This document shows, piece after piece, positions 1 through 42,443 of a stretch of DNA of 42,443 nt. A model generated the notes under the pieces. The model did no database searches, had not been told where the DNA came from, and saw nothing but the letters and a program-made list of their open reading frames with translations. Origin of the DNA: Candidatus Cloacimonadota bacterium (GTDB taxonomy: Bacteria > Cloacimonadota > Cloacimonadia > Cloacimonadales > TCS61). Within the stretch, counting starts at the first letter, position 1. Every line of letters begins with the position of its first letter. Both the position numbers and the translations under genes were made by a program. The stretch spans positions 1 through 42,443 of the forward strand of contig JAIPGO010000023.1 of the NCBI GenBank assembly GCA_021736135.1. Direction: 5' to 3'.

Positions 1-362
1 AGAAACAGAATAGTAATCTGGAAACAGGTATGCCGGGATATGTATATTATGTTTCCTTCCGTGATCTGGATATCGAAGTTCCGGTACCTCCTCTCGCTGT
101 GCAGTGCTATCCTAATCCTTTTAATCCGGAGTTGACAATTTCTTTCAGTGTGGGAGAAACTCACGAAGTCAAACTGGATATCTACAATATACGAGGTCAG
201 AAAGTTAGAAGCCTGGTTAATGAAACATTCCGTCCGGATACTTACAATATTGTCTGGAGTGGATATGATAACCGTGGCAGAAAAGTCAGTAGCGGAGTAT
301 ATTACATCAGGTTGCAGGTTGGAAATGATATTGTGAATGAGAAAGTGATTTTAATGAAATAA
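1..362 (+). CDS. C-terminal end of an exported protein with a YPNPFNP sorting module (partial)
   Basis: The reading frame is open from the first complete codon (base 3) to the stop at 360-362, so this is the 3' end of a gene that starts outside the window. The visible part is almost entirely a ~80-residue C-terminal module: YPNPFNPE, then a beta-rich stretch with IYNIRGQKVRSL, WSGYDNRGRKVSSGVYYIRL and a basic end (EKVILMK). This pattern is known from type IX secretion-type sorting domains and FlgD-like Ig folds that end large surface proteins in FCB-group bacteria. The function of the missing N-terminal part cannot be read. The internal ATG at 30 is not a credible start, because the frame continues upstream of it. 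Confidence 0.85.
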   Translation, partial: KQNSNLETGMPGYVYYVSFRDLDIEVPVPPLAVQCYPNPFNPELTISFSVGETHEVKLDIYNIRGQKVRSLVNETFRPDTYNIVWSGYDNRGRKVSSGVYYIRLQVGNDIVNEKVILMK

Positions 363-373
363 CGTGATCCGAA

Positions 374-422
374 ACTCGTAACTCGAGACTCGATAACCTG
401 GCGTCATGCGAGGGACGTCAGG
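374..422. repeat. Heptamer repeat and weak hairpin between two exported-protein genes
   Basis: Three tandem heptamers of the form ACTCGNN (374-394) are followed by an imperfect inverted repeat. CCTGGCGTC (397-405) faces GACGTCAGG (414-422), pairing 8 of 9 bases across an 8-nt loop. It could act as a transcription terminator for the upstream gene, but no T-run follows, so that role is uncertain. Confidence 0.35.
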
Positions 423-445
423 GATTTAAAATAAAGAAGGCTGAT

Positions 446-2764
446 ATGAAGAATATGTTATTTCTATTTATTGTGATGTTGGTGATGGGCTTGTTGAATG
501 GGACAACTATCATTGTTGATATTGAAGGAACTGGGGATTACAATACAATTCAGGCTGGTATTAATGCCAGCACGGATGGAGATACGGTGCTGGTTTATCC
601 CGGTAGATATTATGAGAATATTGATTTTGTGGGAACAACAATTACTGTTGGAAGTCTGGAGATGACTACTGGGAACAGGGATTATATTCATAGTACGATC
701 ATTGATGGGAACCAGACAGGAAGCTGTGTGGCAGTACATAATCAAGAAGGAGAGGGTACAATCTTAAGGGGATTGACTCTTACTAATGGAATAGGATTTT
801 TAGAAGGAACAAGAAGAAATGGGGGTGGAATATATACCTCTTTATCTACAATTGAAATAACAAACTGTATTATTGAATTCAATTCTGCCAAGACTGGAGG
901 TGGTATTAAAATAGAGGGCGGACAAATTAATTTGGCCGGTTGTACTGTACGTGACAATAATGCATCACATCATGGAGGAGGAATATCAAGTTATAATCTG
1001 ACAAATTCAATAGAATTTTCTGCAGAAAACAGATGTAATATTTATAATAATTTTGCACCACGAGGATTAGATATATACAATTCTATAGCAAATGGTGTAT
1101 GTACAGATGTAATTGTAGACACTTTTACGGTTTCCGAGCCTTATGGTTATGAATTTTATCAGGGCGATACAAATTATAATCAAAATTACGATGACTCCGT
1201 TTTTGATATGCTGCATGCCAAATATGAGAGAGTGGAGGCAGACTTGTACGTATCTCCGGAAGGGAATGATGCAAACAGTGGATTATCTGCAGAAGAACCA
1301 TTGCAGACAATAAACAGAGCATTAAGCATTATAACGGCAGATACAGAAAATCCCCGGACAATCTATCTAGCTGATGGAGTTTATTCGACCCTAGATAATT
1401 TCCAGCTTTTCCCTGTAAGTATGAGGGCACACGTTTCGTTAGTAGGTGAATCACGGGAAAATACTATTATTGATCTGGGAATTGGAAACCAGGGATTTAT
1501 TGTTGATTTGTTCAGTGAAATGGGATATGAAATAAAGAATCTGACCATACGCAATGGACATATCGATGATGATGATCTCTTTTTTGCACAGGGAATAAAT
1601 CTACGAAATAGTTTTAATTATATTGGACCTGTATTGTTGGAAAACCTTTTAATAACAGATAATGATATAGCTCAATTTCTAATTGTGAGTAATATGAATA
1701 TCACATTAAGAGACATTATTTTCAGAGATAATACCTATAGTCTAGATGATGTTACCTGTTTTTCATCGTTCGATTATAACAAACGCCAGGGAGCAGACAG
1801 AAATGTACTAATAGAAAACTGTTTTGTTAATAATAATGAACTGGGTGTGATGTATTTATGGGGTTCTGAATTTGTCGAACCGGAGAATCTAAGAATTGAT
1901 ATTGTAAACACAGAATTCAGTGAAAATATATCTGATACTAACCATACTTGGATTTTTACCGAAGGCTTATCTATTGCTGCTCTCGGGAGTATAGATCTGA
2001 ATGTGATCAATAGTACCTTTACCGAGAATTACATGTACGGAACAAGTCCGGGGAAGGCACCCATTAAAATATTTTATGGCGTTGATGCTGAATTGATCAA
2101 TAATATCATTTATAATAACTCGGATCATTCCGTGATCATTGATGGTGAAGCCGGATTTGAGACAATAGTGACAATGAATCATAATATCATCGATGGTGGA
2201 ATGAATGGCATACTGGCAACCGGACCATATACTTTGAATTGGGATTATGAAACGAACTGGGACGTAGATCCTTTGTTTATGAATGAAGGTGATTATCCAT
2301 ATTCATTACAGACAGGTTCTCCGGCTATAAATATGGGGACATTGGATTTGCCTGAAGGAGTAGTATTACCTGAATTTGATCTGGCAGGTAATCCGCGAGT
2401 TCTGGGTAATAGTGTGGATATGGGAGCTTATGAGTATAATCCGTTTGGAGTGATTGCTAATGAGGATTTAGTTGTAATTAATAATGACCTTTATGTTTAT
2501 CCTAATCCTATTGTTGCAGGTCAGTTGCGGAATGGACGAGCTAAGATATTGTGGATAGGTGAAGAATGTAATGATATGCAGTTTGAAATATTTAATGTGA
2601 AAGGGCAGAGGATAAAGCAATTGAAAATGGGAAACGGGACTCGGACGGCGTTTTGGGATTTGACGAATAATACTGGGTCAATGGTCAGTTCGGGAGTATG
2701 TTTTATCAGGATGAAAGCTGAGGGGGAGTATTTAGCACAGAGGAAAGTTGTGCTGTACAAATAA
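446..2764 (+). CDS. Exported right-handed beta-helix protein with C-terminal sorting module
   Basis: 772 residues. Residues 1-19 form a signal peptide (MKNMLFLFIVMLVMGLLNG). Two beta-helix regions follow. The first (about 20-260) begins with the pectate-lyase-like phrase YNTIQAGINASTDGDTVLV and contains GGGI turns. The second (about 265-640) begins with YVSPEGNDANSGLSAEEPLQ, typical of DUF1565-type parallel beta-helix proteins. From about residue 682 a divergent sorting module is seen (YVYPNPIVAG, FEIFNVKGQRIKQL, SSGVCFIRM, ending KVVLYK). The start is supported by an AAAGAAGG ribosome site 9 bases upstream. It is likely a secreted or surface-attached polysaccharide-binding or adhesive protein. 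No catalytic residues can be assigned, so enzymatic activity is not claimed. Confidence 0.85.
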   Translation: MKNMLFLFIVMLVMGLLNGTTIIVDIEGTGDYNTIQAGINASTDGDTVLVYPGRYYENIDFVGTTITVGSLEMTTGNRDYIHSTIIDGNQTGSCVAVHNQEGEGTILRGLTLTNGIGFLEGTRRNGGGIYTSLSTIEITNCIIEFNSAKTGGGIKIEGGQINLAGCTVRDNNASHHGGGISSYNLTNSIEFSAENRCNIYNNFAPRGLDIYNSIANGVCTDVIVDTFTVSEPYGYEFYQGDTNYNQNYDDSVFDMLHAKYERVEADLYVSPEGNDANSGLSAEEPLQTINRALSIITADTENPRTIYLADGVYSTLDNFQLFPVSMRAHVSLVGESRENTIIDLGIGNQGFIVDLFSEMGYEIKNLTIRNGHIDDDDLFFAQGINLRNSFNYIGPVLLENLLITDNDIAQFLIVSNMNITLRDIIFRDNTYSLDDVTCFSSFDYNKRQGADRNVLIENCFVNNNELGVMYLWGSEFVEPENLRIDIVNTEFSENISDTNHTWIFTEGLSIAALGSIDLNVINSTFTENYMYGTSPGKAPIKIFYGVDAELINNIIYNNSDHSVIIDGEAGFETIVTMNHNIIDGGMNGILATGPYTLNWDYETNWDVDPLFMNEGDYPYSLQTGSPAINMGTLDLPEGVVLPEFDLAGNPRVLGNSVDMGAYEYNPFGVIANEDLVVINNDLYVYPNPIVAGQLRNGRAKILWIGEECNDMQFEIFNVKGQRIKQLKMGNGTRTAFWDLTNNTGSMVSSGVCFIRMKAEGEYLAQRKVVLYK

Positions 2765-2888
2765 TAATTGCATAAGAAGAATTTTAACCGCTGATTAAAT
2801 GGATAAGAGTATTTTACTTTTCTTTACCCTCTTTAATTTTACATTTTACTTTTTATATTACTCTTATCTATTCGTCTCACTTCTCACT

Positions 2889-2937
2889 CCTGAACGCCGT
2901 GAAGGTTATTTTGGAGTGCATTAGCTCCCGCTAATGC
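2889..2937. repeat. Dispersed palindromic repeat (copy 1; copy 2 near 41376-41521)
   Basis: CCTGAACGCCGTGAAGGTT (2889-2907) is followed by a 26-base unit (2912-2937) whose core, GCATTAGC TCCC GCTAATGC, is a perfect 8-bp stem with a 4-nt loop. The same 26 bases occur in reverse complement at 41376-41401. The 19-base leader recurs with one mismatch at 41503-41521. This looks like a REP-type interspersed palindrome. Confidence 0.75.
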
Positions 2938-2974
2938 ATGCGGTGTCAACCGCAGAGAGGGAGGGACATTAATT

Positions 2975-3046
2975 GGGCGAATGATGATTCGCCCCTACAT
3001 CTGACCAGGGATGGTCTGGAAATCCTTCGTTCTCAGGGCATCCCTG
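2975..3046. repeat. Two further hairpins (GGGCGAAT stem; CAGGGATG stem)
   Basis: GGGCGAAT GATG ATTCGCCC (2975-2994) is a perfect 8-bp hairpin with a 4-nt loop. CAGGGATG (3006-3013) pairs with CATCCCTG (3039-3046). They directly follow the 2889-2937 repeat and look like independent palindromic units accumulated in one spacer. Confidence 0.6.
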
Positions 3047-3252
3047 CCCTGATTATATTTCACCGATCACTGTTCACCCTTCACGGATTGCCGTTTATTG
3101 GTTTAAGAGCCGGGCCAGGGCTCAGCGTTCCGGGATTTGAAAATTTCAGGAAAGGCTTGACAACTGATTAACTTATTTATCTGTTTATTGGAATCTTAGG
3201 ATAGTGTTTTTTTGTGAATATGGTGATCAATACCTGTTTCACTGGAGGATAG

Positions 3253-3906
3253 ATGAAAAATATGTTTACGAGTGTTACCCGGAAACTGGAAAGCGATATT
3301 GACAGTTATCTGGATCGAGTCAGTTCTTCCGGTCTCGTTTTCCTGGAAGGCATTAAATGCTATTTAAACGGTAATTTAGCCAGGTTTGAACAATATAACG
3401 AGCAGATGAAAAAACTGGAAACTTCCGCTGATGAAAAGCGCCGCGAAATCAAGCACCAGCTATATACTTATATGCTGATACCGGAATCCCGCGGTGATGT
3501 GCTGGGACTTCTGGAAACCATTGACGACGTGGTGGACGTCTGTGAAAAAGTGCTGGCTCAGTTTTCCATAGAGCAGCCCCAGATTCCGCCGGAACTCACA
3601 GAAAGTTATCGTGAACTTGTGTCACTATCCGCGAACGCTCTGGAGGAACTGGTGAAAGCCACGCGTGCTTTTTTCAAGGAAATTAAACTGGTTAATGAAT
3701 ATATTAATAAAGTACATTTCTATGAGCATGAGGCAGACAAAGTGGAAGAAATGATCAAATACAGTGCTTTCAGACTGCCTGGTTTTACGGAATTCAGCAA
3801 ACGCGTGCATCTGCGCTATTTTGCAGAAAAAATAGCCCTGGTTTCTGACACGGCGGAAACCGTTGCTGAGCGTCTGGCTGTTTATGCCATAAAACGAAAA
3901 CTATAA
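3253..3906 (+). CDS. DUF47 / PhoU-like Pit accessory protein
   Basis: 217 residues, all helical in appearance and without membrane segments or signal peptide. It has the PhoU-like DUF47 pattern: a first helical bundle, then E-x-R-G-D-V-L-G-L-L-E-T-I-D-D-V-V-D (around residues 78-95), and a mirrored second half with HEAD-KVEE. In this family the acidic E/D-rich motifs bind metal ions, and the protein is usually encoded beside a PiT permease, apparently regulating phosphate uptake. The PiT gene follows six bases downstream. The start ATG has TGGAGGAT just upstream. Confidence 0.88.
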   Translation: MKNMFTSVTRKLESDIDSYLDRVSSSGLVFLEGIKCYLNGNLARFEQYNEQMKKLETSADEKRREIKHQLYTYMLIPESRGDVLGLLETIDDVVDVCEKVLAQFSIEQPQIPPELTESYRELVSLSANALEELVKATRAFFKEIKLVNEYINKVHFYEHEADKVEEMIKYSAFRLPGFTEFSKRVHLRYFAEKIALVSDTAETVAERLAVYAIKRKL

Positions 3907-3912
3907 TTCATT

Positions 3913-4959
3913 ATGGGTACGATCATATTTTTTCTTTCCAGCGGATTATTTCTCGGCTGGTCATTAGGCGCTAATGATGCCGCCAATATATTTGGTACTG
4001 CCGTCGGCACCAAGATGATCAGATTTTCTGCAGCCGCCATTGTCTGCAGTATTTTTATTCTGATCGGTGCAGTTGTCAGTGGAGCAGGCGCTTCGGGAAC
4101 ATTAGGAGCCTTAGGCAGCGTAAATGCTCTCGGTGGAGCTTTTGTTGTCGCTCTTTCTGCCGCCGGCACGGTATTATGGATGACAAAAGCCGGTCTGCCG
4201 GTTTCCACTTCCCAGGCAGTAGTCGGCTCCATTATAGGGTGGAATATCTTTTCTGCCAGGCAAACGAGTATTGCGGTTCTGCAAAAGATAGTCAGCACCT
4301 GGATATTTGCTCCCATACTGGCGGCGATATTCGCCATAATAATTTATCATATCGTTAGAATTATTCTGGATAACTCACGCATACACCTGCTCAGATTAGA
4401 CCATTACACCAGGGTGGGACTTTTTATCGTGGGTGCCTTCGGCTCTTATAGTCTGGGTGCCAATAATATCGGAAATGTAATGGGAGTATTTATACCTTCT
4501 TCACCATTTCGCGATATCACCACTGGCTGGCTGCAGCTCACGGGCGTCCAGCAGCTGTTTTTACTGGGCGGACTCGCCATTGCCCTGGGCGTTTTTACAT
4601 ATTCCAAACGCGTAATGCTGACCGTGGGCAAGGGAATATTTCGTCTGTCACCAATCACCGCCTTGATCGCCGTGTTGGCAAGTTCCCTGGTTCTATTCCT
4701 CTTTGCTTCCGAAGGTTTACGTGATTTTCTGCTTTCCCGTCATTTGCCAGCCTTTCCCCTGGTGCCGGTTTCCAGTTCGCAGGCTATTGTCGGTGCCGTG
4801 ATGGGCATAAGTCTTGCCAAAGGCGGTAGAAACCTGAATTTCCACACACTCGGCAAGATCAGTATCGGCTGGGTTGCCACGCCTGTTGCTTCCGCCCTTA
4901 TTTGTTTTATTATGTTGTTTTTTATGCAGAATGTCTTTCTCCAGGTCGTTTTTCGTTAA
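3913..4959 (+). CDS. pit: PiT-family inorganic phosphate permease
   Basis: 348 residues with about ten hydrophobic membrane spans. It carries the two inverted PiT signature repeats: LGANDAANIFGTAVGTK near the N-terminus with PVSTSQAVVGSIIG, and LGANNIGNVMGVF with VPVSSSQAIVGAVMG in the second half. Family members import phosphate, often as a metal-phosphate complex, driven by proton or sodium symport. The length is at the short end for the family, and both signature halves are complete. It is co-directional with, and six bases after, the DUF47 gene, so the two almost certainly form one operon. Sulfate or other anion transport by PiT relatives is a less likely alternative. Confidence 0.92.
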   Translation: MGTIIFFLSSGLFLGWSLGANDAANIFGTAVGTKMIRFSAAAIVCSIFILIGAVVSGAGASGTLGALGSVNALGGAFVVALSAAGTVLWMTKAGLPVSTSQAVVGSIIGWNIFSARQTSIAVLQKIVSTWIFAPILAAIFAIIIYHIVRIILDNSRIHLLRLDHYTRVGLFIVGAFGSYSLGANNIGNVMGVFIPSSPFRDITTGWLQLTGVQQLFLLGGLAIALGVFTYSKRVMLTVGKGIFRLSPITALIAVLASSLVLFLFASEGLRDFLLSRHLPAFPLVPVSSSQAIVGAVMGISLAKGGRNLNFHTLGKISIGWVATPVASALICFIMLFFMQNVFLQVVFR

Positions 4960-4980
4960 ATATTTTTATAGGAGTTATAT

Positions 4981-6576
4981 ATGAGATCACTGCTTTTAAT
5001 TTTATTCCTGCTTTTCTCGGTATTTTTGTTTGCAGAAGGCACTCTTTTTGTCGGGCTGGAAGGTTCCACGCCACCTACTTTTATTTCAGATATGGAAGGA
5101 TTTCCCAATATCAACTGGAACACCCATTTTTCCATGGATGTCAGCGGAGCAGCGGCAACCCCTGATGGGCTCATATATCTCTGTGAAGGTGCTTTCACAA
5201 CACATCTATATCAGGCAAGCCTGGAGCTTGATCCGCAGATGATCTGCACTATTGCCAACGATATGAGCGCTCTGGCTTATGGTCGTGATACGCTCTGGGG
5301 CTATTCTAACTACGCATCACCTCTGGGAATTTACAGTATTGATACTACTACTGGTGCCACAGAACTGGCACTGGCAACAGGTTCCTACCGTTTTTTCGCT
5401 CTTGATTATAATCCCGCTGATGACCTGTTTTATGGCTACACCGAATATGGTACATCCGGACTTTATTCCATAAACATTGATAGCGGTGAAATGATCCTGC
5501 TTACGGGATCTATTCCTGCTACAAACGGTCAGGGTCGCGGTATGGCTGTTGGCGATAATACGGTTTTTCTCACTGCTACCCGTGGTGATGACGGCATACC
5601 ATATTTTGCCTATGATATTTCTCAAGGTGTGGGCGGAACCTGGGTAGAATTTCCTAATCCCTATCCGGCATATCATTCCACCGGCGGTGCTGCCTGGATC
5701 GCGGCTCCGGATATAGATGTCAGCATTACCGGACTCGTAGCTGCCAGCGATTTTCCCACCCTTGGTTTATCGGAATGCCTGGTTTCTCTCACAGGGCAGA
5801 CCAGTTATGAAACCTCAACTGACGAGAACGGGATTTTCCAGTTTCCGGAAGTGCTTCAGAATGACACCTATGCCCTGGAAATTTCACATGACGGTTATGA
5901 AACTCATACTGAAGTTATCACGGTTGAAATAGATGATATTTCGCTGAGTCTTATTACTCTTAACGAACTTGCCTTTCCCGCGGAAAACGTGGTCGCCACC
6001 GAAACTGTTCAATATTCAGAAGTGACCGTTTCCTGGGATGCTCCTCAGCCGGATGAGCGCCAGCTGGAAAATTACACTGTATATATTTTCCTGGAATCCT
6101 TCAGCGGCAATCCGGAAGTCTGGCAATTGCTGGCAACAGTTACGGAAACACAGTATATCGATCAAGCCTGGGCTGATCTTACACCTGCCCTCTGGCAATA
6201 TGCAGTTATTGCTCAATATACAAATGGTATTACTGCGGAAGCAGCATTTTCCAATCCTCTGGAAAAAACAGTTACCGGAAATAATGATGATTGTCTTTCT
6301 GTTACCAATGAAAAAATCTACCCTAATCCCTGTAATCCCTCAACAACTTTCTCCTATTTCCTGCCGCAGGCTGCTCGGGTTGAAATAAATATTTATAACC
6401 TGAAGGGACAATTGATCAATACGCTTTTCACCGGGGAACAGACAGCCGGGAAACATAAACTTATCTGGTCAGGAAATGATGTAGATCACAAACCTCAGTC
6501 ATCCGGGATCTATTTCCTCAATCTGAAGATCAATGGCACCTCTGCATATGAAGGCCGGATTTTACTGCTGAAATAG
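4981..6576 (+). CDS. Exported propeller/Fn3 protein with C-terminal sorting module
   Basis: 531 residues. The signal peptide is MRSLLLILFLLFSVFLFAEG. Residues ~20-235 contain repeating beta strands with D-x-T-T-G/D-x-x-S-G-E phrases, resembling a beta-propeller. Residues ~240-320 form a carboxypeptidase-regulatory-like domain (VSLTGQTSYETSTDENGIFQFPEV). Residues ~335-430 look like a fibronectin type III domain. From about 445 there is a canonical sorting module (YPNPCNPSTTFSYFL, IYNLKGQLINTL, SSGIYFLNL, RILLLK). AGGAGT sits 8 bases before the ATG. It begins only 21 bases after the PiT gene and may be read through from it, but a functional tie to phosphate is not evident. Its ligand is unknown. 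Confidence 0.83.
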   Translation: MRSLLLILFLLFSVFLFAEGTLFVGLEGSTPPTFISDMEGFPNINWNTHFSMDVSGAAATPDGLIYLCEGAFTTHLYQASLELDPQMICTIANDMSALAYGRDTLWGYSNYASPLGIYSIDTTTGATELALATGSYRFFALDYNPADDLFYGYTEYGTSGLYSINIDSGEMILLTGSIPATNGQGRGMAVGDNTVFLTATRGDDGIPYFAYDISQGVGGTWVEFPNPYPAYHSTGGAAWIAAPDIDVSITGLVAASDFPTLGLSECLVSLTGQTSYETSTDENGIFQFPEVLQNDTYALEISHDGYETHTEVITVEIDDISLSLITLNELAFPAENVVATETVQYSEVTVSWDAPQPDERQLENYTVYIFLESFSGNPEVWQLLATVTETQYIDQAWADLTPALWQYAVIAQYTNGITAEAAFSNPLEKTVTGNNDDCLSVTNEKIYPNPCNPSTTFSYFLPQAARVEINIYNLKGQLINTLFTGEQTAGKHKLIWSGNDVDHKPQSSGIYFLNLKINGTSAYEGRILLLK

Positions 6577-6585
6577 TAAAATATT

Positions 6586-7512
6586 TTACCAGATTTTCAG
6601 CCAGGCATCGCAGATATCATAGTCTGTAAAACCAGCGGATTCATAGAATGTGTGTGCCGGTTCTTCATCTGAAATTACCGTTGCCAGCGTCGCCCCCATT
6701 TCTGCGGAGCGACGTAATCCCTCCAGCAGAAGCGCTTTACCAATCCCGCGCCGCTGGTGATTTATATCCACACCAACCGGTTCAAAAACTGCTGTTCGAG
6801 TATGATCATCCAGCCAGACAGTAGCAAACCCGGCAATCGTACCATCCGGCGCTTCTACAACAAGATCCAGGTCACGCCGGTAAAGCGGCGCTTTCTGCAC
6901 ATTTAGATACCATTCCCAGCCCTCATATTTCTCATCAGGTTCATCAGGATGAAATGCCGTCCACGATGCCCAGCTTCTTGCCGGAAGTTCTTCTATTCCA
7001 CCTACTGCTCTGATTTTATAATCTGCCGGTAATTTACTCTCGGCAATTTTATCAATTAACGGAAAATAACGCTGCCGACTCTGAATTGCCTGACGCTCAA
7101 ATCCAAAATCTGTCAGTAACTGGTTTCGCAAAGCATCCTTTCGCTGCGACCACACATAAATCTTTCTGCTGCCATTTTCCAGCTTCTCGCTCAATTTATC
7201 CAGTGCTGTTTCCAGCATTTCCTGCTCTAGTTCCCAGCATTTATATTGGGGATGTATATCAAGAATGGCATCCCGTTTCCCTGCCGAATGCAAAACTGCG
7301 CTAATTCTCTTCTCCCGATTTTCCCACAACCATATCTGATCATCAATTTCCCGCTCAAAGCAGTTGCGGTTGATATGCCAGCGCCAGTAATCAAGAATAG
7401 CCGGCTGCCAGCAGTCTTCTCGTCTTCCATTCAATAAAAAACATTCTCTTAAGAATATCCTGATCTGCCAGTAATCATCTTCACCGGCGTATTTTCGTTT
7501 TGTAAATTCCAT
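6586..7512 (-). CDS. GNAT-family acetyltransferase (two-domain)
   Basis: 308 residues, cytoplasmic. The C-terminal half is a clear GNAT fold: IAGFATVWLDDHTRTAVFEPVGVD leads into the acetyl-CoA motif QRRGIGKALL (R/Q-x-x-G-x-G/A), then ATVISDEEPAHTFYESAGF. The N-terminal ~150 residues look like a degenerate second GNAT half, as in mycothiol-synthase-like proteins, so a tandem arrangement is inferred. The substrate is unknown. It is convergent with the upstream exported-protein gene; the stop codons are 10 bases apart and share the palindrome GTAAAATATTTTAC (6576-6589). The downstream divergent neighbour gives no functional clue. Confidence 0.85.
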   Translation of the reverse strand: MEFTKRKYAGEDDYWQIRIFLRECFLLNGRREDCWQPAILDYWRWHINRNCFEREIDDQIWLWENREKRISAVLHSAGKRDAILDIHPQYKCWELEQEMLETALDKLSEKLENGSRKIYVWSQRKDALRNQLLTDFGFERQAIQSRQRYFPLIDKIAESKLPADYKIRAVGGIEELPARSWASWTAFHPDEPDEKYEGWEWYLNVQKAPLYRRDLDLVVEAPDGTIAGFATVWLDDHTRTAVFEPVGVDINHQRRGIGKALLLEGLRRSAEMGATLATVISDEEPAHTFYESAGFTDYDICDAWLKIW

Positions 7513-7557
7513 TTATGCTCCTGATCAAATATTAATTATCACTTATTTACGGCATCT

Positions 7558-10500
7558 TTACTTCAGCAATGTGATTTTTTTATTTTCCTGCCAGCTTTTT
7601 CCCTGTATCCTAATTAAATATATCCCCGAAGGATTTTCTCCCGCATCCCAGAACACATTATTTTTTCCCGCAGAACATTGCTCATCATATACAGAATCTA
7701 TTCTCTGTCCTTTTACGTTATAAATCTCCACTTTTACCCGTTCCTTCTGCTGAGCCTGGAAAGATATATTTACAAGCGGATTGAAAGGATTGGGATATAT
7801 CATTATCCGGCTAGTTGAAGGAGTAAGCTCTTCTTCGTCACTGTCTGCCCATTCCAGTCCGCAAATATAGGGAAAACCCTGATTAATAGAAAGCTCTATA
7901 TCCCAGATATCCTCTGATCCATTAACCGTCTCCCCCACAAAATCCCACCCCAGATCAGTAAAGGTGCTCATCTGCTGCATCTCGTCCGTTGTGCAGGATA
8001 TTAAATCACTGGTGGTTCCCTGATTTTCTGCAATTGCCACACTTTGCCCGGATGTTTCGCTATTCCAGACACTGTTACTGATATTCGCCATAGAATTACT
8101 GGCTGCAAATCCAGCGCTATTTTCCTGGGCTGCCACAAATCCTGCTGCATAGCACTCACTAAGCTCAGAATCTTCACAATAACCGCAAAAGCCACCTGCA
8201 TACATATTTGCCTGAACTTCTCCTGTCGCATAGCAGTTAGTTATCAGCGATCCTTTAATTATACCTATCAGTCCACCTGCCTGATAATCCGCCTCAACAT
8301 TACATTCGCTAAAACATTTATCAATCGTCACATTTTCGTAAATATACCCCAAAAGACCTCCGGCATAATGACCGGAATACACATCTCCTCCGGCCCCACA
8401 ATTACTCAGAATACTGTCATATACAAAACTGCCGCACAGCATTCCTCCACTATTTTCGCAATTCACAGCTCCATCAGCATAACAGTCACTGATTTCTGAT
8501 CTGTAAACCAGTCCTGCCAGAGCACCCGTAGCTACGAAACCATTCACCTGGGCATTTGTGATTCTCAAACCTGTAATCGTCCCATCATCCATATATCCAA
8601 ATAAACCCATCTGATCTAAATCCGGCATATCGAGAAAAAGATTGCTTATCTGATGCCCGTCACCATTAAAACAGCCGCAAAAAAAGGGGAAATAAAATCC
8701 CGGATTTCCCGCAAGATCAAGGTCAGCAGTCAACTTGAAGGCAAGATCGTCATTATACACAAAAGCAGAAACTTCCTCCAGATCAGCTAAACTATTGATC
8801 AAATAATATCCGTCTTCAGATGCCAGATAGTTATCAATATTCAAACTCAAATCATTAGCCAGCCATTCTGTGAACATGGCACTGCTTAAGGCCCCAAGTG
8901 TGATCCGGGTTTCTCCATTGATCAAAAAACTCTCGCGATCATAGAAGCAATTATCAACTTCAATTCCAACCTTTAAGCCGACCAATGCTCCCACTTCCAT
9001 CTCACCATTCACCAGACCACTCACATAACAATCACTTAGTCTTGTATTGGAATAACATTCCCCCACTATTCCGCCAACACACCAGTCACCACTGATATTC
9101 ACATTGGTCAATCGCAGATTACTTATCTGTGCTTCATGGGTATAACCAAAAAAACCACACACTGAAGACTCAGGTCTATTTATATAAAGACTGTCTATCC
9201 TGTTATCGTCACCGTTATAGTGCCCGGTAAAACTGCCATTTTCATAATTCCCTATTGGTGAAAATCCCCTCCCCTCATTCCATTCCTGCGTTTCTGAAGC
9301 ATTGATATCAGCAATCTGCATAAAATAACGATCCCACATTTCCGGATGAGAGCTCAGCCAGATGAGATTATTAAGACTGAATATCTGAAAAGGAGCTATT
9401 TCGCTGCCATCTCCTTCCGGCTGCATTCCTCCATTGGTCACCGCTATATAATCTTCCCTGACCATGGTTTGAGTATTACCGGTCTCATCACTCACCTTGA
9501 GACTTACAGAATAAATGCCTTCTTCCGGATATACCCATACCGGTTCCGGTTCTGTACTATCAATCACTCCATCATATTCAAAATCCCATTCCCACTGTAC
9601 TGCTTCACCACAGGAAAGATTGATGAACTGTACTTCTTCCTGGATAAAAACCTCCCTGTTATCAGCTCTGAAAAAAGCATGCAGGATGTTATCAGCTATT
9701 GCCCAGGTTAATTCCGCAATATAAGCAAAACCAGCATTTATTCCTTCTTCTATTATCCAGATATCCTCGGTGCCATTCACGTCTTCACCCACAAAATCCC
9801 AGCCTGAATTCAGATAGCTGCCCTCAAACTGCATCTCAGCTATAGTCATTCCCAACAGAGTTTCTATTTCACCATTTTCATTTAATCCCACTCCCACATC
9901 CTGTCCACTCGTCTCCGTATTCCAGATACAGTCTATGATAAAATTATTATTATACCCTGCCAGTCCACCGGTAATATTTACACCTTCCACATTTCCTGAG
10001 GAATAGCATTGGTTGATTTGTGATCCCTGGTTATGTCCTAATAGTCCCCCAATATAATTTTCACCTTGCACAGAAGCAGTAGAATAACAATTATAAATAC
10101 TCGAATTCAAATTATGACCGATTAAACCACCAACTTTGTTCTCGCCATATACCTCTCCTGATGAACAGCTTTGCTCCACAGTTGAATAGTTTAAATTTTT
10201 ACCGATTAGCCCTCCGGCATAATCACTTCCGTGCACTTCACCTGAAACAAAGCATAAAGTTATTCCCCAGCCATTACAATATCCGCATAATAATGCTGTG
10301 CACCAATCCCCATTTGATGTACCCTCTATAGAACAATTATCTATCGTGCTTACCTGATTGTATCCAATCAGACACGCCACATAGTCATCCCCACTGACTT
10401 CTGCTCCCGTCAGAACTATTTCAACCAGTTCTGCACCGACAGCATATCCGAAAAGTCCAACGGCGTCTTCCGATCCTCGATTGATGTATAAATTGCTTAT

Positions 10501-10803
10501 CTTATGATAATTTCCTTTGTAATGACCTGTAAATGGCTGGTTTGTTATAGCGCTTTCCCACCATCCTATCGGAGATAAACCTGCTCCGGAATTCCAGTTC
10601 AATGTCTCTGCAGCATCTATATCATCTATCTGCTCAAACCAGCAATCCCAGCTATCTTCATTTGTGCTCATCCATAACAGATTATCAAGGGCACCTACCA
10701 GAAATGGTTCATCTTCTGTTCCAATACCTTCCGGTTCAACTCCATCACCAGCAGCCTGAATCACCATACAGAGTAAAAAACACACAACAGTAAACTTTTT
10801 CAT
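7558..10803 (-). CDS. Giant exported GLUG-repeat protein with PKD domain and sorting module
   Basis: 1081 residues. The signal peptide is MKKFTVVCFLLCMVIQAAGDG. Two long arrays of GLUG-type repeats (units such as YAGGLIGKN, KVGGLIGHN, YSSGNVEGVNITGGLAGYN) cover about residues 110-340 and 540-970. They flank a PKD-like Ig domain at about 375-455 (VQWEWDFEYDGVIDS ... YPEEGIYSVSLKVSD). A YPNPFNPLVNISF sorting module begins near 1000 and ends KKITLLK. GLUG repeats occur in bacterial adhesins and IgA-peptidase-like surface proteins, so an adhesive or surface role is inferred. The block beginning EPEGIGTEDEPF recurs around residue 455 as QPEGDGSEIAPFQIF, indicating an internal duplication. It lies 45 bases downstream of the GNAT gene on the same strand. 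Confidence 0.87.
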   Translation of the reverse strand: MKKFTVVCFLLCMVIQAAGDGVEPEGIGTEDEPFLVGALDNLLWMSTNEDSWDCWFEQIDDIDAAETLNWNSGAGLSPIGWWESAITNQPFTGHYKGNYHKISNLYINRGSEDAVGLFGYAVGAELVEIVLTGAEVSGDDYVACLIGYNQVSTIDNCSIEGTSNGDWCTALLCGYCNGWGITLCFVSGEVHGSDYAGGLIGKNLNYSTVEQSCSSGEVYGENKVGGLIGHNLNSSIYNCYSTASVQGENYIGGLLGHNQGSQINQCYSSGNVEGVNITGGLAGYNNNFIIDCIWNTETSGQDVGVGLNENGEIETLLGMTIAEMQFEGSYLNSGWDFVGEDVNGTEDIWIIEEGINAGFAYIAELTWAIADNILHAFFRADNREVFIQEEVQFINLSCGEAVQWEWDFEYDGVIDSTEPEPVWVYPEEGIYSVSLKVSDETGNTQTMVREDYIAVTNGGMQPEGDGSEIAPFQIFSLNNLIWLSSHPEMWDRYFMQIADINASETQEWNEGRGFSPIGNYENGSFTGHYNGDDNRIDSLYINRPESSVCGFFGYTHEAQISNLRLTNVNISGDWCVGGIVGECYSNTRLSDCYVSGLVNGEMEVGALVGLKVGIEVDNCFYDRESFLINGETRITLGALSSAMFTEWLANDLSLNIDNYLASEDGYYLINSLADLEEVSAFVYNDDLAFKLTADLDLAGNPGFYFPFFCGCFNGDGHQISNLFLDMPDLDQMGLFGYMDDGTITGLRITNAQVNGFVATGALAGLVYRSEISDCYADGAVNCENSGGMLCGSFVYDSILSNCGAGGDVYSGHYAGGLLGYIYENVTIDKCFSECNVEADYQAGGLIGIIKGSLITNCYATGEVQANMYAGGFCGYCEDSELSECYAAGFVAAQENSAGFAASNSMANISNSVWNSETSGQSVAIAENQGTTSDLISCTTDEMQQMSTFTDLGWDFVGETVNGSEDIWDIELSINQGFPYICGLEWADSDEEELTPSTSRIMIYPNPFNPLVNISFQAQQKERVKVEIYNVKGQRIDSVYDEQCSAGKNNVFWDAGENPSGIYLIRIQGKSWQENKKITLLK

Positions 10804-11046
10804 AACTACCTCATAATTATAGTATATATATTAATGATCAATTTTTATAATTAACTCTAACTTATGTCAACCAATAATTATAATTTCAGTTTCAAATCTA
10901 CTTCCGCATATTAGATCTGGAAGGCATATTCCTTAGTCAGACGTTCACCAATAGATGTTTTATTTAAGGAGTTTGTGACTAATGAATAATATTTTGCCTT
11001 GACAGTATCAAGCATTATCTTGTGTTTTAAAATCGAAGGAGTTATG

Positions 11047-11403
11047 ATGAATATCGAAGCCTGTTTTTATGAAATCCCGGTAGCAGACAGAACCAGGGCT
11101 GCCAAATTTTATGCCGAAATATTCGGCGTCAAACTGGAATGGCAGGAAAATGGCGGCTACTATATGGCTTTTTTCCCGAAAATGAGCGGGGCTCTCGTGC
11201 AGGGAGAAGGCTACATGGCTGGCAGTAACGGATGCGTATTTTACCTCACCTGCGGTGATGATCTGCAGCTTGTTCTCGATAAAGTGGAAGCTGCCGGGGG
11301 AAAAGTTATTTATCCCAAAATGAAGATCAGTGACGAATACGGTTATTCTTCCCACATCATAGACAGCGAAGGCAACAAATTAGGTCTCTGGTCAAGAAAC
11401 TAA
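11047..11403 (+). CDS. VOC (glyoxalase/bleomycin-resistance) family protein
   Basis: 118 residues, a single-module VOC protein: IEACFYEIPVADRTRAAKFYAEIFGVKLEW (first beta-alpha-beta) and GGKVIYPKMKISDEYGYSSHIIDSEGNKLGLWS (C-terminal half with the metal-site Glu in DSEGN). Proteins of this size act as dimers on small molecules, but the substrate cannot be predicted. Two adjacent ATGs occur at 11044 and 11047. AAGGAG ends three bases before the first, so the second gives the better spacing and is chosen here. It is followed by a gene-free repeat-bearing spacer. Confidence 0.85.
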   Translation: MNIEACFYEIPVADRTRAAKFYAEIFGVKLEWQENGGYYMAFFPKMSGALVQGEGYMAGSNGCVFYLTCGDDLQLVLDKVEAAGGKVIYPKMKISDEYGYSSHIIDSEGNKLGLWSRN

Positions 11404-11881
11404 GAATTCAGGAATTTCTTAAACCGCGGATCGGATGGATTTTGCGGATAAAAATAATCATAAAAGTGAAGGCCAGATCTAAACCAGGTCAATTGCTGCA
11501 ACAGTTTGCACATTTCTATAGCGATGTCTTTTATTACCAGACATTTGGCTTTTCATGGCTTTTTCCTTGGGATAACAAAGCACAATCTAACAGAATTTCG
11601 TTAGATTGTGCTTTGTTATCGCACGGAAAATGCTGTGAGATTCTTGAAAATGCAGTAATATCTTAATATCTAAGGATTTAGGCTGTTTTAAGAGCACATT
11701 AAAAAGGCAATTAGTCAATTGGCTAATTGATGATTAAACGACAATCCAGTAAATCTATGAATTCTGAGAATCCTGATCCTGATTTTGGAAGGGAACTTAT
11801 AGGACTAATAGGCCTTATATGAGGGGGGCCTGAAATGCGTTGTTAGCTTGAATTAGGAGATACTCCAATATAAATTCCGGA
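11404..11881. other. Gene-free spacer with repeats
   Basis: No convincing gene was found. It begins with an AACCGCGGAT-type dispersed repeat (about 11418-11445) and contains the long hairpin at 11571-11620. The rest (11640-11880) shows only short AT-rich inverted pairs such as CAATTAGTCAATTGGCTAATTG. It separates a plus-strand gene from the minus-strand two-component operon, so both transcripts end here. Confidence 0.6.
11571..11620. repeat. Long perfect hairpin (21-bp stem)
   Basis: Bases 11571-11591 (beginning GATAACAAAGCACAATC) are perfectly complementary to 11600-11620, with an 8-nt loop AGAATTTC. The outer flanks continue to pair imperfectly for about 17 more bases (12 of 17), giving a ~90-bp imperfect palindrome. 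It lies between the ends of two convergent transcription units, so it could be a bidirectional terminator. The stem is far longer than a typical terminator and has no T-run, so a miniature transposable element relic is equally possible. Confidence 0.7.
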
Positions 11882-13237
11882 TCAGAATTTCAGGGTGAAT
11901 GTTGTGTATTTATTGGCTTCGGAATCTACTGAAATCGTGCCGCCGTGGTTGCGCAATATCTGCCTTGACAGGCTAAGCCCGATGCCAGAGCCACTGGGTT
12001 TTGTCGTGAAGAAGGGGATGAATATTTTGTCGAGTACTTCAGGCATAATGCCACTACCGTTATCAGTCACTTTAATTGTTATCCGGCTGCGGTTGTCCAG
12101 ACTGGCAGAAAGAGTAATTTCCGGCTTTTCTCTACCGATGAGAGCATGCAGGGCATTCTTGATCAGATTTATCAGTACCTGCTCAATTTGTTCCTGATCC
12201 GCTGTCAGTTCCAGACTGAGCGGATTTATGGAAGAAGTAAATTGCACCTGCTGATGTCTGACCTCCTCATCCAGAAGGTTATGTATATTTTGAAAGATAT
12301 CCTGCACGGGCACAATATCAAATTCCGGTTTCGGAATTTTGGTCAGGCTTCTGTATGATTCCACAAAACGTATCAGTCCTGTAGAGCGTTTATTGATGGT
12401 TACCATTGAGCTGCGAATATCGTCAATAGTATCACTGTCAAGATAGTTATGGTCATTTTCTACTCTGATATTGTCATTAATTATCAGATTTACTGTGGAA
12501 GAAAGCGAAGCAATTGGCGTTATGGAATTCATGATTTCATGGGTAAGCACACTGATCAGCTTCTGCCAGCTTGCCATTTCCTGTTCTTCCAGTTCTGAGT
12601 GAATATTTTGCAGCGAAACCAGTATGATGGAGCGGTTTTTAAGTTTAAATTCCGTAGCATAGATTGCCAGTTGCAGAAAAGTATCATTTTTATTGATCTG
12701 CAGCAGTGCATGTTCTCCCGTTTTTATCTGCAGCAATGTTTCACCTAATTTGGGACTGAATTCGCTGATCTCGGTAATATTTTTCAGTTTATTAAAGCGA
12801 AACAGCTTCCGGGCACTGTTATTGATCAATTCCACTTCACCATCGCGGGTATAGGCAATGAGCGCTATACCTATGTGCTGTATAACGTTCTGCAGATAAT
12901 GATAATTTTCTTCCTTCTGTGAGCGTATGCTTTGAAAATCACTGATTACGGCATTAAAAGCAGATTTCAGTTCATCGTATTTCGAGCCTAAACCCTCTAT
13001 CTTGAAAGACCGGGTAAAATCCGCATAACGGATAGATTCCAGAAAGTTAGTCAGGTACTGATTGGTCTTTTGTATGTAATTAAGCAGCGACAAGAACTGA
13101 AGTGCGGCAATTACCAGGAGCAGGATCGGGGTTATGTAATAATCCATCGTGTAGAAGGTTATGAACGACATCAGAAGGTTGATAGTGATCAATAGCAATC
13201 TAATTGCGCAATTAAGCTTGAAGTTTTTATATACCAT
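11882..13237 (-). CDS. NtrY-like sensor histidine kinase
   Basis: 451 residues. Two membrane helices (about 11-30 and 33-53) are followed by a HAMP-like linker, a PAS-like domain (about 115-215, IGIALIAYTRDGEVELINNSARKLF) and a kinase core. The H-box LTHEIMNSITPI has the phosphoacceptor His233. The N-box is LINLIKNALHAL (355-366), G1 is DNGSGI (392-397), the F-box is IPFFTTK and G2 is GSGIGLSLS. There is no large periplasmic sensor, so the signal is probably intracellular or sensed in the membrane or PAS domain. It overlaps by 11 bases the end of the response regulator upstream in the same operon, which is almost certainly its partner. Confidence 0.92.
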   Translation of the reverse strand: MVYKNFKLNCAIRLLLITINLLMSFITFYTMDYYITPILLLVIAALQFLSLLNYIQKTNQYLTNFLESIRYADFTRSFKIEGLGSKYDELKSAFNAVISDFQSIRSQKEENYHYLQNVIQHIGIALIAYTRDGEVELINNSARKLFRFNKLKNITEISEFSPKLGETLLQIKTGEHALLQINKNDTFLQLAIYATEFKLKNRSIILVSLQNIHSELEEQEMASWQKLISVLTHEIMNSITPIASLSSTVNLIINDNIRVENDHNYLDSDTIDDIRSSMVTINKRSTGLIRFVESYRSLTKIPKPEFDIVPVQDIFQNIHNLLDEEVRHQQVQFTSSINPLSLELTADQEQIEQVLINLIKNALHALIGREKPEITLSASLDNRSRITIKVTDNGSGIMPEVLDKIFIPFFTTKPSGSGIGLSLSRQILRNHGGTISVDSEANKYTTFTLKF

Positions 13238-14603
13238 ATCTTTTTAACCTGCGATAGAGAGAGGCACGCGTAAGTCCCAATTCTCTGGCTGCTGCCGAAA
13301 TATTACCGCTTTTCTCTCTCACCACTTTCTCGATGAGTGCTTTTTCCACATCTTCAATATTGTGGCTGTCTGAACCAAAATTACCGGCTTTTTCTTCGCA
13401 AGGAGCCAGCAGAAAGTTTTCCGGCTGCAATATTTCCACGTCTCCCATTATCACAGCTCTTTCCAGGGCATGCTGTAATTCCCGCACATTACCGAACCAG
13501 GGATAATTTTCCAGTTTCTGCAATGCTGTTGCGCTTATCCCTTTCACTTTTTTGTTATATTTTTGATTTATCTTTTTCAAAAAATGCTCTGCCAGCAACT
13601 TTATATCACCCGTACGATTACGTAAAGGCGGTATTTTTATTTCCACCGTATTGATACGGTATAGCAGATCGGGACGAAATCTGTTTTCCGCAATCATCTG
13701 GTAGAGTGGCATATTCGTAGCGCAGATGAGCCTCACGTTGACAGGTGCCGGATGATTAGCTCCCACCCGGGTAACTTCCCGTTTCTCAATCACCGTCAAG
13801 AGCTTTGATTGCAAAGGTAAAGTTAAATTACCAATTTCATCCAGAAAAAGCGTCCCACCTTCTGCTACTTCAAAGCGCCCCGGTTTATTGGTTCGCGCAT
13901 CTGTAAACGCACCCTTCACGTGACCGAAAAGTTCACTCTCAAAGAGAGTTTCCGTTATCGAACCCAGGTCCACTGATAGAAATATCTTTTTATTACGCGG
14001 TGAATTGCGATGTAAAGCCCGCGCCACCAGCTCCTTTCCGGTTCCGTTCTCTCCCAGGATCAATATATTAGCATCTGTATGTGCCACTTTACGAATAGTT
14101 TGAAATACTTCCTGCATCGCCACTGATTGACCAATAAAATCCTGAAAAGGCTGATCAAGGGTGGAAGATAAAGTATTCTGCAGATTTTTCAGTTTCTCGT
14201 TTTCCTGCCGTGATTGCCGTAACCTTAAGGCTGATGATATGGTTGCCAGCAGTTTCTCATTCTGCCAGGGTTTGAGTACAAAATCCACGGCTCCTTTGCG
14301 AATAGCCTGCACTGCGCGTTCCACATCACCATAAGCAGTAATGAAAACAATGACGCTTTCCGGATCTATGGCCAGGATCTGCTCCTGCCAGTAAAAACCT
14401 TCCTGTCCGCTGATGGAATCTCGAGTAAAATTCATATCCAGCAGGATCAGATCATAATCCTGTTTCTTCATCAGTTGCGGTATCTGGGCAGGATCTTTTT
14501 CCAGGGTAAGTAAACCGACCTTGTTCTTCAGCAGCAGCTTAAGGCTGAATAGTATGTCCTCATTATCATCCACTGCCAGAATTCTGGCGTTTTTATAATC
14601 CAT
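13227..14603 (-). CDS. NtrC-family sigma-54-dependent response regulator
   Basis: 458 residues. The receiver domain (1-125) has acidic pair DD12-13, phosphoacceptor D56 (LLDMNF) and K111 (VLKPW). The AAA+ domain (about 155-390) has Walker A GENGTGKE (184-191), Walker B GTLFLDEIGN (250-259) and RFRPDLLYRIN. A Fis-type helix-turn-helix ends the protein (SGNISAAARELGLTRASLYRRLKRYGI). The sigma-54 contact loop reads GAFTDA (231-236) instead of the classical GAFTGA. It activates sigma-54 promoters after phosphorylation by the adjacent kinase; the targets are unknown. Its first 200 bases and upstream region are duplicated at 16338-16642. Confidence 0.93.
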   Translation of the reverse strand: MDYKNARILAVDDNEDILFSLKLLLKNKVGLLTLEKDPAQIPQLMKKQDYDLILLDMNFTRDSISGQEGFYWQEQILAIDPESVIVFITAYGDVERAVQAIRKGAVDFVLKPWQNEKLLATISSALRLRQSRQENEKLKNLQNTLSSTLDQPFQDFIGQSVAMQEVFQTIRKVAHTDANILILGENGTGKELVARALHRNSPRNKKIFLSVDLGSITETLFESELFGHVKGAFTDARTNKPGRFEVAEGGTLFLDEIGNLTLPLQSKLLTVIEKREVTRVGANHPAPVNVRLICATNMPLYQMIAENRFRPDLLYRINTVEIKIPPLRNRTGDIKLLAEHFLKKINQKYNKKVKGISATALQKLENYPWFGNVRELQHALERAVIMGDVEILQPENFLLAPCEEKAGNFGSDSHNIEDVEKALIEKVVREKSGNISAAARELGLTRASLYRRLKRYGI

Positions 14604-14693
14604 AACTGCATCCCTCTTTGCAAAATTATCTTCTGCCTCAAAATTTAATCCGGCAAGAAATTATGTCAATGAATACTGTCCGCTAGCGTACAG
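14391..14693. repeat. Direct duplication, parent copy (5' end and upstream region of the response regulator)
   Basis: This ~303-base segment covers codons 1 to about 70 of the response regulator and ~90 bases upstream. It recurs in the same orientation at 16338-16642 with high identity by eye. Homology ends abruptly at both sides (in AAAAACC at the left, after GCGTACAG at the right). Confidence 0.85.
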
Positions 14694-14979
14694 GCAATAT
14701 CTTATCTCCCTTTTTTCCCATTTTGTGTGATAGGATTTTGCCAGGAGTGGTAAGGTTTTAACTTTCTCTGTGCTCCCGATTATCAGTAGTACAATTTGTG
14801 AACTCCTGCACTAAATAACGATAATTCTGGACTAGCAGTAACCACCCATTTGAAAATTTTTCTTCCTGTGTGTATATACTCAAAATGCAGGCTGAGGAGT
14901 ATAAAAAAAGTAGTAAACTCACATTATTAGAATAAAAAAAAATGGATTCACGTAATTACAATTATCAGCAGATCAAGAA
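14604..14979. other. Gene-free spacer upstream of the two-component operon
   Basis: It contains the promoter side of the regulator operon (14604-14693, also present in the duplicate) and, from 14718 to about 14776, a degenerate copy of the CCCATTTTGTG repeat family also seen at 18952 and 20518. The remainder (14780-14979) is AT-rich, with A-runs near 14905 and 14935. No gene or RNA was recognised. No convincing -24/-12 sigma-54 promoter was found. Confidence 0.5.
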
Positions 14980-15792
14980 TCAGTTTATTACCCTAAGTGT
15001 CCACGTCCCCAGTATATCCTCTGATCCAAGCTCTAATACTGCTTCATATATTCCCGGAGAAACCATGATTTCGCTGTTATCTTTTAAATCCCAGATAACC
15101 TCATTGATTATGTCTGAATAAAAATGTTCCTCAGCAAGGAGTTTTACTACTTCTCCAGCATTGTTTCTAATGTATAAAGATGCATCAACTGCTTCTTCCA
15201 GCACAAATGGTAATAAAACAAGACTGGAAGACGGATTAGGATATGCTGGACATACTCCATAAAGAATTGGTAATTCCATGGGATTACCATCATAAACTGC
15301 CGATATTTCAACTATAATATTGTCGTGATTTGTTATTAAGTCTTCTGAATAGGACAAAATTATTAATTCTTCCTGAAAGACTTCTGATGAATCAATGTAT
15401 GGAAGAGATATAGTAATTTCCTCCTGAGAATTACTCTGGATTAAAAGTGAATCAGGATTGACTATGAATGGAGAAATAATTGAAGAATATATTATTAGAT
15501 CTTCTATACTATAATTCTTTATGATTAGATTACCTGATAGATCATAATGATCTAATTCAATATGTACATTGGAAACCGTTATATTATTCCCCACATAAGT
15601 TCTAACCAAATCAGGCCAGATTTCTGACCAGTAGTCATCATCAATTTCACCGGTTAAATTTCCATAACCATCGGTTTCAATTATGTTCGTAATTGTACTG
15701 CTATTATTGGTTGACATATTATCACATGAAATAATCATTATTGAGATAGTGATAAGTATAATAAGTAACCGCGAAATTTTCTTGATATTCAT
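14980..15792 (-). CDS. Lipoprotein with a C-terminal YPNP sorting-like module
   Basis: 270 residues. The hydrophobic N-terminus (LLIILITISIMIISC) ends in a lipobox-like IISC, so Cys23 is the predicted acylation site. A Ser/Thr/Asn-rich tether and a beta-rich domain of unknown function follow (SLLIQSNSQEEITISLPY). From about residue 185 there is a sorting-like module (PAYPNPSSSLVLLPFVL, YIRNNAGEVVKLL, SPGIYEAVLEL) lacking the usual FNP. A GGATG ribosome site precedes the ATG. With the next upstream gene it sits between the two copies of the regulator duplication, and its AT-rich codon use differs from the neighbours. The function is unknown. Confidence 0.78.
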   Translation of the reverse strand: MNIKKISRLLIILITISIMIISCDNMSTNNSSTITNIIETDGYGNLTGEIDDDYWSEIWPDLVRTYVGNNITVSNVHIELDHYDLSGNLIIKNYSIEDLIIYSSIISPFIVNPDSLLIQSNSQEEITISLPYIDSSEVFQEELIILSYSEDLITNHDNIIVEISAVYDGNPMELPILYGVCPAYPNPSSSLVLLPFVLEEAVDASLYIRNNAGEVVKLLAEEHFYSDIINEVIWDLKDNSEIMVSPGIYEAVLELGSEDILGTWTLRVIN

Positions 15793-15858
15793 AATACATC
15801 CTTTAAAGTTATCTTGATTTTATTTAATATCTTATATTTATAGCATTCATAAAATAAA

Positions 15859-16278
15859 TTAGTAGTTCACTATCCAGGAACAATACTCATCAATTAACTT
15901 GTAATTAAGGGATTTCTTATCTATTGCTTTTAAATCCTGCAAAGGTAAATAAAATTTTTGCTGTCCCCTTCTTACACTTACCATGATACCATGTCTTTTT
16001 TCTGTTATGTCATTTTCTACAGCTATCAGCTTGAAAGTATCAGTATATGATGGTCGAGTTTTTTTTAATTCCTCATATTCATCAATATCACCAGGTCCAA
16101 GAACATAGTATTCTTCCCATCGAAAATCCTGTATGCCGGTTAACTCACAGGGCATCTCCAGCTCTTTTTGAAGATATTTGATATATTTTCTTAATGTTGC
16201 CATACTAACTACGCTTTCCTCACCACTAACGCCCAGTATTTCTTCATACCTTTTTATTTCTTCTTCATAACTGATCAT
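15859..16278 (-). CDS. Hypothetical cytoplasmic protein
   Basis: 139 residues, acidic N-terminus, no signal peptide or membrane span. Residues 1-40 are helical (EEEIKRYEEILG, MATLRKYIKYLQKEL). The rest looks beta-rich (FRWEEYYVLGPGD, HGIMVSVRRGQQKFYLPLQDLKAI). I do not recognise a family with confidence. The compact alpha plus beta layout resembles small ligand- or ion-binding proteins found singly in many genomes. The ribosome site is weak (GAGAAA). It lies 66 bases upstream of the lipoprotein gene on the same strand and may share its transcript. Confidence 0.6.
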   Translation of the reverse strand: MISYEEEIKRYEEILGVSGEESVVSMATLRKYIKYLQKELEMPCELTGIQDFRWEEYYVLGPGDIDEYEELKKTRPSYTDTFKLIAVENDITEKRHGIMVSVRRGQQKFYLPLQDLKAIDKKSLNYKLIDEYCSWIVNY

Positions 16279-16336
16279 GATTATTTCTCTATCATTAATT
16301 TTTATATAAATTAATAGTTTATCTGGCCTGATTCAG

Positions 16337-16573
16337 TCAACAAAAACCTTCCTGACCGCTGATTGAATCCCGCGTAAAATTCATATCCAGTAATATCAGA
16401 TCATAATCCTGTTTTTTCAGCAGTTGCGGTATCTGGGCAGGATCTTTTTCCATGGTAAGTAAGCCGACCTTGTTCTTCAGCAGCAGCTTGAGGCTGAAAA
16501 GTATGTCCTCATTGTCATCCACTGGCAGTATTCTGGTGTTTTTGTATTCCATAACAGCTTCGCTCATCGCCAA
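16337..16573 (-). pseudogene. Truncated receiver-domain fragment, duplicate of the NtrC-like regulator
   Basis: The 78 codons are nearly identical to residues 1-70 of the response regulator at 13227-14603 (shared VDDNEDILFSLKLLL, LILLDMNFTRDSISGQEGF), plus a short N-terminal extension. The fragment stops after the phosphoacceptor strand. It therefore lacks beta-strands 4-5, the conserved Thr and Lys, and the AAA+ and HTH domains, and cannot fold as a receiver. It is best read as a pseudogene made by segmental duplication. A substitution of P for A in ILPVDDN shows some decay. Confidence 0.85.
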
Positions 16574-16642
16574 TATATCTTCAACCTCAAAATTTAATTC
16601 GGGAAGAAATTATGTCAACGAAAACTGTTCGCCAGCGTACAG
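16338..16642. repeat. Direct duplication, second copy
   Basis: It matches 14391-14693 in the same orientation, including the non-coding upstream part (e.g. CTCAAAATTTAAT and GAAATTATGTCAA in both). The two copies bracket a 1.6-kb segment carrying the lipoprotein and the 139-residue gene. Confidence 0.85.
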
Positions 16643-16699
16643 TAAGTATGACCTCGACAAATCTATTGACGCTAATCCCGCACTCCAGAATATCACCCA

Positions 16700-17833
16700 A
16701 TGGAATATCAAAAAAACAGTAAATATTTTGCCCAGGTAGCCGGCAGCCTGGAACCAATTGCCGCCCTGGAACTGCAGGAACTCGGCGCAGCCGATATTCA
16801 GACCACCTATCGCGGCATTTCATTTTCTGCCGACGAGGCAACACTTTACCGTATTCTTTATCAAACGCGTATCTGTTCACGGATTCTGGCACCGCTCATC
16901 AGTTTTCAATGCCATTCGGAAAAATACCTGCACAAATCAGCAATGCAGATCGACTGGACGCAGTTTCTCGACCTGAAAGAAAAATTTGCCATTAACAGTA
17001 ACGTGTCCAATAGCAAGATATCTAACTCGATGTATGCGGGGCAGGTTCTGAAAGATGCGATATGTGACGTATTCCGGGAGAAGTTTGATGCCCGGCCCGA
17101 TTTTGATGCCAAAGAAGCAGATGTGCGTTTTAATCTTCACATCAGCGAGAACTGGGCAAATATCAGTATCGATCTGGGTGGCGAACCGCTGCATAAACGC
17201 GGTTACCGCAAGGAAACAGTGAAAGCTCCTTTGCAGGAAACTCTCGCTGCTGCCATCATACGACTAACGCTGTGGAATGGCGAACAGATGCTTTATGATC
17301 CATTCTGCGGTTCCGGTACCATTCTCACTGAGGCCATCATGCATTATTGCCGGATTCCTGCCGGATTTTTAAGAAAAGAATGGGGTATATTCAGGATGCC
17401 GGGATTCAATAAAGAACTGTGGGATAAATTAAAAGCTGCTGCTGATAACAATATTCGCGATCTACCCGAAGGCTTGCTCGCCGGCAGCGATATTGCCGGA
17501 GTCTGCGTGCATGCCAGCATCGGCAATTGCAACACTTTCAGCCAGGGTAGAAATGTGGTGATCAAAAGACTGGATTATCGGGAAATAGATGAACTGGAAA
17601 ATATGGTCATTGCCACCAATCCACCTTTCGGTAAACGTCTCTATGAAGGCGAAGCAGAAAAAATCCTCAAAGAACTCGGTGACTTTCTCAAACAAAAATG
17701 CCAGGGGAGTCGCGCTTACGTGCTCGTGGGCAGCAAGGAACTTGCCTTTGCGCTGCGTCTCCGCTACAAAATGAATAAATTGTTAAAGAATGGAGATATC
17801 GAAAGCCGTCTTCTGAGGATAGACCTTTACTAA
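16700..17833 (+). CDS. rlmL: RlmL-type 23S rRNA (guanine-N2) methyltransferase
   Basis: 377 residues, THUMP-containing class I SAM methyltransferase of the YpsC/RlmL-N type. The N-terminal ferredoxin-like and THUMP region (about 1-160) includes YRGISFSADEATLYRILYQTR and DVRFNLHISENWANISIDLGG. This is followed by GEPLHKRGYRKETVKAPLQE, the SAM motif DPFCGSGTI and the catalytic NPPFG motif near residue 310. Proteins of this kind make N2-methylguanosine in 23S rRNA (the G2445 position in E. coli RlmL, whose C-terminal RlmK half is absent here). No strong ribosome site is visible before the ATG. It starts 58 bases after the duplicated regulator fragment. Confidence 0.88.
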   Translation: MEYQKNSKYFAQVAGSLEPIAALELQELGAADIQTTYRGISFSADEATLYRILYQTRICSRILAPLISFQCHSEKYLHKSAMQIDWTQFLDLKEKFAINSNVSNSKISNSMYAGQVLKDAICDVFREKFDARPDFDAKEADVRFNLHISENWANISIDLGGEPLHKRGYRKETVKAPLQETLAAAIIRLTLWNGEQMLYDPFCGSGTILTEAIMHYCRIPAGFLRKEWGIFRMPGFNKELWDKLKAAADNNIRDLPEGLLAGSDIAGVCVHASIGNCNTFSQGRNVVIKRLDYREIDELENMVIATNPPFGKRLYEGEAEKILKELGDFLKQKCQGSRAYVLVGSKELAFALRLRYKMNKLLKNGDIESRLLRIDLY

Positions 17834-18078
17834 AACCAAATCACCGGCAGCAGTTTTTCTGAAAAAAAAGAATAAATCAATGGGCTGACATAATAATTTT
17901 AGAACGGATAAGCGAATATAGTTTGAATATAATCGGGGAGAGACCAGATAATTATAGATTATCCTGAAAAACATATATTTTTAAGAGACGACACAGACCG
18001 GAACATGAAAAAATAATTTGACCAATCTATTTGAAAAATGTTAGAGCAGAAAATGTCAAAAAAAGAAAGGAAAAGCAA

Positions 18079-18933
18079 ATGGATTATACCCGGTTAATGC
18101 AGAAAGCTCTGGTTTTCATTGAGGGTCGTTTGACCTGCTGGATATCTCTGGAAGATATTGCTGATGTGGCTAATTTCAGTATGTACCATTTTCACCGCAT
18201 GTTTTTGAACGTGGTGGGCACAACTCCGAAGAATTATATCCGTCAGCGTCGTCTATCGCAGGCAGGTAGAGAATTGATCTTCACTTTGCGACCAATAGCA
18301 GAGATTGCCAGACGTTATCAGTTTGAATCTCAGGCTGCTTTTACGCGCGCATTTAAGAAGCAGTTCGGGATCACGCCGGGTAAACTGCGCAGAACCAGGG
18401 CAGATTTTCCTTATTTTGAGGCAATTGATCTGGAAGAAAGATTTAAGAAAGGAGTAAGGATTATGGATGTTAAAATCATTGAAAAAGAAGCGATGAAGGT
18501 TATCGGTATGAAAGTGGTCACCACCCAGAAGAATAATACTATTCCGCAATTATGGGACAAATTTAATGCCCGCTGGAACGAGGTGGAGAATATCGCAATC
18601 AAGGGAGTATGCGTGGGCATCTGTCCGCATGTGGATACTTCTGATTTTGATGAAAATACCCAATTTGCCTATATTTCGGGAATGCTGGTGGAGAATTTCG
18701 AGAAAGTCCCGCCAGGTATGGAAACGCTGGATATTCCGGCACAGAAATATGCTGTATTTACCCATAAAGGAGCACTGGATACGTTGAATGCTACCTACCA
18801 GTACATATATGCCGAATGGCTGCCGAATTCGGAATATGAGCTGGCAGCAGCAGCAGAAATTGAGTGGTATGATGACCGGTTCAAGTTTGGAGCAGCAGAT
18901 TCGGAGTTTGATATTTATGTTCCGGTGAAGTAA
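18079..18933 (+). CDS. AraC-family regulator with GyrI-like effector domain
   Basis: 284 residues. Residues about 5-105 hold the two AraC helix-turn-helix units (ISLEDIADVANFSMYHFHRMF and IAEIARRYQFESQAAFTRAFKKQFGITPGKLR). Residues about 127-284 form a GyrI-like (SOUL/AraC-E_bind) small-molecule domain (VIEKEAMKVIGMKV, PAQKYAVFTHKG, DSEFDIYVPVK). This MarA/Rob-like layout is typical of multidrug- or stress-sensing regulators. The ATG at 18079 is chosen because GAAAGG stands 8 bases upstream. The open frame extends further upstream, but without start support. It ends before a repeat and a bidirectional terminator. Confidence 0.9.
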   Translation: MDYTRLMQKALVFIEGRLTCWISLEDIADVANFSMYHFHRMFLNVVGTTPKNYIRQRRLSQAGRELIFTLRPIAEIARRYQFESQAAFTRAFKKQFGITPGKLRRTRADFPYFEAIDLEERFKKGVRIMDVKIIEKEAMKVIGMKVVTTQKNNTIPQLWDKFNARWNEVENIAIKGVCVGICPHVDTSDFDENTQFAYISGMLVENFEKVPPGMETLDIPAQKYAVFTHKGALDTLNATYQYIYAEWLPNSEYELAAAAEIEWYDDRFKFGAADSEFDIYVPVK

Positions 18934-18951
18934 GATCGAAGACTAAAACAG

Positions 18952-19020
18952 TTAAACCCATTTTGTGCAGTAGGATTTGATGAAGAGTTGTAAGAATTTG
19001 AGTGCAGAATATGGGTTAAA
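18952..19020. repeat. CCCATTTTGTGCAGTAGG repeat, half-size copy
   Basis: It begins TTAAACCCATTTTGTGCAG and ends with the inverse TGCAGAATATGGGTTAAA. Its first ~55 bases align closely with the reverse complement of the right half of the larger element at 20518-20687, and more weakly with 14718-14776. It is inserted between the AraC-type gene and its terminator. Confidence 0.75.
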
Positions 19021-19026
19021 AAGAAA

Positions 19027-19052
19027 AAGCAGCCTCGTTAGAGGCTGCTTTT
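19027..19052. terminator. Bidirectional intrinsic terminator
   Basis: AAGCAGCCTC GTTA GAGGCTGCTT forms a perfect 10-bp stem with a 4-nt loop. It is followed by TT on the plus strand and flanked on the left by AAGAAAAA, which gives a U-run for minus-strand transcripts. It sits between the convergent AraC-type gene and the lipoprotein operon and would serve both. Confidence 0.85.
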
Positions 19053-19070
19053 AAATTGCTTTTCAGTAAA

Positions 19071-19358
19071 TTATTTCTTAACAGTTACTGTTCTGCAGGT
19101 AATCAGACCACTAGTGAAATAAGAAATCACACCATCAATGAAAGTCTGCTGTGTTGTGATCTCATAATCAGTGGCATCGCCAGCCATAGCATTGGTGTCA
19201 ACTTCATTAATCGGAGCCAGCCCGGCAACAATATACCACTGTCTTGCGGTAACTTCTTCGTTGCCCATAGCACCTTTGCCAACTTTGTGCACATTAACTG
19301 AGCAGGATACTACAAAGAGCATCGCAACGGCGAGTAAAATAATCATCGCTTTTCTCAT
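19071..19358 (-). CDS. Bor-like small lipoprotein
   Basis: 95 residues. The signal sequence MRKAMIILLAVAMLFVVSC has a lipobox ending at Cys19. The mature part contains ARQWYIVAGLAPINEVD and TTQQTFIDGVISYFTSGLIT. These match the arrangement of the phage-lambda Bor family (a serum-resistance-associated outer-membrane lipoprotein), where a similar TQQTFVNGLLGF block is seen. Assignment is by remembered family pattern, not alignment. It starts in an ATGA overlap with the end of the upstream lipoprotein gene and has a strong AAAGGAGG ribosome site, so the two are translationally coupled. The bidirectional terminator follows 19 bases after the stop. Confidence 0.75.
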   Translation of the reverse strand: MRKAMIILLAVAMLFVVSCSVNVHKVGKGAMGNEEVTARQWYIVAGLAPINEVDTNAMAGDATDYEITTQQTFIDGVISYFTSGLITCRTVTVKK

Positions 19359-19936
19359 ACTTTCTTTACCTCCTTTTTTATTACCGAACCCAGTGAGGAT
19401 TCAATATTTCTACTATATTCGTTATAAGATTCTCGCGGAATCATATAAATTATATCAAAAACGATATTATGATCTGGTATCAATATTACCAGCATAACAT
19501 TTTTTGTATCGGAATAAACATACTGATAAAATGAGATGCCATCTTTAATAAAACTATCCTTAGAATTTAGCTGCAAAGGCATATTACCGGTAATTTCCAG
19601 TTGCCTGACTTCAAGAGGAACCGGTGAATATGAGGTTATCATTACACTGTTGTTTTCCTGATTAAAATAGAGACTGCAGTTTTCTTTTGCAACGTTAAAA
19701 GGCAGTTGTGAAAGTATTGGAGATTTATCATTAATTTGAGCAGTAAAATCAACCATTCCTTTGGGTGGATTAACCTGAATTCCGCTATCTCCGAGTAAAA
19801 CAGCTTTCTCCACGCGCGTACTGTCAAAATTGAACAGCATATTGCGTTTATCAACCTCTGATTTATTCTCAGAAGTGCAGGAAAACCCGATTACAAGTAT
19901 CAGGATAATAATTATTGCGTTTAAATATTTTTGCAT
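19355..19936 (-). CDS. Lipoprotein of unknown function
   Basis: 193 residues. The N-terminal hydrophobic segment (AIIIILILVIGFSC) has a lipobox ending at Cys20. The mature part is soluble and beta-rich (VEKAVLLGDSGIQVNPP, KENCSLYFNQENNSVMITSYSP, FYQYVYSDTKNVMLVILIPDHNIVFDIIYMIP), ending with a basic helix (SVIKKEVKKV). I do not recognise a family. It is the first gene of a two-gene operon with the Bor-like lipoprotein, overlapping it by four bases, which suggests a shared envelope role. The upstream ribosome site is weak. Confidence 0.7.
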   Translation of the reverse strand: MQKYLNAIIIILILVIGFSCTSENKSEVDKRNMLFNFDSTRVEKAVLLGDSGIQVNPPKGMVDFTAQINDKSPILSQLPFNVAKENCSLYFNQENNSVMITSYSPVPLEVRQLEITGNMPLQLNSKDSFIKDGISFYQYVYSDTKNVMLVILIPDHNIVFDIIYMIPRESYNEYSRNIESSLGSVIKKEVKKV

Positions 19937-19973
19937 AAAATAACTATTTTGTTAGTTGTGAATTTGTCAAGGT

Positions 19974-20329
19974 GATTATCACTCTGTTTTATTAACATCC
20001 CCCCGAAATTTTTAAATATCTCGCCTTTTGTGAAGTTTCATTTCCCTGAAAGGGATATATTCGTATAGCGTAAGGTTGGCTCGGTACTCCGAGATTACCT
20101 TATGAATGATGCATATACCCCCACCCCATCGGCGCGCAGCGCCGATGGGGTGGGGAGGGGCTCATTTTTTATATAAGGTAGCACCTTCTGTGCAACCTTA
20201 CGCTATACAAATTTATCCCGTACCGGGAATTATAAGAAATAAATCCTAAATATTACTTTATAAAATAAGAAGTTACCACAAATCATGAATAATAAAACGG
20301 GGGGATGCCAGGATTATCACTCTGTTTTA
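19974..20329. mobile_element. MITE-like non-autonomous element with flanking 18-bp direct repeats
   Basis: The 18-base sequence GATTATCACTCTGTTTTA occurs at 19974-19991 and 20312-20329. Just inside, CATCCCCCCG (19996-20005) faces its complement CGGGGGGATG (20298-20307). Within lies a nested imperfect palindrome (about 20043-20228): perfect 16-bp arms GTATAGCGTAAGGTTG (20063-20078) and their complement (20193-20208), with a GC-rich core hairpin. No transposase is encoded. The arrangement (direct repeat, inverted termini, palindromic interior) fits a miniature inverted-repeat element. The 4-base gaps between the direct repeats and the inverted termini are unusual. Confidence 0.65.
20119..20155. 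repeat. GC-rich 17-bp perfect hairpin at the centre of the element
   Basis: CCCCACCCCATCGGCGC (20119-20135) pairs perfectly with 20139-20155 across the loop GCA. The stem is much richer in G+C than its AT-rich surroundings. A T-run follows shortly after (20165-20170), so it could also stop plus-strand transcription. Confidence 0.8.
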
Positions 20330-20517
20330 GAGATAACGTTATGAGTGGGCGTTCACCAAAGCGCGGTTTAGGGAATAAACACGACTCTTTCGGCCTCTGG
20401 TTTTGTTCACAACCGAAAAACTGGATACCTGTTAATATGTTACAAAGTTGAAGCATAATCATCGTAATTAAGTAAAAGTATCAATCCGGAAAGATTGATC
20501 TACATTTTTTAAGAATA

Positions 20518-20687
20518 TTAAACCCATAATGTGCAGTAAGATTTCACAAATAGCTCCAGGTTTCTGGCACAGAGAAAGTTACAAAATGATCATAAATATC
20601 AAAAATATTCACTGATAATTTTCTAACTTCTCTGCACTCAGAACCTTAGTACTCTTTGCAAAAGCTTACTGCACAATATGGGTTAAA
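20518..20687. repeat. Full-length palindromic element of the CCCATnnTGTGCAGTA family
   Basis: The ends TTAAACCCATAATGTGCAGTAAG (20518-20540, first 20 bases TTAAACCCATAATGTGCAGT) and 20665-20687 are inverted repeats matching at 21 of 23 positions. Pairing continues imperfectly inward (e.g. CACAGAGAAAGTTA against its counterpart near 20623-20636), so the whole 170 bp is one imperfect palindrome. Partial relatives lie at 18952-19020 and 14718-14776. Confidence 0.75.
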
Positions 20688-20705
20688 AGTAAGTGACTAA
20701 TGAGC

Positions 20706-21482
20706 TTAATATTGAGTGAGGTGATTGTTTATTTTAGTGAAAAGGGCAGTAATACGTGGGTCGGCAGGGAGGTTTTTCCGGATAATCTCAAGGTAGTGCC
20801 GGTTTTTCAGGAGGGTACGGGTAGGAGTGAAATTCAGGGTGAATACCCAGCCAGCCTGGAGGAGTTTGAAGTCATTGAAGGATTTTAAAGTGTGATAATC
20901 TACATCCTTACCGTCAGTAACCTGTTGCAGAATATCTTCTGAGAATTCGGGAGTTTCCGGCAGCTCGAGTTCCAGTGTTTTATTGCGCTGTTTCTGAGGT
21001 AGTGCATAATATTCGGTGACAATGCGGAAGATATCGAGTTTATCGGCATCACGGAGTAGTTTGCTGTAAAAGAGAATTTCTTCCGCTTCATCAGCCGGAA
21101 GGTGAAGCCGATTATGATAGAGGATGGCTTTAAGAATAATCTGCTGAGCCTCATTATCGAGATCGTGCAAAACGTTTTCCTTTTTTAGTATTTCCACTCC
21201 CAGTTCGGCATGATTTATGGAAGCGCTATCATTGAAGGTGCCATAATTTTTATATTGTTCAAAGCGGGCGACGTCATGGAATAAACCCATGATCTCAGCG
21301 AGACGCAGTTCAACCGGTTTCAAATTAAGTATTCTGCCGATGGTAATGATATCGTCACAGACCTTGAAGGTGTGTTCCAGTTTCAGGTTGATGTTGTGGT
21401 TATCTATGCACTTTGTATATGATTCCGTATATTGCAAAAACCATTTTTTCAGGTTATGGACTTTATTTTGAGCTATCACCAT
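20706..21482 (-). CDS. HD-domain phosphohydrolase
   Basis: 258 residues with the complete HD metal-binding set: H in LEHTFKV, HD in GLFHDVARFEQY, H in AILYHNRLHL and D in LLRDADKLDIFRIV. HD proteins hydrolyse phosphomonoesters, nucleotides or cyclic dinucleotides; the exact substrate is not predictable. There is no signal peptide and no fused domain. GGAG lies 6 bases before the ATG. It is divergent from the purine-type cluster that starts 180 bases away, so the intergenic region may contain promoters for both. A direct role in that pathway is not indicated. Confidence 0.85.
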   Translation of the reverse strand: MVIAQNKVHNLKKWFLQYTESYTKCIDNHNINLKLEHTFKVCDDIITIGRILNLKPVELRLAEIMGLFHDVARFEQYKNYGTFNDSASINHAELGVEILKKENVLHDLDNEAQQIILKAILYHNRLHLPADEAEEILFYSKLLRDADKLDIFRIVTEYYALPQKQRNKTLELELPETPEFSEDILQQVTDGKDVDYHTLKSFNDFKLLQAGWVFTLNFTPTRTLLKNRHYLEIIRKNLPADPRITALFTKINNHLTQY

Positions 21483-21585
21483 ATTATTCTCCTATGCTAA
21501 TTTTTTAGAAGATGAGGTCAAATATAGAAGTGGATTTTTTTTGGCAATGATAAAGCACGGCAAACTGAATGGATGGATTAAAAAG

Positions 21586-21620
21586 TGACATGTCAGGATA
21601 GTTACCGAAAAAAGTTGACA
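21586..21620 (+). promoter_or_regulatory. Possible operator and -35 region upstream of the purine-type cluster
   Basis: A 10-bp perfect palindrome TGACATGTCA (21586-21595) lies between the divergent HD-hydrolase and hydantoinase genes. It is followed by TTGACA (21615-21620), which repeats the TGACAT motif. TTGACA could be a -35 box, but 17 bases downstream there is only an A-run, not a good -10. Assignment as operator or promoter is speculative. Confidence 0.3.
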
Positions 21621-21662
21621 TAAAGGGGAGTTAAGTTAAAAAAACAGATAAGGGTTATAAAG

Positions 21663-22994
21663 ATGATAATAAAGAATGGACTGGTAGCTTTTCCTGGGAA
21701 AAGTGAATTTGTGAAAAGTACGCTGGAGATACGGGATGGGAAGATATCCGCCATCCTTGATAACGCGCCTGAGGGTGCAGAATGTCTTGATGCAGAAGGG
21801 CTTTACGTATTTCCGGGAGCCGTTGATGCCCATGTACATTTTGACACTCCGGGATTTGAAGAGCGGGAAGATTTTTATCATGGGAGCAGTTTTGCTGCCA
21901 GTGGCGGGGTGACGACAGTTATCGATATGCCCTGCACGAGCCTGCCTCCGGTCACAAATCTGGCGCATCTGAAACATAAACTGGCAGCCGTGAAAAAGCA
22001 GTCCGTTATTGATTACGCTTTCTATGGGGGAGTTTCCGCTAATAATTTTGCAACGTTTGAGATCGATATGGAAGAACTGGCACCTTACGTGGCGGGTTAT
22101 AAAACTTATCTGATATCAGGGATGGAAAGTTTCGGGGCTTTAAATTATGAGCAACTGGAAAAGGTTCTGCTGGTTAGTAAAAGACTGGGATTGCCCGTGT
22201 TATTACACGCGGAAGACGGGAAATTCATTGAAAAAGCGGAAAAGAGAGAAAGGCAGACGGGTAACAAACCATTAAATTATTACCGTTCACGTCCGGAAGC
22301 GGCGGAGATGGAGGCTATTTACCGGGCAAAAGGAATCTTGGCAAAAACAGACGGCGACCTGCACATTGTACATATCAGCAGCGGCGAAGCAGCAGAAATT
22401 GCTTTCAAGGCTGGCATCAGTGTAGAGACATGTCCCCACTATCTGGCATTCAGTTTTTCTGATTTTCAGAAGCAGGGCAGCATTTTGAAAGTGGCACCGT
22501 GCATCAAGCAGGCACCGGCACACGAAGAATTATGGAAACAACTGGCTAATGGCAACATCAGTTTTGTGGCTTCTGACCATGCACCCTGCCGGCTGGAAGA
22601 TAAAGCAACGGGCTCAATCTGGAGTGACTATTCCGGGATAGCTGGAACGGGGACACTTTTTCCCTATCTGCTATCAGAAGGTTATTTTCAGAAGAGGCTC
22701 GGATTAGCGAGGTTTTTAGAAATAACTTCTTCCAAGGCAGCGGAGCGTTACGGACTGGCAAAACGTAAGGGTTCCATTGAAGTGGGAAAGGATGCTGACC
22801 TGGTATTAGTGAATCCCCGTAAGCACTGGAAAGTAAAGGCAGAGGAGTTTTTATCGCAAGGGAAAATATCTCCGTGGGAAGATGAGACTTTCCGGGGAAA
22901 AGTTGTGATGACTATTTTGCGGGGAAAAGTGATTTATGAGGAGAATAAGGGTATTCTGGCGAAAGCGGGAAGCGGAGATTTTTTGGGAAACTGA
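21663..22994 (+). CDS. hyuA: Hydantoinase/allantoinase-type cyclic amidohydrolase
   Basis: 443 residues, amidohydrolase superfamily TIM barrel. The binuclear-metal set is complete: DAHVHF (about 55-60), carboxylated-lysine candidate in GYKTYL (~146), H in LLHAED (~181), H in IVHISS (~235) and D in ASDHAP (~305). It also has the GSSFAASGGVTTVIDMPCTSLPP signature of allantoinase and dihydropyrimidinase relatives. It should open a cyclic amide ring (hydantoin, dihydropyrimidine or ureide). Leading a run that continues with SsnA, YgfK, YgeY and YgeW, it corresponds to the HyuA position in anaerobic purine-degradation clusters. Allantoinase is an alternative name; the substrate is not fixed by sequence. 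Confidence 0.88.
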   Translation: MIIKNGLVAFPGKSEFVKSTLEIRDGKISAILDNAPEGAECLDAEGLYVFPGAVDAHVHFDTPGFEEREDFYHGSSFAASGGVTTVIDMPCTSLPPVTNLAHLKHKLAAVKKQSVIDYAFYGGVSANNFATFEIDMEELAPYVAGYKTYLISGMESFGALNYEQLEKVLLVSKRLGLPVLLHAEDGKFIEKAEKRERQTGNKPLNYYRSRPEAAEMEAIYRAKGILAKTDGDLHIVHISSGEAAEIAFKAGISVETCPHYLAFSFSDFQKQGSILKVAPCIKQAPAHEELWKQLANGNISFVASDHAPCRLEDKATGSIWSDYSGIAGTGTLFPYLLSEGYFQKRLGLARFLEITSSKAAERYGLAKRKGSIEVGKDADLVLVNPRKHWKVKAEEFLSQGKISPWEDETFRGKVVMTILRGKVIYEENKGILAKAGSGDFLGN

Positions 22995-23011
22995 TTTGGG
23001 TCTAAGGATTA

Positions 23012-23118
23012 CAAGAGTTTTGAACGTATTTCGGGCAAGACTTTTGGAATCCGACTTGAGCTGGGAAATGGATTGTGTTGCTCAAAAGTCTTGTCCGGAG
23101 TACCGTCCAAAACTCTTG
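23012..23118. repeat. Imperfect palindrome inside the operon
   Basis: The arm 23012-23046 (starting CAAGAGTTTTGAACG) is the near-complement of 23083-23118 (ending GTCCAAAACTCTTG), about 80 percent paired over 35 bases with a ~36-base loop. It fills the spacer between the hydantoinase and ssnA genes, almost the only sizeable gap in the operon. It may be an attenuator, a processing site or a small inserted element. Confidence 0.7.
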
Positions 23119-23150
23119 GCTTAATATTCATTAATTATAAGGATAGATTT

Positions 23151-24455
23151 ATGGATGTATTATTAAAGAATGGTTTATTTGTTTATCCGGAAGAAGGACA
23201 TTTCAGGATTTCTCAGGGGGATATGGCAATTGTAGAAGGCATAATCCAGGAAAAGATACCGGAAGACAGACCTTTTATAGAGATCAACTGCGAAGGGAAA
23301 GTAGTGATGCCGGGACTGGTTAATGCACATCATCATATATATTCCACTTTATCAAAAGGGATACCGTGCGAAACGCCATTCCACAATTTTCTGGGTAATC
23401 TGGAGAATTTATGGTGGCGTTTAGACAGGTCTTTAACGGAAGAAGATATGCTGCTCTCCACCGTATTAACGATGGAAGAATGCCTGAAGCAGGGGGTTAC
23501 CACTGTTTTTGACCATCACATTTCAGTACCTTTTATAGAGAATTCCCTGAGCAAAATGGCAGAGGTTTTTGAGGCTTATGGAGTGCAGGGCACACTGGCA
23601 TTTGAAATATCCGACCGTAACGGGAAAGATATCTTTGCCAGGTCGCTGGCTGAGAACCTGAGATTTGCTGCGGAAGAACGGAAAGTGAAGGGAATGCTGG
23701 GAATGCATGCTTCCTTTACCTTGAGTGATGAAAGTATGGGAGAAATAGCGGCAAAAAGCGGAAACCTGCCGATTCACATTCATGTGGGAGAAGACGTATA
23801 TGATGGAGAAAAATGCCGGACAGATCACAGCATGAGCGTTCTGGCACGATTAGATAAGTTTGGGTTATTAAGGAAAAATTCGCTGCTAGTGCATTGCAGT
23901 AATCTGGATGCCGGAGAGTTGGAAATATTGACAGGCAAGCCGGTATTTGTGGCCCAGGCAGTGGATTCCAATATGAATAACGGCTTGAATGTGGCAGATT
24001 TTCATAAATTATGGGAACAGGGCATAGCCTGCGTTGTGGGCACGGACGGGATGCATTCGAGTGCGTTGAAGGCTCTCAAGAATTCTTACCTGATGCTGAA
24101 ATACCAGAACCGGAATGCGGATATTGGTTTTGGGGAAATGGGATCAATGCTGTGGCAGGGATATAAATTAAAAACAGACTGGGGCTTTGACCTGGGTATA
24201 AATGCGGGAGAGAAGGCGGATCTGGCAGTATTTGATTATCTGCCGGCAACGCCTTTGAATGATGAAACCTTCCTGGGGCATTTCATCTTTGGAATAACAG
24301 AAGCGAAAGCACAATATGTGGTTAAAGGCGGAGAAGTGCCGCTTTTTGATAATGAACTAATGGTGGACCCGTATTATGAATTAAAGCGCAAGTCTTTAAG
24401 CATCTCAAGAGCATTATTCAAGCGCTTTGAGGAAACGGGCAGGAGGACAAGATGA
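23151..24455 (+). CDS. ssnA: SsnA-like amidohydrolase
   Basis: 434 residues. It matches the SsnA pattern of chlorohydrolase/guanine-deaminase-type amidohydrolases: VVMPGLVNAHHHIYSTLSKG (metal HxH near 58), NLWWRLDRSLTEEDM (a highly characteristic SsnA stretch), TTVFDHHIS, IHIHVGED (~207), LLVHCSN (~247), SNMNNGLNVADFH and VGTDGMHSS (metal D ~299). Such enzymes deaminate or hydrolyse purine-like rings. The ATG at 23151 is chosen because AAGGAT precedes it and the protein then begins like E. coli SsnA. An upstream in-frame ATG (23073) lies in the palindrome. The stop overlaps the ygfK start (ATGA). Confidence 0.9.
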   Translation: MDVLLKNGLFVYPEEGHFRISQGDMAIVEGIIQEKIPEDRPFIEINCEGKVVMPGLVNAHHHIYSTLSKGIPCETPFHNFLGNLENLWWRLDRSLTEEDMLLSTVLTMEECLKQGVTTVFDHHISVPFIENSLSKMAEVFEAYGVQGTLAFEISDRNGKDIFARSLAENLRFAAEERKVKGMLGMHASFTLSDESMGEIAAKSGNLPIHIHVGEDVYDGEKCRTDHSMSVLARLDKFGLLRKNSLLVHCSNLDAGELEILTGKPVFVAQAVDSNMNNGLNVADFHKLWEQGIACVVGTDGMHSSALKALKNSYLMLKYQNRNADIGFGEMGSMLWQGYKLKTDWGFDLGINAGEKADLAVFDYLPATPLNDETFLGHFIFGITEAKAQYVVKGGEVPLFDNELMVDPYYELKRKSLSISRALFKRFEETGRRTR

Positions 24456-27409
24456 GTGAAGTGATGAAACCGGTAGCATTCAGAGAATTACTGGAATGGA
24501 TCATTACCGAATACAAGCAGGAGAAAAGCATATTCGGGATAGCTGAAAGCAATTTTTTTCACAAACAGGATAAGAGCGGTTACCGGCTCTGGGGTGAATA
24601 TTACGAAACTGCTTTGGGACCGGCAGCGGGACCGCATACTCAATGCGCCCAGAATATCGTTGCTGCCTATTTGACCGGAGCTCGTTTTTTTGAATTAAAA
24701 ACCGTGCAGGTGATGGATGAACTGGACGTTCCGAAACCGTGCATTGAAGCGGAGCATGAGGGTTATAATACGGAATGGTCAACTGAATTGACGGTGGAAG
24801 AAGCATACCAGGAATACGTGAAAGCATGGTTTATACTGCATTACCTGAAATATGCCCTGGACTGGCGGGTATGCCCGGAAAGCGGATTTATTTTTAACAT
24901 GAGCGTTGGCTATGACCTGGCTGGTATTAAAACTACCAAGATAGATAATTTCATTGAATATCTGAAAGAAGCAGGAGAGGAGAAGTTCTTTTTACAATGC
25001 CAGGAAGAGATGCGGATGGTTAGCGGTGAAAATATTGTCGTTCCATCTCAAATCTCTCGCTCAATCACGCTTTCCACGATGCATGGCTGTCCTCCGGCAG
25101 AGCAGGAATCCATCTGCCGTTATTTAATGGGTGAAAAGGGTTTGCATACTTTTGTGAAGCTTAATCCCACCCTGCTTGGTTATGATTTTGTAAACAGCAC
25201 CCTGCAGAAACTGGGTTTTAACTGTCCTCTTTCCTTTGAATCATTTGCCAATGATCTGCAATACGAAGCAGCACAGAAAATGCTGGGAAACCTTCTGGCT
25301 TATGCCCGGGAAAGGAAGCTGACTTTTGGGGTCAAGCTGTCTAACACTTTGCCGGTACAGAATAAAAAGGAATTGCTGCCGGGAGACGAAATGTATATGA
25401 GCGGCAAGGCTTTGTATCCTTTAACTGTGAATCTGGCGGCACAGTTATATAATGATTTCGGTGAGGAACTGACCATCTCTTATTGTGGAGGAGCCGAAGC
25501 AGACAATATTGCCGAAATTAGTAATTGCGGAATTCATCCGATAACGCTGGCAACAAATCTATTAAAGCCGGGAGGTTACGGAAGACTGCGGCAGATGGCG
25601 GAAATACTGGAAAACCTGGAGCAGTTCCCGAAAATTATTGATAAGCTGAAGTTGCAGGAAACAGCAGCAAAAGCTCTGCTTCCCAATGCGAGATATACTA
25701 AGTATTCACATCGACTTAAAACGAAAAACAGTCTGCCTGTCTGGGATTGTGCGCAGGCAAGCTGCAGTAACGGCTGCCCTGTGGAACAGGATGTACCGGC
25801 ATATATACGCGAAGTGAAAGCAGGTAATTATGCAGCAGCTCTGGAAATTATAGCCAGACGCAATCCTCTGCCCCACATTACCGGTTATATTTGTGAGCAT
25901 CCCTGCCGTATGCACTGCACGCGCATTGATTATGAGTCACCGCTTATGATACGGGAATTGAAAAAAGAAGCTGTATTAAAGGGTTATCAGGAATTTCTTC
26001 CGCAAGTGACAGCAGTGGAGACTATTAGCGTTAATGCAGCAGTAATCGGAGGGGGACCCGCCGGACTGGCAGCAGCATATTTCCTCAGAAAACAGGGCGT
26101 GTCAGTTACGGTTTTTGAGAAAGAAACACGGGCAGGGGGTCTGGTAAGAAATGTTATTCCGGGATTCCGGTTGCCGGATGATGTGATTGACCGCGATATT
26201 GAACTGATAAGGCATAGTGGAGTGGAAATAACCTGTAATGAACAGGTAAGTGTGGAACAACTGCAAAAACGGGGATATAAATATATCTTACTGGCAGTAG
26301 GAGCCAGTGAGAGTAAAGATATGGAACTGGCAGGAGACGGGAAAGGATTACTGAGTGGACTGGACTTTCTCAAGCTTTGCAAGGCAGGTAAAACGGAACA
26401 ATTCCGCGGCAGCCAGGTAATTGTAGCAGGCGGAGGAAATTCAGCGATGGACAGTGCCCGGGCAGCGATGCGGCTGCCGGAGGTGAAAAACGTAACACTG
26501 ATTTACCGCAGAACAGAAAAAGAAATGCCCGCAGACCGGGAGGAATTTGATAATGCCCTGGAAGAAGGTGTAGTTTTCAAAGAGCTTCTTCAGCCTGTAA
26601 GGCTGGTAGATCATCAGTTATACTGTCAGCCAATGGAAACAGGAAAACCGGACAGCCGGGGACGGCGCAGCGTACACCCCAGTGGAGAGGAATCAATTGC
26701 CTTTGCTGCTGACCTGATAATCTCGGCTATAGGTGAAGAAGTTGACCGGAGCTTTCTGGTAGCAAACGGCATAAACCTGATCAATAATTTCAAGACTAAT
26801 CTGGAAAATGTTTATTTAATTGGAGACGCCTTCAGGGGGCCTTCCTCGGTAGTGCAGGCGATGGCAGATGGCATGAAAGCTGCGGAAGAGATACTGAAAA
26901 AGGAAAATATTGCTGCTAAATGGGCAGAACCATTAGTTCCGGAAAAATCTCTGGAAGCAAATCTGGCAGATCTACGGAAAAGAAAAGCGGAAATCAGCAG
27001 CATAACCAGTGAATCGGTAGAAAGTGATCGCTGCCTGGAATGTGATATCCTATGCAATAAATGCGTGGAAGTATGCCCTAACCGGGCTAATATTGCCCTG
27101 AAGATTGATTCACCCTTATTCAGAAATTTCTCTCAGATTCTGCACATTGATAAATTATGCAATAAGTGCGGCAACTGTGAAACTTTCTGTCCTTTTAACG
27201 GAGCGCCTTACAAAGATAAATTCACGTTATTCCATGACCGGAAAGCATTTCTGGAAAGTGATAATGACGGAATATATCTTGACATTAACGGCGAAGCAGA
27301 GTACAGATTCCAAAGGAATACCAGCGAGCCAGGCAGCAGAGAAGCGGAACAACTGGAAATATTTATCGCAATTTTAACTGAAAGATATGATTATTTATTA
27401 AGGATATAG
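24452..27409 (+). CDS. ygfK: YgfK-like FAD/NAD(P)H iron-sulfur oxidoreductase
   Basis: 985 residues, slightly shorter than E. coli YgfK (~1030). Residues 1-420 form a dihydroorotate-dehydrogenase-like region (STMHGCPPAEQESICRYL, KLNPTLLGYDFV). At about 430-510 there is a GltD-type Fe-S module (CAQASCSNGCPVEQDVPAYI, CEHPCRMHC). An FAD fold follows (GGGPAGLAAAY ~533), then an NAD(P) fold (AGGGNSAMDSA ~658). Two ferredoxin motifs close the protein (CLECDILCNKCVEVCP ~860; CNKCGNCETFCPFNG ~903). It should pass electrons between NAD(P)H and a ring substrate or the neighbouring Mo-hydroxylases. AGGAGG precedes the start, which overlaps ssnA by four bases. Annotations as selenate reductase exist for the family, but the context here argues for purine metabolism. 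Confidence 0.92.
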   Translation: MSEVMKPVAFRELLEWIITEYKQEKSIFGIAESNFFHKQDKSGYRLWGEYYETALGPAAGPHTQCAQNIVAAYLTGARFFELKTVQVMDELDVPKPCIEAEHEGYNTEWSTELTVEEAYQEYVKAWFILHYLKYALDWRVCPESGFIFNMSVGYDLAGIKTTKIDNFIEYLKEAGEEKFFLQCQEEMRMVSGENIVVPSQISRSITLSTMHGCPPAEQESICRYLMGEKGLHTFVKLNPTLLGYDFVNSTLQKLGFNCPLSFESFANDLQYEAAQKMLGNLLAYARERKLTFGVKLSNTLPVQNKKELLPGDEMYMSGKALYPLTVNLAAQLYNDFGEELTISYCGGAEADNIAEISNCGIHPITLATNLLKPGGYGRLRQMAEILENLEQFPKIIDKLKLQETAAKALLPNARYTKYSHRLKTKNSLPVWDCAQASCSNGCPVEQDVPAYIREVKAGNYAAALEIIARRNPLPHITGYICEHPCRMHCTRIDYESPLMIRELKKEAVLKGYQEFLPQVTAVETISVNAAVIGGGPAGLAAAYFLRKQGVSVTVFEKETRAGGLVRNVIPGFRLPDDVIDRDIELIRHSGVEITCNEQVSVEQLQKRGYKYILLAVGASESKDMELAGDGKGLLSGLDFLKLCKAGKTEQFRGSQVIVAGGGNSAMDSARAAMRLPEVKNVTLIYRRTEKEMPADREEFDNALEEGVVFKELLQPVRLVDHQLYCQPMETGKPDSRGRRSVHPSGEESIAFAADLIISAIGEEVDRSFLVANGINLINNFKTNLENVYLIGDAFRGPSSVVQAMADGMKAAEEILKKENIAAKWAEPLVPEKSLEANLADLRKRKAEISSITSESVESDRCLECDILCNKCVEVCPNRANIALKIDSPLFRNFSQILHIDKLCNKCGNCETFCPFNGAPYKDKFTLFHDRKAFLESDNDGIYLDINGEAEYRFQRNTSEPGSREAEQLEIFIAILTERYDYLLRI

Positions 27410-27410
27410 A

Positions 27411-28628
27411 ATGAGCAATATTTACCGAAAAATAAGAGAACTCGCTCAGACATACGAACAGGAAACAGCACAACGATTAAGTAGAATGATAAAGACGCCG
27501 TCTTTTTCCGGTAAAGAAAATGACATGGTGCAATTGCTGCTGACTGAAATGGAAAATCTGGGATTTGAGGAAGTACGATTAGATGAACTGGGAAGTATAA
27601 TCGGCAGGATGGGCAATGGTAAACGGATTATAGCCTTCGATGCCCATATAGATACCGTATATCCGGGTAATAAAGCCAACTGGGATTTCCCGCCGCACAG
27701 CGGTGAGATACGTGACGAACGGGTCTGGGGGCGGGGAGCTTCGGACCAGTTAGGCGGCATGGCAGCCATGCTGACAGCGGCGCGCATCATCAGGGAACTT
27801 GATCTGAACAGTGAATTTACGATACTCTTTACCGGAACAGTCATGGAAGAAGACTGCGACGGCATCGCCTGGGAGCATCTTATAAAAGAATACTGTATAA
27901 AGCCGGAACTGGTGGTCAGCACTGAGCCTACAAGTTTGAACATCTACCGCGGTCACCGGGGCAGAATGGAAATTGACGTGGAGGTTAAGGGTATATCCTG
28001 CCACGGTTCCGCACCGGAGAGAGGCGATAATGCCATCAATAAAATGGCGCGTATCGTGCTGGAAATAGAGAAACTGCAAAAACGGCTCAAGAATGATGAT
28101 TTTTTGGGCAAAGGCTCTATTACTACAACAATTTTCACCTCAGATTCCCCAAGCCAGTGCGCCGTGCCGGATCTGGCAGCAATTCATCTGGACAGGCGTT
28201 TGACGGCGGGTGAAACCAGGGAATCGGCAATAGCCGAAGTGCAGGAATGCTGCCATCGGGCAGGCGTTCCGGAAGCAAAGATCACGGTTCCGGTGTATGA
28301 AGAGGCGGCTTACACGGGCAAGAAATATCCGGTAGATAAATATTTTCCGACCTGGGTGCTGGAAAAAAATTCCATCTGGCTGCAGGAAGCGGAAAGCGCT
28401 TACCGGCAGTTATTTGCCAAAGCGCCTTTGATCGATAAGTGGACTTTCAGCACTAACTGCGTATTTATTATGGGCAAGCATCCGGAGATAAAATGCCTGG
28501 GATTTGGTCCCGGAGATGAGAAGGAAGCGCATGCACCCAATGAAAGCACGCGCATCAGCGATCTGGTAACAGCTTCTGCTTTTTATGCCGGGCTGGTGGC
28601 AAAACTTAATGAGGAAAATAATGGATAA
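27411..28628 (+). CDS. ygeY: YgeY-like M20 family amidohydrolase/peptidase
   Basis: 405 residues (E. coli YgeY ~403). The M20 metal set is visible: AFDAHIDTV, GASDQLGGMAAM, MEEDCDG (catalytic and metal Glu pair), STEPTSLNIYRGHRG, and GPGDEKEAHAPNES (last metal His). The dimerisation domain carries RGHRGRMEIDVEVKGISCHGSAPERGDNA. In M20 enzymes two metal ions hydrolyse amide bonds, and in this cluster the substrate is expected to be a ureido or amide intermediate rather than a peptide. AAGGA lies before the ATG. The gene begins one base after ygfK and overlaps ygeW by eight bases (ATGGATAA). Confidence 0.9.
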   Translation: MSNIYRKIRELAQTYEQETAQRLSRMIKTPSFSGKENDMVQLLLTEMENLGFEEVRLDELGSIIGRMGNGKRIIAFDAHIDTVYPGNKANWDFPPHSGEIRDERVWGRGASDQLGGMAAMLTAARIIRELDLNSEFTILFTGTVMEEDCDGIAWEHLIKEYCIKPELVVSTEPTSLNIYRGHRGRMEIDVEVKGISCHGSAPERGDNAINKMARIVLEIEKLQKRLKNDDFLGKGSITTTIFTSDSPSQCAVPDLAAIHLDRRLTAGETRESAIAEVQECCHRAGVPEAKITVPVYEEAAYTGKKYPVDKYFPTWVLEKNSIWLQEAESAYRQLFAKAPLIDKWTFSTNCVFIMGKHPEIKCLGFGPGDEKEAHAPNESTRISDLVTASAFYAGLVAKLNEENNG

Positions 28629-29814
28629 AATAAAAGATAAAATCAGATCATTGAATGAAATTCCCGCGACCATGTATGGAAAGGATTTCCTTTTAACCTG
28701 GGAAAAGACGGAAGCAGAGCTGAGATCGGTATTATTAACTACTGAAATATTGCAGGAACTGCACGCAAAAAATATATCCACCCGCATCTTTGAAAGCGGA
28801 CTGGCAGTATCAAACTTTCGGGATAATTCCACGCGTACCCGTTTCAGTTTTGCCTCGGCAGTTAATGCTTTAGGACTGGCAGTGCAGGATCTGGATGAAG
28901 GCAAATCACAGATCGCGCATGGTGAAACCGTGCAGGAAACTGCCAATATGATCTCCTTTTTAACGGAAGTGATCGGCATACGTGACGACATGTATCCTGG
29001 ACTGGGGGATAAATACCAGAGGCAGGTGATAGCCGCAGTTAAATATGGTTATGATAACGGCATCCTGGCGCAGAAGCCGGTGGTGGTGAATCTGCAGAGT
29101 GACCTTGACCATCCCACACAGACGCTGGCAGACCTGGCAAAACTGAAAGAATACTTTGGCAGCCTGGAAAACCTGAAAGGTAAAAAAATAGCCATGACCT
29201 GGGCATATTCACCGAGTTACGGTAAACCGCTTTCCGTACCGCAGGGTTTGATAGGGCTGCTTACCAGATGGGGAATGAAGGTTTCGCTGGCGCATCCGGA
29301 AGGATATGAGCTGTTGCCGGATATAATGTCCCTGGCAGAAAAACAGGCACAGGATTCAGGCGGCAGTTTCGAGGTTTCTAATGATATGAAATCAGCATTT
29401 AAGGAGGCGGATATCGTTTATCCCAAATCCTGGGCACCACTGAGCATTATGCGTCAACGTACGGAACTGGTTCAGAAAACTGATTTTGAGGGATTGAAAG
29501 GTCTGGAAAAAGAAGCTCTGTCGATGAATGCCCGGCACAAGGAATGGGAGTGCAATGCGGCAATGATGGCAATGACCAGAAATGGTGATGCTCTATATCA
29601 GCATTGCCTGCCGGCAGATATTTCCGGAGTCAGTTGCGCTGCAGGCGAAGTCAGCGCAGATGTTTTTAATAAATATATGAAAGAAACTTATCAGCAGGCT
29701 GGTTTTAAGCCCTTTGTGATTGCCGCAATGATACTTTTGGCAAAAGTCAAAAATCCGGCGGAAGCTCTGGCAGAATTAATAGATCAAAACAAAAAAAGAC
29801 AATTTATAGTTTGA
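28621..29814 (+). CDS. ygeW: YgeW-like knotted carbamoyltransferase
   Basis: 397 residues from the ATG at 28621, which has GAGGAAA upstream and gives the family length (E. coli YgeW 396). The carbamoyl-phosphate motif NSTRTRFSF is near residue 70, DHPTQTLADL near 162 and HCLPADISG near 328. These define the aspartate/ornithine carbamoyltransferase superfamily; the knotted YgeW branch has a longer central part. In purine clusters it is thought to exchange a carbamoyl group with phosphate, so that carbamoyl phosphate could yield ATP via carbamate kinase. No carbamate kinase gene lies in this window. It sits directly downstream of ygeY. Confidence 0.92.
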   Translation: MDKIKDKIRSLNEIPATMYGKDFLLTWEKTEAELRSVLLTTEILQELHAKNISTRIFESGLAVSNFRDNSTRTRFSFASAVNALGLAVQDLDEGKSQIAHGETVQETANMISFLTEVIGIRDDMYPGLGDKYQRQVIAAVKYGYDNGILAQKPVVVNLQSDLDHPTQTLADLAKLKEYFGSLENLKGKKIAMTWAYSPSYGKPLSVPQGLIGLLTRWGMKVSLAHPEGYELLPDIMSLAEKQAQDSGGSFEVSNDMKSAFKEADIVYPKSWAPLSIMRQRTELVQKTDFEGLKGLEKEALSMNARHKEWECNAAMMAMTRNGDALYQHCLPADISGVSCAAGEVSADVFNKYMKETYQQAGFKPFVIAAMILLAKVKNPAEALAELIDQNKKRQFIV

Positions 29815-29822
29815 GGTTAATA

Positions 29823-31295
29823 ATGAAGAAAACAAAAGAAGAAATTTTAGCTAACACCATCCGGCGCTGTCAGGAAAAGAATATAATTATCCCCACTTAT
29901 GAACAGATGAGAAACCCGGAACTGGTGCCGGCAGCCATAAAAGAGGAACTCAAACATATCGGACTCTGGGAACTGCATCCTTATAATCTGTTCCGGCTTA
30001 CCTGGAAGAACGAACCGGTGGAACAGGGTGGAGGATTCGGCAAAGTAAATTTTTTGGAGCTGCCTTCCGAACTTACGGGGGTAAAGGCGAGGGTCGTGGT
30101 GTTGATAGGCAAATATTTCCCGACCGGTTCGCATAAAGTCGGCGCGACTTTCGGACCGCTGGTGGAAAAACTGGTCGCCGGAGAATTTGACCCTACTACG
30201 CAGAAAGCATTGTGGCCCTCAACGGGTAATTACTGCCGGGGCGGAGCTTATGATTCATATCTGCTGGGCTGCCATTCCATCGCCGTTTTGCCGGAAGAGA
30301 TGAGCCAGGAACGCTTTGACTGGCTGCATAAGGTGGGAGCGGAAGTATATGCCACGCCCGGCTGCGAAAGCAACGTGAAAGAAATTTATGATAAAGCCAA
30401 AGAATTATGCGGCGATAGACCGGAGGAAATTGTTAATCTGAACCAGTTCAGCGAGATCGGTAATCCGATGTGGCATTATGCCGTGACGGGACCTGCCATG
30501 GAAGAAGTATTTTATGAGATCAAGGGCGAAAACAGCCGGTTCAGTTCGGTATTCCTCACGCAGGGATCGGCAGGAACTCTGGGTTCGGCGGAATATTTAA
30601 GGAAGAAATTCCCGCGCCTGATCGTGGGTGCCGGAGAAGCACTGCAATGCCCCACTCTGCTTTTGAACGGCTATGGCGGACACCGCATTGAAGGCATTGG
30701 AGATAAGCACGTGCCCTGGATAATGAATATGCGGAATATGGACCTGGTGATCGCCATTGATGACAACCCGAATATTGCGCTGATGCGGCTTTTTAATGAA
30801 GAAAAGGGGCACGCATATCTGCGGGAACAGGGCGTGGACGAAAAGATCATTTCCCAATTGCACTTACTGGGAATATCTTCCATTGCCAATATTATGGGTG
30901 CGATCAAGACGGCACGGTATTATGAGATGAATGAGAATGACATTATCTTTACGGTGGCAACTGATTCCATGGAAATGTATCAGTCTCGGGTATTACAGGA
31001 ACGCCAGAAATGCGGAAATTATACTACGCAGCAGGCTGCAGTGGACTTCCACCAGGCAATGCTGGGCTTGAGCATTGATAATATGCTGGAACTTTCCTAT
31101 TATGACCGCAAGCGGATGCATAATCTAAAGTATTTCACCTGGATCGAGCAGCAGGGAAAGACGGTGGAAGAGCTAAACGCCCAGTGGTATGATGAAACCT
31201 ATTGGGAAAAGCAGTTCAGCAAGATGTATGAATGGGATGAAGAGATCAAGGCGTTCAATGAGCGCACCGGGCTTCTGAAAAAACTGCAGAAATAG
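29823..31295 (+). CDS. PLP fold-type-II lyase-like enzyme in the YgeX position
   Basis: 490 residues from the ATG at 29823 (TTGAGG upstream). It belongs to the tryptophan-synthase-beta/cysteine-synthase superfamily: Schiff-base lysine in PTGSHKVGATF (K105), glycine-rich phosphate loop STGNYCRGG (133-141), QGSAGTLGSAEYL and a final TVATDSMEMYQSR block. It lacks the sequence features I recall of YgeX (diaminopropionate ammonia-lyase), e.g. the NAFKMLGG lysine segment, and is about 90 residues longer. It probably eliminates ammonia or another leaving group from an amino-acid-like intermediate. The specific reaction is not known to me. It is 8 bases after ygeW and 3 before the next PLP gene. Confidence 0.8.
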   Translation: MKKTKEEILANTIRRCQEKNIIIPTYEQMRNPELVPAAIKEELKHIGLWELHPYNLFRLTWKNEPVEQGGGFGKVNFLELPSELTGVKARVVVLIGKYFPTGSHKVGATFGPLVEKLVAGEFDPTTQKALWPSTGNYCRGGAYDSYLLGCHSIAVLPEEMSQERFDWLHKVGAEVYATPGCESNVKEIYDKAKELCGDRPEEIVNLNQFSEIGNPMWHYAVTGPAMEEVFYEIKGENSRFSSVFLTQGSAGTLGSAEYLRKKFPRLIVGAGEALQCPTLLLNGYGGHRIEGIGDKHVPWIMNMRNMDLVIAIDDNPNIALMRLFNEEKGHAYLREQGVDEKIISQLHLLGISSIANIMGAIKTARYYEMNENDIIFTVATDSMEMYQSRVLQERQKCGNYTTQQAAVDFHQAMLGLSIDNMLELSYYDRKRMHNLKYFTWIEQQGKTVEELNAQWYDETYWEKQFSKMYEWDEEIKAFNERTGLLKKLQK

Positions 31296-31298
31296 ACG

Positions 31299-32525
31299 AT
31301 GAAATTTATCCTGGAATGCGTTGATTGCGGCAGACAGTATGACACGATGATGTATCTCTGTCCGCAATGTGCCCAAAATAATGACGAAAGTCATCCGCCG
31401 CGGGGTGTGTTAAAGACTTTATATGATTATCAGAAGATAAAGAGTAAAAGCTTCCGCCGGCTTCAGTCAGAGAGCTTTCTTGATCTTTTGCCTCTATCTT
31501 CTCTGAAAAGCTTGAGTTACCTGAGAATTGGAAATACTCCGCTTTATAAGAATAAAATTACTGAAAAGGATATTGCCTCCCACGAATTATACCTGAAAGA
31601 CGATGCGCAGAATCCCACTTTTTCCTATAAAGACCGGGCATCGGGCCTCGTCTGCGCTTATGCTCTGGAGCAGGGTATTAATACTATTATTGCGGCATCC
31701 ACGGGAAATGCCGGATCATCACTGGCAGGGATCGGAGCCTCACAGGGGCAGCGGATAATTATAATTGTTCCGGCTTCTGCGCCAGCTGCCAAGTTGTTGC
31801 AGATCGCCATGTATGGCGCAATTATAGTTCCGGTGAAAGGAAGTTATGATGAAGCCTTTGATCTTTCCATGCAGGCTACAGAAAAACTGGGTTATTATAA
31901 CCGGAATACTGCCTATAATCCCCTGACCATTGAAGGCAAGAAGACTGCCTCTTTCGAGATTTATGCCCAGCTCGGTGAACAGGTGCCGGAAAGGATTTTC
32001 GTTCCCGTAGGAGACGGCTGCATAATCGCCGGGGTCTATAAAGGCTGGGAAGACCTGCTGCAGCTGGGGATGATCAGCCGGATACCGCAGATCATCGCCG
32101 TGCAGGCGGCAGGCAGTTCCAGCCTGGTAAAAAATCTGGATAGAGCAATATTTCTGGCAGAAGAACCGGATACTATTGCTGATTCCATCTCGGTAAAAAT
32201 CCCCCGTAACTTCTATATGGCAAAGAAATACCTGAAAACTTATCAGGGAGATGCCATTCTGGTGAGTGACCGGGAAATTCAGCAGGCAGCAGGACAACTG
32301 GCACAGAATTACGGTATTTTTTCCGAACCGGCGGCAGCCAGCGCTTTTGCCGGATATCTTAAATACCGGGCAACCCGCGAAATTGGCGAAAACAGCCGGA
32401 ACATCGTTATGCTCACAGGCTCAGGGCTGAAAGATATAGCAGCTTTCCGGGATACAGTTAAAATTCCGCAGGCGATAAAACCTGACCTGACTGAACTGGA
32501 AGCTATGATGAGAGGAGATATATGA
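31299..32525 (+). CDS. Threonine-synthase-like PLP enzyme with N-terminal zinc ribbon
   Basis: 408 residues. The N-terminus has a zinc ribbon (C7-x-x-C10, C21-x-x-C24: CVDCGRQYDTMMYLCPQC). The rest is fold type II: Schiff-base lysine in NPTFSYKDRAS (K111), phosphate loop STGNAGS (134-140), VPVGDGC and VMLTGSGLKDIAAF. This is the threonine synthase pattern. However, no homoserine kinase or other threonine gene is nearby, and the gene is embedded between ygeW and the Mo-hydroxylases. A paralogue acting on a purine-derived amino acid is therefore inferred; a true threonine synthase remains possible. It overlaps the following gene by four bases. No clear ribosome site is seen, suggesting translational coupling. 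Confidence 0.8.
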   Translation: MKFILECVDCGRQYDTMMYLCPQCAQNNDESHPPRGVLKTLYDYQKIKSKSFRRLQSESFLDLLPLSSLKSLSYLRIGNTPLYKNKITEKDIASHELYLKDDAQNPTFSYKDRASGLVCAYALEQGINTIIAASTGNAGSSLAGIGASQGQRIIIIVPASAPAAKLLQIAMYGAIIVPVKGSYDEAFDLSMQATEKLGYYNRNTAYNPLTIEGKKTASFEIYAQLGEQVPERIFVPVGDGCIIAGVYKGWEDLLQLGMISRIPQIIAVQAAGSSSLVKNLDRAIFLAEEPDTIADSISVKIPRNFYMAKKYLKTYQGDAILVSDREIQQAAGQLAQNYGIFSEPAAASAFAGYLKYRATREIGENSRNIVMLTGSGLKDIAAFRDTVKIPQAIKPDLTELEAMMRGDI

Positions 32526-34678
32526 TGAAATCTCAAAAACGCAAAGATGCCTTTGCCAAATTGACGGGGAAATGCCGCTTCCTGGATGATTATACCGTGC
32601 CGGACATGCTCCAGGGCTACATCATTTACACCACGATTGACAGAGGCTGGATCAGAAAGATAAATTTTCCCGCAGGTTTTGATCTTCAGGAATTCACTAT
32701 CGTCAGCGCCAGCGATATTCCGGGCAAAAATATCGTCCCGGAACCGGTTAATGATCAGCCTTTCATGACCAGTGAGGTAGTAGATAATTTCGGGCAGGTG
32801 ATCCTGGGAATTGCCCATCCAAACAGGGAAATTCTCAAAAAATTCATCTCGCTGACCAGGATCGAATATGAAAGAAGAAATGCCGTTACGGATACTAAAG
32901 AATGCCTGGATAACGAAGCGAACCAGTTCGGGGAAATAATGCACCTGAAACATGAACTCGCACCCACGTATAATCTGCGTCATCTCTGGAAATGGCAGCA
33001 GATATTTTATACCCAGCATCAGGAACAGGCATACCTGGAACCTCAGGGTATGCTGGCTGAATATAATATTGAAAAGGAAGAAATGAAGATCACCGGCACC
33101 ATGCAGTGTCCTTTCTTCGTAAAAGACGCCGTGGAATCAATCATGGGGAAGGCAGTTAAAAACGTGGTTATTGAAACCTCGGAAGGAATAGGGGGAGCAT
33201 TCGGCGGCAAGGAGGATTTTCCCAATCTGCTGGCAGGGGTAACCGCTCTGCTTGCCTGGAAAGCCCAGAAACCCGTCAAGATAGTTCTCGACCGCAAAGA
33301 TGACCTGCTGATCACCACGAATCGTCACCCTTCCCGCGTGGATATTATCGCCATTATGCATGATCAGAATGGCTTTATCAGCAAAATCGATATTGATTAC
33401 CGGCTGGATGCGGGAGCATTTCAAACGCTTTCACCGGTCGTTCTGCACCGGGGCATACTGCACGCCACAGGCGGCTATAATATTGCCGAAGTGAAGATCA
33501 AAGGTTCGCTGCATCGCAGTAATACACCGCCGAACGGGGCTTTCCGCGGATTTGGAGCACCGCAGGCGATTTTTGCCATGGAATCATTCATTGATAACGT
33601 TGCTCACCGGCTTTCCATTTCTCCTCTGAGACTGCGGCAGCTTAATCTGTTAAAAACCGGCGACCAGTTGCCCACTTCCCAGATCGTAACGGAAAACCAT
33701 CTGCAGGACTGTCTGGATCGGGTGGTTCAGCTTTCCGGTTATAAAAAGAAATTCACGGATTTTCAGGAATATAATAAAACAAATACGGTCAAAAAAGGTA
33801 TTGGACTGGCGCTTGGTCTGCATGGCGGCGGTTATACCGGTAATGGTGAAAAAGTATTGCAGTCGCGGGTAAAGATCGTTCTGGAAAAGAACGGGATGGT
33901 GAATATCTACGTTGCCAACGTGGAAATGGGGCAGGGTGCGCACACGACTCTGGCGCAGATGGTGAACAGCATATTTAAGCTGCCTCCCGAAAAGGTGAAT
34001 GTGGTGATCCCCAATACATCTCAAACGCCCAATAGCGGTCCCACCGTAGCTTCCCGCACAATTTACGTGGTGGGTAACCTGCTGCAGAAACTGGCAGAGC
34101 GGATAAAAAGCGAACTGGGCTTTGCTGACTTAAAAGATCATATAGCGAAAAATCAGAACAGCTTTCCGCAGTCTTTCGAGGAAGTATTCGTGCCCGATCC
34201 GGCAGATGATTTTGATGATATCACTAATCAGGGCGTGGCTTACCACGATTTTTCCTGGGCAGCCTGCGTGGTGGAGATCACCTATGATCCCGACCTTTAT
34301 CAGATAAGGGTGGATAAATGCTGGAACGTGCTGGATGTGGGAAAAGTTATTAATGAGGGTATTGCACTCGGACAGGTTTATGGCGGAGTGGTGCAGGCTT
34401 TAGGCTGGGCGCTGACGGAGAATATCTATAAAAAAGGCTATCCGCGCTTGAGCGGTTTCACGGATTACACTCTGCCTGCTTCCCTCGATATTCCGGAGAT
34501 CAAAGTGGAATTCATTCATACGAATTCACCTGTTGCCAAAGGACTGGGGGAAATTCCTATGGATTATCCGGCTCCCGCCGTCAGGAATGCCTTTTTACAG
34601 GCCACCGGCATAATGATCAATGAACTGCCGCTGACGCCGGAAAGAATATTTGCCGCACAGGGAAGGAGCAAAAAATGA
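32522..34678 (+). CDS. xdhA: Xanthine-dehydrogenase-family molybdenum subunit (hydroxylase 1)
   Basis: 718 residues. Moco-binding and catalytic motifs of the family are present: GGAFGGKED (~223), GAFRGFGAPQ (~338), MGQGAHTTLAQM (~470) and KGLGEIPMDYP, with the catalytic-type Glu near 676. EQAYLEPQGM (~165) also fits. The enzyme would hydroxylate an N-heterocycle such as a purine, with electrons passing to the 2Fe-2S and FAD subunits encoded next. AGAGGAG lies upstream; ATGs at 32522 and 32525 are both possible, the first giving an ATGA overlap. Nothing in the sequence shows selenium dependence, and no yqeB/yqeC maturation genes are seen. The substrate is not determined. Confidence 0.9.
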   Translation: MMKSQKRKDAFAKLTGKCRFLDDYTVPDMLQGYIIYTTIDRGWIRKINFPAGFDLQEFTIVSASDIPGKNIVPEPVNDQPFMTSEVVDNFGQVILGIAHPNREILKKFISLTRIEYERRNAVTDTKECLDNEANQFGEIMHLKHELAPTYNLRHLWKWQQIFYTQHQEQAYLEPQGMLAEYNIEKEEMKITGTMQCPFFVKDAVESIMGKAVKNVVIETSEGIGGAFGGKEDFPNLLAGVTALLAWKAQKPVKIVLDRKDDLLITTNRHPSRVDIIAIMHDQNGFISKIDIDYRLDAGAFQTLSPVVLHRGILHATGGYNIAEVKIKGSLHRSNTPPNGAFRGFGAPQAIFAMESFIDNVAHRLSISPLRLRQLNLLKTGDQLPTSQIVTENHLQDCLDRVVQLSGYKKKFTDFQEYNKTNTVKKGIGLALGLHGGGYTGNGEKVLQSRVKIVLEKNGMVNIYVANVEMGQGAHTTLAQMVNSIFKLPPEKVNVVIPNTSQTPNSGPTVASRTIYVVGNLLQKLAERIKSELGFADLKDHIAKNQNSFPQSFEEVFVPDPADDFDDITNQGVAYHDFSWAACVVEITYDPDLYQIRVDKCWNVLDVGKVINEGIALGQVYGGVVQALGWALTENIYKKGYPRLSGFTDYTLPASLDIPEIKVEFIHTNSPVAKGLGEIPMDYPAPAVRNAFLQATGIMINELPLTPERIFAAQGRSKK

Positions 34679-35160
34679 CAATATCATTCCTGTTAAATAA
34701 TGAACCCGTAACTATTACAACCGAACCTATGCGCCGTCTACTGGACGTTCTGCGGGAAGACCTGAAAGTCAGATCAGTCAAAGAATCCTGCGGCGAAGGC
34801 GAATGCGGAGCCTGCAGCGTGATCCTTGCCGGCAAACCGGTTACGAGCTGTCTGGTGAATATCGCCCAGGTGGAAGGAATAGAAGTGCTCACTGCGGAAG
34901 GGATTTCGCAAACTCCAGCGGGAAAAATTCTCATAGACTGTTTTGAGGAAACAAATGCCGTACAGTGCGGATTCTGTTTCACAGGATTTCTGGTTTCCTG
35001 CTGGCATTATCTCACCACAACACCGGTTGCTGACGCGGAAGCCATCAAGCAGGCTATTTCGGGTAATATCTGCCGCTGTACTGGTTATGTGAAGATCATC
35101 GAAGCAGTGCAGCTTGCCTGCCAGAGGATAAATAAGGAGCAGTCCCATGAAATTTCATAA
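34675..35160 (+). CDS. xdhC: 2Fe-2S subunit of hydroxylase 1
   Basis: 161 residues, two-domain ferredoxin subunit. The plant-type cluster is C39, C44, C47 and C59 (SCGEGECGACSV ... C). The alpha-helical domain carries the second cluster in VQCGFCFTGF and NICRCTGY. CGFC is followed by FTG rather than the usual TPG, a small deviation. It transfers electrons from the Mo centre to FAD. It overlaps the Mo subunit by four bases and the FAD subunit by fourteen, so the three are tightly coupled. The symbol follows the E. coli xdhABC scheme, where XdhC is the Fe-S subunit. Confidence 0.92.
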   Translation: MTISFLLNNEPVTITTEPMRRLLDVLREDLKVRSVKESCGEGECGACSVILAGKPVTSCLVNIAQVEGIEVLTAEGISQTPAGKILIDCFEETNAVQCGFCFTGFLVSCWHYLTTTPVADAEAIKQAISGNICRCTGYVKIIEAVQLACQRINKEQSHEIS

Positions 35161-35956
35161 ACCGCAAACACTGCCGGAATGCCTCTGTCTGCTGGGCAAA
35201 CTCAAAGATCCCTGGCTGCTTGCCGGAGGCACGGATATTAATGTGCAGATACGCCATCAGCTTAATGTGAAGGAAGACGTTGTTTTCATCAATCATTTAC
35301 CCGAACTGAATTTTATTAAAAAGGAAGAAAACAGTCTTATCATCGGCGCAACGGCGACCATTAAGGATATATCCGGTTCTGAGCTTATCAAAAAAGAATG
35401 CCCCTTTCTGGCAGATTCTCTGGCAGATTTTGCCTCTCCCCTCATTTCCAATCTGGCTACTATTGCCGGCAATATCGCCAATTCCTCTCCAACAGCCGAT
35501 ACTGTTCCCCTGCTGCTGGTTCTGGAGGCGGCATTAGTGCTCAGTTCCTGCCGTGGTCACAGAACCATTGCTCTGAAAGATTTTTATACCAGCTATAAGC
35601 ACAATGTGAGGCAGACTGACGAAATGATCACTTCCATTATCATTCCCCTGCTGCCTCCTGATTCTTATACCGCTCATTACGTTAAGATCGGTTCCCGCCG
35701 CGCGCTGACCATTGCCAAAGCTGCTCTGGCTCTGCTCAAAAGGCAGGATGAATTTAGAATTGCCGCCGGCAGTTTATCTGAATATCCCAAACGCCTGAAA
35801 AACGTGGAAGAATATCTGCAAAACTCTAAAAAAATAGTAAAAAAGCACCTGTTCGCTGCTCTTGATGAAGACGTGTATCCCATCTCGGATTTTCGTTCTG
35901 AGGCTGCTTACAGATTGCAGGTCACCCGCAATTACCTGCTCAAATTTACCAGATAA
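35147..35956 (+). CDS. xdhB: FAD-binding subunit of hydroxylase 1
   Basis: 269 residues, CoxM/XdhB type. The FAD pyrophosphate-binding stretch is LLAGGTDINVQIRHQL (~25) and the second FAD motif is NLATIAGNIANSSPTADTVPLLL (~105). The C-terminal CO-dehydrogenase-flavoprotein-like domain (KIGSRRALTIAKAALAL, FRIAAGSLSEYPKRLKNVEEYL) follows. It accepts electrons from the 2Fe-2S subunit and passes them to NAD or ferredoxin-type acceptors. AAGGAGCAG precedes the ATG. It ends 19 bases before the fused Mo-FAD gene, which carries its own second copy of this domain. Confidence 0.9.
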   Translation: MKFHKPQTLPECLCLLGKLKDPWLLAGGTDINVQIRHQLNVKEDVVFINHLPELNFIKKEENSLIIGATATIKDISGSELIKKECPFLADSLADFASPLISNLATIAGNIANSSPTADTVPLLLVLEAALVLSSCRGHRTIALKDFYTSYKHNVRQTDEMITSIIIPLLPPDSYTAHYVKIGSRRALTIAKAALALLKRQDEFRIAAGSLSEYPKRLKNVEEYLQNSKKIVKKHLFAALDEDVYPISDFRSEAAYRLQVTRNYLLKFTR

Positions 35957-35975
35957 CCCCGAAGGGAAATTTTTT

Positions 35976-38900
35976 ATGAAATACACTGGAAAACCGCACA
36001 TACGCTTAGACGGTATCCCCAAGACCAATGGCAAGGCAATTTACGGCAATGATCTGAAACTGCCAAATATGCTTTATGCTGCCTGTAAATATGCGGATAT
36101 CGTCACCGGAAAGATCAATAATATTGATTCCTCTCTGGCACAGGACATGCCGGGCGTGAAAATGATCGCCCTTTATGACGACGTGCCCGGCGCTGCGAAG
36201 GTGGGACCGATCCGTCAGGATTATCTGCCCATCGTGCATGACGAAGTATTTTTCACGGGTGACGTGATCGCCGTGGTCGCTGCGGAAACCCGCGAACAGG
36301 CAATTCTGGCAGCAGGCAGCATCGATGTTGACTATACTCCCTATAAACCGCTTACTGATCCGCAAATGGCAGTTCTGCCCTCTGCCCGTCTGATCCATCC
36401 GGAATACAAGTCAAACGTCGTTAATCATTATCCTCTGCGTAAAGGCGATATTGAAGCCGGGTTCGCCGCTGCTGACCAGATCATCACCAGAACTTATAAA
36501 ACGGGTTTTCAGGAGCATGCCTATATCGAACCCGAAACCGTTACCGTGGAACCTGACCCTCATTCAGGCGGCTATAATATCTATGGTTCCATCCAGAATC
36601 CTTACACCACGCGCAAAGTGGCGGCTATGTATCTGGGGATCCCGCTGAACCGCATCAATGTGATACCCTCCGTAATGGGCGGTTCCTTCGGCGGGAAAGA
36701 TGACATCATCAATAATATGGCCTGCCGGACGGCGCTTTTATGCCAGATGACCGGCAGACCCGTGCAGATGACCAATTCCCGGGAAGTATCCCTGCGTGAG
36801 AGCTATAAAAGGCATCCCTATATTCTCACTTATAAAGCCGGTTTCACCAGCGATGGCAAACTCACAGCCATGAAGATCGACATTCTGGCAGATAGCGGAG
36901 CTTATTCTTCCCAGACTTTCTTCGTCACCTGGCGCAGCGTGGTGCAGGCAACGGGTCCTTATGAAATTCCCCACGTGGAAACCAGTATTACTTCGGTTTA
37001 TACTAATAACTGTTATACGGCAGCCTTCCGCGGTTTTGGTTCCCCTCAGATAATCTTTGCCCAGGAATCGCTGATGGATGAAATTGCAGCCATCTGCGGA
37101 CTGGATCCTCTGGAATTAAGACTGAAAAATGCTCTGCGTCAAAACAGCATCACCGCCACGGGACAAAAGCTGAACGGACACACGGTTTCGCTGAGGCAAG
37201 TGCTGCAGACTGCTGCCGGAACTTCTGATTTTTTAACAAAATATCAAAATAACGAAGAATTGCAGGAAACCCGCTATAAAAAAGGCATCGGACTTGCCTG
37301 CAGTTTCCGCGGCTGCTCGCTGGGAGCGGAAGGAACCGATACTTCCTCTGCCATAGTTTCTGTGCAGGCGGATGGCAGCATTATCCTTTTTACGGGAGTT
37401 TCGGAAAACGGACAGGGTTTGCAGACGACTATGAGTCTGATCGCGGCGGAAGAATTAGGCATACCGCTTAAAAATATCGTGTTCCTGCCATCACATACTT
37501 CCATTATTGCCGATGGCGGTCCCACGGTTGCCTCACGCGGCACTATTGCCGGAGGTAATGCCGTGAAACTGGCAGCGGAAAAGATCAAAAATGCCCTGTT
37601 CCCGCTCATCAAAGACGAATTAAAAACTGATAACGTCAATGACCTCCTCTGGGAAGACGGCAGAATAATCTATGCTGATAATTCCATTCTTTTCACCGAT
37701 GCCGTCACGAAAGCAGTTCAGGCAGGCATCAATCTTTCAGCTTACGGCTGGTTCCAAGCTCCGGAAGTTTCCTGGGATGAAGAATCCGGTCAGGGCAATG
37801 CCTATTTCACCTATGTTTACGGCTGCCAGGTGGCGGAGATCACGGTTGATAGTTATACGGGTAAGATCGAGGTTGATCATATCTATGCCGCTCACGATCT
37901 GGGGCGCGCTATTAATATTTTAGGCGCTCAGGGACAGATCTTTGGCGGAGTTGCCCAGGGACTCGGCTATGCACTCACGGAGGATTTCAATATTTCCGGC
38001 GGTGAAGTGCTGTCCGATAATTTTGATACTTACCTCATCCCCACTATCCAGGATGTCCCGCAAATAACGCCCTTGATCATTGAAAATCCTGATCCTGCCG
38101 GACCGCTGGGTGCCAAAAGCCTGGGCGAACCGACTCTGGAACTGATCTCTGCTGCCATTAATAACGCCTATTTCAATGCTACCGGGAAGCATTCTACCGA
38201 AATTCCGCTATCCCTCGAAAAAGTATTCCTGGGGCATAAACTGCAGAAACCACAGAGGCAAAGCCAGCAGAATTTTGAGCATAAAAAGTTTCATCACCAT
38301 CATCTGGACGTGGAAACATATACTCCCAGAAATCTGGATGAAGCAATGAAAATCCTGGAAAAAATATCATTTAAAGTCCTGGCAGGAGGCACGGATCTGG
38401 TCATCAATCTGCGTGATTCCGGCAGGAAGCAGTTCCTGCTCAATATCAGGGATCTTTCTGAGCTAAAGGGCATCAGTCAAAATGAAGATCATATCGAGAT
38501 CGGCGGAGCCGAAACGTTTAGCCGCATTATCAACGATCCTCTGGTGCAGAAGCATTTTCCACTATTGATTACCGCCTGTTCCCAGATCGGTTCTCATCAG
38601 ATCAGAAATGTGGCCACGATTGCGGGAAATCTGGTTAATGCCGCGCCCTGTGCCGATTCCGCACCACCCCTGATCTTATACGAGGCAAAATTGCTCTTAC
38701 GCTCCACAGAAGAGACGCGCACTATACCGGCAGCAGATTTTATCATCAAAAGCTATCAAACTATGATCAAACACGATGAAATAGTGGTTGCCATTCAAAT
38801 CCCGCTGCCGGCAGCAGGTAAAACTTTTGAGCATTACTATCAACTCGGCAGACGCAAAGCATTAAATATCACCCGTCTCAGCATTTCAGCACGGGCCCGC

Positions 38901-39173
38901 TTTGCTGAAAACGGTATAATAACAGAAATCCGTCTGGCGGCAGGCTCGCTGCTATCGCGTCCTTCACGGCTTTCCATGCTGGAAAAGATCATTACCGGAC
39001 GCCGGATAAATGATGAATTGCTCAGAGAAGTTACCGCAACTGCCCGGAAATGTCTGGAGGAAGAGATCGGCAGCCGCTGGTCGGCAGCTTATAAAATTCC
39101 CGTATTTATCAATCTCCTGCATTCTGCCCTGCTTGACCTGCAAAAACAATATAGCGAGTATAAAAATGATTGA
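35976..39173 (+). CDS. Fused Mo-FAD subunit of a second xanthine-dehydrogenase-type hydroxylase
   Basis: 1065 residues from the ATG at 35976 (GAAGGGAAA upstream; longer frames overlap the previous gene). Residues 1-765 are a full Mo domain: LDGIPKTNGKAIYGNDL, GGSFGGKDD (~235), AFRGFGSPQ (~350), GQGLQTT (~479) and GAKSLGEPT (~711). A linker with HHHH (~770) leads to a complete FAD domain (~785-1065): VLAGGTDLVINL, QIRNVATIAGNLVNAAPCADSAPPL and AAGSLLSRPSRL. Usual fusions in this family run Fe-S/FAD/Mo or Fe-S/Mo, so Mo followed by FAD is uncommon. There is no stop or frameshift sign at the joint. Its 2Fe-2S partner follows with an 8-base overlap. The substrate is probably a different purine or ring than for hydroxylase 1. 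Confidence 0.88.
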   Translation: MKYTGKPHIRLDGIPKTNGKAIYGNDLKLPNMLYAACKYADIVTGKINNIDSSLAQDMPGVKMIALYDDVPGAAKVGPIRQDYLPIVHDEVFFTGDVIAVVAAETREQAILAAGSIDVDYTPYKPLTDPQMAVLPSARLIHPEYKSNVVNHYPLRKGDIEAGFAAADQIITRTYKTGFQEHAYIEPETVTVEPDPHSGGYNIYGSIQNPYTTRKVAAMYLGIPLNRINVIPSVMGGSFGGKDDIINNMACRTALLCQMTGRPVQMTNSREVSLRESYKRHPYILTYKAGFTSDGKLTAMKIDILADSGAYSSQTFFVTWRSVVQATGPYEIPHVETSITSVYTNNCYTAAFRGFGSPQIIFAQESLMDEIAAICGLDPLELRLKNALRQNSITATGQKLNGHTVSLRQVLQTAAGTSDFLTKYQNNEELQETRYKKGIGLACSFRGCSLGAEGTDTSSAIVSVQADGSIILFTGVSENGQGLQTTMSLIAAEELGIPLKNIVFLPSHTSIIADGGPTVASRGTIAGGNAVKLAAEKIKNALFPLIKDELKTDNVNDLLWEDGRIIYADNSILFTDAVTKAVQAGINLSAYGWFQAPEVSWDEESGQGNAYFTYVYGCQVAEITVDSYTGKIEVDHIYAAHDLGRAINILGAQGQIFGGVAQGLGYALTEDFNISGGEVLSDNFDTYLIPTIQDVPQITPLIIENPDPAGPLGAKSLGEPTLELISAAINNAYFNATGKHSTEIPLSLEKVFLGHKLQKPQRQSQQNFEHKKFHHHHLDVETYTPRNLDEAMKILEKISFKVLAGGTDLVINLRDSGRKQFLLNIRDLSELKGISQNEDHIEIGGAETFSRIINDPLVQKHFPLLITACSQIGSHQIRNVATIAGNLVNAAPCADSAPPLILYEAKLLLRSTEETRTIPAADFIIKSYQTMIKHDEIVVAIQIPLPAAGKTFEHYYQLGRRKALNITRLSISARARFAENGIITEIRLAAGSLLSRPSRLSMLEKIITGRRINDELLREVTATARKCLEEEIGSRWSAAYKIPVFINLLHSALLDLQKQYSEYKND

Positions 39174-39639
39174 GCTTAAATTTACCGTAAACAGCGAAGA
39201 AGTGGCTATAACCGTTGCCGAAAACCTGCGGCTTCTGGACATCCTGCGTGATGAACTGCATCTCACCGGCACCAAAGAAGGCTGTGCCGTTGGAGAATGC
39301 GGAGCTTGCACCGTGATCTTGAATGGCGAAGCCGTTTGCTCCTGTATGGTGCTTGCCTGCCAGGTGCAGGATGCCGTGATTGAAACCATTGAAAACTGCG
39401 ACACCGACCCGGTTTTACAGATATTGCAGCAGGCGTTTCTGGAATGCGGAGCCGTGCAGTGCGGTTTTTGCACGCCCGGTATGCTGCTGAGCGCTAAAGC
39501 GCTTCTCCTCAGAAATCCTGCTCCCACGGAAGCGGAAATCAAGAAAGCGCTGGAAGGCAATCTCTGCCGCTGCACGGGATATATTCAAATAACGGAAGCA
39601 GTGAAGCAGGCTGCCCGGGAACTTGCCGAAAGCAAATGA
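39166..39639 (+). CDS. 2Fe-2S subunit of hydroxylase 2
   Basis: 157 residues from the ATG at 39166, giving the usual subunit length; an earlier in-frame ATG (39010) lies inside the previous gene. The plant-type cluster is C40, C45, C48 and C60 (GCAVGECGACTV ... C) and the second cluster is in VQCGFCTPGM and NLCRCTGYIQI, all canonical. It pairs with the fused Mo-FAD protein upstream and is paralogous to the 161-residue subunit at 34675. It overlaps mocA by four bases. Confidence 0.92.
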   Translation: MIELKFTVNSEEVAITVAENLRLLDILRDELHLTGTKEGCAVGECGACTVILNGEAVCSCMVLACQVQDAVIETIENCDTDPVLQILQQAFLECGAVQCGFCTPGMLLSAKALLLRNPAPTEAEIKKALEGNLCRCTGYIQITEAVKQAARELAESK

Positions 39640-40235
39640 AGCTGGAAACCATAATTCTGGCAGCAGGCAGCTCTTCCCGCATGGGCAAAGATAAAGCTCT
39701 GCTGCAGGTGAACGGTATTTCCGTAATCAAGACAATTATTGATAAAGTTTCTCCGTTTTCCTCAAAAGTCATCATCATCGCCGGGGAAAACTACTCTCAG
39801 CTTAAAACAGAATATGATGTTATTTATAATGAGCAGTGGCAGAAAGGAATGTTCAGTTCTCTGCAGAAAGGACTGGCGGCATCTTCCGCTAACTGCTGGC
39901 TGATGCTGCACCTGATAGACCATCCCTTTATCAAACCGGAAACTTATAGCGAGATGATCCAGGCAATAGATGAAAAATACCTGGTGATCAAGCCTTTTCT
40001 AAAAAAAGAAAAGAAATCCGGTCACCCGTTATTATTATCCTCAGAAATAAGAGATATCCTGCTTTCTGCCTCCCCAGATTCAATATTAAAAAATGTATTA
40101 CACAGCCTGCCGGCAGAAAAGATTCTGAGAATTGCAGTTGCTGATGAAGGTATAATCGATAATCTGAATACTTACGAGGATTTTCAGCAAAGAATAAAAA
40201 AAAAGAGAAGAAGAAGAGTTTTGAACCGCGGATGA
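39636..40235 (+). CDS. mocA: MocA-type molybdenum cofactor nucleotidyltransferase
   Basis: 199 residues. The nucleotidyltransferase signature LAAGSSSRMGKDKALL is at the N-terminus. IDHPFI (the D-x-P-type metal site) and SGHPLLLSSEIRDIL follow. MocA adds CMP to molybdopterin to make the cytosine dinucleotide cofactor; close relatives make GMP or act with XdhC-type chaperones. Its place directly after the hydroxylases indicates it prepares their cofactor. The last residues (KKKRRRRVLNRG) are unlike the family. The codons for NRG and the stop lie in the AACCGCGGATGA repeat, so the natural C-terminus has probably been replaced by an inserted repeat. Confidence 0.85.
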   Translation: MKLETIILAAGSSSRMGKDKALLQVNGISVIKTIIDKVSPFSSKVIIIAGENYSQLKTEYDVIYNEQWQKGMFSSLQKGLAASSANCWLMLHLIDHPFIKPETYSEMIQAIDEKYLVIKPFLKKEKKSGHPLLLSSEIRDILLSASPDSILKNVLHSLPAEKILRIAVADEGIIDNLNTYEDFQQRIKKKRRRRVLNRG

Positions 40236-40300
40236 CACGGATCTGCACGGATTAAAATCATTAATTTTTTCTTATTCGTGTAAATTCGTGTAATTCGCCT
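40218..40300. repeat. AACCGCGGAT dispersed repeat between mocA and xdhC-like gene
   Basis: The repeat begins TTGAACCGCGGATGACACGG, continues with a CACGGATT unit and ends with TTCGTGTAAATTCGTGTAATTCG, so its two halves are partly complementary (CACGGAT against ATTCGTG). Related starts are seen near 11418, 2785 and, inverted, at 41315-41350. It is the only non-coding interruption in the last part of the operon. Confidence 0.7.
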
Positions 40301-40357
40301 GCCACGTCGTAACTTTTATACGAAGATGGTGGTTAAGATTCTTTTATGGGAGGTATT

Positions 40358-41161
40358 TTGGAAATAGCGGTGAATATGATCATAGAAAAAGCAGCAGAAA
40401 ATCAAAAGCATAATATCCCTTTCGTCATGGCAACCGTAGTGGAAGCGATAGAAGGCACTCCGGGACGCAGCGGCTTTAAGATGCTGGTTTATGCCGATGG
40501 CAGCAGCGAAGGCACCATCGGTGGCGGAATGATCGAGCATAAGATTATTGCCGGATGCCGTGAGCTTTTTATAACGAAAGAAAACCGCTTTCTGGAATTT
40601 GAACTTGCTGAACTCGGAATGATCTGTGGAGGAAAAGCAAAGCTCTTCCTGGAATATTTCCCTGCCCAAAGAACCGCTTATCTGTTTGGTGCAGGACATC
40701 TCTGCCACAGCATTTTACCCATAATCAAATCAGTAGGATTCCGATTAGTGGTAATAGACAGCCGTCCCGAATATGCCGCTCCCGCCAGACTCCCCGCAGC
40801 CGATGAAGTTCACGCAGTTGACTACGTTGACTATGTTCACGCCATGCACCCCAGCCCGGATGACGCCATAATCATCTTCACACACGGTCATTCACATGAC
40901 TATGAAATCCTGCTTGCCGTATGCCGGAAGCACCCTGACCTGAAATATATCGGCATGATCGCCTCCCGCGAAAAAGCCAAAGAAAACCTCGCTCAACTCA
41001 GAAAAGAAAACATCCCTGAAAACCTGATCTCCTCTATCCATACGCCAATAGGACTGAACATAGCCAAAACCACTACCCAGGAAATAGCCATCAGCATAGT
41101 AGCAGAGCTTTTAGCAGAATACAACGGAGTGCCAGAGATCAAATCTCTCTCGAAAAAATAA
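40358..41161 (+). CDS. XdhC/CoxI-family Mo-hydroxylase maturation protein
   Basis: About 267 residues. The N-terminal XdhC_CoxI domain reads VVEAIEGTPGRSGFKMLVYADG and GTIGGGMIEHKI. The C-terminal Rossmann-like XdhC_C domain has YLFGAGHLCHSILPIIKSVGFRLVVIDSR and YIGMIASREKAKENLAQL. Such proteins bind the molybdenum cofactor, help sulfurate it and insert it into XDH-type enzymes. The first ATG (40346) overlaps a GGGAGGT ribosome-site-like motif. A TTG at 40358, four to five bases after that motif, is the more likely start; ATG 40376 is another option. It is separated from mocA by a dispersed repeat but is still co-directional, most likely the last gene of the cluster. Confidence 0.87.
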   Translation: MEIAVNMIIEKAAENQKHNIPFVMATVVEAIEGTPGRSGFKMLVYADGSSEGTIGGGMIEHKIIAGCRELFITKENRFLEFELAELGMICGGKAKLFLEYFPAQRTAYLFGAGHLCHSILPIIKSVGFRLVVIDSRPEYAAPARLPAADEVHAVDYVDYVHAMHPSPDDAIIIFTHGHSHDYEILLAVCRKHPDLKYIGMIASREKAKENLAQLRKENIPENLISSIHTPIGLNIAKTTTQEIAISIVAELLAEYNGVPEIKSLSKK

Positions 41162-41314
41162 CCCATTTTGGTCATAAAAAATCCGTCTTTATCAGAGCTG
41201 ATGACCGTAACTCAATATTATAAGGAAACGGGGCTACAGGAAGAACTTAACGGTAAAAAGATTTCTTCCCTTTTTCGCGTCATTTCGCGGCTTTCGCGGT
41301 TTATAAGTCTTCTC

Positions 41315-41350
41315 TTAATCCGTTTAATCCCCTTAATCCGCGGTTCATAG
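41315..41350. repeat. Inverted copy of the AACCGCGGAT repeat
   Basis: TTAATCCGTTTAATCCCC and CCGCGGTTCATAG read in reverse as CTATGAACCGCGGATTAAGG and GGATTAAACGGATTAA. This is the same head as the repeat at 40218, in opposite orientation. Just upstream, TTTCGCGGCTTTCGCGG adds a short GC-rich direct repeat. Confidence 0.65.
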
Positions 41351-41375
41351 TCTTTATAGAAAACTGCGTTTTCTG

Positions 41376-41521
41376 GCATTAGCGGGAGCTAATGCACTCC
41401 ATATAAATTGCGAAACCTGATGAAGTTCGGGGACATGGTTCTTTACAGTGATAGATTAAGGGTTTGGTGGAGAGGAAATCGATTCACGACTAACTATACA
41501 CGCCTGAACGCAGTGAAGGTT
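41376..41521. repeat. Dispersed palindromic repeat (copy 2)
   Basis: 41376-41401 is the exact reverse complement of 2912-2937, with the hairpin GCATTAGC GGGA GCTAATGC. 41503-41521 repeats the leader CCTGAACGCNGTGAAGGTT of copy 1 with one mismatch, but in direct orientation. The two parts therefore move or are arranged separately. Confidence 0.75.
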
Positions 41522-41746
41522 CGATTATAATTGAAACACCGTGCATTATACCATTTGAATTATAACCTTTAAAAACAAGAGTAAACGCAAAAATTCATTC
41601 TATTACAACAAATATACTTGACGGGAGATTTTAAAAATTCCATTTGTTGTTCCGATTAATGATTTGTTGGCTATTGGGAAAAATAAAAGAGCATATTGTA
41701 TGGAGAAGCAGATTCATTAATTTTAAATTGATTAGTGGAGGATAAA

Positions 41747-41899
41747 ATGAAAATATCCCGGTTTAATTGGAAACTGCTATTAACAATCCTGGTTTCACTG
41801 TTTTCTTTTATTGAATTGTATTGTACCGAATATATCGTTCCCAGAGAACCAGCTTCTGCAGATAATGCTGATATTGATCTGGCTATATGTGATCAGTAA
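41747..41899 (+). CDS. 50-residue exported mini-protein or truncated 5' gene end
   Basis: 50 codons from the ATG at 41747 with a strong GGAGG 5 bases upstream. The N-terminus is a good signal peptide (FNWKLLLTILVSLFSFIELYC); Cys26 could even be a lipid-attachment site. It is followed by only ~24 mature residues (TEYIVPREPASADNADIDLA) before the TAA stop. The excellent ribosome site and the neighbouring exported gene argue that it is translated. It may be a genuine small exported protein, or the remnant of a longer gene whose frame was lost. No homologue is recognised. Confidence 0.5.
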   Translation: MKISRFNWKLLLTILVSLFSFIELYCTEYIVPREPASADNADIDLAICDQ

Positions 41900-41934
41900 T
41901 AGAGTATGATAAACTAATTAGGAGAAAAAAGAAA

Positions 41935-42443
41935 ATGAGTAGATTAATACTTTTAATTATTTTATTTTTTTCAATTTACTTTTTATCAGGGCAGGATGAA
42001 CTGGAAGCTTTAGTTACCTGGGAAGTTGATTGCGGTAATAATTTTATATGTGAGAATTTTAATAAGGAAGGCAGTGATCTTAATAACGACGGATATGATG
42101 ATTATATAATAAGACTGCCTTATGGATCAAATGGACTGAACAGGTATCAAATTTTCCTGGGTAGTGCAACACCGGATTCGACTTTCGATTTTGAAACTGA
42201 AGTTCCGGATGGAAGTGGATTAGTATCCTGGGGAGGTGATCTGAATTCCGATGGATATAAAGATATTACTTTTGCGGTTGTAACAGATTTCAGTGATCCG
42301 GGAATTATCTATATCTGCTATGGAGGTGAAGAGATAGATCTGGAACCGGAATTTATACTTGTAGCTGACGATTATGTTCCCTATTCTTATGGTCTCAATT
42401 ACAAGGCATTCAATGGAGGATTTGACTTCAATGGTGATGGAAA
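41935..42443 (+). CDS. Exported FG-GAP/Ca-binding repeat protein (3'-truncated by window edge)
   Basis: The ATG at 41935 has AGGAG 10 bases upstream and the frame stays open to the window end (169 codons). Residues 1-18 are a signal peptide (MSRLILLIILFFSIYFLS). The mature part has regularly spaced aspartate-rich calcium loops, DLNNDGYDDYII, DLNSDGYKDITF and DFNGDG, each about 50-60 residues apart. This is typical of FG-GAP/VCBS beta-propeller blades of integrin-like surface proteins. By analogy with the other exported proteins in this window it probably ends in a sorting module beyond the window. It starts 35 bases after the mini-ORF and may be co-transcribed with it. Confidence 0.8.
   Translation, partial: MSRLILLIILFFSIYFLSGQDELEALVTWEVDCGNNFICENFNKEGSDLNNDGYDDYIIRLPYGSNGLNRYQIFLGSATPDSTFDFETEVPDGSGLVSWGGDLNSDGYKDITFAVVTDFSDPGIIYICYGGEEIDLEPEFILVADDYVPYSYGLNYKAFNGGFDFNGDG

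Follow-up and report, generated by a model that had tools for sequence, protein, structure and literature searches.

The locus

Here we examined a 42,443-nucleotide stretch of a Candidatus Cloacimonadota genome (contig JAIPGO010000023.1; hereafter the window). YgfK, YgeW, and YgeY of the reductive uric acid cluster all score above their curated NCBIfam cut-offs in the window. Genes of the hyuA, ssnA, ygfK, ygeY, and ygeW types lie upstream of two PLP enzymes, here called PLP-A and PLP-B, and two sets of molybdenum-hydroxylase genes lie downstream:

21663..22994, + strand: HyuA/allantoinase-family amidohydrolase, putatively for hydantoin ring opening (TIGR03178, 360 bits; cut-off 357.85)
23073..24455, + strand: divergent SsnA-like aminohydrolase (PRK07203, 348 bits, under the cut-off of 444; SsnA is the best family)
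24452..27409, + strand: YgfK reductase (TIGR03315, 1220 bits; cut-off 835)
27411..28628, + strand: YgeY hydrolase (PRK13004, 524 bits; cut-off 321)
28585..29814, + strand: YgeW carbamoyltransferase (PRK07200, 644 bits; cut-off 453)
29823..31295, + strand: PLP-A, 490 aa, fold-type-II PLP enzyme of the CysK/CBS fold, extended at both the N- and the C-terminus; candidate diaminopropionate (hydroxyl)lyase yielding L-serine
31299..32525, + strand: PLP-B, 408 aa, PLP enzyme with a zinc ribbon and the ThrC fold, in the YgeX slot; candidate ammonia-lyase for serine or diaminopropionate
32522..34678, + strand: xanthine-dehydrogenase-family molybdenum subunit (PF02738/PF20256)
34675..35160, + strand: 2Fe-2S subunit (PF01799)
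35147..35956, + strand: FAD subunit (PF00941)
35862..39173, + strand: second molybdenum hydroxylase, a single polypeptide with both Mo and FAD domains (PF02738 and PF00941)
39010..39639, + strand: second 2Fe-2S subunit (PF01799)
39636..40235, + strand: MobA-like nucleotidyltransferase (PF12804)
40346..41161, + strand: XdhC/CoxI maturation protein (PF13478, PF02625)

The TTG start of the 35862..39173 reading frame is probably too far upstream.

The original prediction placed two fold-type-II PLP genes, adjacent and coupled, between ygeW and the xanthine dehydrogenase genes. Open reading frames and Pfam agree with this layout, and both proteins match Pfam PALP. The two genes are open, lie on the same strand, and are 3 nt apart; 8 nt separate the ygeW stop from PLP-A, and the last 4 nt of PLP-B overlap the following xdh gene. 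PLP-A was read from the ATG at 29823 to the stop at 31295, and an in-frame TTG upstream at 29811 would yield 494 aa. Among the matches listed, the closest named record, Tobar13.5m-G52, has a gene order identical to that of the window. Chance can be excluded as the source of this arrangement, because the same PLP-A/PLP-B pair recurs in many phyla.

The reductive uric acid cluster of E. coli similarly groups YgfK, SsnA (divergent in the window), HyuA, YgeW, YgeY, and Xdh-type genes (PMC12507026), and the end product from diaminopropionate is presumed to be identical. Unlike that cluster, the window lacks YgeX, and PLP-A and PLP-B stand where it would be.

YgeX and threonine synthase in the genome

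Profile searches with PALP and curated models found no YgeX in the window or anywhere in its genome (4.14 Mb, 98% complete). The best score of the YgeX model in this genome is 37 bits against a cut-off of 276, and neither YgeX model (PRK08206, TIGR03528) is among the matches listed for PLP-A or PLP-B. Only three PALP proteins are encoded in the 4.14 Mb: PLP-A, PLP-B, and a ThrC on contig 71, with no other CysK found by the same PALP search. The contig 71 ThrC scores 239 bits (cut-off 167), and the tree places it with E. coli ThrC. Thus two observations that were named in advance as counting against the prediction, a YgeX gene in the neighbourhood of the cluster and a 408-residue protein that is the sole threonine synthase, were both absent.

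The prediction also held that neither protein is YgeX, and the tree agrees: PLP-A falls with CysK, PLP-B with the zinc-ribbon ThrC proteins, and YgeX/DpaL (PRK08206, TIGR03528) forms a separate clade (100/100). YgeX shares with both the fold type II of PLP enzymes, and with PLP-B the same slot in the cluster, but the pair does not reach the YgeX model cut-offs.

PLP-B is a threonine synthase homolog without the phosphate site

PLP-B begins with a CxxC...CxxC ribbon, and it retains the threonine-synthase fold, the PLP lysine, and the STGN loop. In an 84-protein tree it forms one clade (100/98) within the zinc-ribbon threonine synthases. Its AlphaFold model (pLDDT 94) has a threonine synthase as best PDB match. 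Ribbon cysteines, tree, and model together confirm the earlier description of a zinc-ribbon threonine-synthase-like enzyme. The residues of interest are:

31317..31370, + strand: zinc-ribbon Cys7, Cys10, Cys21, and Cys24; all four invariant in one alignment (A2), and Cys7, Cys10, and Cys21 in another (A4)
31629..31631, + strand: Lys111, the PLP Schiff-base lysine by alignment, aligned with Thermus (Tt) ThrC Lys61 in 35/35
31926..31928, + strand: Thr210, at the threonine synthase Arg160 position; Arg in 0/35 PLP-B proteins
32013..32015, + strand: Asp239, at the threonine synthase Asn188 position; Asp in 35/35

Short prokaryotic threonine synthases (1uim, 6cgq) resemble PLP-B in fold, PLP lysine, and loops, at approximately 30-35% identity. 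They differ where the Thermus enzyme (1v7c) has Thr88, Arg160, and Asn188, three residues that we take to hold the substrate phosphate. Thr88 is replaced by Ala, Arg160 by Thr, Leu, or Met, and Asn188 by Asp, and none of the three is kept in any of 35 PLP-B proteins. Threonine synthase was rejected as an identity for PLP-B on the basis of this loss and the second ThrC in the genome. The phosphorylated intermediate suggested in the original prediction is unlikely as well, since PLP-B lacks the phosphate-binding residues in 35/35 sequences. PLP-B nevertheless passes the NCBIfam ThrC model, with 176 bits against a cut-off of 167, and automatic annotation would therefore mislabel it.

PLP-A resembles a cysteine synthase with a putative water-adding aspartate

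The PTGSHK motif noted earlier in the 490-residue enzyme was found at residues 100-105. Two residues are central to its comparison with known enzymes:

30135..30137, + strand: Lys105, the PLP Schiff-base lysine by alignment, aligned with the CysK and Fn1055 lysines; invariant in 47/47
30702..30704, + strand: Asp294 (HRIEGIGDKH), aligned with Fn1055 Asp232; invariant in 47/47

PLP-A shares its core fold and catalytic motifs with CysK, CysM, and CBS, and the alignment keeps the Lys, the [ST][ST]GN loop, the substrate Gln, and GISS. In the 84-protein tree all PLP-A sequences group together (100/100) on a long stem (2.26), with CysK/CysM as their sister group (100/99), and identity among them remains high across phyla (at least 57%). 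Unlike CysK, PLP-A has extensions of approximately 75 residues at the N-terminus and 100 residues at the C-terminus, and DKH in place of AGF. It misses the CysK/CysM/CBS cut-offs (103.5 vs 351 bits). A housekeeping cysteine synthase was ruled out by these scores and by the true CysK that accompanies PLP-A in other genomes.

The AlphaFold model of PLP-A (pLDDT 94) best matches CysK, CBS, and Fn1055 of Fusobacterium in the PDB. Fn1055 (5b53, 5b55) has the HRIEGI[G/S]D motif too, including the water-adding Asp, but it is only about 23% identical, has no extensions, and acts on a sulfur substrate. It converts cysteine and water to serine and hydrogen sulfide (PMC9865163), and PDB entry 5b55 is titled as the Fn1055 D232N mutant crystallised with aminoacrylate. 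In chain 5b53 the Asp of HRIEGISDEF is at index 236 of 340 residues; the native protein has 336 (PMC9865163), which makes index 236 Asp232 provided that the four additional residues form, as presumed, an N-terminal tag. By likeness to Fn1055, PLP-A would swap the beta-amino group of diaminopropionate for a hydroxyl, although the Asp is not exclusive to PLP-A, being shared by one ordinary CysK-like protein.

Could the pair simply be an ordinary biosynthetic threonine synthase and cysteine synthase that travel with the cluster? The ThrC score of PLP-B and the lack of another CysK in this genome are what such hitch-hikers would leave, but the separate ThrC, the lost phosphate-site residues, the low CysK score of PLP-A, and its coexistence with true CysK elsewhere all disagree. 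As the association with urate clusters also spans phyla, we consider this explanation very improbable.

Distribution of the pair

PLP-A relatives occur on at least 588 stretches in the GTDB contig collection. The best 80 of these derive from Cloacimonadota, Bacteroidota, Spirochaetota, Chloroflexota, Neomarinimicrobiota, Elusimicrobiota, Synergistota, Bacillota, Myxococcota, and others. Among 107 Cloacimonadales genomes, PLP-A and PLP-B occur together in 67 and one without the other in 12 (4 and 8; Fisher p 1.6e-14, a value that ignores kinship and overstates independence). The predicted co-occurrence with YgeW and YgeY holds, with both proteins in all 45 Cloacimonadales genomes whose YgeW exceeds the cut-off; YgeX is present in two of these 45. 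In 50 PLP-A genomes from many phyla, PLP-B was found at 345 bits or more in 44 and YgeX in six. A 45th PLP-B match, in genome G119, is doubtful at 271 bits, and G124 and G148 have PLP-A without PLP-B. An SsnA homolog is present in 27 of 34 PLP-A genomes, picked mostly because their PLP-A looked isolated.

The pair usually occurs without YgeX. A genome-wide anti-correlation with YgeX, which had been suggested as a test, was not seen in Cloacimonadales or in 291 Clostridia genomes, where PLP-A or its shorter sister PLP-A' occurs in nine, YgeX in 29, and both in two. PLP-A or the sister was present in 57 of 121 sampled Synergistales genomes. Two apparent replacements of PLP-B by YgeX (G093, G094) were set aside: the contigs with PLP-A are only approximately 3.2 kb long and stop short of where PLP-B would be expected.

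Near-obligate co-occurrence and adjacency would also be expected if PLP-A and PLP-B formed one heteromeric complex with a single activity and a partly structural partner. Such a complex is quite improbable, however, given that the Schiff-base lysine and catalytic loops are intact in every PLP-A and PLP-B sequence, that the two are often encoded far apart, and that PLP-A stands without PLP-B in the two genomes named above.

Gene neighbourhoods and the YgeX slot

In 90 flanked PLP-A loci, the recurrent neighbours are PLP-B (50), the Xdh molybdenum subunit (36), a YgeW-like carbamoyltransferase (31), YgfK (26), YgeY (21), SsnA (21), and carbamate kinase (19). Bacteroidales have the order ygfK, PLP-A, PLP-B, and several Clostridia operons have PLP-B, then PLP-A or PLP-A', then YgeY. 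A 761-residue neighbour in one locus (L097) was considered as OrtB, an ornithine-pathway thiolase; this was rejected, as the gene encodes an amino-acid transporter and no such model matched.

The slot itself is occupied in different ways. For example, Bacteroidota locus L084 reads ygfK, PLP-A, YgeX, and SAR324 locus L120 reads carbamate kinase, ygeW, ygeY, YgeX, PLP-A; neither genome has PLP-B. In L171 (genome G115) YgeX adjoins PLP-A while PLP-B lies elsewhere in the genome, and in Diplocloster modestus (L106) a single cluster contains PLP-A, PLP-B, and YgeX. The neighbour of PLP-A alternates between YgeX and PLP-B, and PLP-B therefore holds the YgeX slot, with PLP-A accompanying either lyase. 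Because PLP-A adjoins YgeX in L084, L120, and L171 and shares a cluster with it in Diplocloster modestus, it is not a plain YgeX substitute. The claim that the pair occupies the YgeX niche thus stands for PLP-B and fails for PLP-A, which was found beside a YgeX-family gene in three loci.

This alternation also favours the main rival to a route through serine, in which PLP-B fills the YgeX role on its own, as a non-orthologous diaminopropionate ammonia-lyase, and PLP-A does something separate, for example conversion of D- to L-diaminopropionate for an L-specific lyase. When apart from PLP-A, PLP-B adjoins YgeY, a carbamoyltransferase (YgeW), carbamate kinase, or Xdh, and the Asp gained in its pocket could hold an ammonium group. 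Racemisation by PLP-A would suit a reductive urate pathway that may pass through D-isomers (PMC12990295); E. coli YgeX accepts both isomers (PMC12507026). Yet PLP-A groups with CysK, outside the serine/threonine dehydratase branch, and its water-adding Asp and its serine and one-carbon neighbours (below) would be left unexplained. We regard this reading as somewhat unlikely.

Alternatively, the substrate of PLP-A could be the preceding intermediate, albizziin (3-ureidoalanine), whose ureido group would leave as urea, with YgeY bypassed. O-ureido-L-serine synthase (3x43/3x44), a ureido-serine enzyme with the CysK fold, is among the structural matches of PLP-A, and PLP-A adjoins YgeW in many genomes. 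This seems quite unlikely, as YgeY is encoded in the window and is a frequent neighbour of the pair, and a bypass would waste the carbamoyl group.

Serine and one-carbon neighbours

In 12 of 30 Synergistales loci (10 clusters at 90% PLP-A identity), serine hydroxymethyltransferase (SHMT) is encoded directly upstream of PLP-A, usually in the order PLP-B, SHMT, PLP-A. In L115 and L309, Fhs (formate-THF ligase) and FolD follow, likewise next to PLP-A. Among 2026 loci collected separately from this Synergistales set, PLP-A had neither SHMT nor Fhs as a neighbour, except in the Synergistaceae locus L115. These neighbours are an independent hint that ties the pair to the serine node, where serine could be either product or substrate; SHMT could supply serine to the pair instead of consuming it, which would speak against serine as the product.

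A proposed route from diaminopropionate through serine

In other species, urate is converted through yanthine and ureidomethyl-hydantoin to 2,3-diureidopropionate, and both ureido groups are then removed by YgeW and YgeY to give 2,3-diaminopropionate (DAP) (PMC12507026, PMC12990295). From the genes, gene order, co-occurrence, family placement, and residue changes observed here, we infer the substrate, products, order, and stereochemistry of the pair. We propose, with a probability of roughly 45%, that PLP-A and PLP-B form the C3-processing end of the reductive uric acid pathway and jointly do the job of YgeX. PLP-A would make the external aldimine of DAP, from which the beta-ammonia would leave; Asp294 would then activate water, which would add to the PLP-bound aminoacrylate to give L-serine. 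PLP-B, with its ThrC fold and no phosphate site, would deaminate the serine, or take DAP directly, to give pyruvate. In some loci YgeX may replace PLP-B as the pyruvate-making partner of PLP-A, and where SHMT, formyl-THF ligase, and FolD are in the operon, serine may instead go to glycine and formate. The original prediction had offered a two-step elimination and replacement, and such a route fits both the active-site residues and the serine-metabolism neighbours.

Several points weigh against this assignment, among them the lack of a genome-level anti-correlation with YgeX described above. YgeX beside PLP-A would be superfluous unless it takes serine or works in parallel. CysK-fold enzymes usually take L-amino acids, and intermediates of the pathway may be D, which would be at odds with that preference. 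The roles of PLP-A and PLP-B could also be swapped, because ThrC-fold enzymes add water at C-beta too.

Implications

Only in 2025 was the biochemistry of the reductive urate pathway completed. A published survey of it scored YgeX by Pfam PF00291 (PMC12507026), which also matches PLP-A and PLP-B. Because PF00291 matches all three, the published spread of YgeX cannot separate YgeX from the pair. We found no description of the PLP-A/PLP-B pair in the open-access literature.

Most likely, the pathway in the window ends in a different and widespread two-enzyme module, with PLP-A leading to serine and PLP-B to pyruvate. 2-Aminoacrylate harms PLP enzymes and leaks from diaminopropionate ammonia-lyase (PMC9127364); a serine route might avoid its release. 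We tentatively suggest, at somewhat less than even odds, that PLP-A founds an undescribed family of 2,3-diaminopropionate (hydroxyl)lyases that make L-serine, in which case a form of reductive urate and ureido-amino-acid catabolism that is common in uncultured anaerobic phyla would run via serine and not YgeX. If this is true, a large share of pathway carriers would end urate breakdown differently, and two families that resemble cysteine synthase and threonine synthase would gain a function. Urate carbon would also be linked to serine and one-carbon metabolism, where the formyl-THF route to glycine and formate would give ATP.

Gene content of the window's cluster

The cluster contains two molybdenum hydroxylases, one of which is fused:
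35862-39173, xanthine-dehydrogenase-type protein with Mo-binding and FAD-binding domains in a single polypeptide

In E. coli, by contrast, XdhD and YgfM are separate proteins. Just upstream of the fused enzyme lies a second Mo/FAD/2Fe-2S set, which is unfused. PLP-B, the zinc-ribbon ThrC-fold enzyme at 31299-32525, is probably entered in databases as threonine synthase, since its sequence exceeds the NCBIfam thrC equivalog cut-off (176 vs 167 bits). Elsewhere in the window, the 772-residue ORF at 446-2764 had no match in Pfam.

Related loci and carbamoyl phosphate handling

A shorter sister family of PLP-A, the CysK/CBS-fold enzyme, comprises proteins of ~455-462 residues from Clostridia and Synergistales (L295-L298, L335-L338), with an EGIGDKM motif in the L297 member. 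In several Clostridia this sister is flanked by PLP-B and YgeY, an arrangement accompanied once by carbamoyltransferase, carbamate kinase and Xdh genes.

In the Synergistales PLP-B/SHMT/PLP-A loci (L299-L318), distant homologues of YgeY are encoded, one or two per locus, alongside a gene trio of about 345, 199 and 430 residues, protein sizes that resemble those of a TRAP transporter. Many have no Xdh, YgfK or SsnA nearby, and therefore scavenged ureido amino acids may replace urate as the substrate.

YgeW of the window's cluster would yield carbamoyl phosphate; no carbamate kinase gene was seen within that cluster (21663-41161). The urate-type clusters of L089, L101, L126, L134 and L166 encode tandem OTC-like carbamoyltransferases together with carbamate kinase, and some have no YgeY nearby, suggesting that phosphorolysis may remove both ureido groups, giving two carbamoyl phosphates and two ATP.
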